Assembly: GCA_028820505.1 (NCBI GenBank)
Contig: JAPPIT010000167.1
Coordinates: 1-43,540, forward strand
Reading direction: 5' to 3'
Length of the DNA stretch: 43,540 bases
DNA from: Defluviicoccus sp.
GTDB lineage: Bacteria > Pseudomonadota > Alphaproteobacteria > MPNO01
The stretch's first letter is position 1, and every line of letters begins with the position of its first letter. Below the pieces are notes generated by a model. The model saw nothing but the letters and a program-made list of their open reading frames with translations, was not told the origin of the DNA and did not search any database. This document shows positions 1 through 43,540 of this stretch, piece by piece. The position numbers and the translations under genes are program-made.

Positions 1-148
1 GGGGCCGGGCCGTCATCCCCCGGGACCCGAAGGGTTGCCGGGGGCCGCTTGTGCCCGCGCCGACACGAATGACCTGACGCTGGAACGAATCCGCTTACAG
101 TACGCTTACATCGGCCCGGTGCCGTCTTGCGCGTTCCGGGTCGATGCG

Positions 149-568
149 ATGCCACAAGATATTGATAAACCGTCAGAAAACGACACCTCTCAGGGCAGGT
201 TCCGCGTCGGCGTGGACGTGGGCTGCACCGAAATCGGGCGCGGCGCGCTGGACGGGAACCGCGTGCAGGGGATCGCCTTCCACGTCCCCAACTGCCCGAC
301 GCCGGAGACCGCGCGCACCACCCACCATTTCTACGCCCATACCCGCCTCTTCCAGACCGGCAGCGCGGAGATGGACGAGATCTTCCGTACCGACTTCCTG
401 CGGGTGTTCCACGAGGACCTCGAGATCATGGAAGCCCAGCAGCGCGTGTTCGACTCCCGGCCCGACGCGCCGCTGGTCGACATCAACGTCGACGCGCCCG
501 CGCTCACCTTCAGGCGGATGCGCGAAGACGCGCTCGAAGCGGAGGCCGGAGTCGGGAGCGCCGAGTAA
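149..568 (+). pseudogene. C-terminal remnant of a Rieske-type aromatic ring oxygenase
   Basis: The frame encodes the last third of a vanillate demethylase / phenoxybenzoate dioxygenase-like oxygenase subunit: a DVGCTEIG segment, an ITPET-like segment (CPTPETARTTHHF), then FHEDLEIMEAQQRVFD and a closing FRRMRED helix, which is how this family ends. The Rieske centre (CxH...CxxH) and most of the mononuclear-iron region are missing; the first roughly 16 residues from the ATG at 149 do not resemble the family. The frame stays open to the left edge of the window, but codons before about 195 look non-coding and are AT-richer. I read it as a deletion product, probably inactive. The following amidase starts 38 bases after the stop and could once have belonged to the same catabolic unit. 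Confidence 0.6.
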
Positions 569-605
569 CCGTCCGAATTCCGCCACCGACAGGGAGAAGC
601 ACGAC

Positions 606-1955
606 ATGCCCATGAAGCCGCTTTGGGATCTGGCCGAGGATCTGGCCGAGGGCCGCACGACCTCGGCCGCGTTGACCGCCGAATGCTTCGACAGGATCGA
701 GGATCCCGACGGCGAGGGCGCGCGCGCCTTCATCCGCCTGTTCAAGGACGCCGCAATGGACGCGGCGGACGCATCGGACAAGGCGCGCGGTCACGGAATC
801 GTTCCCTCGCCGCTCGCCGGCATCCCGGTCTCGATCAAGGATTTGTGCGACATAAGGGGCTACACGACGCTTGCCGGGTCGAAGACGCTGGAGGATCGCC
901 CGCCGGCGGCCGACGACGCGCCGGTGGTCGCCCGGCTGCGCGCCGCCGGGGCGATCGTCCTGGGGACCACCAACATCACCGAATTCGCCTTCGGCGCGCT
1001 CGGGCTCAACCCGCATTACGGCACGCCCAAGAACCCCTGGGACCGCGCGACCGGACGCATTCCAGGCGGCTCGTCCTCGGGCGCGGCGGTGTCGGTGACG
1101 GACGGGATGGCGGCGGCGGCGCTGGGCAGCGACACCGCGGGATCGGTCCGGATGCCGGCGGGGTTCTGCGGCATTACCGGATTCAAGCCGACCACCGGAC
1201 GCATCCCGACCGATGGCGTCGTCCCGCTCGCCCCCACCCTCGACAGCATCGGCCCGCTCGGCAACAGCGTCCAGTGCTGCGCGATGGTGGATGCGATCTT
1301 CGCCGGGGAGAGGCCCGAACGCCTCGCCCCGCACCCGGTGGAGCACGCGACCGTCGCGGTCCCCAAGCACCTCGTCTGCGAGGACCTCGACGAGGCGGTC
1401 GCCAGCGCCTTCGAGACCGCTCTGAGCCGCTTGTCGGCCGCCGGCGCGCGCATCGTCGAGATCGCGTTCGCGGAGCTCGACGAGATCGCGCCGCTGAACG
1501 CGGGCGGCACGCTGCCGATCATCGAGGGCTATGCCTGGCACCGGGAGTTGCTGGAGGCGAAGGGCGACCTCTACGACCCGATCATCGCCCGACGATTCCG
1601 GAATGGCGCCGGCATACCGGCCCATGTCTATATCGACCTGCTGGCCGGCCAGCGCGACCTCATCGCCCGCGCCGATGCCGTCACCGCCCCCTACGACGCC
1701 GTCGCCATGCCGACTCTCGCCTGGGTCGCGCCGCCGATCGCCTCGATCGGCAATAGCGCGGACGAGTGGCTGGCCGCGAATTCGCGCACGCTCCGCAATA
1801 CCTTCGTGGGCAATTTCCTCGACCGCTGCGCCATCACCGTGCCCTGCCACGAGCCCGGATCGGGGCCGGTCGGGCTGATGCTGATGGGCGCGCGCGGCGG
1901 CGATGCCGCGCTCCTCGGGCTGGCCGCCGGGGTGGAGGCGGCGCTCGCCCGGTAG
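606..1955 (+). CDS. Amidase-signature family amidase (GatA-like)
   Basis: A 449-residue amidase that hydrolyses a carboxylic amide bond; the natural substrate cannot be read from the sequence. The Ser-cisSer-Lys triad of the amidase-signature family is visible: Lys78 in VSIKDL, cis-Ser about 156 in GGSSSGAA, and the nucleophile Ser180 in GSDTAGSVR. The usual GSDTGGS has Ala in place of one Gly. The start at 606 has a purine-rich ribosome site (AGGGAGAAG) 8 bases upstream; an ATG two codons later is an alternative. It is not a GatCAB subunit by context (no gatB or gatC nearby). It lies between an oxygenase remnant and a TRAP transporter, which suggests catabolism of an imported amide or carboxylate, an inference only. 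Convergent with the transporter genes, 23 bases between stop codons. Confidence 0.88.
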   Translation: MPMKPLWDLAEDLAEGRTTSAALTAECFDRIEDPDGEGARAFIRLFKDAAMDAADASDKARGHGIVPSPLAGIPVSIKDLCDIRGYTTLAGSKTLEDRPPAADDAPVVARLRAAGAIVLGTTNITEFAFGALGLNPHYGTPKNPWDRATGRIPGGSSSGAAVSVTDGMAAAALGSDTAGSVRMPAGFCGITGFKPTTGRIPTDGVVPLAPTLDSIGPLGNSVQCCAMVDAIFAGERPERLAPHPVEHATVAVPKHLVCEDLDEAVASAFETALSRLSAAGARIVEIAFAELDEIAPLNAGGTLPIIEGYAWHRELLEAKGDLYDPIIARRFRNGAGIPAHVYIDLLAGQRDLIARADAVTAPYDAVAMPTLAWVAPPIASIGNSADEWLAANSRTLRNTFVGNFLDRCAITVPCHEPGSGPVGLMLMGARGGDAALLGLAAGVEAALAR

Positions 1956-1978
1956 GATCGGCGGGAAACCGGACGGCG

Positions 1979-3295
1979 CTACCAGAGGCCCGGCGCCCAG
2001 AGCGCGGTCCAGGGCGCGACGAGTATGATCAGGATGCGGACGACGTCGCTGGCCACGAAGGGCAGCACGCCGCGATAGGTCTCGCCCATCGAGACTCCCG
2101 GCGCCATGGCGTTGATCACGAATATGTTGAGGCCGAAGGGCGGCGTGATCATGCCGACCTCGACCGCCATCAGGGCCAGGATGCCGAACCATACGGCCAA
2201 CTGGTCGGGCGCCATGCCGAGATCCAGCGACAGCACGATCGGGTAAAACACGGGGACGGTCAGCAGGATCATCGACAGCGATTCCATAACGCAGCCGAGG
2301 AGCAGATAGACCAGCAGGATCGCTACCATGACGAGCATCGCCGGGGCGTCCAGGCGGTTCACGGCCCGAGCGACCTCGGTCGGCATCTGGGTGAGCGCGA
2401 GAAAGGCGTTGAACAGCTCGGCGCCCAAGAGGATCAGGAAGATCATGGCGGTGATCTCCGCCGTCTCCAGCAGGCTCTGGCGCAGCCCCCGCCAGCGCAT
2501 CCCGCCGACCGCGACCGCGATCAGCCCGACGGCGGCGGCCCCGATCGCCGCGCCTTCCGTCGGGGAGAACCAGCCGAGATAGATGCCCGCGACGACCAGG
2601 ACAAAGACCAGGGCCACCGGCCAGATGTCGCGCAGGCTGCGGAGCCGGACGGCGAGGTTCTGGCGTTCGCCGGCCGGGCCCGAACCCGGCGCCAGCCGGA
2701 CGAACGCCCCGACCACGATCATGTAGCCGACGGTCGCGATGATGCCGGGGATCAGCGCGGCGAGGAACAGGTGGCCGATCGACTGCTCGGTATAGACGGC
2801 GTAGATGACCAGGATCACCGATGGCGGGATCAGGATGCCCAGCGTCCCGCCGGCCGCCAGGGTCCCGGTGGACAACGACGCGGAATAGCCGTAGCGCCGC
2901 ATTTCCGGCAGGGCGACCTGGGACATCGTTGCCGCGGTGGCGAGCGAAGAGCCGCAGATCGCGCCGAACATCGCGCAGCCACCGACGGTAGCGATCGCAA
3001 GGCCGCCCCTGAGGTGACCGACCCAGGCGCGGGTCGCCTGGAAAAGCGACCGGTTGATCCCCGCCTTGGTGGCGAACTGGCCCATCAGGAGAAACAGCGG
3101 AATCACCGAGAGGGTGTAGGAGGAAAACCGCTGGTAGGCGGACGACTTCAGCGTGTCGATCAGCGGATCCCAGCCGGCGACCAGCCCGTAGCCGAGGCCG
3201 CCCATGACCAGCATGGCGAGCGCTACCGGTACGCGGAGCGCGATGACCGCCAGTGTGAGGGCGAAGAACAGCAGCCCGAGCTCGAAATCCCCCAT
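1979..3295 (-). CDS. dctM: TRAP transporter large permease (DctM family)
   Basis: A 438-residue integral membrane protein with the repeated hydrophobic segments of the 12-helix DctM subunit, the Na+-coupled translocation channel of tripartite ATP-independent periplasmic transporters. Family sequences visible include IPLFLLMGQF near residue 65, FGAICGSSLATAATMSQVALPEM near 110-130, LGILIPPSVILVIYAV, and the C-terminal MITPPFGLNIFVINA. Length is normal for the family (about 430). It starts six bases after the stop of the small permease and is surely co-transcribed with it. The binding protein is divergent at 3955, so one intergenic region of about 116 bases serves both sides. Confidence 0.95.
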   Translation of the reverse strand: MGDFELGLLFFALTLAVIALRVPVALAMLVMGGLGYGLVAGWDPLIDTLKSSAYQRFSSYTLSVIPLFLLMGQFATKAGINRSLFQATRAWVGHLRGGLAIATVGGCAMFGAICGSSLATAATMSQVALPEMRRYGYSASLSTGTLAAGGTLGILIPPSVILVIYAVYTEQSIGHLFLAALIPGIIATVGYMIVVGAFVRLAPGSGPAGERQNLAVRLRSLRDIWPVALVFVLVVAGIYLGWFSPTEGAAIGAAAVGLIAVAVGGMRWRGLRQSLLETAEITAMIFLILLGAELFNAFLALTQMPTEVARAVNRLDAPAMLVMVAILLVYLLLGCVMESLSMILLTVPVFYPIVLSLDLGMAPDQLAVWFGILALMAVEVGMITPPFGLNIFVINAMAPGVSMGETYRGVLPFVASDVVRILIILVAPWTALWAPGLW

Positions 3296-3301
3296 CCGCG
3301 T

Positions 3302-3838
3302 TCAACCGCCCCGCAAGCGGCGGGCGGCGGTGTAGAAACACGCCGCCGTCCAGACCAGGCACGACAGGAAGGCGCCCACATAGCCCCACCAGATCGGGAT
3401 CTGCAGGAACATCGAGAAATCGTCGCGCCGGTAGCTGTCGATCCCGCCGAGCGCAAGCCGCCAGGTCACGATGCAGACCACCAGGGCGAACAGAACCGCC
3501 GAGAAGGCGTCCAGGCTCTTGCGCATGCGCATGGGCGCGCGCGCGGTGAAGAAATCGACGATGATGTTTGCGTTGCGCATCTGGCAATAGGCGAGGAAGG
3601 AGAACACCGCATATGCGACCCCGACCTCGACGATCTCGGAGTCGCCGAGTATCGGCAGGTCGAACCCGGTCCGGCCCACGACGCTCAGGACCGTCACCGC
3701 GGTGAGCAGCAGCAGTATCGACCCGCCGACAAGAGCGAGGACCTCGCAGACCTGCATCAACGCGCGGCCCGCGGGGCCCAGCGCAACCGCGTCGCCCGCG
3801 CCGTCCGGAGAGGCCTGCCCGCCGTGGCTTTCGTTCAT
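3302..3838 (-). CDS. dctQ: TRAP transporter small permease (DctQ family)
   Basis: A 178-residue protein with four predicted membrane helices (about residues 25-50, 65-85, 100-125 and 145-165), the usual plan of the DctQ subunit that supports the large DctM channel. A charged, Gly-rich N-terminal tail of roughly 25 residues precedes the first helix. The order Q then M with a 6-base gap is the normal operon form. The start ATG (complement of 3836-3838) is the only good one. Substrate is unknown; DctP at 3955 reads the other way. Confidence 0.9.
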   Translation of the reverse strand: MNESHGGQASPDGAGDAVALGPAGRALMQVCEVLALVGGSILLLLTAVTVLSVVGRTGFDLPILGDSEIVEVGVAYAVFSFLAYCQMRNANIIVDFFTARAPMRMRKSLDAFSAVLFALVVCIVTWRLALGGIDSYRRDDFSMFLQIPIWWGYVGAFLSCLVWTAACFYTAARRLRGG

Positions 3839-3954
3839 GGGGACCGGATCATCGCTGCTCGGCCATCGCCGTGCAACGGGCCGGGCGGCTTGCCGGCATG
3901 GCGGCGGGTTGCAAGAATGATCCGGGCATCAATTCCGATATCGGGAGGAACCGC

Positions 3955-4992
3955 ATGAGCATGTGTCGGGGTTTCGCAGTCCTCGCAACGACGGCTGCAC
4001 TAGCGATGGGTTCGGCGGGAGTTGCCGTTGCGCAGGAGGTCAAGCTTCGGTTCCACCATTTCAGCTCGCCGCATGGCTGGGACGGCAAGGTCATGGTCGG
4101 GAAGGTGGTCGACCTGATCGAGCAGGGCTCCAAGGGGCGCATCGACGTGACGGTGTTTCCGGGGATGCAGCTTGGCGGCAAGCCGTCGGCGCTCGTCGAC
4201 CAGGTGACCGACGGGGTGGTCGACCTGGTATACACCCTGCCCGGTTATACCGCCGGCCGGTTCCCCGTCCTCGCCGGGCTGGAGCTGCCCTTCCTCGGCG
4301 CCGCGGGCGCCGCGGTCACGACCAGGCTCGCCTGGGATTACTACGACGCCTACGCCAAGGTCGACTTCAAGGGGTTCCGCCCCGTCGCCATCACGATGAC
4401 CGACACGGGGCTGCTGCATACAACCAAGAAAAAGGTCGCCAAGATCGAGGACCTGCGAGGGCTCAAGATCCGCGTGGCTTCGCGATATATCGGAATTACG
4501 GTCAAGGAGCTGGGCGGGGTCCCGGTTCAGATGCCGCTTCCCGCCGTCTACGAGGCGCTGGCGCGCGGCCAGGTCCAGGGAATGATGATCCCGTGGATGA
4601 TCATGAAGCCGTTCAAGCTCCATGACGTGACCAGCCATCATCTCGAAATCCCGGCCTACCACTCGACCCTGCTCCAGTTGATCGGCGAGAAGAGCTACCA
4701 GAAGCTGCCGGCCGATTTGAGGGCGGTGATCGACAGGGTCTCGACCCGCGAAACCTCGGACTGGATCGCCGTCCGCCAGGACAGGCAGGGGCAGATCTCG
4801 CGCGAATACGGTGTCAAGAAGGGCGCCGAGATCGGTCGCCTGTCGAAGGAGGCGCTCGACCGGTGGATCGCGCGTGCCACCGCTTCGCACGAAGTGTGGA
4901 TAAAGGAGATGGACAAGCGGGGGTACAAGGGCGCGGAGATGCTCGCCTTCCTCAAGAAAACGGCGAAGAAGTATCAGGCGGAGGCCAAGTAA
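3955..4992 (+). CDS. dctP: TRAP transporter periplasmic substrate-binding protein (DctP family)
   Basis: A 345-residue exported protein that captures the substrate of the transporter encoded divergently at 1979-3838. Residues 1-26 form a signal peptide ending in VAVAQE. The body has the family features: KLRFHHFSSP at the mature N-terminus, PGMQLGG, a DLRGLKIRV segment (the DLKGLKIR motif, whose Arg normally binds a substrate carboxylate), then GGVPVQMPLPAVYEALARGQVQG. The frame is open 28 codons further upstream, but ATG 3955 has GGGAGG seven bases before it and is followed at once by the signal peptide, so it is the likely start. The substrate is probably an organic acid, by family knowledge only. 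Confidence 0.93.
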   Translation: MSMCRGFAVLATTAALAMGSAGVAVAQEVKLRFHHFSSPHGWDGKVMVGKVVDLIEQGSKGRIDVTVFPGMQLGGKPSALVDQVTDGVVDLVYTLPGYTAGRFPVLAGLELPFLGAAGAAVTTRLAWDYYDAYAKVDFKGFRPVAITMTDTGLLHTTKKKVAKIEDLRGLKIRVASRYIGITVKELGGVPVQMPLPAVYEALARGQVQGMMIPWMIMKPFKLHDVTSHHLEIPAYHSTLLQLIGEKSYQKLPADLRAVIDRVSTRETSDWIAVRQDRQGQISREYGVKKGAEIGRLSKEALDRWIARATASHEVWIKEMDKRGYKGAEMLAFLKKTAKKYQAEAK

Positions 4993-5052
4993 CCCGCACC
5001 CGACCGCGCCGACGGGCGGCCCCGTCGTCGATGGCGAGGCAGCCCGGAAGGC

Positions 5053-5829
5053 CTACCGGCCGCTGAAGTTCGGCTTGCGCTTCTCCACGAACGCCGCCAT
5101 GCCCTCGCTCTGGTCGGCGGTGCCGAAGGTCGCCTGGAACAGCCGGCGCTCGAAGCGGACGCCTTCGCTGAGCGACATCTCGTAGGACCGGTTGACCGCT
5201 TCCTTGACCATCAGCGCGATGGGGAGCGACATGCCGGCGATCTTCTGCGCGGTCTCCACGGCGTCGTCGACCAGCCGGTCGGCAGCGACGACACGGCTCA
5301 CCAGCCCGGCGCGCTCCGCCTCGTCCGCATCCATCATCCGCCCGGTCAGGCACATCTCCATCGCCTTCGACTTGCCGACGAAGCGGGTGAGGCGCTGGGT
5401 CCCGCCGGCGCCCGGCGTCACGCCCAGCTGGATCTCCGGCTGGCCGAAGCGCGCGTTGTCCGCGGCGACGATGAAGTCGCACATCATCGCGAGCTCGCAG
5501 CCGCCGCCCAGCGCATAACCCGCCACCGCCGCGATCACCGGCTTGCGGCAGCGCAGGATGTATTCCCAGTCCGCGGTGATGAAGTCCTCGGTATAGGTGT
5601 CGGGCCAGGTCTTGGACTGCATCTCCTTGATGTCGGCGCCCGCCGCGAAGGCTCTTTCCGAGCCGGTCAGCACCATCGCGCCGATCGCCGCGTCGGCATC
5701 GAAGGCGGCCAGCGCATCGGCGAGCTCGCGCACCAGCGGCGTCGACAGCGCGTTGAGCGCGTCCGGCCGGTTCAGGGTGATCAGCCCGACGGACTCGCGG
5801 GTCTCGACGATGATGTGTTCGTAAGCCAT
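5053..5829 (-). CDS. Enoyl-CoA hydratase / isomerase (crotonase family)
   Basis: A 258-residue crotonase-fold enzyme that hydrates trans-2-enoyl-CoA in fatty acid or organic acid degradation. The oxyanion-hole segment ([10 protein letters not shown]), the first catalytic-Glu segment ([14 protein letters not shown]) and the second ([17 protein letters not shown]) are all present, and the length matches single-domain short-chain enoyl-CoA hydratases of the MAYEHIIVE type. The frame is open far upstream but the homologous start is the ATG complementary to 5827-5829. In many alphaproteobacteria this gene sits between mutM and rpsT-dnaA; here mutM is on the expected side while the other flank holds the TRAP cluster. 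Confidence 0.93.
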
Positions 5830-5858
5830 GGACGCCTCGCTGGTTTCGGGTTGGAGCG

Positions 5859-6233
5859 TTATCGGGTGAGCACGAAACGCGCGGTGGTCTCGCCGCGCTC
5901 GGGCACGAGCTCGAGTTCCAGAGCCTCGCCGTCGCGGCCGTATCGGTCCGGCGGCGGGCAGCTTGCCGCGGCGCATTCGGGCACCCAGCCGAGCGGCGGC
6001 AGCGTGCGGCGGTAAAACCGTCTGATCGCGGCGGGCTCCACCGGCCCCGACGCGACGGCGGTCGCCACCTGCCCCGTCGCGTGGTCGAACACCACCGCCG
6101 ACTCCGGCCGTTCGGTGAGCCCCGGCATCAGGGGGAGATCGGGAAACCCGTCGAAGAAATCGCCGGCCCGGGCGCTCGACATCATGAGCAGCGCGCCGAG
6201 CGCGAAGAGAACCGCGAAACGTCCTGGCCGCAT
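5859..6233 (-). CDS. Small exported protein of unknown function
   Basis: A 124-residue protein that I do not recognise. Residues 1-23 are a clear signal peptide ([16 protein letters not shown]... ending SARAGD). The mature part contains a [17 protein letters not shown] strand pattern and a helix [14 protein letters not shown], followed by a Cys pair (ECAAASC) and an [13 protein letters not shown] end. This resembles small periplasmic or lipoprotein-like domains in which a helix of the type VxxFYxxxLPxxGW lies between strands; that is a similarity of pattern, not an assignment. It lies 8 bases after the mutM stop and 29 bases before the enoyl-CoA hydratase start, all on one strand, so the three are likely one transcript. 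Confidence 0.75.
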
Positions 6234-6241
6234 TCCCACCC

Positions 6242-7087
6242 TCAACGCTGCCGTGCGGCGCAGTAAAAGGTGGAGCGTCCCGACTGCACGATCCGCCGCA
6301 CCGCGCCGCCGCAGTCGCAGTCGGGGCAGGGCTCGCCCTCGCGCCCGTAGACCTTGAACCGGTGCTGGAAATAGCCGAGTTCGCCGTCGGGCGCGACATG
6401 GTCGCGGAGCGTCGAGCCGCCCGCGTCGATCGCCGAGGCGAGGGTTTCGCGGATGGCGCGGGCCAGACGGCCGGCGCGCGCGGGCCCCACATTGGCGGCA
6501 AGGCGGCGGGGCGAGATCCCGGATTCGAACAGGCTCTCGCAGACATAGATGTTGCCGAGTCCGGCGACGACACGCTGGTCGAGCAACGCCGCTTTGATCG
6601 GTGTGCGCTTCCCGTCGAGCGACGCCCAAAGCCGGTTCCCGTCGAATTCCGCTTCGGTCGGCTCCGGCCCGAGATGCGCGATCAGCGGGTGGTCCGAAAG
6701 CGCGCCTCGGGACACCAGGTCCATCATTCCGAAGCGCCTCGGATCGGCGAACCGGACGAACGTGCGGTTGCCCAGCACGAAGGTGACGTGCTCGTGGTCG
6801 GCTTGGCGGCGGGACGACCGCGTGCCCGGCCCGTTCTCGTCGACGATCATGCGGCCCGACATGCCGAGATGGGCGAGCAGAACGCCGCCGTCGTCGAGAT
6901 CGACGATCAGGTACTTGGCCCGCCGCCCGACCGCCGTCACGGTCCGCCCGACCAGCCGCTCCTCGAAATCGGGGGGCAGCGGGCGCCTCAGATCGCGGCG
7001 CGCGACGCGCACGCCGTCGATGCGCCGTCCCTCCATCGCGCGCGCGAGGCCGCGGCGGACGGTTTCGACCTCGGGAAGTTCGGGCAT
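6242..7087 (-). CDS. mutM: Formamidopyrimidine-DNA glycosylase (Fpg)
   Basis: A 281-residue base-excision repair enzyme that removes 8-oxoguanine and formamidopyrimidines and cuts the abasic site. The N-terminus [14 protein letters not shown] carries the catalytic Pro2 and Glu3; the beta-elimination Lys is in [16 protein letters not shown] and DPRRFGMM are family motifs; the helix-two-turn-helix region includes [12 protein letters not shown]. The C-terminal zinc finger is unusual: CPDCDCGG ... [12 protein letters not shown] has Arg where the fourth zinc Cys of CxxCQ is normally found, with an extra Cys in the first knuckle. Divergent from ubiE with a 72- to 96-base gap. The neighbourhood mutM-ubiE-ubiB-coaBC-dut is a conserved alphaproteobacterial arrangement. 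Confidence 0.96.
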
Positions 7088-7183
7088 GCCGCAAACTAGC
7101 GCATTTTCGCGCGATGTCGAACCGGACGGCCCCGGTCAGAACCGCGTTGGCGACGCGCATTGCATCGGATTATGGTCGGCGCG

Positions 7184-7945
7184 ATGGCGGAGAAACCCGA
7201 CACTCCGAAGGCGAACGAGACGCTGTTCGGATTCCGGAAACTCGGCGCGGAAGAGCACGCCGAGCGGGTACGCGGCGTGTTCGCCGCGGTCGCCCCGCGC
7301 TACGACCTGATGAACGACCTGATGAGCGGCGGACTCCACCGGATCTGGAAGACGCTGATGATCGACTGGCTCGATCCGCGCCCGGGCTGGACGGCGATCG
7401 ACATCGCGGGCGGCACGGGAGACATCGCGCACGGAATTCTCCGCCGCGTCGAGGCCGAAATCGTCGTCTGCGATCCGAGCGTCGAGATGCTGAGCGTCGG
7501 GGTCGACCGTACGGTCGATGCCGGCCGGCTCTCCGGCATCCGCTTCGTCGCCGGTCGTGCCGAGGCGCTGCCGTTTCCGTCCGGCGCGGCGGATGCGTGC
7601 ACGATCGCCTTCGGTCTCAGGAACGTCACCGACCGCGCGGCGGCGCTCGCCGAGGCGCGGCGCGTGCTCAAGCCCGGCGGACGGCTGCTGTGCCTCGAAT
7701 TCAGCCGGCCGGTCGCCGCGGCGTTGCGCCCGCTCTACGACGCCTATTCCTATGGCGTCCTGCCCCGTCTCGGCGCCGCCGTGGCGGGCGATGCCGACGC
7801 GTACCGATATCTCGCCGACAGCATCCGCACCTTCCCCGACCAGGAAACGCTTGCCGACGAGTTCCGCGCCGCGGGGTTCGGCGCCGTGCGCTACCGCAAC
7901 CTCAGCGCCGGCATCGCCGCCCTGCACTCCGCCTGGCGGACCTGA
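7184..7945 (+). CDS. ubiE: Ubiquinone/menaquinone C-methyltransferase UbiE
   Basis: A 253-residue class I SAM-dependent methyltransferase that C-methylates the demethylated quinone ring in ubiquinone synthesis. It shows RYDLMNDLMSGGLHRIWK (the UbiE signature region), the SAM-binding glycine motif DIAGGTGDIA, GRAEALPFPSGAADACTIAFGLRNVTD, and LKPGGRLLCLEFSRP. I chose the ATG at 7184 (MAEKPDTP); another in-frame ATG lies at 7172 and neither has a strong Shine-Dalgarno site. ubiB follows 3 bases after the stop, so the pair is translationally linked. Confidence 0.95.
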   Translation: MAEKPDTPKANETLFGFRKLGAEEHAERVRGVFAAVAPRYDLMNDLMSGGLHRIWKTLMIDWLDPRPGWTAIDIAGGTGDIAHGILRRVEAEIVVCDPSVEMLSVGVDRTVDAGRLSGIRFVAGRAEALPFPSGAADACTIAFGLRNVTDRAAALAEARRVLKPGGRLLCLEFSRPVAAALRPLYDAYSYGVLPRLGAAVAGDADAYRYLADSIRTFPDQETLADEFRAAGFGAVRYRNLSAGIAALHSAWRT

Positions 7946-7948
7946 GCG

Positions 7949-9514
7949 ATGTTCCACGGCCTCAGAAATCTGCGGCGCATATGGCGTATCGTGCGCACGC
8001 TCGCCCGCCACGATGCGCTTTCGGCGTTCGAGCCGGTCAAGGCGCATGCCGGCATCCGGATCGCGCTTTGGCTCCTCGGCAGGCCCCGGATCGGCGGCGC
8101 GCGGTCCAGGCGTCCCGGCGAGAAGCTGTCGGCGGCGTTCCAGGAGCTGGGCCCGGCCTTCGTGAAGCTGGGTCAGGCGCTGTCGGTGCGCTCCGACCTG
8201 GTCGGCGAGGAGCTGGCGGCCGATCTCGCCCGGCTGCAGGACCGCCTGCCGCCGTTTCCGAGCGCGGAAGCGCGGAAGACCATCGAGGCCGAGCTCGGCT
8301 GCGGACTCGACGAAGTCTTCGTCGAGTTCGATGACGAGGCCGTCGCCGCGGCGTCCATTGCCCAGGTGCACCGCGCCGTGACCGCCGAGGGCGCCGAAGT
8401 TGCGGTCAAGGTGCTGCGACCGGGTATCGAGGCTGCGTTCAACCGCGATCTCGACCTGATCCGCTGGCTGGCGGGTATCGTCGCCCGCCTTCACGGCACG
8501 TTCGACCGGCTCAAGCCCGTGGAAGTGGTCGAGACCTTCGCGGAATCGGCGCGGATCGAGATGGATCTGCGCCTCGAAGCCGCGGCGGCGCAGGAGCTTC
8601 GCGCCAATTTCGAGGAGATGGACGGGTTCGAGGTGCCGACAGTGGACTGGCGGCGAACCGCACGCCGCGTCCTTACGTCGAGTTGGGTCGAGGGCGTTCC
8701 GATCCACGACCGCGAACGGCTGGAGGCGGAAGGCCACGACCTCGCGGAGATCGTCGCGCTGATGGCCTCGGTGTTCTTCTTCCAGATATTTCGCGACGGC
8801 TTCTTCCACGCCGACCTGCATCCGGGGAACCTGCTGGTCGACAGCGAGGGCCGGGTGCATGCCGTCGATTTCGGCATCATGGGGCGGGTCGACCGGCCGA
8901 CGCGGCGTTACCTCGCGGACATGCTCTATTCGTTTCTGGTCCGCGACTACAACCGGGTCGCCGAGATCCATGTCTCGGCGGGGCTGGTGCCGGCGGATCA
9001 GTCGGTCGACGGTTTCGCCCAGGCCGCGCGCGCGATCGCCGAGCCGATCCTCGGCCTGCCGCTCAACCAGATTTCGCTGGCGCGCCTCGTGGGCCAGCTC
9101 TTCCAGGTCACCAAACGTTTCAGGATGGAGGTGCAGCCCCAGCTCCTGCTGCTGCAAAAGACCATGCTGGTCGCGGAAGGGGTGGGCCGTCGGCTGCACC
9201 CCGAAACCAACATGTGGGAGCTCGCCCGGCCGTTGATCGAGGAATGGATGACCGAGCAGATGGGACCGCAGGCCCGCGTCCGCGAGACCGTGGAAACGCT
9301 GTCCGACGCGCTCGCCCGCCTGCCCAAGGCGCTCGGCGATCTCGAACGGACCGTCGACGTGCTCGCCCAGAACCGTATCCAGCTCGACCCCGAGACGGTT
9401 GCCGCCCTGCGCGCCGAGATGGCGGGGCGCCGCAGTGCGCCGGGGCTGTGGATCGCCGTCCTCGCGCTCGCCGCCCTGGCGGCGGTGCTGCTCTGGACCC
9501 AGGCCGGCGGGTAG
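7949..9514 (+). CDS. ubiB: UbiB family ABC1-like atypical kinase, ubiquinone biosynthesis
   Basis: A 521-residue membrane-anchored atypical kinase/ATPase needed for ubiquinone synthesis. The family marks are all seen: the KxGQ helix (AFVKLGQALSVRSDLV), the Ala-rich loop replacing the kinase glycine loop (AAASIAQVHRA), the ATP-site Lys (VAVKVLRPG), the catalytic segment FHADLHPGNLLV and the metal-binding DFGIMG. A hydrophobic helix at the C-terminus (about residues 496-516, LWIAVLALAALAAVLLW) is the membrane anchor, typical of the family. It directly follows ubiE. Length is normal. Confidence 0.96.
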   Translation: MFHGLRNLRRIWRIVRTLARHDALSAFEPVKAHAGIRIALWLLGRPRIGGARSRRPGEKLSAAFQELGPAFVKLGQALSVRSDLVGEELAADLARLQDRLPPFPSAEARKTIEAELGCGLDEVFVEFDDEAVAAASIAQVHRAVTAEGAEVAVKVLRPGIEAAFNRDLDLIRWLAGIVARLHGTFDRLKPVEVVETFAESARIEMDLRLEAAAAQELRANFEEMDGFEVPTVDWRRTARRVLTSSWVEGVPIHDRERLEAEGHDLAEIVALMASVFFFQIFRDGFFHADLHPGNLLVDSEGRVHAVDFGIMGRVDRPTRRYLADMLYSFLVRDYNRVAEIHVSAGLVPADQSVDGFAQAARAIAEPILGLPLNQISLARLVGQLFQVTKRFRMEVQPQLLLLQKTMLVAEGVGRRLHPETNMWELARPLIEEWMTEQMGPQARVRETVETLSDALARLPKALGDLERTVDVLAQNRIQLDPETVAALRAEMAGRRSAPGLWIAVLALAALAAVLLWTQAGG

Positions 9515-9634
9515 CCCGGACATCTCACCGGCCGGTGCCGGAAAGCCCGCGCCGTTCCCGACTCCAGGGCCGCCGCCCCGGATCCGTTCCGGACGTTCCG
9601 GTCGAAACGACGGACAGGTAAAGGGAGAGGCGCG

Positions 9635-9682
9635 GTGACTTTGAAAATCGGTCGGCGCGACGCTGGAACGGCCCGCCCGTGA
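9635..9682 (+). CDS. Possible 15-codon leader peptide overlapping the DUF1491 start
   Basis: A GTG-initiated mini-frame (MTLKIGRRDAGTARP) is preceded by a strong ribosome site, AAAGGGAGAGG, four bases before the GTG. Its TGA overlaps the GTG start of the next gene in the form GTGA at 9679-9682, the classical layout for translational coupling. The DUF1491 GTG itself has no convincing ribosome site, which supports the view that ribosomes arrive through this leader. It is too short for coding statistics, so the call rests on the site and the overlap. Confidence 0.35.
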   Translation: MTLKIGRRDAGTARP

Positions 9683-10017
9683 TTCCCCGCATCAAGGCGG
9701 CGATCTGGGTCGATGCGGAAATCCGGCGCTGCCGGGTAAACGGCATCGACGCCTATCTGGTGCGCCGGGGCGACGAGCATGCCGGCGCGATTCTGATCAA
9801 GCACAACCGGTTCGAAGCGGGCTGCACCGTCTATACGCCGACCACCCCGCCCGACGGTGGCCGGGCGTGGCGCCGCGGCACCGGCGACGACCCGGTTCCC
9901 GAGGCCGACGCCGACGCCTATATCGCCCGCCAGCGCGGCTACGATCCCGATCTCTGGGTGGTCGAGATCGAGGACCCGCGCGGCATCTGGGCGCTCGCCG
10001 AGCCGGTGCTGCCGTAG
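9679..10017 (+). CDS. DUF1491 family protein
   Basis: A 112-residue cytoplasmic protein recognised as DUF1491, a small family largely confined to alphaproteobacteria and without known function. Visible features: IKAAIWVDAEIRRCRVNGIDAYLVRRGDEHAG, then ILIKHNRFEAGCTVYTP, and the C-terminal block YIARQRGYDPDLWVVEIEDPRG. It starts with GTG, coupled to the possible leader at 9635. It stands between ubiB and coaBC on the same strand; the family's position beside these genes does not define a role. Confidence 0.85.
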   Translation: MIPRIKAAIWVDAEIRRCRVNGIDAYLVRRGDEHAGAILIKHNRFEAGCTVYTPTTPPDGGRAWRRGTGDDPVPEADADAYIARQRGYDPDLWVVEIEDPRGIWALAEPVLP

Positions 10018-10104
10018 GGCATTGCCGTTTCGATCGATCCGCCCCCAACCGATTTCTTCCGATTGCTACCCCGGGGCGGGTATTATGGCGGGGCTGTACG
10101 AACC

Positions 10105-11337
10105 ATGCGGACCGGGGCGGTGCTGAACGGCAGGCGCATACTCCTGATCGTCGCGGGCGGGATCGCCGCCTACAAGACGCTCGAGCTGACCCGCCGCCTG
10201 GTCGAGCGCGGCGCCTCGGTGCGCTGCGTGCTGACCGAGGCGGGGGCCCAGTTCGTCACCCCGCTGTCGCTGTCGGCGTTGAGCGGCGACAAGGTCTACC
10301 GGGACCTGTTCTCGCTCACCGACGAGCACGAGATGGGGCATATCCGGCTGTCGCGCGAAGCCGACCTCGTGGTGGTCGCACCGGCGACGGCCGACATCCT
10401 CGCCAGGATGGCGGGCGGGCTCGCCAACGACCTCGCGACCACGCTCCTGCTCGCGACCGACAAGGACGTGCTCGCCGCGCCCGCGATGAACGTCCGCATG
10501 TGGGAGCACGCCGCGACCCGGGCCAACCTCGCCACGCTCCGCGAACGCGGCATCCGCTTCGTCGGGCCCGACGAGGGCGAGATGGCCTGCGGCGAATACG
10601 GCCCCGGCCGGATGGCGGAGCCCGCCGCGATACTGGACGCCGTCGAAGCCTGTTTCGCGGCACGCGGACGGCTGCGGGGACGCGCGGCGCTGGTGACCAG
10701 CGGGCCGACCCGTGAGGCGCTGGACCCGGTGCGCTACATCGGCAACCGCTCGTCCGGCAAGCAGGGCCACGCGATCGCCGCGGCGCTCGCGCGCGCCGGC
10801 GCGCGGACCCGGCTGGTGACCGGCCCCACCCACGAGCCCGACCCGGCGGGGGTGGAGGTCGTCCGCGTCGAGTCCGCGCGCGAGATGCTTGAGGCCTGCC
10901 GCGCCGCCCTGCCGTCCGACGTCGGGGTGTTCGCCGCCGCGGTGTCCGACTGGCGTCCGGCCCGCGAGGCCGGGCGCAAGATGAAAAAGTCGGACGGGGC
11001 GCCCGCGGCGGTCGAGCTCGTCGAGAACCCGGACGTGCTGGCCTCGGTCGCGGCCGCCGGCAATGCCCGGCCGGCGCTCGTCGTGGGCTTCGCCGCCGAG
11101 ACCGACGACCTCCTCGCCAACGCGCGGCGCAAGCTGGAGGCGAAGGGCTGCGACTGGGTCCTCGCCAACGACGTCGCGCCCAGATCGGGCACGTTCGGCG
11201 GCGAGGAGAACACCGTCCGCCTGGTGAGCGCCGACGGGGTCGAGGACTGGCCCACCCTCGCCAAGGACGCCGTCGCCGAGCGGCTGGCGTCGAGGATCGC
11301 GGACTGGTTCGATGCCCGCGCCGAGGCGGCCGAATGA
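10105..11337 (+). CDS. coaBC: Bifunctional phosphopantothenoylcysteine decarboxylase / synthetase
   Basis: A 410-residue bifunctional coenzyme A enzyme. The N-terminal CoaC domain (about 1-185) is a flavin-dependent decarboxylase: [15 protein letters not shown], the PxMNxxMW motif ([11 protein letters not shown]) and the substrate-recognition loop [11 protein letters not shown]. The C-terminal CoaB domain joins cysteine to 4'-phosphopantothenate: [26 protein letters not shown] and the KMKKSDG lysines are present. The frame is open 14 codons further upstream, but ATG 10105 ([14 protein letters not shown]) fits the family start. The dut start overlaps its stop as ATGA. Confidence 0.97.
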
Positions 11338-11795
11338 GCGAAGTCGCGGTCGCGGTGACCCGGCTTCCGGGCAACGACGACATCGCATTGCCGCGTTACG
11401 AGACCGCGCAGTCGGCCGGGCTCGATCTCGCCGCGGCGGTGGCGGCGGCGGTCGTGCTGGCGCCCGGCGGCCGGGCGGCGATCCCGACGGGGCTCGCGAT
11501 AGCCCTCCCGCCCGGCTACGAGGCGCAGATCCGCCCGCGCTCCGGGCTCGCGGCGCGGAACGGCGTCACCGTGCTGAACGCCCCCGGCACCGTCGATGCC
11601 GACTACCGAGGCGAGATCAAGGTGGTGCTCGCCAATCTCGGCCACGAGCCCTTCGCGGTGGAGCGCGGCATGCGGATCGCCCAGATGGTGGTCGCGCCGG
11701 TGACCCGGATCGGCTGGGACGAGGTCGATGCTCTGCCGGACAGCGCCCGCGGCGGGGGCGGGTTCGGCTCGACCGGCGCCGGGCCGGCCGGCTGA
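11334..11795 (+). CDS. dut: dUTP diphosphatase
   Basis: A 153-residue trimeric dUTPase that hydrolyses dUTP to dUMP and PPi. All five motifs are visible: [33 protein letters not shown] (uracil-binding loop with the catalytic Asp), RIAQMVVAP, and the flexible C-terminal P-loop-like [10 protein letters not shown]. The ATG overlaps the coaBC stop codon, a conserved coaBC-dut coupling. Length is normal. Confidence 0.97.
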
Positions 11796-11812
11796 GAGCG
11801 CCCGCGCCCACG

Positions 11813-12577
11813 ATGCTGACGGAAGACCAGCTGCGGCGCTACGCCCGGCACATCGTCCTGCCCGAGGTCGGCGGTATCGGCCAGGAGAAGCTGCTGCGAT
11901 CCAGCGTCCTGGTGGTCGGTGCGGGCGGGCTCGGCGCGCCGTTGCTCCTCTATCTCGCGGCGGCCGGGATCGGCACCATCGGGGTGGTCGACGACGACGC
12001 GGTGGACCTCTCCAACCTGCAGCGTCAGGTGATCCATGCCACCGACCGGGTCGGCATGCCCAAGGTCGAGAGCGCCGCCGAGGCGGTCGCGGCGGTCAAT
12101 CCGGAGGTGAGTCTCGTCGCCCATCCGACGCGGCTCGATGCCGGCAACGTCGCCGGGCTGATCGCCGGCTACGACGTGATCGCCGACGGCAGCGACAATT
12201 TCGAGACCCGTTTCACCCTGAACGATGCCTGTCACGCCGCGGGCAAGATCCTCGTCGCCGCCGCCCTGCTGCGCTTCGAAGGACAGCTCGCGACCTTCAA
12301 GTCGGGGATCGACGGCACGCTGCCGTGCTATCGCTGCCTCTACCCGTCGCCGCCGCCGCCCGGCATCGTGCCCACCTGCGCCGAGGGCGGCGTGCTGGGC
12401 GCGCTCGCCGGCACGATGGGCTCGCTGCAGGCGACCGAGATTCTCAAGGAAACGATGGGAATCGGCGAGAGCCTCGCCGGCCACCTGCTGATCTACGACG
12501 CGCTGACCACGACCGTCCGCAAGATGGGTCTCAAGCGGAATCCGCAGTGCACGACATGCGGCGATGGCGATGGCTAA
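11813..12577 (+). CDS. moeB: MoeB/ThiF/HesA-type E1-like adenylyltransferase
   Basis: A 254-residue enzyme that adenylates the C-terminal Gly of a ubiquitin-like sulfur carrier (MoaD or ThiS type). It has YARHIVLPEVGGIGQEKL, the nucleotide loop VVGAGGLGAPLLLYLAAAGIG, DDDAVDLSNLQRQ, and SDNFETRFTLNDAC. Zinc Cys pairs are at CYRC and CTTC, with a conserved Cys in PTCAEGGVLGALAG. There is no C-terminal rhodanese domain, so it is the short MoeB/ThiF form; which carrier it serves cannot be told. The start is the ATG at 11813, 15 bases after the dut stop. The DsrE-like gene overlaps its end. Confidence 0.92.
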   Translation: MLTEDQLRRYARHIVLPEVGGIGQEKLLRSSVLVVGAGGLGAPLLLYLAAAGIGTIGVVDDDAVDLSNLQRQVIHATDRVGMPKVESAAEAVAAVNPEVSLVAHPTRLDAGNVAGLIAGYDVIADGSDNFETRFTLNDACHAAGKILVAAALLRFEGQLATFKSGIDGTLPCYRCLYPSPPPPGIVPTCAEGGVLGALAGTMGSLQATEILKETMGIGESLAGHLLIYDALTTTVRKMGLKRNPQCTTCGDGDG

Positions 12578-12953
12578 GCTCTCGATAATCGTCCAGTCGG
12601 GCGCCTTCGACCGGGTGCATTACGCGATGGTGCTGGCGAGCGCGGCGGCGGCGATCGACCGGGAGGTCACGCTGTTCTTCACCATGGAGGGCTGCCGCGC
12701 GCTGCGTCCGGCCGGCAAGCTCGGCGCGTGGGCGGCGGGCGAAGCGGCGCTCCGGGAGAAGGGGCTCGCCACGCTCGAGGAGCTGCTTGCGGCGGCGGCC
12801 GAACTCGACGTGCGCTTCCTGGTCTGCGAACTCGGGCTCCGGGCCGCCGGGCTCGCGCTCGACGATCTGCGCGACGATCTCGGCATCCGCGAGGCGGGCG
12901 CGGTCACCTTCCTCAACGACGCCGGATCCGACGCCCAGATGGTGTTCGTCTAG
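12570..12953 (+). CDS. DsrE-like small protein
   Basis: A 127-residue alpha/beta protein of the DsrE/peroxiredoxin-like type often found with sulfur relay or respiration genes. The N-terminal strand KLSIIVQSGAFDRVHYAMVLASAAAAIDREVTLFFTMEGC and the C-terminal GAVTFLNDAGSDAQMVFV fit the family fold. One Cys is in CRALRPAG (about position 37) and another in FLVCELGLRAAGL (about 85), the region where sulfur-carrying DsrE members have their active Cys. It overlaps the end of the moeB-like gene, so the two are co-translated, consistent with a sulfur-transfer role (inference). An alternative ATG lies two codons upstream at 12564. Confidence 0.82.
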   Translation: MAKLSIIVQSGAFDRVHYAMVLASAAAAIDREVTLFFTMEGCRALRPAGKLGAWAAGEAALREKGLATLEELLAAAAELDVRFLVCELGLRAAGLALDDLRDDLGIREAGAVTFLNDAGSDAQMVFV

Positions 12954-13064
12954 GCCGGCCGTTCGCGCGCCCGGCCCGCACGAGCGGACCGATTCAACCG
13001 TTCCTCCGATGGTTGGGGCTGCCTCAATCACAAATTGTTTATGAAGTGTATCCGGAAGTCCAGT

Positions 13065-13081
13065 TATAATACTGGCATTAT
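13065..13081 (+). promoter_or_regulatory. AT-rich promoter with candidate operator, upstream of LysR gene
   Basis: The 226-base gap 12954-13179 is strikingly AT-rich in its second half. A perfect -10 hexamer TATAAT lies at 13065-13070; 17 bases upstream is only a weak -35 (TGAAGT). Overlapping its end is ATACTGGCATTAT (13069-13081), matching 11 of 13 bases of the palindrome found before hyuA (42928) and sharing the same 11 positions of the site before preA with one further difference pattern. It also forms part of ATAAT-N6-ATTAT. It could be an autoregulatory site of the LysR protein encoded downstream. Confidence 0.4.
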
Positions 13082-13179
13082 TCATGCGTATTTAAATCTA
13101 GAGAAACGATATGACGGTATATTCATATTGAGATGGAACTGAATTATTACTTTTGAATATTTCATCTCTCCGTGTGCCT

Positions 13180-14094
13180 ATGGTTGGTCATTCCAGAGTA
13201 CGCATCCCGGCAGTAAGCACTCTGATCGCGTTCGAGTGTGCCGGCCGTCTGGGCAACTTCTCTCGTGCTGCGGAGGAGTTGCAGACTTCCCAGTCCGCCG
13301 TCAGCCGTCACATAGCGAGACTCGAGCGGCAGCTTTCGACCCGTGTGTTCGACCGGTCGAGGACCGGCGTCCGCCTGACCGAGGCGGGCAGCCACCTCTA
13401 CGACGCCGTCGCCAAGGCGCTTCAGACGATCGACCGCGCCGTCGCCGAAGCGGGCGGGGCCTCGAACGACACGCATGTCGCGATCGCTTGTTCCCACGAT
13501 GCGTGGCAGCTCGTATTCATGCCGCGGCTCGACGCGCTGCGAAGGTCTCTCGGAGAGAATTCCGCGATCCGCTTCGTCCTTTACCCCGGCGAGTCGCGCG
13601 ATGCCCCGCATCATCCGGACGCCGATCTGGTGTTCACCTGGGACGCGAAGGATGCCGGTCCCGGAACGATGGCGTTGAAGGAGGCGGTCAGACCGGTCTG
13701 CTCTCCCCAATACGCCAAGGAAAACGCCGCAGCTCTGGAAGGCCCGGTCGGCGGATGGGGCGGGCTGACGCTTCTCGATTTCGCGGTTCCGGACCGGAGC
13801 TGGGCGTCATGGCACGACTGGTTCGACTCCGTGGAACGGCCGGATCCCCTGCCCCCGATCCTGACATTCGAAAGCTACAGCGACGTCTTGCAGGCGACGA
13901 GCGCCGGAAAGGGCGTCGCTCTCGGTTGGCGGTGCTGCGTCGAACCCTATATCGAGACCGGCACGCTCGTTCCGCTCCGCGACGATTTTGTCGAATTCGA
14001 CAATTACTATTGCGGATTGCTCACCGAGCGGGGACGAAGAAAACCGGTTGCGCGCAACTGCCTCGCCACCATAAGCGAACATATTCGGAGCTGA
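13180..14094 (+). CDS. LysR-type transcriptional regulator
   Basis: A 304-residue regulator. The N-terminal winged helix-turn-helix is at about residues 15-60, with NFSRAAEELQTSQSAVSRHIARLERQL as recognition region, followed by RSRTGVRLTEAG, the standard LysR continuation. The remainder is the effector domain (LysR_substrate type), ending YCGLLTERGRRKPVARNC. I chose ATG 13180; GTG 13174 and TTG 13153 are in frame but have no better ribosome site. Effector and targets are unknown. It is alone on its transcript, bounded downstream by a 173-bp inverted-repeat element. Confidence 0.92.
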   Translation: MVGHSRVRIPAVSTLIAFECAGRLGNFSRAAEELQTSQSAVSRHIARLERQLSTRVFDRSRTGVRLTEAGSHLYDAVAKALQTIDRAVAEAGGASNDTHVAIACSHDAWQLVFMPRLDALRRSLGENSAIRFVLYPGESRDAPHHPDADLVFTWDAKDAGPGTMALKEAVRPVCSPQYAKENAAALEGPVGGWGGLTLLDFAVPDRSWASWHDWFDSVERPDPLPPILTFESYSDVLQATSAGKGVALGWRCCVEPYIETGTLVPLRDDFVEFDNYYCGLLTERGRRKPVARNCLATISEHIRS

Positions 14095-14134
14095 GCCGGC
14101 GGCCCGCCGCGGCGACCGCCGCGAGCCCGGGGTA

Positions 14135-14307
14135 ACCCGCATTTCTCACCAGTGTCACGGCCTGCGTCGCGTCCAGGCGCCCGCCCCGTCAGGAGCGGGC
14201 CGAAGAGCGTAGCGGGGACTACGGTCGAGGCCCGCGACGCAGCGGGCGGGCGCCCGGGCGCGACCCGAAGGGCGGCGCTGTCCATGACCCTGGTGAGAAA
14301 TGCGGGT
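14135..14307. mobile_element. MITE-like element with 18-bp perfect terminal inverted repeats
   Basis: ACCCGCATTTCTCACCAG at 14135-14152 is exactly repeated in inverse orientation at 14290-14307, and the match continues imperfectly inwards (GTCA.GG). The 173-bp unit has no coding capacity of its own; its inner part is rich in GC palindromic pieces (GGCGCCCG near both ends). The right end touches the stop codon of the MFS gene. No clear target-site duplication is seen. It could be a non-autonomous transposon or a strong bidirectional hairpin between the convergent LysR and MFS genes. Confidence 0.6.
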
Positions 14308-15560
14308 CAACCCGAGGGCGGGCTCTCGGCGCGTTCGTCGAGGCGGGCGCTCCGGATCAGGCCCAGCGTCCAGAGCCCGGCGACCGTCCCGAGGCAGGCC
14401 GCGACGGCGATGGGAAGCCCGAGCCCGAACAGCGAGGCGAGGCCGCCGAATAGGGCCGCGCTCGCCGCCGGCACGGAGCGGAAGGTGAGGCCGACGAGGC
14501 TCATCACCCGCGCCCGCATCGCCGGGTCGACGCAGTTCTGGATCAGGATCTGGCTGCAGATCGAGTTCGTGTTCGACAACAGCCCGTAGACCGCCATCAG
14601 CACGATGCCGAGCCAGAACGCGCCGGTCGAGGCGAAGCCGGCGACCGCGATGCCGCAGAGCACGCCGCTCGCGCCCAGCAGCCGGGTGAGACCCTGCGTC
14701 CTGCCGCGCCGGGCGAGAACGAGAGAGCCCACGATCGCGCCCGCCCCGGCCGAGGAAAGCAACGTCGCCAGCCCGTCCGCGCCGCGTCCGAAGACGTCCG
14801 AGGCAAACGCGGGGAGGAGCTCGACCACCGGTCTCAGCAGGACCGAAAACGCGACGGTCATCAGAAGCAGCGCGCGGATCGTCTCGTGGCTGGCGGTGTA
14901 GCGGAGCCCCTGCGCCACGTCGCCGAGCAGGCTGCCGCCGCCGCCGGCCTGCCGGCCCGGGTCGCGGTAGGAGAGCGCGAGCAGCGCCCAGACCATGCCG
15001 ATATAGGTCGCCGCGTTGACGGCGAAGGCAAGCGCCGCCCCCTGCCACACCAGCAGAACGCCGGCTATCGCCGGGCCGATGAAGCGGGCGGTCTGGACCA
15101 TCGAGGACTGGAAGGCGATGGCGGACGACAAGTCCTCGCGCGGCACCAGATTGGCCACCAGGGCGAAATAGGAGGGCTGCATGAACGCCATGTTGACGCC
15201 GTTCAGCACCACCAGCGCCAGCAGGATCTCGATGGTGATCAGATCGAGGGCGGTCAGGATCGCCAGCGCGGCCATGACCCCCGAGGCCGCGATCTGGCCC
15301 GCCCGGAAGATCCGGTAGGCGCCGAGCCGGTCGGTCGCCGCCCCGGTCAGCGGCACCAGCGCGATGATCGGCACCACCTCGCAGAACACGACGATGCCGA
15401 GCCAGGCGGGCGACCGGGTGAGCTCCCAGGCGAGCCAGCCGAGCGCGGTGCGGTAGATCCAGGTGCCGAGAAAGGACGCCGACGCTCCGATCGAATAGGT
15501 CCGGTAGTCGCGATGCCCGAGCGCGGTCCCGATACCGCCGAGCCAGGAGGCGGCCGCCAC
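14307..15560 (-). CDS. Major facilitator superfamily exporter (EntS-like, MFS_3)
   Basis: A 417-residue protein with about 12 membrane helices, of the MFS group containing EntS-type and other drug or siderophore exporters. Typical positions: ALGHRDYRTYSIGASASFLGTWIYRTALGWLAWELTRSPAWLG at the N-terminus, LTGAATDRLGAYR (the loop 2-3 motif), and ALVANLVPREDLSSAIAFQSSMVQTARFIGPAIAGVL, a segment characteristic of the EntS/MFS_3 group. The start is GTG at 15560, 13 bases after the stop of the AlkD-like gene on the same strand, suggesting one transcript. The stop codon abuts the MITE-like repeat. Substrate unknown. Confidence 0.9.
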   Translation of the reverse strand: MAAASWLGGIGTALGHRDYRTYSIGASASFLGTWIYRTALGWLAWELTRSPAWLGIVVFCEVVPIIALVPLTGAATDRLGAYRIFRAGQIAASGVMAALAILTALDLITIEILLALVVLNGVNMAFMQPSYFALVANLVPREDLSSAIAFQSSMVQTARFIGPAIAGVLLVWQGAALAFAVNAATYIGMVWALLALSYRDPGRQAGGGGSLLGDVAQGLRYTASHETIRALLLMTVAFSVLLRPVVELLPAFASDVFGRGADGLATLLSSAGAGAIVGSLVLARRGRTQGLTRLLGASGVLCGIAVAGFASTGAFWLGIVLMAVYGLLSNTNSICSQILIQNCVDPAMRARVMSLVGLTFRSVPAASAALFGGLASLFGLGLPIAVAACLGTVAGLWTLGLIRSARLDERAESPPSG

Positions 15561-15573
15561 TATGCGGCGCCCG

Positions 15574-16287
15574 TCACGCGGCAGGCTGCCCGGCGCCCGC
15601 CGCGTTCGCCCGCTCCAGATGCTTGAGGGCTTCGCGCCGGCTCAGAGCGGAGAGTTCGACGTGGGTTTCGACGAATTCCAGCACCCAGGCCGGATCGGTC
15701 TTCGAGTACTCGCGCAGCGCCCAGCCGATACCCTTGCGCAGGAAGAACTCCGATGCCCCGATGGACGGTCGGATCGCGTCGGCCAGCAGGTTCTTGTCCG
15801 TCGCCCGCCTGGCGCGAAGCTGGGCGAGTATCGCGGTCCGCCGCTTCCAGATGTCGTCGTCCTTCGCCCATTCGCGCAGCACGGGCTTCGTCGCGTCGGG
15901 GTGGGCGGCGAGCATCGTCCCCACGCCCCGGCCGGCGATCGCGTCCACGTAGTCCCACCAGGCGCCGGTGACCACCAGCTCCTCCACCAGGGGAAACCGC
16001 GCCGGTTCCAGCCAGCGCGAATAGCGCCCGAACAGCAACAGCTCGATCGCCGCGTAGCGTTCCTCGCGATGCGCCGCCTTGCGCCACAGCTCGAGAATCG
16101 CCGTCTCCCACCCATCGGCGTCCGGCAGGGGGTGCGCCCGGAACACCGAACCCGCGATACGCCGGCATTGCGGCACGCCCACGCCCAGATAGGGCATGTC
16201 GGACTTCATGTATGCCTGCTGCTGGGGCGCTCTCGCCGGGTCGGCGGCTGCGCGCAAGGCGGCGATGACGGCGTTCCGGACGGTCAT
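15574..16287 (-). CDS. AlkD-like DNA alkylation repair protein (HEAT-repeat glycosylase)
   Basis: A 237-residue all-helical protein of the DNA_alkylation (AlkD/AlkC) family, HEAT-like repeats that excise positively charged alkylated bases such as 3- and 7-alkylpurines. Recognisable are MPYLGVGVPQCRRIAGSVFR near residue 30, ELVVTGAWWDYVDAIAGRGVG (Trp-Trp-Asp segment; AlkD has W109/D113 here), KPVLREWAKDDDIWKRRTAILAQL and the C-terminal FFLRKGIGWALREYSKTDPAWVLEFV. The frame is open 29 codons upstream, but ATG 16287 (MTVRNAV) gives the family length. Same strand and likely operon with the MFS gene. Confidence 0.92.
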   Translation of the reverse strand: MTVRNAVIAALRAAADPARAPQQQAYMKSDMPYLGVGVPQCRRIAGSVFRAHPLPDADGWETAILELWRKAAHREERYAAIELLLFGRYSRWLEPARFPLVEELVVTGAWWDYVDAIAGRGVGTMLAAHPDATKPVLREWAKDDDIWKRRTAILAQLRARRATDKNLLADAIRPSIGASEFFLRKGIGWALREYSKTDPAWVLEFVETHVELSALSRREALKHLERANAAGAGQPAA

Positions 16288-16410
16288 CGCGGGCGTTCCG
16301 TCTCCGGCGTCATGGCCGGTCCGCGGAACGAGTCCGTGGGTGTCCCGGCCATCCACGCAACGCGACGCCTGCAACGCACGCGGCAGAGGGAGATGTCCAA
16401 GCGAATCCCC

Positions 16411-17022
16411 TCAGAGGCCCCTCAAGAAGTCTCTGACGCCATCGAAAGCCGCGTGATCGAGGTCCCAAACGCCCGCCTTGGCAGCGACACCCACAGAATG
16501 ATGCGGATTTCGCTTGGTCGCCAGATAGGCGAAAGCGCGAGCCTTGTCCGGGTTGTCTATCGCCGCGTCCGGCAGCCTTTCCACGCATTCGAAAAAGTCG
16601 TCGATGCAACGGTTTGTGGGTTCGTCGACAAACGTGCGGCAGAGAACTGTCTCAAGCATCCCGGAACGTCTGTCGCCAGGCAATATCAATACCGTCGCCG
16701 TAGGATGTTCCCCGGCCGGTTCTGCCAGCGCCATTGGCACTGCAAGGTTTGCATTCTCCAGCGACGATTGGACGCTTCGAAACGCCGCGTCTTCGGAATC
16801 CTCAGCGTCGCGCACGATGCCGACACTCCTGACCGAACCGAAATCCGGCATCTTGACGAATGCCGCGAGAAAGCCACGAAGTTGATCGACGCCTCCGAAA
16901 TCGCAAATTTGCACGGCATCCGCGAGTCCGAGATGCCGGGCAAGAGCCTCGAAGAAATTCCGTTGATCGTTACCCTCGACGAGAAGCTGCTTTGGCTTGG
17001 AAAGCCCGGTCGGTAATCCCAT
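16411..17022 (-). CDS. Small TOPRIM-like protein (DUF3226 type), partner of the adjacent ATPase
   Basis: A 203-residue protein with the acidic plan of a TOPRIM domain: a first Glu at the end of strand 1 (LLVEGNDQRNFFEAL, Glu16) and a DxxD cluster in VGIVRDAEDSEDA (Asp72, Asp75). After this come LILPGDRRSGMLETVLC and CIDDFFECV. I place it with the DUF3226 proteins, which are commonly encoded beside a P-loop ATPase. In the OLD nuclease family ATPase and TOPRIM parts may be fused (OLD class 1) or separate (as in PARIS, where the partner AriB has a DUF4435 TOPRIM). The start is two bases after the ATPase stop. Composition (about 57 % GC by eye) is lower than the flanks. Function as a nuclease is inferred. 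Confidence 0.7.
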   Translation of the reverse strand: MGLPTGLSKPKQLLVEGNDQRNFFEALARHLGLADAVQICDFGGVDQLRGFLAAFVKMPDFGSVRSVGIVRDAEDSEDAAFRSVQSSLENANLAVPMALAEPAGEHPTATVLILPGDRRSGMLETVLCRTFVDEPTNRCIDDFFECVERLPDAAIDNPDKARAFAYLATKRNPHHSVGVAAKAGVWDLDHAAFDGVRDFLRGL

Positions 17023-17024
17023 GC

Positions 17025-18071
17025 TCAGCGGACTTCGAGGCTGTGCGATACCGCCGCTTCGATCTCATCGGGTTCGTAGCTGACGCAGTCGATTCTGCCG
17101 TGCGCTTCTTCCAGGCGGTGCACGAGGAAGCCGCCCTTGTCGAGGGACCGATAGGCCGCTTCCACGCATTCGAAACTGTGCGTGGAGGCGACGACCTGGG
17201 TGTTGAATTGCTCCGCGGCCGCCTCGATGGATTGCCAGACCTTCCCCAACACGGAGTGGTGCAGGCCGTTTTCGATTTCGTCGATCAGGACGACGCCGTT
17301 CGGCGCGGCGGAAATCGCAAGAATAAGCCTCGCAATTCGCGTCATACCTTCGCCCATAACCGGCAAAGGGACCAGTTCGGGCAACCCGATGTCGCCCCAA
17401 ATCATTGGGGAGCCGCTCGCGGTGTTGTCTTCGACGCTCTTCAGCCTCGGTTCGACAGCCTTGAGTGCATTCACCACAAGGCTGCCCTGTTTGCGCGTTC
17501 GGAGTTGTCCGAGGCGCATGGCGTCGTCGTGATGATTGCCGGTTCGAGAGGAGAGGAGCATCGACAGAAACGGGGGACGGGAGTTGGGTGACTCCATTTG
17601 AATTCCACCCGGCGTCAAGCGCATACGCCCTTGGATCCGCGGCGCTGAACCGTTTTTGAACGTGAACAATAGTCCTGTTGCGCCCGCATGCTCAGGCATC
17701 GGCGCACCGCTCGGTTCCTCAAAAGGAAGCTCGACGGTGCCGGAGCGTTCGAGCGCTACGTTCAAAGACAACGAACCGAGAGAGTGGTGCTGTCCGGCGA
17801 TCTCCACGGTCTTGTTCATGTCGAGGGCCGTGAACATCGGTTTCCAGAATGTTTCCGCCACGGCGGGAGCTGCCGCCAAATCGGCTCCGCGAACAGCACT
17901 GGTATTCAGCGCAACTTGGGCGTTTCCGCCACTGGACAAGAGAAAAACCGCTTCAAGCAATGTCGTCTTGCCCGAATTGTTGCGGCCGGTCACAAGGTTG
18001 ATCCGACTCATGCGCTCGACGGTCAGGTCGTCGAGCGCCCGGAAGTTTCGGACTTGCAAGCGCGTGAACAT
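17025..18071 (-). CDS. OLD-like ABC-type AAA ATPase
   Basis: A 348-residue P-loop ATPase of the AAA_15/AAA_21 (OLD/SMC-like) type. N-terminal strand VRNFRALDDLTVERM, Walker A GRNNSGKT (29-36), signature-like MGEGMTR (239-245), Walker B VVLIDEIENGLHHS (260-273, Asp264/Glu265) and H-loop ASTHSFE (His298) are all present, so the ATPase should be active. Residues 60-230 are an insert without a long coiled coil. The next gene, two bases downstream, encodes a TOPRIM-like protein; the pair resembles split OLD-family defence modules such as PARIS (AriA/AriB), but this ATPase is smaller than I expect for AriA and identity is not established. GC is lower than neighbours, which fits acquisition by transfer. 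Confidence 0.85.
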   Translation of the reverse strand: MFTRLQVRNFRALDDLTVERMSRINLVTGRNNSGKTTLLEAVFLLSSGGNAQVALNTSAVRGADLAAAPAVAETFWKPMFTALDMNKTVEIAGQHHSLGSLSLNVALERSGTVELPFEEPSGAPMPEHAGATGLLFTFKNGSAPRIQGRMRLTPGGIQMESPNSRPPFLSMLLSSRTGNHHDDAMRLGQLRTRKQGSLVVNALKAVEPRLKSVEDNTASGSPMIWGDIGLPELVPLPVMGEGMTRIARLILAISAAPNGVVLIDEIENGLHHSVLGKVWQSIEAAAEQFNTQVVASTHSFECVEAAYRSLDKGGFLVHRLEEAHGRIDCVSYEPDEIEAAVSHSLEVR

Positions 18072-18176
18072 CGCTCAAGGCCCCGAACGGTGTCGTCGCA
18101 GGGGACCGCCACGCCCCGCGACCGGAACGCGACTATACGAGGAACGAGCCCTCGGCGGAATCCGGTTCCCCCGCCC

Positions 18177-19520
18177 CTACTCCGCCGCTTCGGCCGCCGT
18201 CTTGGGGCTGTTGGCGGCGATGGTCTTCATGTTGTTGCGCCGGGTGACGAACTTCTCCGGGCCCTCGTAGACGCCGTCCGGGATGTCGAAATAGCCGGCC
18301 TCGAACTGCGCCTCGTCGGTCAACCGCATGGCGATCGAGTCGAACGGGCACACATCCATGCAGAGCTCGCAGCCGATGCAGGTCTCGGGATGGACCTCGA
18401 CCTTCCCCGCCGGGCTCTGCGACAGCGCCTCGTAGAAGCACATCTGGATGCAGATGGTGCAGCTCGGGTTCTGGCAGGTGTCCTCGTCGACCACGGCGTG
18501 CACGCGGTCGCGCGCGAACTGCTCGGCATAGTCCTTCGCCGCCCGCCGGGACGCGATGCCCCGCATCGACTCGACGTCCGGGTAGCCGTGCTCGTCCATG
18601 AAGCGCTCGACCCCGCCGATGATGTTGGGCAGCCATTTCATGCCCTTGATCATCAGCACCGAGCCGATCTCGACGATATTGGCGCCGGTCATCAGGAACT
18701 CGACCGCGTCGCGGTGGTCGAAGATGCCGTTGGTGCCGGCGATCGGGATGCCGACCTGGGTGTAGATGTTGTGCACCCATCTGAGCGTCAGCGGCTTGAC
18801 CCAGGTGCCGCCGATGCCGGCGGTGCCGGCGAGCCGGGGCTCCGCCGCCTCGATGTCGACCGCGAAGCCGGTATGGCGGTTGGTGGCGGTGACCGCCGCC
18901 GCGCCCGCCTTCTGGACGGCGCGCGCGATCTCGACCGGGCGCGACTGGTCGGGGGTGAGCTTGACCACGACCGGGATGTCGACCGCCTCGACCACCTGGC
19001 GGGTGACCTCGTAGGCGATGTCCTCTTCCTGGCTGATCATGCTGCCGCCGTGGACGCCCGGCATCAGCGCCGGGTGCGGGCAGCCGAAATTGAGCTCGAC
19101 CATGGGGAGCCCGCAATCCTCGATCGTGCGGCAGATGTCCTTCCAGCCGTCGACCTCCTTGGCGCCGGCGCTCCCGATCAGATGCGCGTCCCGCTCGCGC
19201 GCGTAGGCGCCGACCTCCTTCAGATAGGGAATCCAGTCCTTGTAGTAGGTGCTGGAATAGCCCGACCGGCTGTAGAACACGAAGTCGCGCGGCACCTTGC
19301 CCTTGATGATGTCGCCGCGGTCGTTGAGGATCGCGTATTTCGAGTTCTGCGTCAGACGCGCCATGTCTTCCATGTCGGTCAGCGTCTTGACGATGGCGCC
19401 CGCTGCCCCGTAGTCGAAGCACTGCTTCATCAGGTCCGGGCTGTTGGTGGTCTCGAGCGAGGCGACCACCACCGGGTTCTTGAACGGGATGCCGCAAAAC
19501 TCGACTGCCATGTCTGCCAT
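18177..19520 (-). CDS. preA: PreA-like dihydropyrimidine dehydrogenase subunit (dihydroorotate dehydrogenase fold with ferredoxin domain)
   Basis: A 447-residue protein: an FMN-binding TIM barrel of the dihydroorotate/dihydropyrimidine dehydrogenase family (residues 1-340) followed by two 4Fe-4S motifs, CQNPSCTICIQMC and CIGCELCMDVC (about 360-410). PreA acts with PreT in NAD(P)H-dependent reduction of uracil and thymine. The substrate loop is ELNFGCPHPALMPG (Cys147), where classical PreA has LNFSCPHGM, so specificity may differ. No preT is in the window. The start has a GGAGG ribosome site (CGGAGGCACCCG-ATG). A 13-bp palindrome shared with hyuA lies 48 bases upstream over the probable -10. 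Confidence 0.85.
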   Translation of the reverse strand: MADMAVEFCGIPFKNPVVVASLETTNSPDLMKQCFDYGAAGAIVKTLTDMEDMARLTQNSKYAILNDRGDIIKGKVPRDFVFYSRSGYSSTYYKDWIPYLKEVGAYARERDAHLIGSAGAKEVDGWKDICRTIEDCGLPMVELNFGCPHPALMPGVHGGSMISQEEDIAYEVTRQVVEAVDIPVVVKLTPDQSRPVEIARAVQKAGAAAVTATNRHTGFAVDIEAAEPRLAGTAGIGGTWVKPLTLRWVHNIYTQVGIPIAGTNGIFDHRDAVEFLMTGANIVEIGSVLMIKGMKWLPNIIGGVERFMDEHGYPDVESMRGIASRRAAKDYAEQFARDRVHAVVDEDTCQNPSCTICIQMCFYEALSQSPAGKVEVHPETCIGCELCMDVCPFDSIAMRLTDEAQFEAGYFDIPDGVYEGPEKFVTRRNNMKTIAANSPKTAAEAAE

Positions 19521-19567
19521 CGGGTGCCTCCGCGATTCGGGGCGGGCTCGCCGCCGTTATGCGCAGT

Positions 19568-19580
19568 ATACTGACAATAT
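19568..19580. promoter_or_regulatory. Candidate operator ATACTGACAATAT over the preA promoter
   Basis: An imperfect palindrome centred on one base (ATACTG-A-CAATAT). It matches 12 of 13 bases of the perfect palindrome before hyuA. On the minus strand a good -10 (TATACT) overlaps the site, with a poor -35 (GGACGG) 17 bases away, so a bound protein would block polymerase. Located between divergent-position genes preA (start 19520) and the end of clpS (19601), so preA is the only gene it can serve. Confidence 0.5.
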
Positions 19581-19600
19581 TCCGCCGCCGTCCATCCGGC

Positions 19601-19912
19601 CTATTCCTCGGGCTCGGTGGTGAACATCAGCGGGTGGCCGTGCTCGCGGCCGAGGTCGGTCGCCTCGGTCGCCTTGGTCTCGGCGACGTCACGGGTATAG
19701 ACGGCGACCACGCAGGAGCCCTTGGTGTGGGCCGTCGCCATCACGCGATAGGCCTCGTCGTCGCCCATCCGGAAGACGGCCCTCAGCACCAGGATCACGA
19801 ACTCGCGCGGCGTGTAGTCGTCGTTGAGCAGGATGACCTTGTGCAGCTTCGGCCGCTCGGTCTTCGTCTCGACCTTGGTCCTTGTGCGCTGATCGGTGTC
19901 TGTGTCGCTCAT
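19601..19912 (-). CDS. clpS: ATP-dependent Clp protease adaptor ClpS
   Basis: A 103-residue adaptor that brings N-degron substrates to ClpAP. After a charged, disordered N-terminal tail of about 22 residues come the conserved KVILLNDDYTPREFVILVLRAVF (Asn-Asp of the binding pocket), AYRVMATAHTKGSCVVAVYTRDVAETKA, and a C-terminal strand GHPLMFTTEPEE. The frame is open upstream, but ATG at 19912 fits the family. clpA, the usual neighbour, is not in the window; preA follows instead, with the preA operator between them. Confidence 0.93.
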   Translation of the reverse strand: MSDTDTDQRTRTKVETKTERPKLHKVILLNDDYTPREFVILVLRAVFRMGDDEAYRVMATAHTKGSCVVAVYTRDVAETKATEATDLGREHGHPLMFTTEPEE

Positions 19913-20012
19913 CGAGCCCGGTCCGCCTTGCGCCGGTCCAGCCTCGCACGGTTCCGCGCCCCGGTCCAGCGGGCGCGACCGGCATTCTCCGGCACGCCTC
20001 TCCCTCCCAGTC

Positions 20013-20330
20013 GTCATGCCCGGAACAAGTCCATTGCTGTCCGGTTTAACTTCGGAACGGGCTCTGCGCCGACAGGCGAGACCGTCTCCGCCCCTCCGCT
20101 GTCACCCCGGACTTGATCCGGGGTCCAGGAAAACCGGGCGAGAGCGGCGCCTGTGGCCCTGGACCCCGGATCAAGTCCGGGGTGACAGCAGGGGACACGG
20201 ACGGGCGATGCGAGCGTCCTGCAATCCGAGCCTCGACCGGACCGATGCGCCGATAACCCGCCCACACCGACGCCTTGCACCCGGTCCACCCCACCGGAAC
20301 CGGACAACAGTGGACTCGTTCCGGGGCGAC
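20013..20330. repeat. Outer imperfect inverted repeat nesting the palindrome
   Basis: The stretch 20020-20044 (complement reads CCGGACAGCAATGGACTTG then TTCCGG) pairs with 20300-20324 (CCGGACAACAGTGGACTCG then TTCCGG), 22 of 25 bases, around the inner 92-bp palindrome. The 608-base gap 19913-20520 between clpS and the DUF1302 gene therefore holds nested repeats at 20013-20330 and no gene that I can support; its last 120 bases are AT-richer and probably contain the DUF1302 promoter. Confidence 0.55.
20098..20189. repeat. Dispersed palindrome with perfect 32-bp arms
   Basis: The arm at 20098-20129 (containing CACCCCGGACTTGATCCGGG) is repeated exactly in inverse orientation at 20158-20189, with 28 bases between. 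Each arm itself holds the short palindrome CCCCGGACTTGATCCGGGG. Palindromes built on GGACTTGATCC are numerous in many alphaproteobacterial genomes. The unit would form a very stable hairpin in RNA or DNA. Confidence 0.8.
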
Positions 20331-20435
20331 AGAGGGGGGACAAGGACGGCAGGTGCGGGCGGACCGGGTTCCGACGGGGGCGGCGACGCAAGGATTGCAA
20401 TACTGGACAAGGATTCGCCCTCGAATCGCAAAACC

Positions 20436-20451
20436 AGTCAAAATATTGACT
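20436..20451. promoter_or_regulatory. Possible operator AGTCAA-N4-TTGACT before the DUF1302 operon
   Basis: A 6-bp perfect inverted repeat in the AT-rich segment 85 to 70 bases before the DUF1302 start. Its right half TTGACT could serve as a -35 box, but no good -10 is found 17 bases on, so this is a pattern only. Confidence 0.25.
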
Positions 20452-20520
20452 CCGGTATATCATGAGTAACAAACTTGGCGATGCATGGGAGTTCATGTCG
20501 GTTCAGGGGGCATCGAGAAC

Positions 20521-22491
20521 ATGACCGAATCCGACTGCGCCGCGCCGCTTCACCGGGAAGAATTGCCGCGCCCGCGCCGCGCCGTTGCCCCGATCGCTCT
20601 GGCGGCGGGCGCCGCGGTTCTCGCCGGACTCCTGGAAGCCGCGCCCGCGCGCGCGGTCGAGTTCGGCAACGGCGGGTACCGGGGGAGCGTCGACACCACG
20701 ATCTCCCAGGGCGTGACCTTCCGCGTCGAGGAGCGCGACAGGGCGCTGGCCGGCAAGACCAACAGCAACGACGGCAATCTCAACTACGACCGTGGCATCG
20801 TCGCCAACACGTCCAAGTTCACCACCGATATCGACTTCCGGACCGACAGGTTCGGCGCGTTCGTCCGGACCACGGGCTTCGTCGACCACGAGAACCGGGA
20901 CGGCAAGCGGGAACGCACCGAGCTGAGCGACGACGCCAAGGAGCGGGTGGGGAGCGACATCGGCGTGCTCGACGCCTACGTCACCGTCCCGTTCGAGGTC
21001 GGCGACGCGGCGGTCGACCTCAGGCTCGGCAAGCACGTGCTGAACTGGGGGGAGAGCACCTTCATCCCCAACGGCGTCAACGCCATCAACCCGTTCGACG
21101 TGAGCAAGCTCAGGCTGCCGGGTTCGGAGTTGCGCGAGGCGCTGCTTCCCGTCTGGATGGCCTCCGCCGAGGTCGCGGCGACCGACACGCTCTCGGTCGC
21201 GGGGTTCTACCAGATCGCTTGGGAAGAGACCCACATCGATCCGGTGGGCAGCTACTTCTCGGTCACCGATTACGTAGGACCGGGGGCGCGGGAGGCGGTG
21301 ATCACGGAGGTCACGCAGAGAGATGACGGCTTCGGGTTCGGCCCCCTTACGAACGCCATCAACGCCGACCTTGCCGCGCTATTTCAACGCGCTCAGCCCG
21401 TGTTCGACCGGGATTTCGCCAGCGCGCTTCGCGGTCGGGATCGCGCGCCCCGCGACTCGGGACAGTGGGGTTTGGCGCTACGCTACCTCGCCGAGGATCT
21501 GAACCAGACCGAGTTCGGCTTCTACTTCATCAACTATCACAGCAGACTGCCGATGATCGGCGGACAGCGGGCCAGCCGGGGCGCGTTGCAAGCGGCTGTC
21601 GCGGCGGCGGGCGCGGTGGGCGCGCCGGGTTCGCAAACCGTCAGTGCCGTGACCGGCGGCGTCACCCGACAGGTCGCGGCCGGATTGATCCCTCAAGCAG
21701 CCGCGCCAGACGTGATTAAGGAGCAGGTCGGGGGAATCGCCGGCGCCTTGGCGGTTGACCGATACCTTAAGGGCGGACACTACTTCTTGGAGTATCCCGA
21801 GGACATCCAGCTCTTCGGACTGAGCTTCAACACCGTGCTCGGAGCTTCGGGCTGGGCGTTGCAGGGCGAATACTCCCTGCGTCCCGACGCGCCGCTGCAG
21901 CGAGCCGAGCGGGCGGTGATCGCGGAAGCTCTCGAACCGTTAACCCGCGCGCTGCGTTGGGAGCCCACCGACCGGGCGGGTCTCGGCGCCTATCTCGCCG
22001 GGTACAGGCCAACGCTGGTCCAAGGCTATGTCGAGCGTAACGTAAGCCAGATCCAGGCCACCGGCACCAAGGTCTTTGGACCCACCGTGGGCGCGGACGC
22101 CCTGGTGTTCGTCGGGGAAGCCGCTCTGATGCATGTCCACGAAATGCCCGACGAGCCGCTGGAGAGTCCCGCCGGCGGCACCCTCTCCGAGAAGGCCGCA
22201 GACGCGGACGCCACCTCGTGGGGCTACCGGCTCGCGGCGCGGCTCGACTACAACAACGCCGTCGGCGGCGCCAATCTCTACCCCTACGCCCAGTTCCTGC
22301 ACGACGTCGGCGGCAACAGCCCGGCGCCCAGCGGGCCGTTCGTGGAGGGCCGGACCGCGATCACGCTCGGCCTCAGGGCCGACTATCTCAGCCGCTGGCA
22401 GGCCGACCTCTCCTACACGCGCATGGGCGGCGAGGGCAACGATCTGGCCGACCGCGACTTCGTCTCCCTCTCCGTCAAATACTCGTTCTGA
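20521..22491 (+). CDS. DUF1302 family outer-membrane protein
   Basis: A 656-residue protein of the DUF1302 family, predicted outer-membrane beta-barrels. After a long basic N-region the hydrophobic stretch APIALAAGAAVLAGLLEAAPARAVEF serves as signal sequence. The mature protein has alternating strands with aromatic girdles (TTDIDFRTDRFGAFVRTTGFVDHEN, RLGKHVLNWGESTFIPNGVNAINPFDV, a family hallmark), and it ends in Phe (VSLSVKYSF), as required for BAM-dependent barrels. ATG 20521 follows a GGGGG-containing site; an earlier in-frame start at 20485 is possible. The DUF1329, Ycf48-like and MMPL genes follow on the same strand, a set that I know as recurrent in proteobacteria and linked to handling of hydrophobic compounds; substrate unknown. 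Confidence 0.9.
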   Translation: MTESDCAAPLHREELPRPRRAVAPIALAAGAAVLAGLLEAAPARAVEFGNGGYRGSVDTTISQGVTFRVEERDRALAGKTNSNDGNLNYDRGIVANTSKFTTDIDFRTDRFGAFVRTTGFVDHENRDGKRERTELSDDAKERVGSDIGVLDAYVTVPFEVGDAAVDLRLGKHVLNWGESTFIPNGVNAINPFDVSKLRLPGSELREALLPVWMASAEVAATDTLSVAGFYQIAWEETHIDPVGSYFSVTDYVGPGAREAVITEVTQRDDGFGFGPLTNAINADLAALFQRAQPVFDRDFASALRGRDRAPRDSGQWGLALRYLAEDLNQTEFGFYFINYHSRLPMIGGQRASRGALQAAVAAAGAVGAPGSQTVSAVTGGVTRQVAAGLIPQAAAPDVIKEQVGGIAGALAVDRYLKGGHYFLEYPEDIQLFGLSFNTVLGASGWALQGEYSLRPDAPLQRAERAVIAEALEPLTRALRWEPTDRAGLGAYLAGYRPTLVQGYVERNVSQIQATGTKVFGPTVGADALVFVGEAALMHVHEMPDEPLESPAGGTLSEKAADADATSWGYRLAARLDYNNAVGGANLYPYAQFLHDVGGNSPAPSGPFVEGRTAITLGLRADYLSRWQADLSYTRMGGEGNDLADRDFVSLSVKYSF

Positions 22492-22502
22492 GGATCGGGG
22501 CC

Positions 22503-23864
22503 ATGACCGCAAGACCGCTTCCGTTCGGCGCCGCCATCCTCCTCGGGGGCGCGCTCGCCTTCCCCGCGTGGGCGGGGATCGGGCCCGGCGACATCGCGCG
22601 GCTCGGCGCCGATCTCACCCCGCTCGGCGGGGAGCGGGCCGGCAACGCCGAGGGCACCATCCCGGAATGGACCGGCGGCATCGTCGCGCCGCCGGCCGGG
22701 TACAAGGTCGGCGAGCATCACCGCGACCCCTATGCCGGCGACAAGCCGCGCTTCGTCATCGACGCCGCCGCGCTGGACAAGCACCGCGGCCGCGTCCCGC
22801 TCGGCCTCCAGCGCATGCTGGAGACCTATCCCGGCTTCCGGATGGCGGTCTACCCGACCCGGCGCAGCGCCTCGGTGCCGCAGCGGATCTACGACGCCAC
22901 CCGCGGGATCGCCGCCACCGCGAAGCTCGTCGACGGCGGCAACGGCGTGGCCGGCGCCGTGATCGGCATCCCGTTCCCGATCCCGAAGAACGGCCAGGAG
23001 GCGGTCTGGAACCACCTGCTGCGCTACCGGGGCGAGACGGTGGCGTGCATCCTCGGCCAGGCCGCGGTCACCCGCGGCGGCGCCTACACGCTGGTCAAGC
23101 AGAGCCTCGAGATCGAGCTGCGCTACTCGCTGCCCGGCATGACGCTGGAGAAGCTCGGCAACAGGATGATCCTGTTCAAGCAGAAGACGCTCGCCCCGGC
23201 CAGGCTCGCCGGGGACATCGTGCTGGTGCACGAGACGATCAACCAGGTCCGCGAGCCGCGCAACGCGTGGACCTACAACCCGGGCCAGCGGCGCGTGCGC
23301 CGCGCGCCCAACATCGCCTACGACAACCCCGGCACCTCGTCGGACGGGCTGCGCACCGCCGACCAGCTCGACATGTTCAACGGCGCGGTCGACCGCTACG
23401 ACTGGAAGCTCGTCGGCAAGCGCGAGATGTACGTGCCCTACAATTCCTACCGGCTGCACGGCGGCGACCTCGCCTTCGCCGACATCCTCAAGCCGCTGCA
23501 CGTCAACCCGGACCTGCTGCGCTACGAGCTGCACCGGGTATGGGTGGTGGAGGCGACGCTGAAAGAGGGCGCGAGCCACATCTACAAGCGGCGCACCTTC
23601 TATATCGACGAGGATTCGTGGCAGATCCTGGTCGCCGACATCTACGACAACCGCGACCAGCTGTGGCGGGTGTCGGAGGCGCACGCGATCAACTACTACG
23701 AAAAGCCCCTGGTGTGGCCGACGCTCGAGGTGCACACCGATCTCCAGGCCGGGCGCTACCTCGCCTTCGGGCTCGACAACGAGTTCCCGATGTGCACCTG
23801 GGACTCGAACCTGCGGTCCCGCGACTTCACCCCCGCTGCCCTGCGCCGCGAGGGGCGGCGCTGA
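22503..23864 (+). CDS. DUF1329 family periplasmic/outer-membrane protein
   Basis: A 453-residue exported protein of the DUF1329 (LolA/LppX-like fold) family. Residues 1-24 are a signal peptide (ending AFPAWAGI). Family segments: LTPLGGERAGNAEGTIPEWTGG at the mature N-terminus, GIPFPIPKNGQEAVWNHLLRYRG, AWTYNPGQRRVRRAPNIAYDNPGTSSDGLRT, and HRVWVVEATLKEGASHIYKRRTFYIDEDSWQILVADIYDNR. It starts 11 bases after the DUF1302 stop. The LolA-like fold is suited to carry lipids across the periplasm, which with the MMPL protein downstream suggests a lipid or hydrophobic-compound route (inference). Confidence 0.92.
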   Translation: MTARPLPFGAAILLGGALAFPAWAGIGPGDIARLGADLTPLGGERAGNAEGTIPEWTGGIVAPPAGYKVGEHHRDPYAGDKPRFVIDAAALDKHRGRVPLGLQRMLETYPGFRMAVYPTRRSASVPQRIYDATRGIAATAKLVDGGNGVAGAVIGIPFPIPKNGQEAVWNHLLRYRGETVACILGQAAVTRGGAYTLVKQSLEIELRYSLPGMTLEKLGNRMILFKQKTLAPARLAGDIVLVHETINQVREPRNAWTYNPGQRRVRRAPNIAYDNPGTSSDGLRTADQLDMFNGAVDRYDWKLVGKREMYVPYNSYRLHGGDLAFADILKPLHVNPDLLRYELHRVWVVEATLKEGASHIYKRRTFYIDEDSWQILVADIYDNRDQLWRVSEAHAINYYEKPLVWPTLEVHTDLQAGRYLAFGLDNEFPMCTWDSNLRSRDFTPAALRREGRR

Positions 23865-23910
23865 CTTTCGGTTCCGGTTCGCTGAAACGCCGGCTGCCGC
23901 CCCCGTCCAC

Positions 23911-24020
23911 CGTCATGGTCGGCGAAGGCCGACCATCCACGAGTTTTTTCTTGCGACGGCGCGCGGTGGAAGAAAAACCGAAAACAAAACGTGGATGGTC
24001 GGCCTTCGCCGACCATGACG
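23911..24020. repeat. Palindromic intercistronic element, copy 1
   Basis: A 110-bp unit with perfect 31-bp arms (23911-23941 and 23990-24020). The arm begins CGTCATGGTCGGCGAAGGCC and is itself a hairpin: ATGGTCGGC and GCCGACCAT pair around GAAG. The core starts GAGTTTT and ends AAAACAAAAC. The copies at 28860 and 40701 have identical arms. It lies between the DUF1329 and Ycf48-like genes of one operon and supplies the only plausible start codons of the latter. Confidence 0.9.
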
Positions 24021-25000
24021 AGGCTGGAAGTTGCAAGAGCGGACCGTCGATAGCGGCGAACCGGATTGCCGCGCGCGCCGCCGGCCTCGCCCTCGCGGTC
24101 CTGCTCGCCCTCCTCGCGCCGGCGGGGGCGGGCGCCGAAGAGGCGGTGAGAGCGCCGCTCGCGATCCGGTCCCTGCTGCTCGACGGGGCCGCTTCCGGGT
24201 CGCGGCTGGTGGTGGTCGGCGAGCGCGGCCACATCCTCGTCTCCACCGACGGCGGCGCGCGCTGGACTCAGGCGAAGGTGCCCGTCCGCGCCCTGCTCAC
24301 CGCGGTCCACATGCACGACGAGCGCACCGGCTGGGCGGTCGGGCACGACGCGGCGATCCTGCGTACGCGCGACGGCGGCGAGACCTGGACGCTCTTGCAC
24401 CGGGCGCCGGAAGAGGAGCGCCCGCTGCTCGACGTCTGGTTCCGCGACGACAGGGCGGGCTTCGCGGTCGGGGCGTACGGCTATTTCCTCGCCACCCGGG
24501 ACGGCGGCGAGACCTGGACCTCGCGGACCGTGGGCGAGGACGATTTTCATCTGAACGCGCTCATCCCCGCGGCCGGGAAGCGCCGGCTCTACATCGCGGC
24601 CGAGGCGGGGGTCGTCTACCGCTCCGACGACGGCGGCGGGACCTGGCGCAAGCTGTCCCCGCCCTACGCCGGCTCCTGGTTCGGGGGGCTCGCGCTGGGC
24701 GAAGACGAGGTGCTGCTCGCCGGCTTGAGAGGGCATCTGTTCCGCTCCGGGGACGCCGGCGAGAGCTGGACGCGGGTGCCCACCGGGATCGCCGCGACGC
24801 TCACCGGCGCCGTCCGGCTGCCCTCCGGCCGGATCGCGATCGTCGGACTCGAAGGCGCCGTGCTGGTCAGCGCGGACGGCGGGCGGAGCGTGACCTCCCG
24901 CGGCCTGCCGTCGCGCGAGGGCGTCTCCGCCGCCCTGCCGCTCCCCGACGGCGGGGTTCTGCTGATCGGAGAGTTCGGCGTCCGCCGCCTCGCCGATTGA
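23915..25000 (+). CDS. Ycf48-like beta-propeller protein (BNR repeats), exported
   Basis: A seven-bladed-propeller-like protein of the Ycf48/HCF136 type with about six repeats of the form VGxxGxILxSxDGGxTW: GERGHILVSTDGGARW, GHDAAILRTRDGGETW, GAYGYFLATRDGGETW, AEAGVVYRSDDGGGTW, LRGHLFRSGDAGESW, LEGAVLVSADGG. A signal peptide (AARAAGLALAVLLALLAPAGAGAEE) precedes them, but it begins about 45 residues from the ATG. No ATG, GTG or TTG occurs between the palindromic element and the signal peptide: candidate starts ATG 23915, TTG 23951 and GTG 23966 all lie inside the element and none has a good ribosome site. From ATG the product is 361 residues. It ends 16 bases before the MMPL gene; such proteins accompany MMPL transporters in this cluster. 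Confidence 0.8.
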   Translation: MVGEGRPSTSFFLRRRAVEEKPKTKRGWSAFADHDEAGSCKSGPSIAANRIAARAAGLALAVLLALLAPAGAGAEEAVRAPLAIRSLLLDGAASGSRLVVVGERGHILVSTDGGARWTQAKVPVRALLTAVHMHDERTGWAVGHDAAILRTRDGGETWTLLHRAPEEERPLLDVWFRDDRAGFAVGAYGYFLATRDGGETWTSRTVGEDDFHLNALIPAAGKRRLYIAAEAGVVYRSDDGGGTWRKLSPPYAGSWFGGLALGEDEVLLAGLRGHLFRSGDAGESWTRVPTGIAATLTGAVRLPSGRIAIVGLEGAVLVSADGGRSVTSRGLPSREGVSAALPLPDGGVLLIGEFGVRRLAD

Positions 25001-25016
25001 CGCCCCGGCGAAACCG

Positions 25017-27320
25017 ATGACCGCCGCCATCGAGAAGCTGCTGTTCGGCCGGCGGCGCCTCGTGCTGGCGGCGTTCGCGGCCCTCACCCTGGCGATGGGG
25101 TGGCAGGCGGCGGGTCTCCGGGTCGATGCCGGCTTCACCAAGCTGGTGCCGGTCGAGCACGAATACATGCGGACGTTCCTCGAATACCGCGACGAGTTCG
25201 GCGGGGCGGATCGCGTGCTGATCGCGGTGATGGCCCGCGAGGGCGACATGTTCACCCCGGACTTCCTCGCCGCGCTGCGCCAGGCGACCGACGCGACCTT
25301 CTTCCTGCCGGGCGTCGACCGGACCCAGGTCTATTCGATCCTCACCCCCAACGTGCGGTTCGTCGAGGTGGTCGAGGACGGGATCGCCGCCGGCAACGTG
25401 CTGCCGGCGGATTTCCGGCCGACCGAAGCCGGCTTCGCCCGGTTGCGCGAGAACGTCGTCAAGGCCGGTCTCGTCGGGCGGCTGGTGGCGAACGACTTCA
25501 CCGGCGCGATCGTCGCCGCCAGGCTGCAGGAGTTTCACCCCGACACCGGCGAACGGCTCGACTATATCGAGGTCGCGCACGAGCTCGAACGCATCCGCCG
25601 CGAGACCATGGAAGGCGCGGACGTCGACGTGCACGTGATCGGCTTCGCCAAGGTGGTGGGAGACGTCGCGGACGGCGCGGCCCGCGTCGTCGCCTTCTTC
25701 GGGATCGCGTTCCTGGTCACCGCGCTCTTCGTCTACGCCTACACGAGCTCGATCCGGCTGACGGCGCCGCCGCTCGCCTGTTCCCTGATCGCCGTGATCT
25801 GGCAGCTCGGCGGGCTCGCCGCGCTCGGGTTCGGCGTCGATCCGATGTCGATCCTGGTGCCGTTCCTGGTGTTCGCCATCGGGGTGAGCCACGGGGTGCA
25901 GATGGTGAGCGCGGTCCGCGCCGAGGCGGCCCGCGGCGCCGCCGGCCTCGACGCCGCGCGGGCGGCCTTTCGCGGCCTGCTGCTGCCGGGGGCGGTGGCG
26001 CTCGCCTCCGACTCCGTGGGGTTCGTCACGATCTCGCTCATCGAGGTGCAGGTCATCAAGGAGATCGCGGTCACGGCGAGCCTCGGGGTGGCCGCCATCA
26101 TCCTGACCAACCTGCTGCTGCTGCCGGTGCTGCTCTCCTGGTTCGACGCGGACGACCAACAGCGCCGCGCCTTCGCGGAGCGCGACCGCCGGTTGCGGCC
26201 GTTATGGTCGCGCATGGCGCGCGTCGCTCGCCGCGGCCCGGCGGCGGTCGCGATCGGCGTGGCGGCGGTGCTGCTCGTCGCCGGCGCGAAATACGCTCCG
26301 GAGGTCCGCGTCGGCGACGAGCATCGGGGCGTGCCGGAGCTGCGGGCGGAGTCGGTCTACAACCGCGACTCCGCCCTGATCGCCGATCGCTTCGATATCG
26401 GCGTGGACGTGCTCACGGTGATCTCGGAGACCGTCAAGGACGGCTGCGTCGACTACGGGACGATGCGGACCCTCGACGATTTCGAATGGCACATGCGCAA
26501 TGTCGACGGCGTCCAGTCGGTGCGCGGGCTGGCGGGCGTCGCCCGGGCCATCAACGCGAGCTGGAACGAGGGCAGCCTCAAGTGGCGGACGCTGCCCCGC
26601 AATCGCCACATGCTGGTCCAGTCGGTCGCCCCGGTGCCGACCGGCAGCGGCCTCCTGAACCTCGACTGCAGCGCGATGCCGGTGTCGGTCTACACCGCCG
26701 ATCACAAGGCCGAGACCGTCGCGCGCGTCGTCGAGGCGGTGAAGGAATTCGACCGCGCGAACCGCAACGAACGCATCGCCTTCCGGCTCGCGTCGGGCAA
26801 TGTCGGGGTGATGGCGGCGACCAACGAGGAGGTCGAGGCGGCGCAGTTCCCGATTCTCGCCTATGTCTACGCTGCGGTGATCGTGCTCTGCCTGGTCTCG
26901 TTCCGCTCCGTGGCGGCGACGGTCTGCATAATCGTGCCGCTCGCCGTGGTCTCCCTGCTCGCCTACGCGCTCATGGCGCTGCTCGAAATCGGCCTCAAGG
27001 TCTCGACCCTGCCCGTGGTGGCGCTCGGCGTCGGCATCGGGGTGGATTACGGCATCTACATCTACGGGCGGCTGCGCACCCACCTGAAGCAGGGGCTCGA
27101 CTTCGCCGAGGCCTACGAGCGGACCCTCGCCGGCACCGGCGCGGGTGTCGTGCTGACCGGCCTCACCCTCGCCGCGGGGGTGGCGACATGGATCGTCGCC
27201 CCGCTCAAGTTCCAGGCGGACATGGGGACGGTGCTGACCTTCATGTTCCTGGTCAACATGGTCGGCGCGGTGCTGCTGCTGCCGGCGCTCGGCGCCTGGC
27301 TGGTGCGGAAGGGGCGCTGA
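25017..27320 (+). CDS. RND/MMPL family transporter
   Basis: A 767-residue inner-membrane protein of the RND superfamily (MMPL / HpnN / sterol-sensing-domain type). One helix near residues 14-31, a large periplasmic domain (about 32-225), a five-helix bundle (about 228-375), a sixth helix near 400-420, a second periplasmic domain (about 425-620) and a second bundle to the end; the internal duplication is clear. The segments FGVDPMSILVPFLVFAIGVSHGVQM and VVALGVGIGVDYGIYIYGRL are the matching helix-4 motifs of each half and contain the Asp expected for proton coupling in the second half. It is the last gene of the DUF1302-DUF1329-Ycf48 operon; these would supply outer-membrane and periplasmic parts. 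Substrate and direction of transport are unknown. Confidence 0.92.
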   Translation: MTAAIEKLLFGRRRLVLAAFAALTLAMGWQAAGLRVDAGFTKLVPVEHEYMRTFLEYRDEFGGADRVLIAVMAREGDMFTPDFLAALRQATDATFFLPGVDRTQVYSILTPNVRFVEVVEDGIAAGNVLPADFRPTEAGFARLRENVVKAGLVGRLVANDFTGAIVAARLQEFHPDTGERLDYIEVAHELERIRRETMEGADVDVHVIGFAKVVGDVADGAARVVAFFGIAFLVTALFVYAYTSSIRLTAPPLACSLIAVIWQLGGLAALGFGVDPMSILVPFLVFAIGVSHGVQMVSAVRAEAARGAAGLDAARAAFRGLLLPGAVALASDSVGFVTISLIEVQVIKEIAVTASLGVAAIILTNLLLLPVLLSWFDADDQQRRAFAERDRRLRPLWSRMARVARRGPAAVAIGVAAVLLVAGAKYAPEVRVGDEHRGVPELRAESVYNRDSALIADRFDIGVDVLTVISETVKDGCVDYGTMRTLDDFEWHMRNVDGVQSVRGLAGVARAINASWNEGSLKWRTLPRNRHMLVQSVAPVPTGSGLLNLDCSAMPVSVYTADHKAETVARVVEAVKEFDRANRNERIAFRLASGNVGVMAATNEEVEAAQFPILAYVYAAVIVLCLVSFRSVAATVCIIVPLAVVSLLAYALMALLEIGLKVSTLPVVALGVGIGVDYGIYIYGRLRTHLKQGLDFAEAYERTLAGTGAGVVLTGLTLAAGVATWIVAPLKFQADMGTVLTFMFLVNMVGAVLLLPALGAWLVRKGR

Positions 27321-27362
27321 GGCACGCCTGAAAATGCAATACGCGCCCTACATTCCGTGAAT

Positions 27363-27770
27363 CTATTGCTGCACTTTCGGCTTCGTCGTTGCGGTATCCC
27401 GCGCCGCTCCACGCTGCGCGGCTTGCACCGCGGCCAGGAAGCCTTTGATGTTGGCGGTGTCCGCGGCCACTTCGCTTAGGCGATTCGAAACCCCGTGCAA
27501 CCGGTTGGTCACCGTAGCCACCTGGTCGGCCAGCGGCCTCACCTCCGCTCGCAGCCTGGCTTCCAAATCGGACAACCGTTCCTTTTGCCGATCCTCTGCG
27601 CCCCTTATCTGCGCCGTTAGCCTGCCCTCCATCGCGGCTACGCCCTGCTCTAGCCGAACCGTATCGTCCCGCGCCCGATCGGCCAGCCATAGGGAGAAAC
27701 CGCCAAGTGGCACGATAAAGGTTGCCCAGACCGCGAGGTAGGCGACCGCGGTGGGCACGTCCGTTTTCAT
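27363..27770 (-). CDS. Small membrane-anchored coiled-coil protein, unknown function
   Basis: A 135-residue protein that I do not recognise. One hydrophobic helix near residues 9-27 (AVAYLAVWATFIVPLGGFSLWLA) is followed by a long charged heptad-rich helix region (about 32-115: VRLEQGVAAMEGRLTAQIRGAEDRQKERLSDLEARL...). The tail is polar (ARDTATTKPKVQQ). The ATG at 27770 has GGAGAG seven bases upstream; the frame is open to 27863 but without such a site. It is antisense to its neighbours and lower in GC than they are. Small TM plus coiled-coil proteins of this shape occur as prophage and plasmid accessory genes, but no other phage gene is near. Confidence 0.6.
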   Translation of the reverse strand: MKTDVPTAVAYLAVWATFIVPLGGFSLWLADRARDDTVRLEQGVAAMEGRLTAQIRGAEDRQKERLSDLEARLRAEVRPLADQVATVTNRLHGVSNRLSEVAADTANIKGFLAAVQAAQRGAARDTATTKPKVQQ

Positions 27771-28064
27771 GCTTACTCTCCAACTTTCGTGCCAATGACC
27801 GCAGACTGTCACGATAGTACAGCCCGTGGTCATTGATACAACCCGTCGTTGTTGTTGGCACATGATTTATCCGATCTGGGTAGCGCGAGTTGTCCGGCCA
27901 GGTGTTTCGGCGATAGTCCGAACGGGCTTCTCTGGCATCACGGGTATGTAGCTCATCGGACGGAATCGCTACCGTCCTTGCTCCCGACCGCCAAACCCTT
28001 GACGGACGCCCCCGTCGACACCCATATCGCCAATGGTCCGACGAGCGGGCGGGGAGGCCGAATC
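27771..28064. other. Non-coding region upstream of soxY
   Basis: No gene is supported here. It holds an inverted repeat CAATGACC / GGTCATTG (near 27794 and 27828) close to the start of the small coiled-coil gene, and GGACGG-N8-CCGTCC at 27958-27977. Both are short; either could be an operator. Promoters for soxY (+) and for the small gene (-) must lie in it, but I see no good consensus hexamers. Confidence 0.4.
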
Positions 28065-28478
28065 ATGGTGCCGACGCGGAGGGACGTGTTACGGCTGGGC
28101 GCCGCCGCCGCGGTGCTGCTTCCGGCCGGCGCGGCCCGCGCCTCCAACCGCGTTCCCGAAGCGATAGCGGCGTTCACCGGGGGCGCCGCGCCCGCGGAGG
28201 GCGGCGTGCGTCTCGACGTGCCGGAGATCGCCGACAACGGAGGCGCCGTGCCGGTTCGGGTCGCCGCCCCGGGCGCCAGGCGGATCGCGCTGTTCGCCGA
28301 CGGCAACCCCCGGCCCCGGGTCGCCGTCTTCCGGTTCGGAGCACTGGTGCCGCCGGACGCGAGGACCCGCATCCGGCTCGCCAAAAGCCAGAACGTGATC
28401 GCGGTGGCGGAGATGGCGGACGGCAGCTTCCGCCGCGCCTCGCGGAAGATCGCCGTGACGGTCGGCGGCTGCGGGTGA
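28065..28478 (+). CDS. soxY: Sulfur carrier protein SoxY
   Basis: A 137-residue periplasmic protein that carries sulfur intermediates on a C-terminal Cys during thiosulfate oxidation. A Tat signal (TRRDVLRLGAAAAVLLPAGAARA) occupies residues 4-27. The Ig-like body shows LDVPEIADNGGAVPVRVAAPGARRIALFADGNPRPRVAVF, and the end is VTVGGCG. The usual terminus is GGCGG; here one Gly is missing so Cys is the second-last residue. ATG 28065 follows GGGGAGG. soxZ starts 9 bases downstream, as expected for the SoxYZ complex. Confidence 0.93.
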   Translation: MVPTRRDVLRLGAAAAVLLPAGAARASNRVPEAIAAFTGGAAPAEGGVRLDVPEIADNGGAVPVRVAAPGARRIALFADGNPRPRVAVFRFGALVPPDARTRIRLAKSQNVIAVAEMADGSFRRASRKIAVTVGGCG

Positions 28479-28487
28479 GCGCGGGCG

Positions 28488-28814
28488 ATGGCGACACCGA
28501 GACCCCGCATCAAGCTGCCGAGGAAGATCGCCGCCGGCGACCCCTTCACGGTGAAGACCCGGATCACCCATCCGATGCATACCGGGCTGCGCCACGACGG
28601 CAAGGGCAGGATCGTGCCGCGCCGGATCGTCAACCGCTTTTCGGTGCGCTTCGAGGGCGAGGAGGCGTTTTCCGTCGACCTGCACCCGGCGGTCTCGGCC
28701 GACCCCTATTTCCAGTTCACCATGGCGGTGCCGGGGCCGGGCCTGCTCGAATTCCGGTGGGAAGACGACGACGGCTCGGTCTACGGCCTCCGCAGGCGGA
28801 TCGCGGTCGAATAG
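28488..28814 (+). CDS. soxZ: Thiosulfate oxidation carrier partner SoxZ
   Basis: A 108-residue Ig-fold protein that pairs with SoxY. Family segments are IKLPRKIAAGDPFTVKTRITHPMHTGLRHDGKGRIVPRRIVNRFSVRFEGEEAFSVDLHPAVSADPYFQFTMAVPGPG and the C-terminal strand LEFRWEDDDGSVY. It has no signal peptide, which is normal since SoxZ is exported with SoxY by the Tat route. The palindromic element copy 2 begins 46 bases after its stop. Confidence 0.95.
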   Translation: MATPRPRIKLPRKIAAGDPFTVKTRITHPMHTGLRHDGKGRIVPRRIVNRFSVRFEGEEAFSVDLHPAVSADPYFQFTMAVPGPGLLEFRWEDDDGSVYGLRRRIAVE

Positions 28815-28817
28815 GGC

Positions 28818-29666
28818 GTGACCGGTTCGGTGGGAACCGTATCCGCCATTTCCCTGCCTCGTCATGGTCGGCGAAGGCCGACCATCCACGTTTTGTTTTT
28901 GTTGTTCCGTCGGCACGAGAAAACTCGTGGATGGTCGGCCTTCGCCGACCATGACGGGCTGAAAAAGGCCGTCTCCACGCTGCTCGCGGCGGCGCTTCTG
29001 GCCTTCCTTCCGGCCGCGGCGTGGAGCGCCGATGCCGGGCGCGGCAAGGCGCTCTACGGGCAGTGCAAGCGGTGCCACCAGGTCGGCGGCGGCGCGAAGC
29101 ACCGGATAGGTCCGCATCTCAACGATTTGTTCGGCCGCGCCGCGGGCTCGCTCGCCGATTACCGCTACTCCAGGGCGATGAAAGGCGCCGGGTCCGGCGG
29201 GCTGGTATGGACCGAAGCGACGCTGGACGCGTTCATCGCCGCGCCGCGCGCCGTGGTGGCGCGCTCGCGCATGAGCTTCGCGGGGCTCGAGAAGGCGGAG
29301 GAGAGGGCGGAACTGCTCGCCTGGCTGCGCGGCTTTTCCGGCGCCCGGTCCGATGTGCCGGCCGCGGAGCCCACCGTGACGCCGGAGGAGTACGGGCTCG
29401 ACCCGAAGCTGCTCGCCATCGAGGGCGATCCCGAATACGGCGCCTATCTGGCGGGCGAATGCACCACCTGTCACAAGCCGGGCGGGGGCGAGGAGGGCAT
29501 CCCGTCGATAACGGGATGGCCGCCCGAGGAGTTCGTGATAGCCTTGCACGCCTACAAGCGCGGCAAGCGGGTGCATCCGGCCATGCAGCTCGTCGCCGGG
29601 CGCCTGTCGGACGAGGAGATCGCCGCCCTGGCCGCGCATTTCCACCGGGCCGAGGACGGCCCGTGA
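28818..29666 (+). CDS. Two-haem c-type cytochrome (SoxE / FccA-like)
   Basis: An exported cytochrome with two haem sites: CKRCH (83-87 counted from the GTG at 28818) in a class I cytochrome c domain with probable Met ligand in RSRMSF (152), and CTTCH (215-219) in a second, FccA-like domain with probable Met in HPAMQLV. A signal peptide LKKAVSTLLAAALLAFLPAAAWSA starts at about residue 48. The region before it is the palindromic element; no ATG is available, only GTG 28818 or TTG codons at 28893, 28899 and 28902. The fccB gene follows after 17 bases, so the product is probably the electron acceptor of the flavoprotein in sulfide oxidation (the SoxE/SoxF or FccA/FccB pair). Confidence 0.85.
   Translation: MTGSVGTVSAISLPRHGRRRPTIHVLFLLFRRHEKTRGWSAFADHDGLKKAVSTLLAAALLAFLPAAAWSADAGRGKALYGQCKRCHQVGGGAKHRIGPHLNDLFGRAAGSLADYRYSRAMKGAGSGGLVWTEATLDAFIAAPRAVVARSRMSFAGLEKAEERAELLAWLRGFSGARSDVPAAEPTVTPEEYGLDPKLLAIEGDPEYGAYLAGECTTCHKPGGGEEGIPSITGWPPEEFVIALHAYKRGKRVHPAMQLVAGRLSDEEIAALAAHFHRAEDGP
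28860..28956. repeat. Palindromic intercistronic element, copy 2 (inverse orientation)
   Basis: A 97-bp unit with the same perfect 31-bp arms (28860-28890 and 28926-28956) as copies 1 and 3. Its core is reversed: on the complementary strand it begins GAGTTTT and ends AAAACAAAAC. It lies between soxZ and the two-haem cytochrome gene, and its right arm is read as RGWSAFADHD directly before the cytochrome signal peptide. Confidence 0.9.
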
Positions 29667-29683
29667 AACGAGGGGGAAGCGTC

Positions 29684-30970
29684 ATGAAACAACGGAATGA
29701 CACGGGCGGGCTGAGCCGGCGCCGGTTCCTCGCGGCGACGGCCGCCACGTCGACGGCGCTCGCGGCGCCCGCGGTGCTCGGCCAGGCGCGCCCGCGCGTC
29801 GTGGTGGTGGGCGGCGGCGCGGGCGGCGCGACGGCCGCGCGCTATATCGCGAAGGATTCGAAGGGCGCCGTGGACGTGACCCTGGTCGATCCCAGCCGCG
29901 CCTATTACAGCTGCTTCTTCTCCAACCTCTATCTCGGCGGCTTCCGCGACTTCGCCTCGATCGGGCACACCTACGGCGCGCTCGCGGCCAATCACGGGAT
30001 CAACGTGGTGCACGACTGGGCGGTCGCCGTCGACCGCGAGAAGCGGACGGTCGGGCTCGCCGGCGGCGGCAGCCTCGGCTACGACCGCCTGGTGCTGTCG
30101 CCCGGGATCGACTTCAGGCCGGGTTCCGTCCCGGGCTGGGATCTCGCGCAGCAGAACCGCATGCCGCACGCCTACAAGGCGGGCTCGCAGACCCAGCTCC
30201 TCAAGGCGCAGGTCGCCGCCATGCGGCAGGGCGGGGTCTATTGCATGGTCGCGCCGCCCAACCCGTTCCGCTGCCCGCCGGGACCCTATGAGCGGATCTC
30301 GATGGTGGCCCATGCGCTCAAGCAATCCAACCCCAAGGCGAAGATCCTGATCGTCGACCCCAAGGCCAAGTTCTCCAAGCAGGGCCTGTTCGAGGACGGG
30401 TGGCAGCGCCACTATCCCGGAATGGTCGAGCGCGTCGGCCCCGACTTCGGCGGCGACAAGGTCGAAGTCCGGCCCGCCTCGATGGAGGTGGTGGTCGACG
30501 GCGAGGCGACCAAGGTCGACGTCTGCAACGTCATCCCGGCGCAGCAGGCGGGGCGCATCGCGGCGATCGCCGGCGTCACCGACAAGTCGGGCTGGGCGCC
30601 GGTGGTGCCGCACACCATGCAGAGCCGGGCGGACGCCAACATCCACGTGCTGGGCGACGCCTCGCTCCAGGGCGACATGCCGAAATCCGGCTTCTCGGCG
30701 AACAGCCAGGCCAAGGTCTGCGCGATGGCGGTGCGCGGCGCGCTGACCGGCTCCAAGGTGTTCCCGGCGCGCTTCTCCAACACCTGCTGGTCGCTGATCG
30801 GCACCGACGACGGGGTGAAGGTCGGCGCCGCCTACAAGGCGACCGACGCGAAGATCGCCAAGACCAGCGGCTTCATTTCCAAGACCGGGGAGGACGCGGA
30901 GCTCCGAAAGGCGACCTACAAGGAGTCGATCGGCTGGTACGCCGCCATTTCCGCCGACATGTTCGGCTGA
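29684..30970 (+). CDS. fccB: Sulfide dehydrogenase (flavocytochrome c) flavoprotein subunit
   Basis: A 428-residue periplasmic FAD protein (FccB/SoxF) that oxidises sulfide and passes electrons to a c-type cytochrome. A Tat signal (SRRRFLAATAATSTALAAPAVLGQA) is at residues 9-36. Next come the FAD-binding VVVVGGGAGGATAARYI and the redox disulfide Cys residues, one in RAYYSCFFSNLYLGG and the other in GGVYCMVAPPNPFRCPPGPYER. The C-terminal flavocytochrome domain is recognised from PARFSNTCWSLIGTDDGVKVGAAY. The start has AGGGGGAAG as ribosome site. It is the last gene of the soxYZ-cytochrome-fccB transcript and faces the YeeE gene. Confidence 0.95.
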   Translation: MKQRNDTGGLSRRRFLAATAATSTALAAPAVLGQARPRVVVVGGGAGGATAARYIAKDSKGAVDVTLVDPSRAYYSCFFSNLYLGGFRDFASIGHTYGALAANHGINVVHDWAVAVDREKRTVGLAGGGSLGYDRLVLSPGIDFRPGSVPGWDLAQQNRMPHAYKAGSQTQLLKAQVAAMRQGGVYCMVAPPNPFRCPPGPYERISMVAHALKQSNPKAKILIVDPKAKFSKQGLFEDGWQRHYPGMVERVGPDFGGDKVEVRPASMEVVVDGEATKVDVCNVIPAQQAGRIAAIAGVTDKSGWAPVVPHTMQSRADANIHVLGDASLQGDMPKSGFSANSQAKVCAMAVRGALTGSKVFPARFSNTCWSLIGTDDGVKVGAAYKATDAKIAKTSGFISKTGEDAELRKATYKESIGWYAAISADMFG

Positions 30971-30974
30971 TCCC

Positions 30975-30996
30975 GGAGGGCGGCTAGCGCCCCTCC
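30975..30996. terminator. Possible hairpin between convergent fccB and YeeE genes
   Basis: GGAGGG (30975-30980) pairs with CCCTCC (30991-30996), extended by CG pairs with one bulged base. It spans the YeeE stop codon. There is no T-run on either side, so it would be a weak or factor-assisted terminator at most. Confidence 0.25.
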
Positions 30997-32006
30997 AGCA
31001 CGGCGCCTGCGGCCCGCGCCGAAGCGGCCATGGCGGCGAGCGCGACGAGGGCGGCGAGGCTCGCGGTCGAGACGCCGGACAACCCGGCGCCGACCGTGCA
31101 GCCGCCCGCCAGCACGCCGCCGACCCCCATCATCGCGGCGCCGGTCATGTAGCGGCCGGTCTGCCGCGGCCCCTCGAGGCTCTGCCACCGGAACTCGCCC
31201 GCCGCCAGCGCGGCGGCGAGGCTGCCGGCCACCACGCCGGCCGCCAGCCCGGTGCCGAAGCCGGCCGGGATCGAGGTCGCCGCCACGGTCCAGAACAGCG
31301 TGTCCGCCATCGGCCCGGTGAAGCCCATCGACTGCACCGGGATCGGGTCGAAATCGTCGAGCAGCAGGAACCCGGTGCCGACCCAGCCGAGCGGCACCAG
31401 CAAGCCGATTCCCGCCGCCATCGCCAGATGCGGGATCCGCGCGCCGGAGCGGAACGCGATCAGCGCGAGGACGAAAGCGAGGCCGAGCGGCCAGACCTCG
31501 CCGCCGGGCAGCGCCGCGAGCGACATCCCGCCGCCCGGTATCGAAGCCGCGCCGAGCGCGGTGCGTACCGGCGCGAGCGCGCCCTTCATCGCCGCCAGCG
31601 CGACGACCGCGAACACCACCAGCACCAGCAGCGCGCGCAGATTGCCGGTGCCGACCAGCACCGTCAGGCGCGACGCGCAGCCCCCCGTCAGCACCATGCC
31701 CGCGCCGAACAGCGCGCCGCCCAGCAGCACCGAGGCGAGCGGCAGGTCGGCGGCGAGAAAGCGGTGCTCCTCGAAGGAGATCAGCCCGGCGGCGACGGCG
31801 AGCCGGGTGCCTGCGATCGCGCAGGCGAGTCCCATCGCCCAGACCCCCGCTGCCGGCAGGCAGTCGCGCCACCGCCCGACCATGCCGCGGCGCAGGCAGA
31901 AGGCGCTCCGCTGCGCCAGGACCCCGTAGGCGAGGCCGAGGGCGAGCCCGAGCAGGACCGACGCCGCGACCGGCGTCAGCTCCTCGAACCCGAGCTCCTC
32001 GAACAT
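30984..32006 (-). CDS. YeeE/YedE family sulfur transporter
   Basis: A 340-residue protein with about 9-10 membrane helices and the Cys motifs of the YeeE/YedE (TsuA-like) family, which takes up thiosulfate or related sulfur compounds: FCLRRGMVGRW, LTGGCASRLTVLVGTGNLRALLVL, and GGCTVGAGLSG. The second Sulf_transp repeat is seen near residues 250-320. The ATG at 32006 is 10 bases from AAGGAG; a GTG pair three codons earlier is too close to that site. Its position beside soxYZ and fccB fits a role in supplying or shuttling sulfur. Confidence 0.9.
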   Translation of the reverse strand: MFEELGFEELTPVAASVLLGLALGLAYGVLAQRSAFCLRRGMVGRWRDCLPAAGVWAMGLACAIAGTRLAVAAGLISFEEHRFLAADLPLASVLLGGALFGAGMVLTGGCASRLTVLVGTGNLRALLVLVVFAVVALAAMKGALAPVRTALGAASIPGGGMSLAALPGGEVWPLGLAFVLALIAFRSGARIPHLAMAAGIGLLVPLGWVGTGFLLLDDFDPIPVQSMGFTGPMADTLFWTVAATSIPAGFGTGLAAGVVAGSLAAALAAGEFRWQSLEGPRQTGRYMTGAAMMGVGGVLAGGCTVGAGLSGVSTASLAALVALAAMAASARAAGAVLEGR

Positions 32007-32124
32007 GGGCACCACGCTCCTTTTCGCCGCCGTTCCGCAGTTACCTGTGAAGCGCGAAATGCTTCATTCAATAATAGGAAACACTACTGACCATCATTTG
32101 TGGTGCAACTAAGTGAAAAGACCT

Positions 32125-33081
32125 TCAACTTTGGAAACGCAGGATCACTTCACTCTGCTGATCGCTCAATGGTGCTATCTCAGAAAGATTAACGTCGAAT
32201 CGAATGTTGTCGATCGGATCGGATACGTCAATTCGAGGGACTGGAATGTGCCGTGCGAGGTATAGAGCAAGCGCGCCGTCATCGGGGTAAGGTTGGAGCA
32301 TCAATTGGCTGCGATAGAGATCTGGCCCCCCTTTGGTAATACATTGCTGCAAAAAGGAGCCTCGAAGTTCCGGGTCCTCAATCTGAACCGCTATCGTATC
32401 CATCAAGGTGCCCACGGTCTGTCCACTTCGCACCTCGATAAGGCAAAGCGACGCAACAAAAGCTTCAAAGTCTCCCGCAGGTCTCAGTTGCTCAAGCGAG
32501 AATCGATGTTTTGGAGACGCCGAAAGAGTTGCCTTCACATCCATAACAAAGCTGTCAGTGACAAAATCGTACTTGGCGGTCTTTTGCGTGCTCCAGCATC
32601 GTACAGCAGTGGCAATGTCGTCTGATCGGTGTATAATGTATAACTCACCCCAAAGTCCTATCAGATCGCGCGTTGTGTCATTCACTCGACTAAAGAGAGC
32701 AGCAATTTCCTGAATATTATTAGCGATTGCTGTGTTATCGCATGGTATCCACTGATTGGAGAAGCGCTCCTCAAGAATAGTCAGAAAGAGACGCACGATA
32801 TCAGGATCATTCTCCTTCAGCCGAAGAAGCGAGTAACACCCACTTTGAGAATGACCGTCAGGAGTCTCGACAATGCAAATGCGAGAGAACAATGCGTCGA
32901 CAGCGCGCAAGATGATGTCGGGTCGCATGTCGTCTTCCCGGGAGGGCAGCATCAATGCTGGGTGGGCATTGTGATCTATCGATAGCCATACTGAGTGTCC
33001 TTCGGAAAGTGGTATGCCATAAAGGGTACCTGCCTCCTTCGGAACGGTGTGGCTGAGAGATGCGTACAAATCCGTGAGCAT
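32125..33081 (-). CDS. PD-(D/E)XK motif nuclease-like protein (DUF4420 type)
   Basis: A 318-residue protein with a PD-(D/E)XK-like core: a helix with Glu146 (LIGLWGELYII), Asp172 in KYDFVTD, and Asp181-x-Lys183 in SFVMDVKATLS. The conserved TRDLIGLWGELYII block and the later FEAFVASLCLIEV fit the DUF4420 family, which is encoded next to Z1 proteins. It is the likely restriction endonuclease of the system. It starts five bases after the Z1 stop and is the last gene of the operon. Low GC. Cleavage site unknown. Confidence 0.82.
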   Translation of the reverse strand: MLTDLYASLSHTVPKEAGTLYGIPLSEGHSVWLSIDHNAHPALMLPSREDDMRPDIILRAVDALFSRICIVETPDGHSQSGCYSLLRLKENDPDIVRLFLTILEERFSNQWIPCDNTAIANNIQEIAALFSRVNDTTRDLIGLWGELYIIHRSDDIATAVRCWSTQKTAKYDFVTDSFVMDVKATLSASPKHRFSLEQLRPAGDFEAFVASLCLIEVRSGQTVGTLMDTIAVQIEDPELRGSFLQQCITKGGPDLYRSQLMLQPYPDDGALALYLARHIPVPRIDVSDPIDNIRFDVNLSEIAPLSDQQSEVILRFQS

Positions 33082-33086
33082 TGAGC

Positions 33087-35288
33087 CTATCGCTCTATCC
33101 AGACACGCTCGATCAAATGATTAGGGACGTGGGTAGCAAGGATCGGTACGTCATTGATGGTGCGCTTCTTGTCTGCAGTACTGACATGGTATCGATGAAG
33201 TTGAAAGGTAACTGTTTCAGAAGAAACCAGAGCCCGAGCGCCCGGATAGTTTGTACGCGCGTTGGAGCCCTGAAAGAGCGCCCTGATCTTTGGAGGTTGC
33301 CCATCACTCAAGGTTCGCTTGGAATTAACGCCTGACCACGGTCCCGAAAGGGCGTAGAAACTACATGTCATGTCTGCGCTTTCTGCGACCATGCGTTCCA
33401 AACTAAGCATCAAAGCCTGGTGTGCGAGATTATCGTCTGGCCGGCTGTAAACAAACTGACCGATAAAAGGGATAATTTGGCTCAGCAGGATACGGTTGTT
33501 AAACGCCGGTACCCGTTGCTCCTCATTCCAGCCGTGCTCGGCGTAAGGAGAAAAGGGAAATTCATTCAGAATCTTGTCTGCAATTTCTCGATTCTCGGAA
33601 ACAATAAGCGTGTCCTCGAATGGAAAATCTGGTACAACCCATCCACTTTTCCCCTTCGACTGGTACATTTCCAGTAAAATGACAGACGACCGTGTTGGTT
33701 TCAACTGTTGGTCGAGGGGGTATGTTCTACGCCATTCCTTTAGCGTCTTACCACTGTTTAGATGCTCTCGGATCGATAGGCGAATGGCTTCCTCATGTCT
33801 CACATAATCCGTGAAGCCATCTATATTCTCGGAAGAAAGGTAAATTCGACATAGACCCAGATACGGCTTTTTGTAACCAAAGAATCGCGCCCGTTGCTGA
33901 ATATTGTCGGCGTTGCCGACGCCTGTAGAGCGTGGCATATAACTGACTGTCAATCCTTCCACGGTGAAGCCTCGATCCAGACCAATTCCGCCTACCAATA
34001 TCCAGCTATACTCTCCCTGCCAGTCGACAGGTGATATTCTGTTCTTTTCGCGGGTGTTCAATTCGACAACTGCGGTTTCCTCCATCGCTTCAAATAGAAT
34101 TGGCGCAATATTTTCAAAGGTTTGGTTCGTGTCGTACGTTTCCAGCAGATTTTCCGTTGATATTTTAAACTTGTTGAGAAGTTCGAAATGATCAGGATGT
34201 GTATTGTCTTGTAAAATATTCGACCACTGGTCTTTAATTTGCCGTGTCCAACGGGCGAACATCAGGTGTTCGTCTTTTGTGACAGCAGGATGGATCATCA
34301 TTGAGCGATTGTGCCCCGTCTTGAACTCATCCTCCAGCAGTCCTATTGCGACACCTACAAAGAAGTCTCTGAGTGCGTTTCGCAGACTCTCCGGTGGTTC
34401 GGTGGGAGGGTTGTTTTTGTCAGGTACATCAGAACTCGGAATGAGCTCGATGAATTTATCGCGTCCATCTACGAAGAATTCTTGACCGCCAACATAGTGG
34501 TTACCTGGTGTCAAGACACGACCGAAGTCGGGGGACAGGGCGTCGATGCGGCTAATCAGCAGCGGCGCCTGCGGCGTTGCGGTGTAGAGAATGTAGCTGT
34601 GGTGAGGAAACAAGGTGCGCAATTCCTTGATTCGCGTGTGCGTGGTGCTCTCCTCTTGTATTTTAGCTTTAGTGTTAATACCTGCTTGATCACCCTCGTC
34701 ATCAATGATCAGCGTCGGCACATCTGAAAAATCGGAATCTGACAGAAGCCTGGAGAGATTGTTTAGGTGACGATGCTGTTTCATCGACACGATTAGGATG
34801 GTGCGTGCGCGGGCGCTATTTCTACGCCAGCGAGCGAGTTCCGTATTTACACGTTCGGTTTCACTTTTTTGAAAGGAGTTTTGCTGGGTTGTGAATAAAT
34901 TCCATTCACGTGCCCCCGTAATATCGAGGTCGTTCTTCAGACGATCAAACGACTGTTCAACAAGATTGTTGGTCGTTCCCGCAAGCAAGATGACGAGTTG
35001 ATAGCCGTTATCCCGCGCCAGCGCCACTAGGCTCGTGAAAGACAAAGTCTTGCCACTCTGGACATAGCCAATAACCAAACCCGTGTTGGAAGTTCCTTCT
35101 TGATTCGGAGGAGCGCACTCGCTTAAGATTGACGCCGTCTCATGGATCAGCCGTTCTTTCTCGTCGTCGGCCAGAGCCTCGTTGGATCTCAAGAGTGCTG
35201 TGAACGCAGTTCCCTGGATTGGCGACCATTGACCGCCAGAATTTCCAGTCTGTGAAGCTACCTTGATGAGTTTTGGACCACTAGTCAT
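33087..35288 (-). CDS. Z1-domain superfamily II helicase/translocase-like ATPase
   Basis: A 733-residue protein. Walker A is GYVQSGKT (74-81, preceded by NTGLVI), Walker B is LIIDDEGDQ (194-201, DEGD in the place of DEAD), motif III-like YTATPQAPLL begins at 235, and NIQQRARFFGYK is a motif VI analogue with the Arg finger. The Z1 domain (Pfam Z1) covers the central and C-terminal part, with GGIGLDRGFTVEGLTVSYMPRSTGVGN as a hallmark. Z1 proteins were described in restriction-modification contexts with MORC-like GHKL ATPases. ATG 35288 overlaps the end of the GHKL gene by 8 bases. Predicted role: ATP-driven DNA remodelling or translocation before cleavage. Confidence 0.88.
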   Translation of the reverse strand: MTSGPKLIKVASQTGNSGGQWSPIQGTAFTALLRSNEALADDEKERLIHETASILSECAPPNQEGTSNTGLVIGYVQSGKTLSFTSLVALARDNGYQLVILLAGTTNNLVEQSFDRLKNDLDITGAREWNLFTTQQNSFQKSETERVNTELARWRRNSARARTILIVSMKQHRHLNNLSRLLSDSDFSDVPTLIIDDEGDQAGINTKAKIQEESTTHTRIKELRTLFPHHSYILYTATPQAPLLISRIDALSPDFGRVLTPGNHYVGGQEFFVDGRDKFIELIPSSDVPDKNNPPTEPPESLRNALRDFFVGVAIGLLEDEFKTGHNRSMMIHPAVTKDEHLMFARWTRQIKDQWSNILQDNTHPDHFELLNKFKISTENLLETYDTNQTFENIAPILFEAMEETAVVELNTREKNRISPVDWQGEYSWILVGGIGLDRGFTVEGLTVSYMPRSTGVGNADNIQQRARFFGYKKPYLGLCRIYLSSENIDGFTDYVRHEEAIRLSIREHLNSGKTLKEWRRTYPLDQQLKPTRSSVILLEMYQSKGKSGWVVPDFPFEDTLIVSENREIADKILNEFPFSPYAEHGWNEEQRVPAFNNRILLSQIIPFIGQFVYSRPDDNLAHQALMLSLERMVAESADMTCSFYALSGPWSGVNSKRTLSDGQPPKIRALFQGSNARTNYPGARALVSSETVTFQLHRYHVSTADKKRTINDVPILATHVPNHLIERVWIER

Positions 35289-36822
35289 CAATAATCCTCT
35301 TCGAAAGCTGGTTCCTTAGGATTTCGTTGGTAAATCGGCGTATCGCGGAGGGATGGCGATCCGCGAGCTCGCTCGCCGCGACTTCTGACAGTGCCATTGC
35401 GGCGGCCACATTCAGCAGCCCGGTGAATCCTTCAGAGTCTAGCGTCGGGTATTGCGCCATGAAGGGATGCATCATAGAGATACGAATCGTAATCTCGCGT
35501 GGCTCAGGATCGGTGATCAAGGGGCGATTGCAGATATCCAACCAGTTCGAAGGAGTGTCTGCATAAGACAACTCAATTGTAACAATCCAGTTTTCTCCAC
35601 GAAAACGCAATTCAAAGCGCACGTGTTCCAACTTGGTTTCGGGTAAGGTCGGCAAAGGCGCGCCAGTGTCAATCGGTTCTGCGCCTGGCGCGTCCGCAAA
35701 CACGGCCTGTTTGTTAAGCCTTCCTGCAATAGAGGACGCTGCCGCCTTCGCAACCCCTCGCGTATTCTTTGCATCTTTATTGCTACGATACTCGCGGACC
35801 TGTTGAAGAAGCGGAAAGTCTTTGCCGGATATTTGCCTGCGGAGTTGCTTTAAAAATGTGTCTTCGCTTTCCTCCCATTTGATGCCATCCTTAGTGTGAC
35901 TGACTTGAAAGCCGCGAAGGTGGATTTCGCCGAATACACGCAAATAAGCGTAGCTGTTTGAGGCTCCAAAGATATCCTTAGGCCGGTAGGTTTCATCAAA
36001 ACTGCCCATAATTAGGCGATTGCGCCGAAAAAGCGCAAGGCCCGCAAGACGGTTGCTGATGGTCTTGCGGATCGCAACAAATCCAGCCGCTGATTTACCT
36101 TCACCGAGATTGATATCTATATCCTTCTTCCACGTAACTGCGGGTCCTTCTGGATCACGATAGCTTGGTACGACAAGGATTTCCGGCTCGCTGTATGAAA
36201 GTGCATCACCATCAACTGTTATAGTGATAGTTCCGTCGCGGATAAATGCTCTATAGATGCTTGAGAGGTGTTCCTTGATTTTCTTTACTGTATTTCCTTT
36301 TGGAAAACGGCGAATGTTGTCAAGACGAATTTCCGTGTAGTGATTTTCCGTGGCAACAGGTATTGATACAACATGTAATTCTTCAATGCTGTCATTGACA
36401 ATTTGATCGATGTTAAATATTATCGTACGTTCGACATTTTCGCCCAACGCCGTTGTGCGGACACTCCAGTTCGGTGCGAACCAGCAGGCCGCACTCTTCA
36501 TCCCCATTCCGAACTCGGACAAACCCGAGGCATCAGGTGGGATTTCGGCGGGGCGGAAGGCTCGCTGATAGTCATGGTTCGCGATACCTGCTGCGTTGTC
36601 GTTGATCGTTATCGCGTTCTCAAACGCGAGAAAGTCGATATCAATGCGCAGACGGTAATCCGATCCGTCAGCCGTTCTTAGGGCGCGGCGCTGATCCAAG
36701 CTGCTTTGAATTGCGTTATCGACAAATTCCGCAAGAGCGTACCATGCCTTGTAGTTAAGGTGCGGCAGCACCGAGAGTACATTAACTCCCGGCCTGATAT
36801 TTACAGAGTTTAGTTGTTTCAT
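35281..36822 (-). CDS. MORC/MutL-like GHKL ATPase
   Basis: A 513-residue ATPase of the GHKL (gyrase, Hsp90, histidine kinase, MutL) fold. The N-box is ALAEFVDNAIQSS (Glu32, Asp35, Asn36), the G1 box INDNAAGI (73-80), the G2 box EFGMGMKSAA (103-112). A ribosomal-S5-like second domain contains LALFRRNRLIMG, where a Lys or Arg contacts the ATP gamma-phosphate. The last 170 residues have no family I can name. Such bacterial MORC-type proteins are encoded beside Z1 and restriction enzymes. The start overlaps the methyltransferase stop as TAATG, so translation is coupled. Low GC and codon use unlike the flanks. Confidence 0.85.
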   Translation of the reverse strand: MKQLNSVNIRPGVNVLSVLPHLNYKAWYALAEFVDNAIQSSLDQRRALRTADGSDYRLRIDIDFLAFENAITINDNAAGIANHDYQRAFRPAEIPPDASGLSEFGMGMKSAACWFAPNWSVRTTALGENVERTIIFNIDQIVNDSIEELHVVSIPVATENHYTEIRLDNIRRFPKGNTVKKIKEHLSSIYRAFIRDGTITITVDGDALSYSEPEILVVPSYRDPEGPAVTWKKDIDINLGEGKSAAGFVAIRKTISNRLAGLALFRRNRLIMGSFDETYRPKDIFGASNSYAYLRVFGEIHLRGFQVSHTKDGIKWEESEDTFLKQLRRQISGKDFPLLQQVREYRSNKDAKNTRGVAKAAASSIAGRLNKQAVFADAPGAEPIDTGAPLPTLPETKLEHVRFELRFRGENWIVTIELSYADTPSNWLDICNRPLITDPEPREITIRISMMHPFMAQYPTLDSEGFTGLLNVAAAMALSEVAASELADRHPSAIRRFTNEILRNQLSKRIIDD

Positions 36823-38126
36823 TACTCTGCTGCAATAGCTATGCTGAATAGGTCTTCTTTTTTGTTCCGATGGATCAACGCATCAACTATAACACGCGCG
36901 ACGTCGACATTTACTGCATTTCCGAGAGCCTTGTAAGCAACGGTCTTAGTGTCGGGAAGAAATTCGAGATCGCCCATGCTTTGCAGACGGCTACACTCGC
37001 GTGGTGTCATAAAGCGCTTCTCCCAACCGACAATCGGGACCTGGCTAGTTGTCATGGCGATGAGCGAAGGGGCCGTATCTGACTTCTTGACTCGAATTCC
37101 ACTTGCTCGAAACTGGATGAGGTGTTTCCAAATATCACGTTCCCCACCTTTGCAGTTCCATTCAAGTTTTTGAAAACTAGCTGGGAAGTCCTTGATACTG
37201 TCGATCCACGAGTCGATGAACACGCGATGGCGGGCATAGAAGGCGCGATTCTTCTCTATGAAATCGATCTTCCAGTCGGGAAAACAGTCGAGCTTGGTTC
37301 GCGCATAAGGCGGTAATGTGGCTTCGACCTCCCGGGGTGACAGGCCGTTGAGCGATGCTCCGAAGGCGCCTTTGAACCGACCTAACCCTTTGTAGCCTTG
37401 GGCATGTGGTGTGAGGCCATTGAGCGGATAGTCGGCGCCGAACTCCATTGCCCAGATCGGGAATGACGGTAGATGCTCATTCCAAGGATATGCTGCAACG
37501 AACCGCTGCCAAGTATCGATATAATGAAGATGATCTTCGTTAATCGCACGAGCTTCAGAGGGGTGCTCATCAAGAACAGAGCTTATCGAGGTTGCTGGCA
37601 GCGTCGCCGGGATGGGCCAACGGAAATTGTTCAGCCCTCGGCGATCTCCCACGATAAAAGCCCGTTCGCGCTTCTGGGGTATTCCAAACATGTGCGGCGA
37701 AAGCCGCTCGGATTTGATGTCATATCCTAGGTTGTGGAGTTGATCGCAAATGGTTGACCAGGTCTCCCCCATTTGATGGCGAATGAGATTGGGAACGTTC
37801 TCTATGACAAAGAAGCGCGGTTGCCTTAACCGCAAGATCTCGACGACATATTCAAAGAGGTCTCCCCAATGTGGGCACTTCAGCCCTTTCTGATCGCCTG
37901 CCTTAGAGAAGGGCTGACACGGAAAACCCGCACAAAGCACATCGTGTGAGGGGATGCGGGAAAGATCAGCGTCGCGGATGTCGCCTACTGGACGCAGCCC
38001 AAAATTTCGTTCGTAAAGGCTTGAAAGATGCGGGTCGAGTTCGGAGGCAAATACACATTCGAGGCCAAGCGATGCGAGCGCTTGATGGAATCCGCCCAAG
38101 CCTGCAAAGAGATCGATGAACTTCAT
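36822..38126 (-). CDS. DNA (cytosine-5)-methyltransferase
   Basis: A 434-residue type II-like C5-methyltransferase. Motif I KFIDLFAGLGGFHQAL (2-17), motif IV AGFPCQPFSKAG with the nucleophile Cys70, motif VI FVIENV (109-111), motif VIII FGIPQKRERAFIVG and the C-terminal motifs IX-X (PRECSRLQSMG, YKALGNAVNVDVARVI) are in the normal order, with a target-recognition region of about 190 residues between VIII and IX. It would modify the host genome and protect it from the PD-(D/E)XK nuclease. The ATG complementary to 38124-38126 begins directly at motif I; the open frame upstream to 38249 is not needed. Recognition sequence cannot be predicted. Confidence 0.95.
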   Translation of the reverse strand: MKFIDLFAGLGGFHQALASLGLECVFASELDPHLSSLYERNFGLRPVGDIRDADLSRIPSHDVLCAGFPCQPFSKAGDQKGLKCPHWGDLFEYVVEILRLRQPRFFVIENVPNLIRHQMGETWSTICDQLHNLGYDIKSERLSPHMFGIPQKRERAFIVGDRRGLNNFRWPIPATLPATSISSVLDEHPSEARAINEDHLHYIDTWQRFVAAYPWNEHLPSFPIWAMEFGADYPLNGLTPHAQGYKGLGRFKGAFGASLNGLSPREVEATLPPYARTKLDCFPDWKIDFIEKNRAFYARHRVFIDSWIDSIKDFPASFQKLEWNCKGGERDIWKHLIQFRASGIRVKKSDTAPSLIAMTTSQVPIVGWEKRFMTPRECSRLQSMGDLEFLPDTKTVAYKALGNAVNVDVARVIVDALIHRNKKEDLFSIAIAAE

Positions 38127-38245
38127 GTTGACGGTGTCTCGCGATCCAGCGACACTTGTGGACCGGAAGTGCCTGTCGGGTGCGCACTTTTCTTTGATCA
38201 CGTTATAGCGCGCCCATGTTGTGCCAGCATCGTGTACTGTACGGC

Positions 38246-38701
38246 TCACCGGGACGTGGCTCGGCGTTCAGGTAGCTTGAGATCAGTGTCGTCGCTACCG
38301 AGGAAGGCCGACACTCGAGCCTTGAGCGTCTTCGCATCTTTCGTCTCGCACTCCCAGATAGTCAGAATCGACCAATCTCGGCTTCGAAGTTCGTCTTGTG
38401 CAATGTGATCGCGTTCTACATTGCGTTCCAACTTCGGCAACCAATACTCGCGTCGAGATTTCGGCTTGCGTGCAAGGCGACAGCCTGCGTGCTGGTGCCA
38501 GAAGCAGCCATGTACAAAGATGATCTTGCGAAGTCTCGGAAACACGAGGTCGGGCGTGCCTGGCAGATCGCGACGATAGAGACGAAACCGGTAGCCAAGA
38601 CCATGAGCTAGACGACGGACAATCATCTCAGGTTTCGTATCCGTCTTGCGGATACGCCGCATGTGGTCGCTGCGGTGGTCTGGAATTGCATGAATCGTCA
38701 T
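38246..38701 (-). CDS. vsr: Very short patch repair endonuclease
   Basis: A 151-residue T:G mismatch endonuclease that repairs deaminated 5-methylcytosine. The active-site residues fall at the same numbers as in E. coli Vsr: Asp51 in LPGTPDLVF, His64 in FVHGCFWHQH, with Trp68 and zinc ligands in HAGC and WECE. DTKPEMIVRRLAHGLGYRFRLY is the family N-terminus. The ATG at 38701 precedes MTIHAIPDHR; a later ATG at 38662 is possible. It is first in the defence operon, 119 bases upstream of the methyltransferase that creates the lesion it repairs. Confidence 0.93.
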   Translation of the reverse strand: MTIHAIPDHRSDHMRRIRKTDTKPEMIVRRLAHGLGYRFRLYRRDLPGTPDLVFPRLRKIIFVHGCFWHQHAGCRLARKPKSRREYWLPKLERNVERDHIAQDELRSRDWSILTIWECETKDAKTLKARVSAFLGSDDTDLKLPERRATSR

Positions 38702-38932
38702 CGTGTACAGCCTACAACGTGAACGACGCTTCGTCGAACTGAACGGCGAATCGGCCACGTTACCTTGCTGGCTCCGTACCGCTCCTGGAATTGACCAGTG
38801 TCTTGGTCGATTTCTCCGGCGAACCGCTGGTCTACACTGAGGCTCGACCTGTGCCCACGCCTTCCGTCGATCCGTGGCTCGATGTGGTACGAAATTTTTT
38901 CTCGCCGGAGCCACAAGGCGCGACCGAATACG
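38702..38932. other. Right boundary of the defence island, no gene identified
   Basis: Composition climbs back towards the GC-rich host sequence across this 231-base stretch. A plus-strand frame from TTG 38791 reads VLVDFSGEPLVYTEARPVP and continues in a plausible protein-like way to about 38915, but has no ribosome site and no match I can recall; it may be a remnant. The vsr promoter must lie here; I see no consensus hexamers. Confidence 0.35.
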
Positions 38933-40681
38933 CTACCCGCCCCCGTTCCGCATCGCCGCCCGGAGCGCCCCGGTCGCTTCCTCGTCGACCGCGCGGCCGC
39001 CGTCCGCCGCCACCACGCCGTATATTTCGCGCATGGTGTCGGCCGAGAGGATCCCGTCGCGGAAGTCCCTGAGCACCATGCCGGGCTCGCGCTCCAGCGG
39101 GTCGCCCCAGCCCCCGCCCCCGGGCGATTGCGTCACGAAGCGAACCGGCCCGGTCGATTCCAGCCCGAACTTGGGCGCCTTCCGCGTGTTTCCGTCGGCG
39201 AAGCGGAGATGCATGTGGCCGGGCGCCCCCGCGCCCCCGCCGTTCACCCCGTAGCCGGTCTCGTACTCCAGCCCCTCGCCCCGGAAGGAATGGGTCGCGT
39301 CGGTCAGGATCTCCACCTCGTAGTCGGCGCCGCTGCCGCCACGCCAGCGGCCCGGCCCGGCGGCGTCCGCGCGGAACTCCTGGCGGTGGAAGAGGACGGG
39401 GTAGAGCTGCTCGTAGACCTCGACGTTGGGCATGGTGAGCCCGCCCAGCGTGCAGACATGGCCGATCTGGTTGAACCCGTCGCGCCCGTCGACCGCGCCG
39501 GCGCCGGCCGCCGCCGCGCCGTGATAGAAGACGTAGCGGTTGCCGTTCGCTTCGCGCCCGACCGAGATGCCGAACACGTTCTTGGCCCAGCCCGCGCAGC
39601 CCCGCGCGGGGTCGGCCTGGGCGAGCGCCTTCCACACCGCGTGGATGATCTCGTGCGCGAAGAAGACGGTGCACATCGTCGTCGGCGCGCCCTCCTCGGC
39701 GTTGACGATGCTGCCCTCCGGCGCATGGATATCGACGCAGCGGAACGCGCCCTCGTTGTGCGGCAGGCTGGGGTCGAGGAATGAGGCGAGCGCGGTGTAG
39801 ACCGCCGAGTGCGTGTTGCCGAGCGACGAGTTCTTGAAGCCCCGGATCTGGTCGTCGGTGCCGGTGAAGTCGATGGCCAGCCGGTCGCCCTCGATCGTCG
39901 CCTTCACCCGGACGGTCACGTCGCGCAGCTCGAAGCAGTCGTTGTCCGAGCGGTCCTCGGCCTCGTAGACGCCGTCCGGCATCTTCGCGATCTCGGCGCG
40001 CACGCAGCGGTCGGCGTGGTCGAGCACGCCGGTGAAATAGTCGAGCGCGGTGCCCGGCCCGAGTTCGTCGGCGAGCGCGGCGACCCGCTCCATGCCGATC
40101 CGGGTCGAGCCCAGCATCGCCCGCAGATCCCCGTCGAGCAAATGCGGCGTCCGCGTATTCAGCATCAGCAGCTTCCAGAGGTCGTCCCGCATCGTCCCGG
40201 CCTCGACGAGGCGCAGCACCGGCAGGCGGATGCCCTCGTGGAACACTTCGGTCGCCGACGGGTTGTAGGCGCCCGCCGCGCCGCCGCCGATGTCGGACTG
40301 GTGCGCCCGGTTGCAGGTGAGCCCGACGAACGCCCCGCCGGCGAAGATCGGCCGCGCGATCACCCAGTCGGGCAGGTGGTTGCCGCCCGCCTGCCACGGG
40401 TCGTTGAGGAGGTAGACGTCGCCTTCCGCCATGACGTCGCCGAAGTCGCGCAGGATCGCGCGGACCCCGAACCCGCCGCTGCCGGTATGGATCGGGATTC
40501 CGTCGGCCTGGCTCACCACCTCGCCGTTCGGCCCGGCGATGAAGCAGGAGAAGTCGTGCGCCTGGCTGAAGATCGGGCTCCGCGCGGTGCGGACCATGAC
40601 CCAGCCCATCTGGTGCGAGATGTGGTCGAGCCGGTTCTGGGTCAGCGCGAGGATGACGGGGTCGAGGTTCGTTTGGGTCAT
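38933..40681 (-). CDS. hyuB: Hydantoinase B / N-methylhydantoinase B family subunit
   Basis: A 582-residue HyuB-family protein, beta subunit of ATP-dependent hydantoinase / 5-oxoprolinase-type or acetone/acetophenone carboxylase-type enzymes. Typical segments are LTQNRLDHISHQMGWVMVRTARSPIFSQAHDFSCFI, YLLNDPWQAGGNHLPDWVIARPIF, CNRAHQSDIGGGAAGAYNPSATEVFHEGIRLP, and SPGGGGWGDPLEREPGMVLRDFRDG near the end. ATG 40681 has AAGAGGTG as ribosome site, which lies just outside the palindromic element copy 3. Normal length, partner of hyuA upstream on the same strand. The exact amide or imide substrate is unknown. Confidence 0.95.
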   Translation of the reverse strand: MTQTNLDPVILALTQNRLDHISHQMGWVMVRTARSPIFSQAHDFSCFIAGPNGEVVSQADGIPIHTGSGGFGVRAILRDFGDVMAEGDVYLLNDPWQAGGNHLPDWVIARPIFAGGAFVGLTCNRAHQSDIGGGAAGAYNPSATEVFHEGIRLPVLRLVEAGTMRDDLWKLLMLNTRTPHLLDGDLRAMLGSTRIGMERVAALADELGPGTALDYFTGVLDHADRCVRAEIAKMPDGVYEAEDRSDNDCFELRDVTVRVKATIEGDRLAIDFTGTDDQIRGFKNSSLGNTHSAVYTALASFLDPSLPHNEGAFRCVDIHAPEGSIVNAEEGAPTTMCTVFFAHEIIHAVWKALAQADPARGCAGWAKNVFGISVGREANGNRYVFYHGAAAAGAGAVDGRDGFNQIGHVCTLGGLTMPNVEVYEQLYPVLFHRQEFRADAAGPGRWRGGSGADYEVEILTDATHSFRGEGLEYETGYGVNGGGAGAPGHMHLRFADGNTRKAPKFGLESTGPVRFVTQSPGGGGWGDPLEREPGMVLRDFRDGILSADTMREIYGVVAADGGRAVDEEATGALRAAMRNGGG

Positions 40682-40700
40682 GGTCGCACCTCTTGCGGCG

Positions 40701-40798
40701 CGTCATGGTCGGCGAAGGCCGACCATCCACGAGTTTTTCTTCGTCCATGGCAGACCAAAAAACAAAACGTGGATGGTCGGCCTTCGCCGACCATGACG
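40701..40798. repeat. Palindromic intercistronic element, copy 3
   Basis: A 98-bp unit with the same perfect 31-bp arms (40701-40731 and 40768-40798) as the copies at 23911 and 28860, core in the same orientation as copy 1 on the plus strand. It fills most of the 143-base gap between hyuA and hyuB. Here it is not part of a reading frame. Confidence 0.9.
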
Positions 40799-40824
40799 AC
40801 AGGGGGCAACGAGACGAGCATACC

Positions 40825-42906
40825 CTACCCCTCCTCGCGGAAGGTTATCAGGTAGTTGTCGAGCTTATCGACCGCGCAGCGCTCGCCGGAGCCTATCACG
40901 ACCGTCGTGGTCTCCTCCTCGATCACCGCGGGGCCGTCGACGAAATCGCCCGGCCGCATCGCCGCGCCGTCATGGATCGCGGTCTCGAGGAAGCCGCCCG
41001 CCGCCTCGTCGTAGACCGGGCGCGTGGACACCGGCTCGGCCCGCCGCTCGACGGTCTCGAACACGATCTCGGCGAGCGGCGGCAGCTTGCCGATGCCGAC
41101 CACCCGGAGGTTGGAGACGTTGATCCGCCCGCCCGGGTTGGTGTGGCCGTATTGCCGGTCGTACTCGGCCTCGAAGGCGGCCCGGATCTCGTCCGGCGCG
41201 GCGTCGGGGGCGAGCGCGACGCGCACGTCCCATTGCTGGCCCTCGTAGTGCAGGTCGAGCTCGTGGCCGAAGCGTGTGTCGCCGGGCTCGAACCCTTCGC
41301 GCTTCAGCGCGTCGGCCGCCTGCGCCTCCAGCCCCGCGTATCCGTCCGCCAGCGCCCCGCCCACCCCGTCGGCGAGCTCGCGCATGACGACCTGGACGAA
41401 ATCGCGGCGCACGTCGGCGTGCTGCATCCCGATCGCGCAGAAGGCGCCCGCCTGGCGCGGCACGTAGACCGCCCGCGCCCCCAGCATGCGGCCCACGCTC
41501 GCCCCGTGCATCGGCCCCGCCCCGCCGCAGGCGACGAGGATGAAACGGCCGGGGTTGTAGCCGCGCTGGATCGAGATGCGCTCGACGGCGTGCAGCAGGT
41601 TCTGCTCGACGATGCGGATGATGCCGGCCGCCGCCTCGGCGAGCGGGATGCGGAGCGGTTCCGCGACCTTCTCCGCAATCGCGCGCTCGGCGGCTTCGAG
41701 GTCGAGCGTGACCGAGCCGCCGGCATAGGGCCCCGGGCGCAGCCGGCCGAGCACCATGTGCGCGTCGGTGACGGTGGGCCGCGTGCCGCCGAGCCCGTAG
41801 GCCGCCGGTCCCGGCCGCGCGCCCGCCCCCTGGGGACCCGCGTACATCATGCCGGCGGCGTCGATGCCCGCGATGGTGCCGCCGCCCGCGCCCACGGTGT
41901 GGATGTCGACCGAGGGGGTGACCAGGTCGTAGTCGGCGACCGAGAGCGAATCCGTGATCGCGACGCGCCCCTCGCTCATCAGCATCACGTCGCAGCTCGT
42001 CCCGCCGATCTCCATGCTGACCAGGTTGCCTTCGCCGAGCCCCCTGGCGAGGTGCTGGATCGCGCCGACGCCCGCCGACGGGCCGGACAGCAGCAGGTTC
42101 ACCGGCTGCTCGATCAGCTGGTCGAGCGAGGCCGCGCCGCCGTTGCTCTGCAGCATCAGGAGGCGGGTCTTGAGCCCGAGCCCCGCCAACCGGTCGGCGA
42201 GCGCCGCGAGATAGTCCGCCACGCGCGGCATGACGTAGGCGTTGACCGCGATGGTCGAGGCGCGCTCGTACTCGCCCATGATCGGCACGATGTCGGCCGA
42301 GACCGAGACCCAGCGGCAGAGCCCGGACTGGCGCACCACCTCCGCGACGGCGTGCTCGTGCGCCGGGTTCTTGAAGCTGTTGATCAGGCAGACCGCGACC
42401 GAGTCCACCCCCTCTTCGCGGAAGGTGTCGATGGCCGCGCGCACGTCGTCGAGTTCGACCGGCTCGATCTCGCCCCCGTCGGCGCCGATCCGCCCGCGCA
42501 CCGGCAGCCGGAGATAGCGCGGCACCAGGACCGGCGGGTAGGGGGTGCGGTGGTCCCACGGGTCCTTGCGCAGGCCGCGCCGCGCCTCGAGCGAGTCGCG
42601 GAACCCGGCCGTCGTCAGCAGTCCGACGCGCCCGCCCTTGCCCTCCAGCAGCGTGTTGGTCGCCACCGTCGAGCCGTGCAGGAAGAACGCACAGTCGCCC
42701 AGGAAGGAGGCGAGGCTGAGGCCCAGCGCCGCGCACGCCTTCTCCAGCGCCGCGATCGCCCCCGCGCCCGGATCCTCCGGCACCGAAGGCACCTTGAACA
42801 CCGCCGTCCGCCCGCCCGCGTCCGCGACGACGAGGTCGGTGAACGTGCCGCCGACATCGACGCCCACGCGCCAGGGGGGTGCGGTGAGGCCGTGCGTTGG
42901 GTTCAT
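40825..42906 (-). CDS. hyuA: Hydantoinase A / 5-oxoprolinase family subunit
   Basis: A 693-residue HyuA-family protein with an ASKHA-type ATPase core. The N-terminal phosphate loop WRVGVDVGGTFTDLVV is followed by HGSTVATNTLLEGKGGRVGLLTTAGFRD (Hydant_A_N domain, about 14-185); the hydantoinase A domain shows LMLQSNGGAASLDQL, LLSGPSAGVGAIQHLA, MEIGGTSCDVML and VACGGAGPMHGASVGRMLGARAVYVPRQAGAFCAIGM. It couples ATP hydrolysis to ring opening together with HyuB. The frame is open upstream to 43491 but ATG 42906 is the homologous start. A promoter and palindromic operator are directly upstream. Confidence 0.95.
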   Translation of the reverse strand: MNPTHGLTAPPWRVGVDVGGTFTDLVVADAGGRTAVFKVPSVPEDPGAGAIAALEKACAALGLSLASFLGDCAFFLHGSTVATNTLLEGKGGRVGLLTTAGFRDSLEARRGLRKDPWDHRTPYPPVLVPRYLRLPVRGRIGADGGEIEPVELDDVRAAIDTFREEGVDSVAVCLINSFKNPAHEHAVAEVVRQSGLCRWVSVSADIVPIMGEYERASTIAVNAYVMPRVADYLAALADRLAGLGLKTRLLMLQSNGGAASLDQLIEQPVNLLLSGPSAGVGAIQHLARGLGEGNLVSMEIGGTSCDVMLMSEGRVAITDSLSVADYDLVTPSVDIHTVGAGGGTIAGIDAAGMMYAGPQGAGARPGPAAYGLGGTRPTVTDAHMVLGRLRPGPYAGGSVTLDLEAAERAIAEKVAEPLRIPLAEAAAGIIRIVEQNLLHAVERISIQRGYNPGRFILVACGGAGPMHGASVGRMLGARAVYVPRQAGAFCAIGMQHADVRRDFVQVVMRELADGVGGALADGYAGLEAQAADALKREGFEPGDTRFGHELDLHYEGQQWDVRVALAPDAAPDEIRAAFEAEYDRQYGHTNPGGRINVSNLRVVGIGKLPPLAEIVFETVERRAEPVSTRPVYDEAAGGFLETAIHDGAAMRPGDFVDGPAVIEEETTTVVIGSGERCAVDKLDNYLITFREEG

Positions 42907-42926
42907 TGGCGGGACCGATTGATCAG

Positions 42927-42975
42927 CATACTGACAGTATGTGGGGAGCGTATGACGGAGCCGCTCCCGATTCAA
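42927..42975 (-). promoter_or_regulatory. hyuA promoter with overlapping palindromic operator
   Basis: On the minus strand TTGAAT (42970-42975) and TACGCT (42947-42952) are separated by 17 bases. Immediately downstream, where transcription would start, is the perfect palindrome CATACTG-A-CAGTATG (42927-42941). Its core ATACTGACAGTAT recurs with one change before preA. The position over the start point suggests repression. hyuA begins 20 bases further on. Confidence 0.55.
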
Positions 42976-43221
42976 GCGGAGTGTAGCAGGCGGGGGCACG
43001 GGAGGCCCGAAATGCGCTTCACGTGTTTCCCCGGCCGGCAGCCGGCCCACCGCCCCGGCGCGATACCGGCCTGTCGCGGCTTTCCGCGCCACGAGCCAGG
43101 GCGGGAAATCGACCGGCTCGCTCTTCCGGACGGTCGCGGGGTCGACGGGATCGAGATCCCCGAAAGGGCCATCGTCCATGGCGGCGATACTCCGTTTTGC
43201 GTTGCAGGGGGCGCGGGCACG
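42976..43221. other. Non-coding or possible short minus-strand frame upstream of hyuA
   Basis: A minus-strand frame, in phase with hyuA, starts at an ATG near 43180 after CGGAG and reads MDDGPFGDLDPVDPATVRKSEP without a stop into hyuA. I recognise no family and codon use looks like a coding shadow, so I do not annotate it as a gene. It follows the promoter and hairpin at 43222-43298, so it would be their transcript if polymerase reads through. Confidence 0.3.
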
Positions 43222-43251
43222 AAAAAGGGGCGCCGGAATCTCCGGCGCCCC
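43222..43251 (-). terminator. Intrinsic terminator close behind a promoter (attenuator-like)
   Basis: On the minus strand an 11-bp perfect GC stem (43241-43251 with 43227-43237, loop of three) is followed by TTTTT (43226-43222). This is a textbook rho-independent terminator. It lies only about 12 bases downstream of the expected start point of the promoter at 43270-43298. Confidence 0.75.
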
Positions 43252-43269
43252 CACTTCTCGACTCTGGCA

Positions 43270-43298
43270 AATATACCCCGAAACGCGTCCCGAGTCAA
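43270..43298 (-). promoter_or_regulatory. Strong sigma-70-type promoter
   Basis: TTGACT (43293-43298) and TATATT (43270-43275) with exactly 17 bases between, the best housekeeping promoter consensus in the window. Transcription would run leftwards from about 43263 and meet the terminator hairpin almost at once. Confidence 0.6.
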
Positions 43299-43540
43299 GA
43301 AAAAATGCTTGTTCAGGATAAATCGGTCGCCAAGCCCCGGAAATCGGGGCGCTTTTTCCCGTTTCCGATTCCACGCCCAAATCGGCCGCCAGACCCCTCG
43401 AATCGTCCCATGCCCGATTTCGGCCCCAACCCCCGGACCGGTTCTCCATCCCGTCTCCGTCCCCCGCCGTCATGCCCGGACTCGTTCCCATGGGCGCTAA
43501 CTTGTTGTCCGGGTCGAGGCCGGGTGCCCTCGAAACACGG
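43299..43540. other. Repeat-rich non-coding end of the window
   Basis: No gene is supported. A hairpin GCCCCG-N5-CGGGGC (43334-43350) followed by TTTTT (43353-43357) looks like a plus-strand terminator, but no plus-strand gene precedes it. At 43471 begins GTCATGCCCGGACTCGTTCC, related to the repeat arms near 20013 and 20300, so the dispersed CCGGAC family is present here too. Confidence 0.45.

Follow-up and report, generated by a model that had tools for sequence, protein, structure and literature searches.

CGTC-tagged REP dimers in the N-terminal reading frames of two exported-protein genes of Defluviicoccus

REPs tagged with CGTC are already known from alphaproteobacteria. As described by Di Nocera et al. 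(2013, PMC3733652), they form head-to-head dimers with spacers of 20–100 bp, have no dedicated transposase, and prefer sites behind upstream stop codons, near the 3' ends of upstream genes. The same description reports them within ORFs or at ORF N-termini, with the authors' caution that many N-terminal REPs may precede the true start. It also counts RPE-4 and RPE-6 of the Rickettsia palindromic elements (RPEs) among the CGTC repeats and mentions that RPE-1 copies at protein N-termini are expressed. RPEs are palindromes located in frame within coding sequences, in protein interiors. In REPIN/RAYT systems, REPs also occur as inverted pairs, these being tagged with GTAG and accompanied by a RAYT transposase. 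A search of open-licence literature by title and the beginning of the abstract yielded nothing on REPs splitting overlapping genes or preceding signal peptides.

The studied window is a 43,540-nucleotide stretch, contig C30 of a Defluviicoccus genome further referred to as G000 (5.49-Mb assembly, 228 contigs). It was compared with four other genomes of the genus (G001–G004); all five genomes are in many contigs. Two REP dimers of the window are located in gene leaders: copy 1 (23911–24020, 31-bp arms, 48-nt spacer) precedes a YCF48/PSII_BNR-like gene, and copy 2 (28860–28956, 31-bp arms with 100% complementarity, 35-nt spacer) precedes a diheme cytochrome c gene. The preliminary description had given the same coordinates and arms. 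A third dimer (40701–40798) is flanked by two minus-strand hydantoinase genes, the downstream one of which keeps a normal ATG. Elsewhere in the window, the region 32125–38249 is a low-GC island (about 0.5 vs 0.7). Its four minus-strand genes encode a cytosine methylase, an HATPase, a Z1 protein and a DUF4420 PD-(D/E)XK protein, and likely form a restriction-type defence cluster.

Each REP arm consists of CGTC, a 9-bp stem with AT first, a loop of 4 nt and a CCA tail; the arm pattern is CGTC-ATGGTCGGC-NNNN-GCCGACCAT-CCACG. The arms of a dimer mirror one another, loop included, in most copies. The CGTC end, the AT-first stem, the loop length, the CCA tail, the head-to-head dimeric arrangement with spacers of 20–100 bp, the lack of a dedicated transposase, the location near 3' ends of upstream genes and the alphaproteobacterial host are all common to these elements and to the CGTC REPs as described by Di Nocera et al. 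(PMC3733652). From the families outlined there we see no essential difference, the 9-bp stem with a 4-nt loop being intermediate between families 1 and 3.

Arm searches of the genomes gave 101 and 104 matches in G000 (about 100 dimers), 19 each in G001 and G004, and none in G002, G003 and G005. The frame CGTCATGG...CCATCCACG is present in 37 of the 385 genomes of the class; among the matches listed, the stems differ yet are mostly self-complementary by eye, as expected of a stem kept by paired changes. A REPIN/RAYT identity was rejected, as the RAYT-type transposase (Y1_Tnp, PF01797) was found in none of the six genomes by a profile that was positive in 5 of 14 control genomes. Copy 1 had no match in phage and plasmid collections at distant settings. 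At copy 2, Rfam yielded only two microRNA matches far under the gathering score, which we attribute to the long hairpin. Inspection by eye shows T runs behind each arm, while the consensus scan for promoters and intrinsic terminators gave no match.

From the roughly 100 dimers of G000 we examined 46 distinct complete ones, after dropping seven lone arms and one duplicate dimer (L078). Among them, 29 lie between codirectional, 12 between convergent and 5 between divergent genes. Coding regions were called by a codon-usage model trained on the examined stretches. None of the 46 dimers was inside a called coding region; all were located between such regions or at their 5' edge. The likeness to RPEs is that the reading frame through the dimer is open and kept in the two window leaders, and the difference is that here the palindromes occupy at most leaders before signal peptides.

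The right arms of both copies read RGWSAFADHD in the same phase and lead into a signal peptide, so that each dimer lies in the N-terminal reading frame of its gene, with no ATG, GTG or TTG between the dimer and the signal peptide. These observations of the preliminary description hold. The shared phase is weak evidence, because 89 of 92 strand-readings of the dimers are open in phase 0 (six contigs, C160, C181, C183, C199, C213 and C215, were picked for protein-level similarity to the leaders of the window, a choice that biases the set toward this phase). Phase 1 is open in 69 of 92 readings and phase 2 in none, since the right arm carries TGA. As 7 of the 37 other dimer-facing gene ends are likewise open through the dimer, the openness of both window genes could be due to chance (about 4%). 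The missing later start exceeds chance: ATG, GTG or TTG follows the dimer in 36 of 39 dimer-facing gene 5' ends, the exceptions being the two window genes and one gene of locus L079. A canonical start was present within −90 to +60 in all 105 strong genes, a count that passes both window genes by way of codons inside the dimers and excludes genes running off a stretch.

Copy 2 lies in the gene order soxZ, dimer, diheme cytochrome c, flavocytochrome c flavoprotein, all within a soxYZ–diheme cytochrome–FCSD flavoprotein region (28065–30970). The soxZ gene (28488–28814, plus strand, PF08770) is followed by the cytochrome with its signal peptide KKAVSTLLAAALLAFLPAAAWSA (28962–29666, plus strand, PF00034 and PF13442). 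The preliminary description had placed its original start, as a probable one, just before the AAAAAG codons at 28962. The orthologues point elsewhere. An in-frame ATG inside soxZ, in its last codons, is present in all ten loci (L054–L063) outside the group formed by the window, G001 and G004; because of this, the native cytochrome start was probably inside soxZ. This ATG usually arises from the codons GAC GAT GAC, whereas the window, G001 and G004 read GAC GAC GAC; the corresponding window sequence, GACGACGACGGC, contains no ATG. L054 (G003) and L056 offer no other canonical cytochrome start. The soxZ and cytochrome frames were compared in 12 loci, L052 (G004) being excluded given that its contig begins inside the dimer. 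The cytochrome is in frame +1 relative to soxZ in nine of the ten outgroup loci despite varying distance from the soxZ stop. In the window, L053 and G004 (where the gene is split over two contigs) it is in frame +0 with a GTG at +6.

Neither the cytochrome site of G003 nor any YCF48 leader of G001–G004 contains the dimer, which supports its being an insertion. In the window, G001 and G004 the cytochrome dimer is located behind the soxZ stop, the leader is open through it, and the only common canonical start is the GTG upstream of it (28818–28820, plus strand), 6 nt past the T of the soxZ stop. The GTG 28830, also in frame, was missing from the preliminary list of starts. A CTG immediately after the dimer (28959–28961, plus strand) is also shared by G001 and G004. 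The distance between GTG and CTG equals 141, 135 and 135 nt in the window, G001 and G004, respectively, a net difference of 6 nt. The candidate translated leader contains the peptide TGSVGTVSAISLPR upstream of GWSAFADHD. Between G001 and G004, 2 silent and 7 replacement differences fall in its 39 codons, compared with 26 silent and 12 replacement differences in the 190 codons of the mature protein (Fisher p 0.02). With dN/dS of about 0.13–0.17, the mature cytochrome is conserved under purifying selection, whereas the leader drifts without constraint.

Compared with the corresponding site in G004, the copy-2 spacer (28891–28925) lies in inverted orientation, matching at 33 of 35 positions as the reverse complement and at 11 of 35 in the forward direction. 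The alignment suggests a likely in-place inversion between the arms; conversion may be responsible instead, as another G000 spacer matches at 30 of 35 positions. At a second common dimer site (L067/L164), the spacer orientation is kept. Close relatives of the cytochrome (73–79%) come from metagenome assemblies assigned to several classes, Gammaproteobacteria among them, a spread suggestive of either transfer or errors in binning; three of the closest records are Defluviicoccus metagenome assemblies.

At the copy-1 locus, a DUF1329 gene (PF07044 at 22476–23861) with the stop TGA at 23862–23864 (plus strand) is followed by the dimer, the YCF48-like gene and an MMPL gene. The YCF48-like body spans 24021–25000 (plus strand, PF14870), with the signal peptide at about 24075–24136 and the coding signal from 24053. 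In the window, the sole canonical starts before the signal peptide are those supplied by the dimer. In G001, G003 and G004, which do not have this dimer, no ATG, GTG or TTG is found from the DUF1329 stop to the signal peptide, and G002 offers only TTGs at or inside the hydrophobic stretch. Three sister-group genomes (G310, G101 and G387) share a far-upstream GTG, and their long pre-signal regions contain no REP. In 23 distant orthologues, an ATG precedes the hydrophobic stretch (by eye, among 26 of 30 loci listed). Because dimer-less relatives are startless or long-leadered too, the sequences indicate that the long or startless leader predates the dimer or is independent of it. Of the earlier proposal that insertions removed the native starts, what is supported is that the cytochrome has lost a start apparently used by its relatives; removal of the YCF48 start by insertion is not supported. 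Element-free orthologues with the same long N-terminus, named in advance as evidence against the proposal, exist in part, namely at the sister-group YCF48 loci.

An in-frame CTG upstream of the signal peptide is present at this locus in all five genus members. In the window it occupies 23882–23884 (plus strand), a candidate not listed in the preliminary description; the homologous codon is found in G001 and G004, and G003 and G002 share a CTG at another site. MAFFT did not align the CTGs of the two groups together. The APLAI anchor lies 90, 61 and 54 codons downstream of CTG in the window, G001 and G004 and 42 codons downstream in both G003 and G002, always in frame. From the DUF1329 stop, CTG is 20, 19, 19, 33 and 49 nt away (window, G001, G004, G003, G002), with differences of 1 or 16 nt that do not keep the frame. 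Preservation of the frame only downstream of CTG is therefore as expected of a CTG start, the independent events being few. The identity of the sister-group GTG (G310, G101) with the CTG position was considered and rejected, as the nearer site reads TTA in G387 and lies in a different frame; it is the farther GTG that all three genomes share. In G001 and G004, this leader holds a second palindrome, CCCTCCCGCNNGCGGGAGGG, which is likewise in frame. This family has 176, 53 and 13 matches per strand in G001, G004 and G000, respectively.

A third case is L079, where a dimer lies between a gene that we take to be amidohydrolase-like and a molybdopterin-binding (CoxL-like) gene (5539–5963; PF02738, PF20256, PF01315). 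The latter has no ATG, GTG or TTG before codon 59, its start region being lost. In its orthologues in G001, G004 and G002, a CTG overlaps the upstream stop (CTGA), and an in-frame GTG occurs about 15 codons upstream; in G000 the CTG is replaced by TTA and the dimer lies behind the stop. The start of these orthologues may be either this CTG or the common GTG. The locus fits the idea that tightly packed gene pairs are split by REPs inserted behind stop codons.

The best explanation of both window genes, to which we give an even chance, is that translation starts upstream and the ribosome reads through the dimer. The dimers would have been inserted behind the stop codon of the upstream operon gene, and the putative starts would be GTG 28818 for the cytochrome and CTG 23882 for the YCF48-like gene. 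The ribosome would presumably re-initiate once it has terminated on the upstream gene and translate the whole palindrome, which is almost always open in the phase used, as an in-frame leader that leaves with the signal peptide. Such removal would explain why the leader drifts freely. The predicted cost of opening the RNA is 20.3 kcal/mol at GTG 28818 and 20.0 at CTG 23882 (centred at 23884), similar to that at ATG 25017 (20.6). No Shine-Dalgarno sequence was seen by eye before either codon. CTG is rare as a start codon and common in GC-rich DNA, both of which are counterpoints to reading the conserved CTGs as starts. In Caulobacter dnaA, an upstream CUG is described as bound by the 30S subunit in vitro and unused in vivo (PMC8443254).

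Were translation to begin at a non-canonical codon immediately past the dimer (CTG 28959 for the cytochrome, ATA or ATT for YCF48), both proteins would have short normal signal peptides and the dimer would be untranslated leader RNA. This agrees with the caution of Di Nocera et al. on N-terminal REPs (PMC3733652), and in the window, G001 and G004 the CTG is followed by two basic codons. However, 3 nt separate this CTG from the 31-bp stem and its opening cost is 37.3 kcal/mol, the YCF48 codons are not common to the relatives, and the frame is preserved across the 6-nt indel upstream; we rank this reading second and consider it rather unlikely. Ranked third and somewhat more doubtful is a start inside the repeat, as originally proposed. 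The codons named for it (ATG 23915, TTG 23951 and GTG 23966; TTG 28893, 28899 and 28902, besides GTG 28818 upstream) are all present and in frame, those inside the repeats are canonical, the YCF48-like gene offers no other canonical codon before its signal peptide, and the spacer codon GTG 23966 has the lowest opening cost (11.4 kcal/mol). Against this, the TTGs of the copy-2 spacer are absent from G001 and G004, where the spacer is inverted, ATG 23915 is fully paired within the stem (47.1 kcal/mol), and YCF48 does without canonical starts in G001, G003 and G004.

The lowest-ranked explanation, which we regard as improbable, is gene decay after insertions that abolished or reduced translation. 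The startless gene beside the L079 dimer would fit it, but the mature cytochrome is open in three genomes under purifying selection, and in five genomes the region of the YCF48 signal peptide has stayed in frame and hydrophobic.

Starting from initiation upstream and reading through the dimer, we put forward a tentative generalization, which we hold with distinctly less confidence: cleavable pre-signal leaders may serve as a landing zone for palindromic repeats. REPs inserted behind stops would split overlapping gene pairs, the downstream gene would start upstream of the repeat, even at CTG, and translate the palindrome, and signal peptidase would erase the result; the YCF48 leader would then have served two unrelated repeat families in this way. 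If this is true, gene finders put such starts in the wrong place, and REP insertion at overlapping gene pairs carries a defined cost. Conserved CTG starts in a bacterial operon would then be testable, and there would be a simple reason why repeats in exported-protein genes spare the mature protein.

Follow-up and report, generated by a model that had tools for sequence, protein, structure and literature searches.

The role of MORC ATPases in bacteria has been a standing question since a 2008 prediction, and a block of five genes in Defluviicoccus sp. raises it again: what does such an ATPase do in an operon with a DNA methyltransferase and a nuclease? We analyzed a window of 43,540 nucleotides (the whole stretch of DNA, GCA_028820505.1 JAPPIT010000167.1) in which a first-pass annotation had read the block as a five-gene restriction-modification system. 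The best explanation of the block is a horizontally acquired restriction-modification island, and we regard an ATP-dependent system of this kind as probable.

All five ORFs (Vsr, DCM, MORC, Z1 and DUF4420) were found intact on the minus strand, as first annotated, and the couplings between them proved exact: a TAATG at 36822 joins DCM to the GHKL (MORC) gene, the GHKL and Z1 genes overlap by 8 bases (35281–35288), and a gap of 5 bases (33082–33086) separates Z1 from DUF4420. HMM searches bore out the proposed families, with all five Pfam matches exceeding the Pfam cut-offs. The features are the following:

32030..32039, plus strand: 10-bp direct repeat CCGTTCCGCA, left copy, bordering the island
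32040..38952, no strand: inserted island (empty site in two congeners and GC contrast)
32125..33081, minus strand: DUF4420 PD-(D/E)XK nuclease (Pfam 1.3e-20)
33087..35288, minus strand: predicted SF2 motor ATPase, the Z1 protein (Pfam Z1 2.4e-35; SF2 fold)
33735..34388, minus strand: Pfam Z1 domain, the second RecA-like lobe, residues 302–519 from TTG (Pfam and fold)
35281..36822, minus strand: MORC ATPase with GHKL, S5 and an apparently system-specific C-terminal domain (HATPase_c_3 1.9e-12)
35293..35655, minus strand: MORC C-terminal domain, residues about 390–510 (model, and profile presence or absence in relatives)
36822..38126, minus strand: C5-cytosine DNA methyltransferase, DCM (Pfam DNA_methylase 4.2e-66; TIGR00675 5.2e-63)
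37035..37619, minus strand: DCM target-recognition region, residues 211–405 from GTG (conservation tracks the catalytic core across phyla)
38246..38701, minus strand: Vsr mismatch endonuclease, accessory (Pfam Vsr 2.9e-25; NCBIfam vsr 4.1e-41, above cut-off)
38943..38952, plus strand: direct repeat CCGTTCCGCA, right copy, bordering the island

Two genes have alternative starts. The Z1 gene starts at the ATG at 35288, with the ORF open from a TTG at 35291. For DCM, the frame can also be read from a GTG at 38249 that overlaps the Vsr stop and adds 41 residues unconserved in relatives; we take the ATG at 38126 as the likely start because the relatives mostly begin with MKFIDLF, which corresponds to that codon in the window protein.

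Alignment to two congeners placed the insertion at about 32040–38952, a 6.9-kb island holding the five genes only. The flanking genes, encoding a YeeE-like sulfur transporter and hydantoinase B, are adjacent in both congeners (L124 in G003 and L123 in G002), and GC content is 49–56% in the island block compared with about 69–76% in the neighboring genes outside it. The direct repeat at the edges may be a target-site duplication or a short shared homology; no integrase was found within 32040–38952. The genes around the island are metabolic (flavocytochrome c sulfide dehydrogenase, sulfur transport, hydantoinases A and B), and we therefore read it as a lone insertion rather than a piece of a larger defense island. 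Such a clean insertion in a metabolic locus fits a mobile defense cassette.

The same gene set was then sought in other genomes. Scanning GTDB genomes with a MORC alignment turned up 268 relatives; we retrieved the best 80, a choice by MORC similarity that favors uniform conservation. The order DCM-MORC-Z1-DUF4420 recurs in most of the 84 loci examined, which argues that the association is not due to chance. By record title, these span Proteobacteria, Acidobacteria, Bacteroidetes, Nitrospirae, Chloroflexi, Verrucomicrobia, Planctomycetes, Poribacteria and others, and the order is also found on a plasmid of Rathayibacter (Actinomycetota). In the 61 loci flanked on each side by 1.5 kb or more, DCM adjoins MORC in 58, Z1 adjoins MORC in 60 and DUF4420 adjoins Z1 in 56. 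Vsr lies within 700 bp of the core in just 11 of the 61 and is therefore accessory, so that the reading as an operon stands while the five-gene unit gives way to a four-gene core with an optional Vsr. The parts can also separate, since five loci have DCM-MORC-Z1 without a recognized DUF4420 (L049, L058, L067, L074 and L110) and the usual DCM is missing from two others (L086 and L091). A convergent ParB-like pair occurs in 12–14 relatives and is absent from the window copy.

MORC proteins of this kind were present in about 1.3–1.5% of the genomes sampled (class and phylum), and a second, diverged copy of the system lies on another contig of the genome that holds the window (C94, L008), with a MORC 46% identical. 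No MORC relative was found in the phage records searched. Nine relatives lie on viral contigs, and in most of these the core is whole or almost whole; prophage cargo is a candidate reading only, because the ends of these contigs often coincide with the operon. Two loci from Enemella (L036) and Roseovarius (L037) have 12.3 kb in common at 99.2% identity; we set this aside as proof of interphylum transfer, as contamination is possible.

By motif and fold, the GHKL protein belongs to the true MORCs and is a relative of the human MORC proteins. The family is defined by the GHKL motifs, an S5 domain and the signature GhXhhpXXRhl (Iyer et al., PMC2292703). In the window protein, the signature reads GLALFRRNRLI (residues 261–271); it is kept in 83 of 83 relatives and arose in 2 of 200 shuffles of the window sequence. 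The GHKL residues E32, D35, N36, D75, G79, G105, G107 and K109 are invariant in the same 83. The AlphaFold model (mean pLDDT 84) matches SMCHD1 (Z 22.9, 301 aligned residues, 3.7 Å) and MORC3 (Z 21.2, 287 aligned, 3.2 Å) over residues 10–346; MORC2, MORC3 and MORC4 structures score Z 20.5–21.2, with Hsp90 slightly behind at up to 19.6. A sequence search of the PDB with this protein gave a weak HtpG match only.

The C-terminal domain of MORC, modeled with pLDDT blocks of about 67–91 over most of its length, has no Pfam name. It had been described as unlike known families over the last 170 residues; the domain that we delimit occupies the last ~120. Its profile finds the Rathayibacter MORC and other Z1-linked MORCs, and among the loci examined the domain is present wherever a full-length MORC adjoins Z1. 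The profile has no match in the MORCs of L030 and L134, both without Z1 and our only two negative cases, although the N-terminal part of the L030 protein matches at 4e-57. With those two negative cases, the sequence pattern suggests that the domain may work with Z1 and DUF4420; recognizing sequence, dimerizing and docking other subunits are candidate roles. Inspected by eye, the genes around the L030 MORC contain what looks like a helicase, as well as another methyltransferase. In L134, MORC adjoins a related DCM, and the locus has neither Z1 nor DUF4420.

The label given to the Z1 protein could be sharpened in a similar way. Its model (mean pLDDT 84.6) aligns over residues 24–520 with the SF2 enzymes RIG-I, FANCM, Mfd, RecG and RadD (Z 17–19), which track double-stranded nucleic acid (dsRNA or dsDNA), and from this alignment the Pfam Z1 region is the second RecA-like lobe. 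That region holds motifs V (DRGFTVEGL) and VI (QQRARFFG), and the motif residues are invariant in 82 of 82 relatives. The family profile matches (1.6e-64) an N.NgoAVII-like ORF in a gonococcal M-R-N operon; the ORF is unannotated, and its identity comes from gene order and PMC4267653. PDB sequence searches gave no relative worth reporting for either Z1 or DUF4420. From fold and profile matches, the Z1 protein is a predicted SF2 motor related to N.NgoAVII. All 72 relatives of the DUF4420 nuclease retain E146, D172, D/E181, K183, H192 and Q198; a simple regular expression for the motif missed many relatives, and it is the alignment columns that show the residues to be kept. The catalytic residues singled out by the first-pass annotation (Lys80 of Z1 in ATG numbering, Glu32 of GHKL and Lys183 of the nuclease) are invariant.

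Recognition regions of restriction methyltransferases usually differ between systems. In DCM, identity in this region was 39% where the core was 40–50% identical and 56% where the core was 60–70% identical, and QFRASGIRVK is among the motifs that persist from phylum to phylum. Set against the usual variability, this conservation allows the fair inference that the whole family may have one or few target sequences. In a comparison aimed at the subunit that recognizes the site for cutting, distances of the other proteins were congruent with those of the recognition region (r 0.62–0.79), and no domain or subunit stood out after correction. Treating the two loci without the usual DCM as natural swaps, we found no domain that looked replaced.

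Starting from the observed gene content, insertion, homology, catalytic residues and gene order, we infer the following steps. The DCM would mark host DNA with 5-methylcytosine at one fixed sequence, or at very few; that the system performs ATP-dependent restriction with DCM as the self mark seems likely to us. At this sequence or close to it, a MORC dimer would close around unmarked DNA as an ATP-dependent clamp, and we give even chances to MORC being a clamp that licenses cleavage. The C-terminal domain could couple MORC to the SF2 motor, a role that we assign only tentatively. The Z1 motor would move along double-stranded DNA, as proposed for CglI (PMC5737866), and we lean toward such translocation. 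Stalling or collision of complexes would activate the DUF4420 nuclease to cut. Where present, Vsr would repair the T:G mismatches arising from deaminated 5-methylcytosine.

The main rival to this reading is an MZA-like defense system with a trigger other than an unmethylated site, in which MORC, Z1 and DUF4420 would sense phage structure or DNA state and DCM would be a protective or regulatory add-on. The Z1 and DUF4420 families are common to MZA, a validated system according to PMC9523054, and the profiles do reach across: NCBIfam MzaC matches at 2.1e-35 and MzaD at 0.0015, PADLOC MzaB matches 15 of 55 MORC relatives (best 3.4e-7), and the loci L086 and L091 do without the usual DCM. The scores, however, fall far under the Mza equivalog cut-offs (122 bits against 1500 for MzaC and 17.8 against 420 for MzaD), the five-gene island contains no AIPR, MzaA or other sigma-factor gene, and the near-constant position of DCM beside MORC speaks against its being an add-on. 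We consider this alternative improbable.

The presence of Vsr in the window and the likeness of MORC to MutL, also a GHKL and S5 ATPase, would suit a short-patch repair pathway in which DCM, Vsr, the MutL-like ATPase and the helicase fix deamination at methylated sites, and occasional recruitment for repair was suggested by Iyer et al. (PMC2292703). The counts run the other way, with Vsr near the core in far fewer of the flanked loci than the DUF4420 nuclease, the horizontal, island-borne distribution also speaks against it, and a linked methyltransferase would be superfluous for repair; we hold a repair role to be very improbable. A third alternative, that the system is a relic in this host, inactive or decaying, would agree with the shortened Vsr of the genome's second copy (L008) and with a broken copy on a Hymenobacter plasmid. 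None of the five window genes is truncated, however, their active sites are conserved and the couplings between them are intact, and we find this alternative quite unlikely here. Restriction-modification is our preferred reading of the island.

Eukaryotic MORCs are known for methylation-dependent entrapment of DNA and for silencing methylated or foreign DNA. One candidate version of the restriction-modification reading, admittedly a long shot, is that the bacterial MORC, in place of a classical specificity subunit, reads the methylation state of one near-universal site, clamps the DNA and licenses the motor and nuclease; if true, methylation-dependent entrapment is already carried out by a bacterial MORC. 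The compact four-gene core, with every checked active site intact, makes the question of bacterial MORCs testable in E. coli, and if the target sequence is common to the phyla, one methylome would predict the target for hundreds of species.

Among characterized systems, CglI and NgoAVII similarly combine a C5 methyltransferase with a separate nuclease subunit and a homologous SF2-Z1 motor subunit on which cleavage depends. Both need ATP hydrolysis to cut (PMC4267653, PMC5737866), at ~170/s in the N.NgoAVII system (PMC4267653). In these systems, however, site binding as well as cutting falls to a PLD-B3 nuclease, and MORC is absent, whereas the window has DUF4420 and MORC, and no PLD-B3 endonuclease gene was found in the island. 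MZA (MzaABCDE; Gao et al. 2020, cited through PMC9523054) has related GHKL, Z1 and PD-(D/E)XK proteins; according to that source, MzaA is a sigma factor, and an AIPR protein occurs in the related type II systems. The first-pass remark that little biochemistry exists fits the MORC-containing form, for which the literature searched, covering few subscription papers, yielded no experimental or biochemical work. It does not fit the Z1 relatives N.NgoAVII and CglI, which are characterized, or MZA, validated according to PMC9523054 and having part of the families in common.

The window operon belongs to a kind predicted in 2008 and again in 2022. Miller et al. (2022, PMC9523054) predicted a Z1, PD-(D/E)XK and methyltransferase core as a defense system whose type II shows low similarity to MZA. 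Type I has the same core of Z1, PD-(D/E)XK and cytosine methyltransferase, to which DNA repair endonucleases are linked; it comprises six genes, and the window lacks the ParB-like pair, if those were counted in the six. The first-pass annotation had cited a comparative-genomics prediction, which we located: Iyer, Abhiman and Aravind (2008, PMC2292703) described a third type of MORC operon, frequently with a DNA methylase and Vsr. That type consists of a MORC or paraMORC, a distinct SF2 helicase with DThhQXuRhFG in its C-terminal part, a restriction endonuclease of a novel kind that carries E-D-ExK, a DNA cytosine methylase and Vsr. In the window, we find the SF2 motif as ADNIQQRARFFG in Z1 (DTIQQR.RFFG in relatives), the E-D-ExK nuclease and the methylase with Vsr, with no difference in kind. 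With the operon type predicted in both studies, the kind was already known and this member is new; it adds the empty-site island, the cohesion counts, the structure matches and a MORC C-terminal domain that appears specific to the system.

The gene content of the operon varied among the loci fetched for comparison. The usual DCM was absent at two of them, L086, where two other C5 methyltransferases lie in tandem downstream, and L091, which has a DCM in antisense orientation and a Vsr. At L049, L058, L067, L074 and L110, DCM, MORC and Z1 were retained without a recognised DUF4420, the position of which is occupied at L074 by a Vsr gene.

The operon, whole or in large part, was also found on nine viral contigs (L137-L145), the boundary of which often coincides with the end of DUF4420; it is possibly cargo of the prophage edge. 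A methanobacterial virus methyltransferase (phage record BK063679.1, 14402-15538) shows 37% identity to the window DCM in an alignment covering 96% of the latter, recognition region included, and may possibly serve counter-defence.

The window's own genome encodes the system a second time, in a diverged copy on contig C94 (L008, 952-7560) that consists of DCM, MORC, Z1, DUF4420 and a shortened Vsr. Its MORC is approximately 46% identical to that of the window, and a further feature lies downstream of the copy:

L008 7605-9621, minus strand: two-gene convergent cassette

Of the cassette proteins, one is ParB-like (359 aa) and the other, of 324 aa, gave no match in a Pfam search; the two-gene cassette was found again adjoining the operon in 12-14 related loci.

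Within the window, we detected four near-perfect palindromes:

20099-20189: palindrome, with a relative in the congener genome G002
23911-24021: palindrome
28859-28968: palindrome
40701-40798: palindrome

Each is 90-110 bp long with stems of about 30 bp and a predicted RNA fold of -71 to -81 kcal/mol, and three of the four form a single family.

The same genome carries an additional Vsr-DCM pair on contig C112 (L009) and, on contig C28, a third GHKL protein in the following locus:

L010 3360-9011: GHKL protein, HTH-fused C5 methyltransferase and Vsr

The latter is apparently a restriction locus of the paraMORC type.
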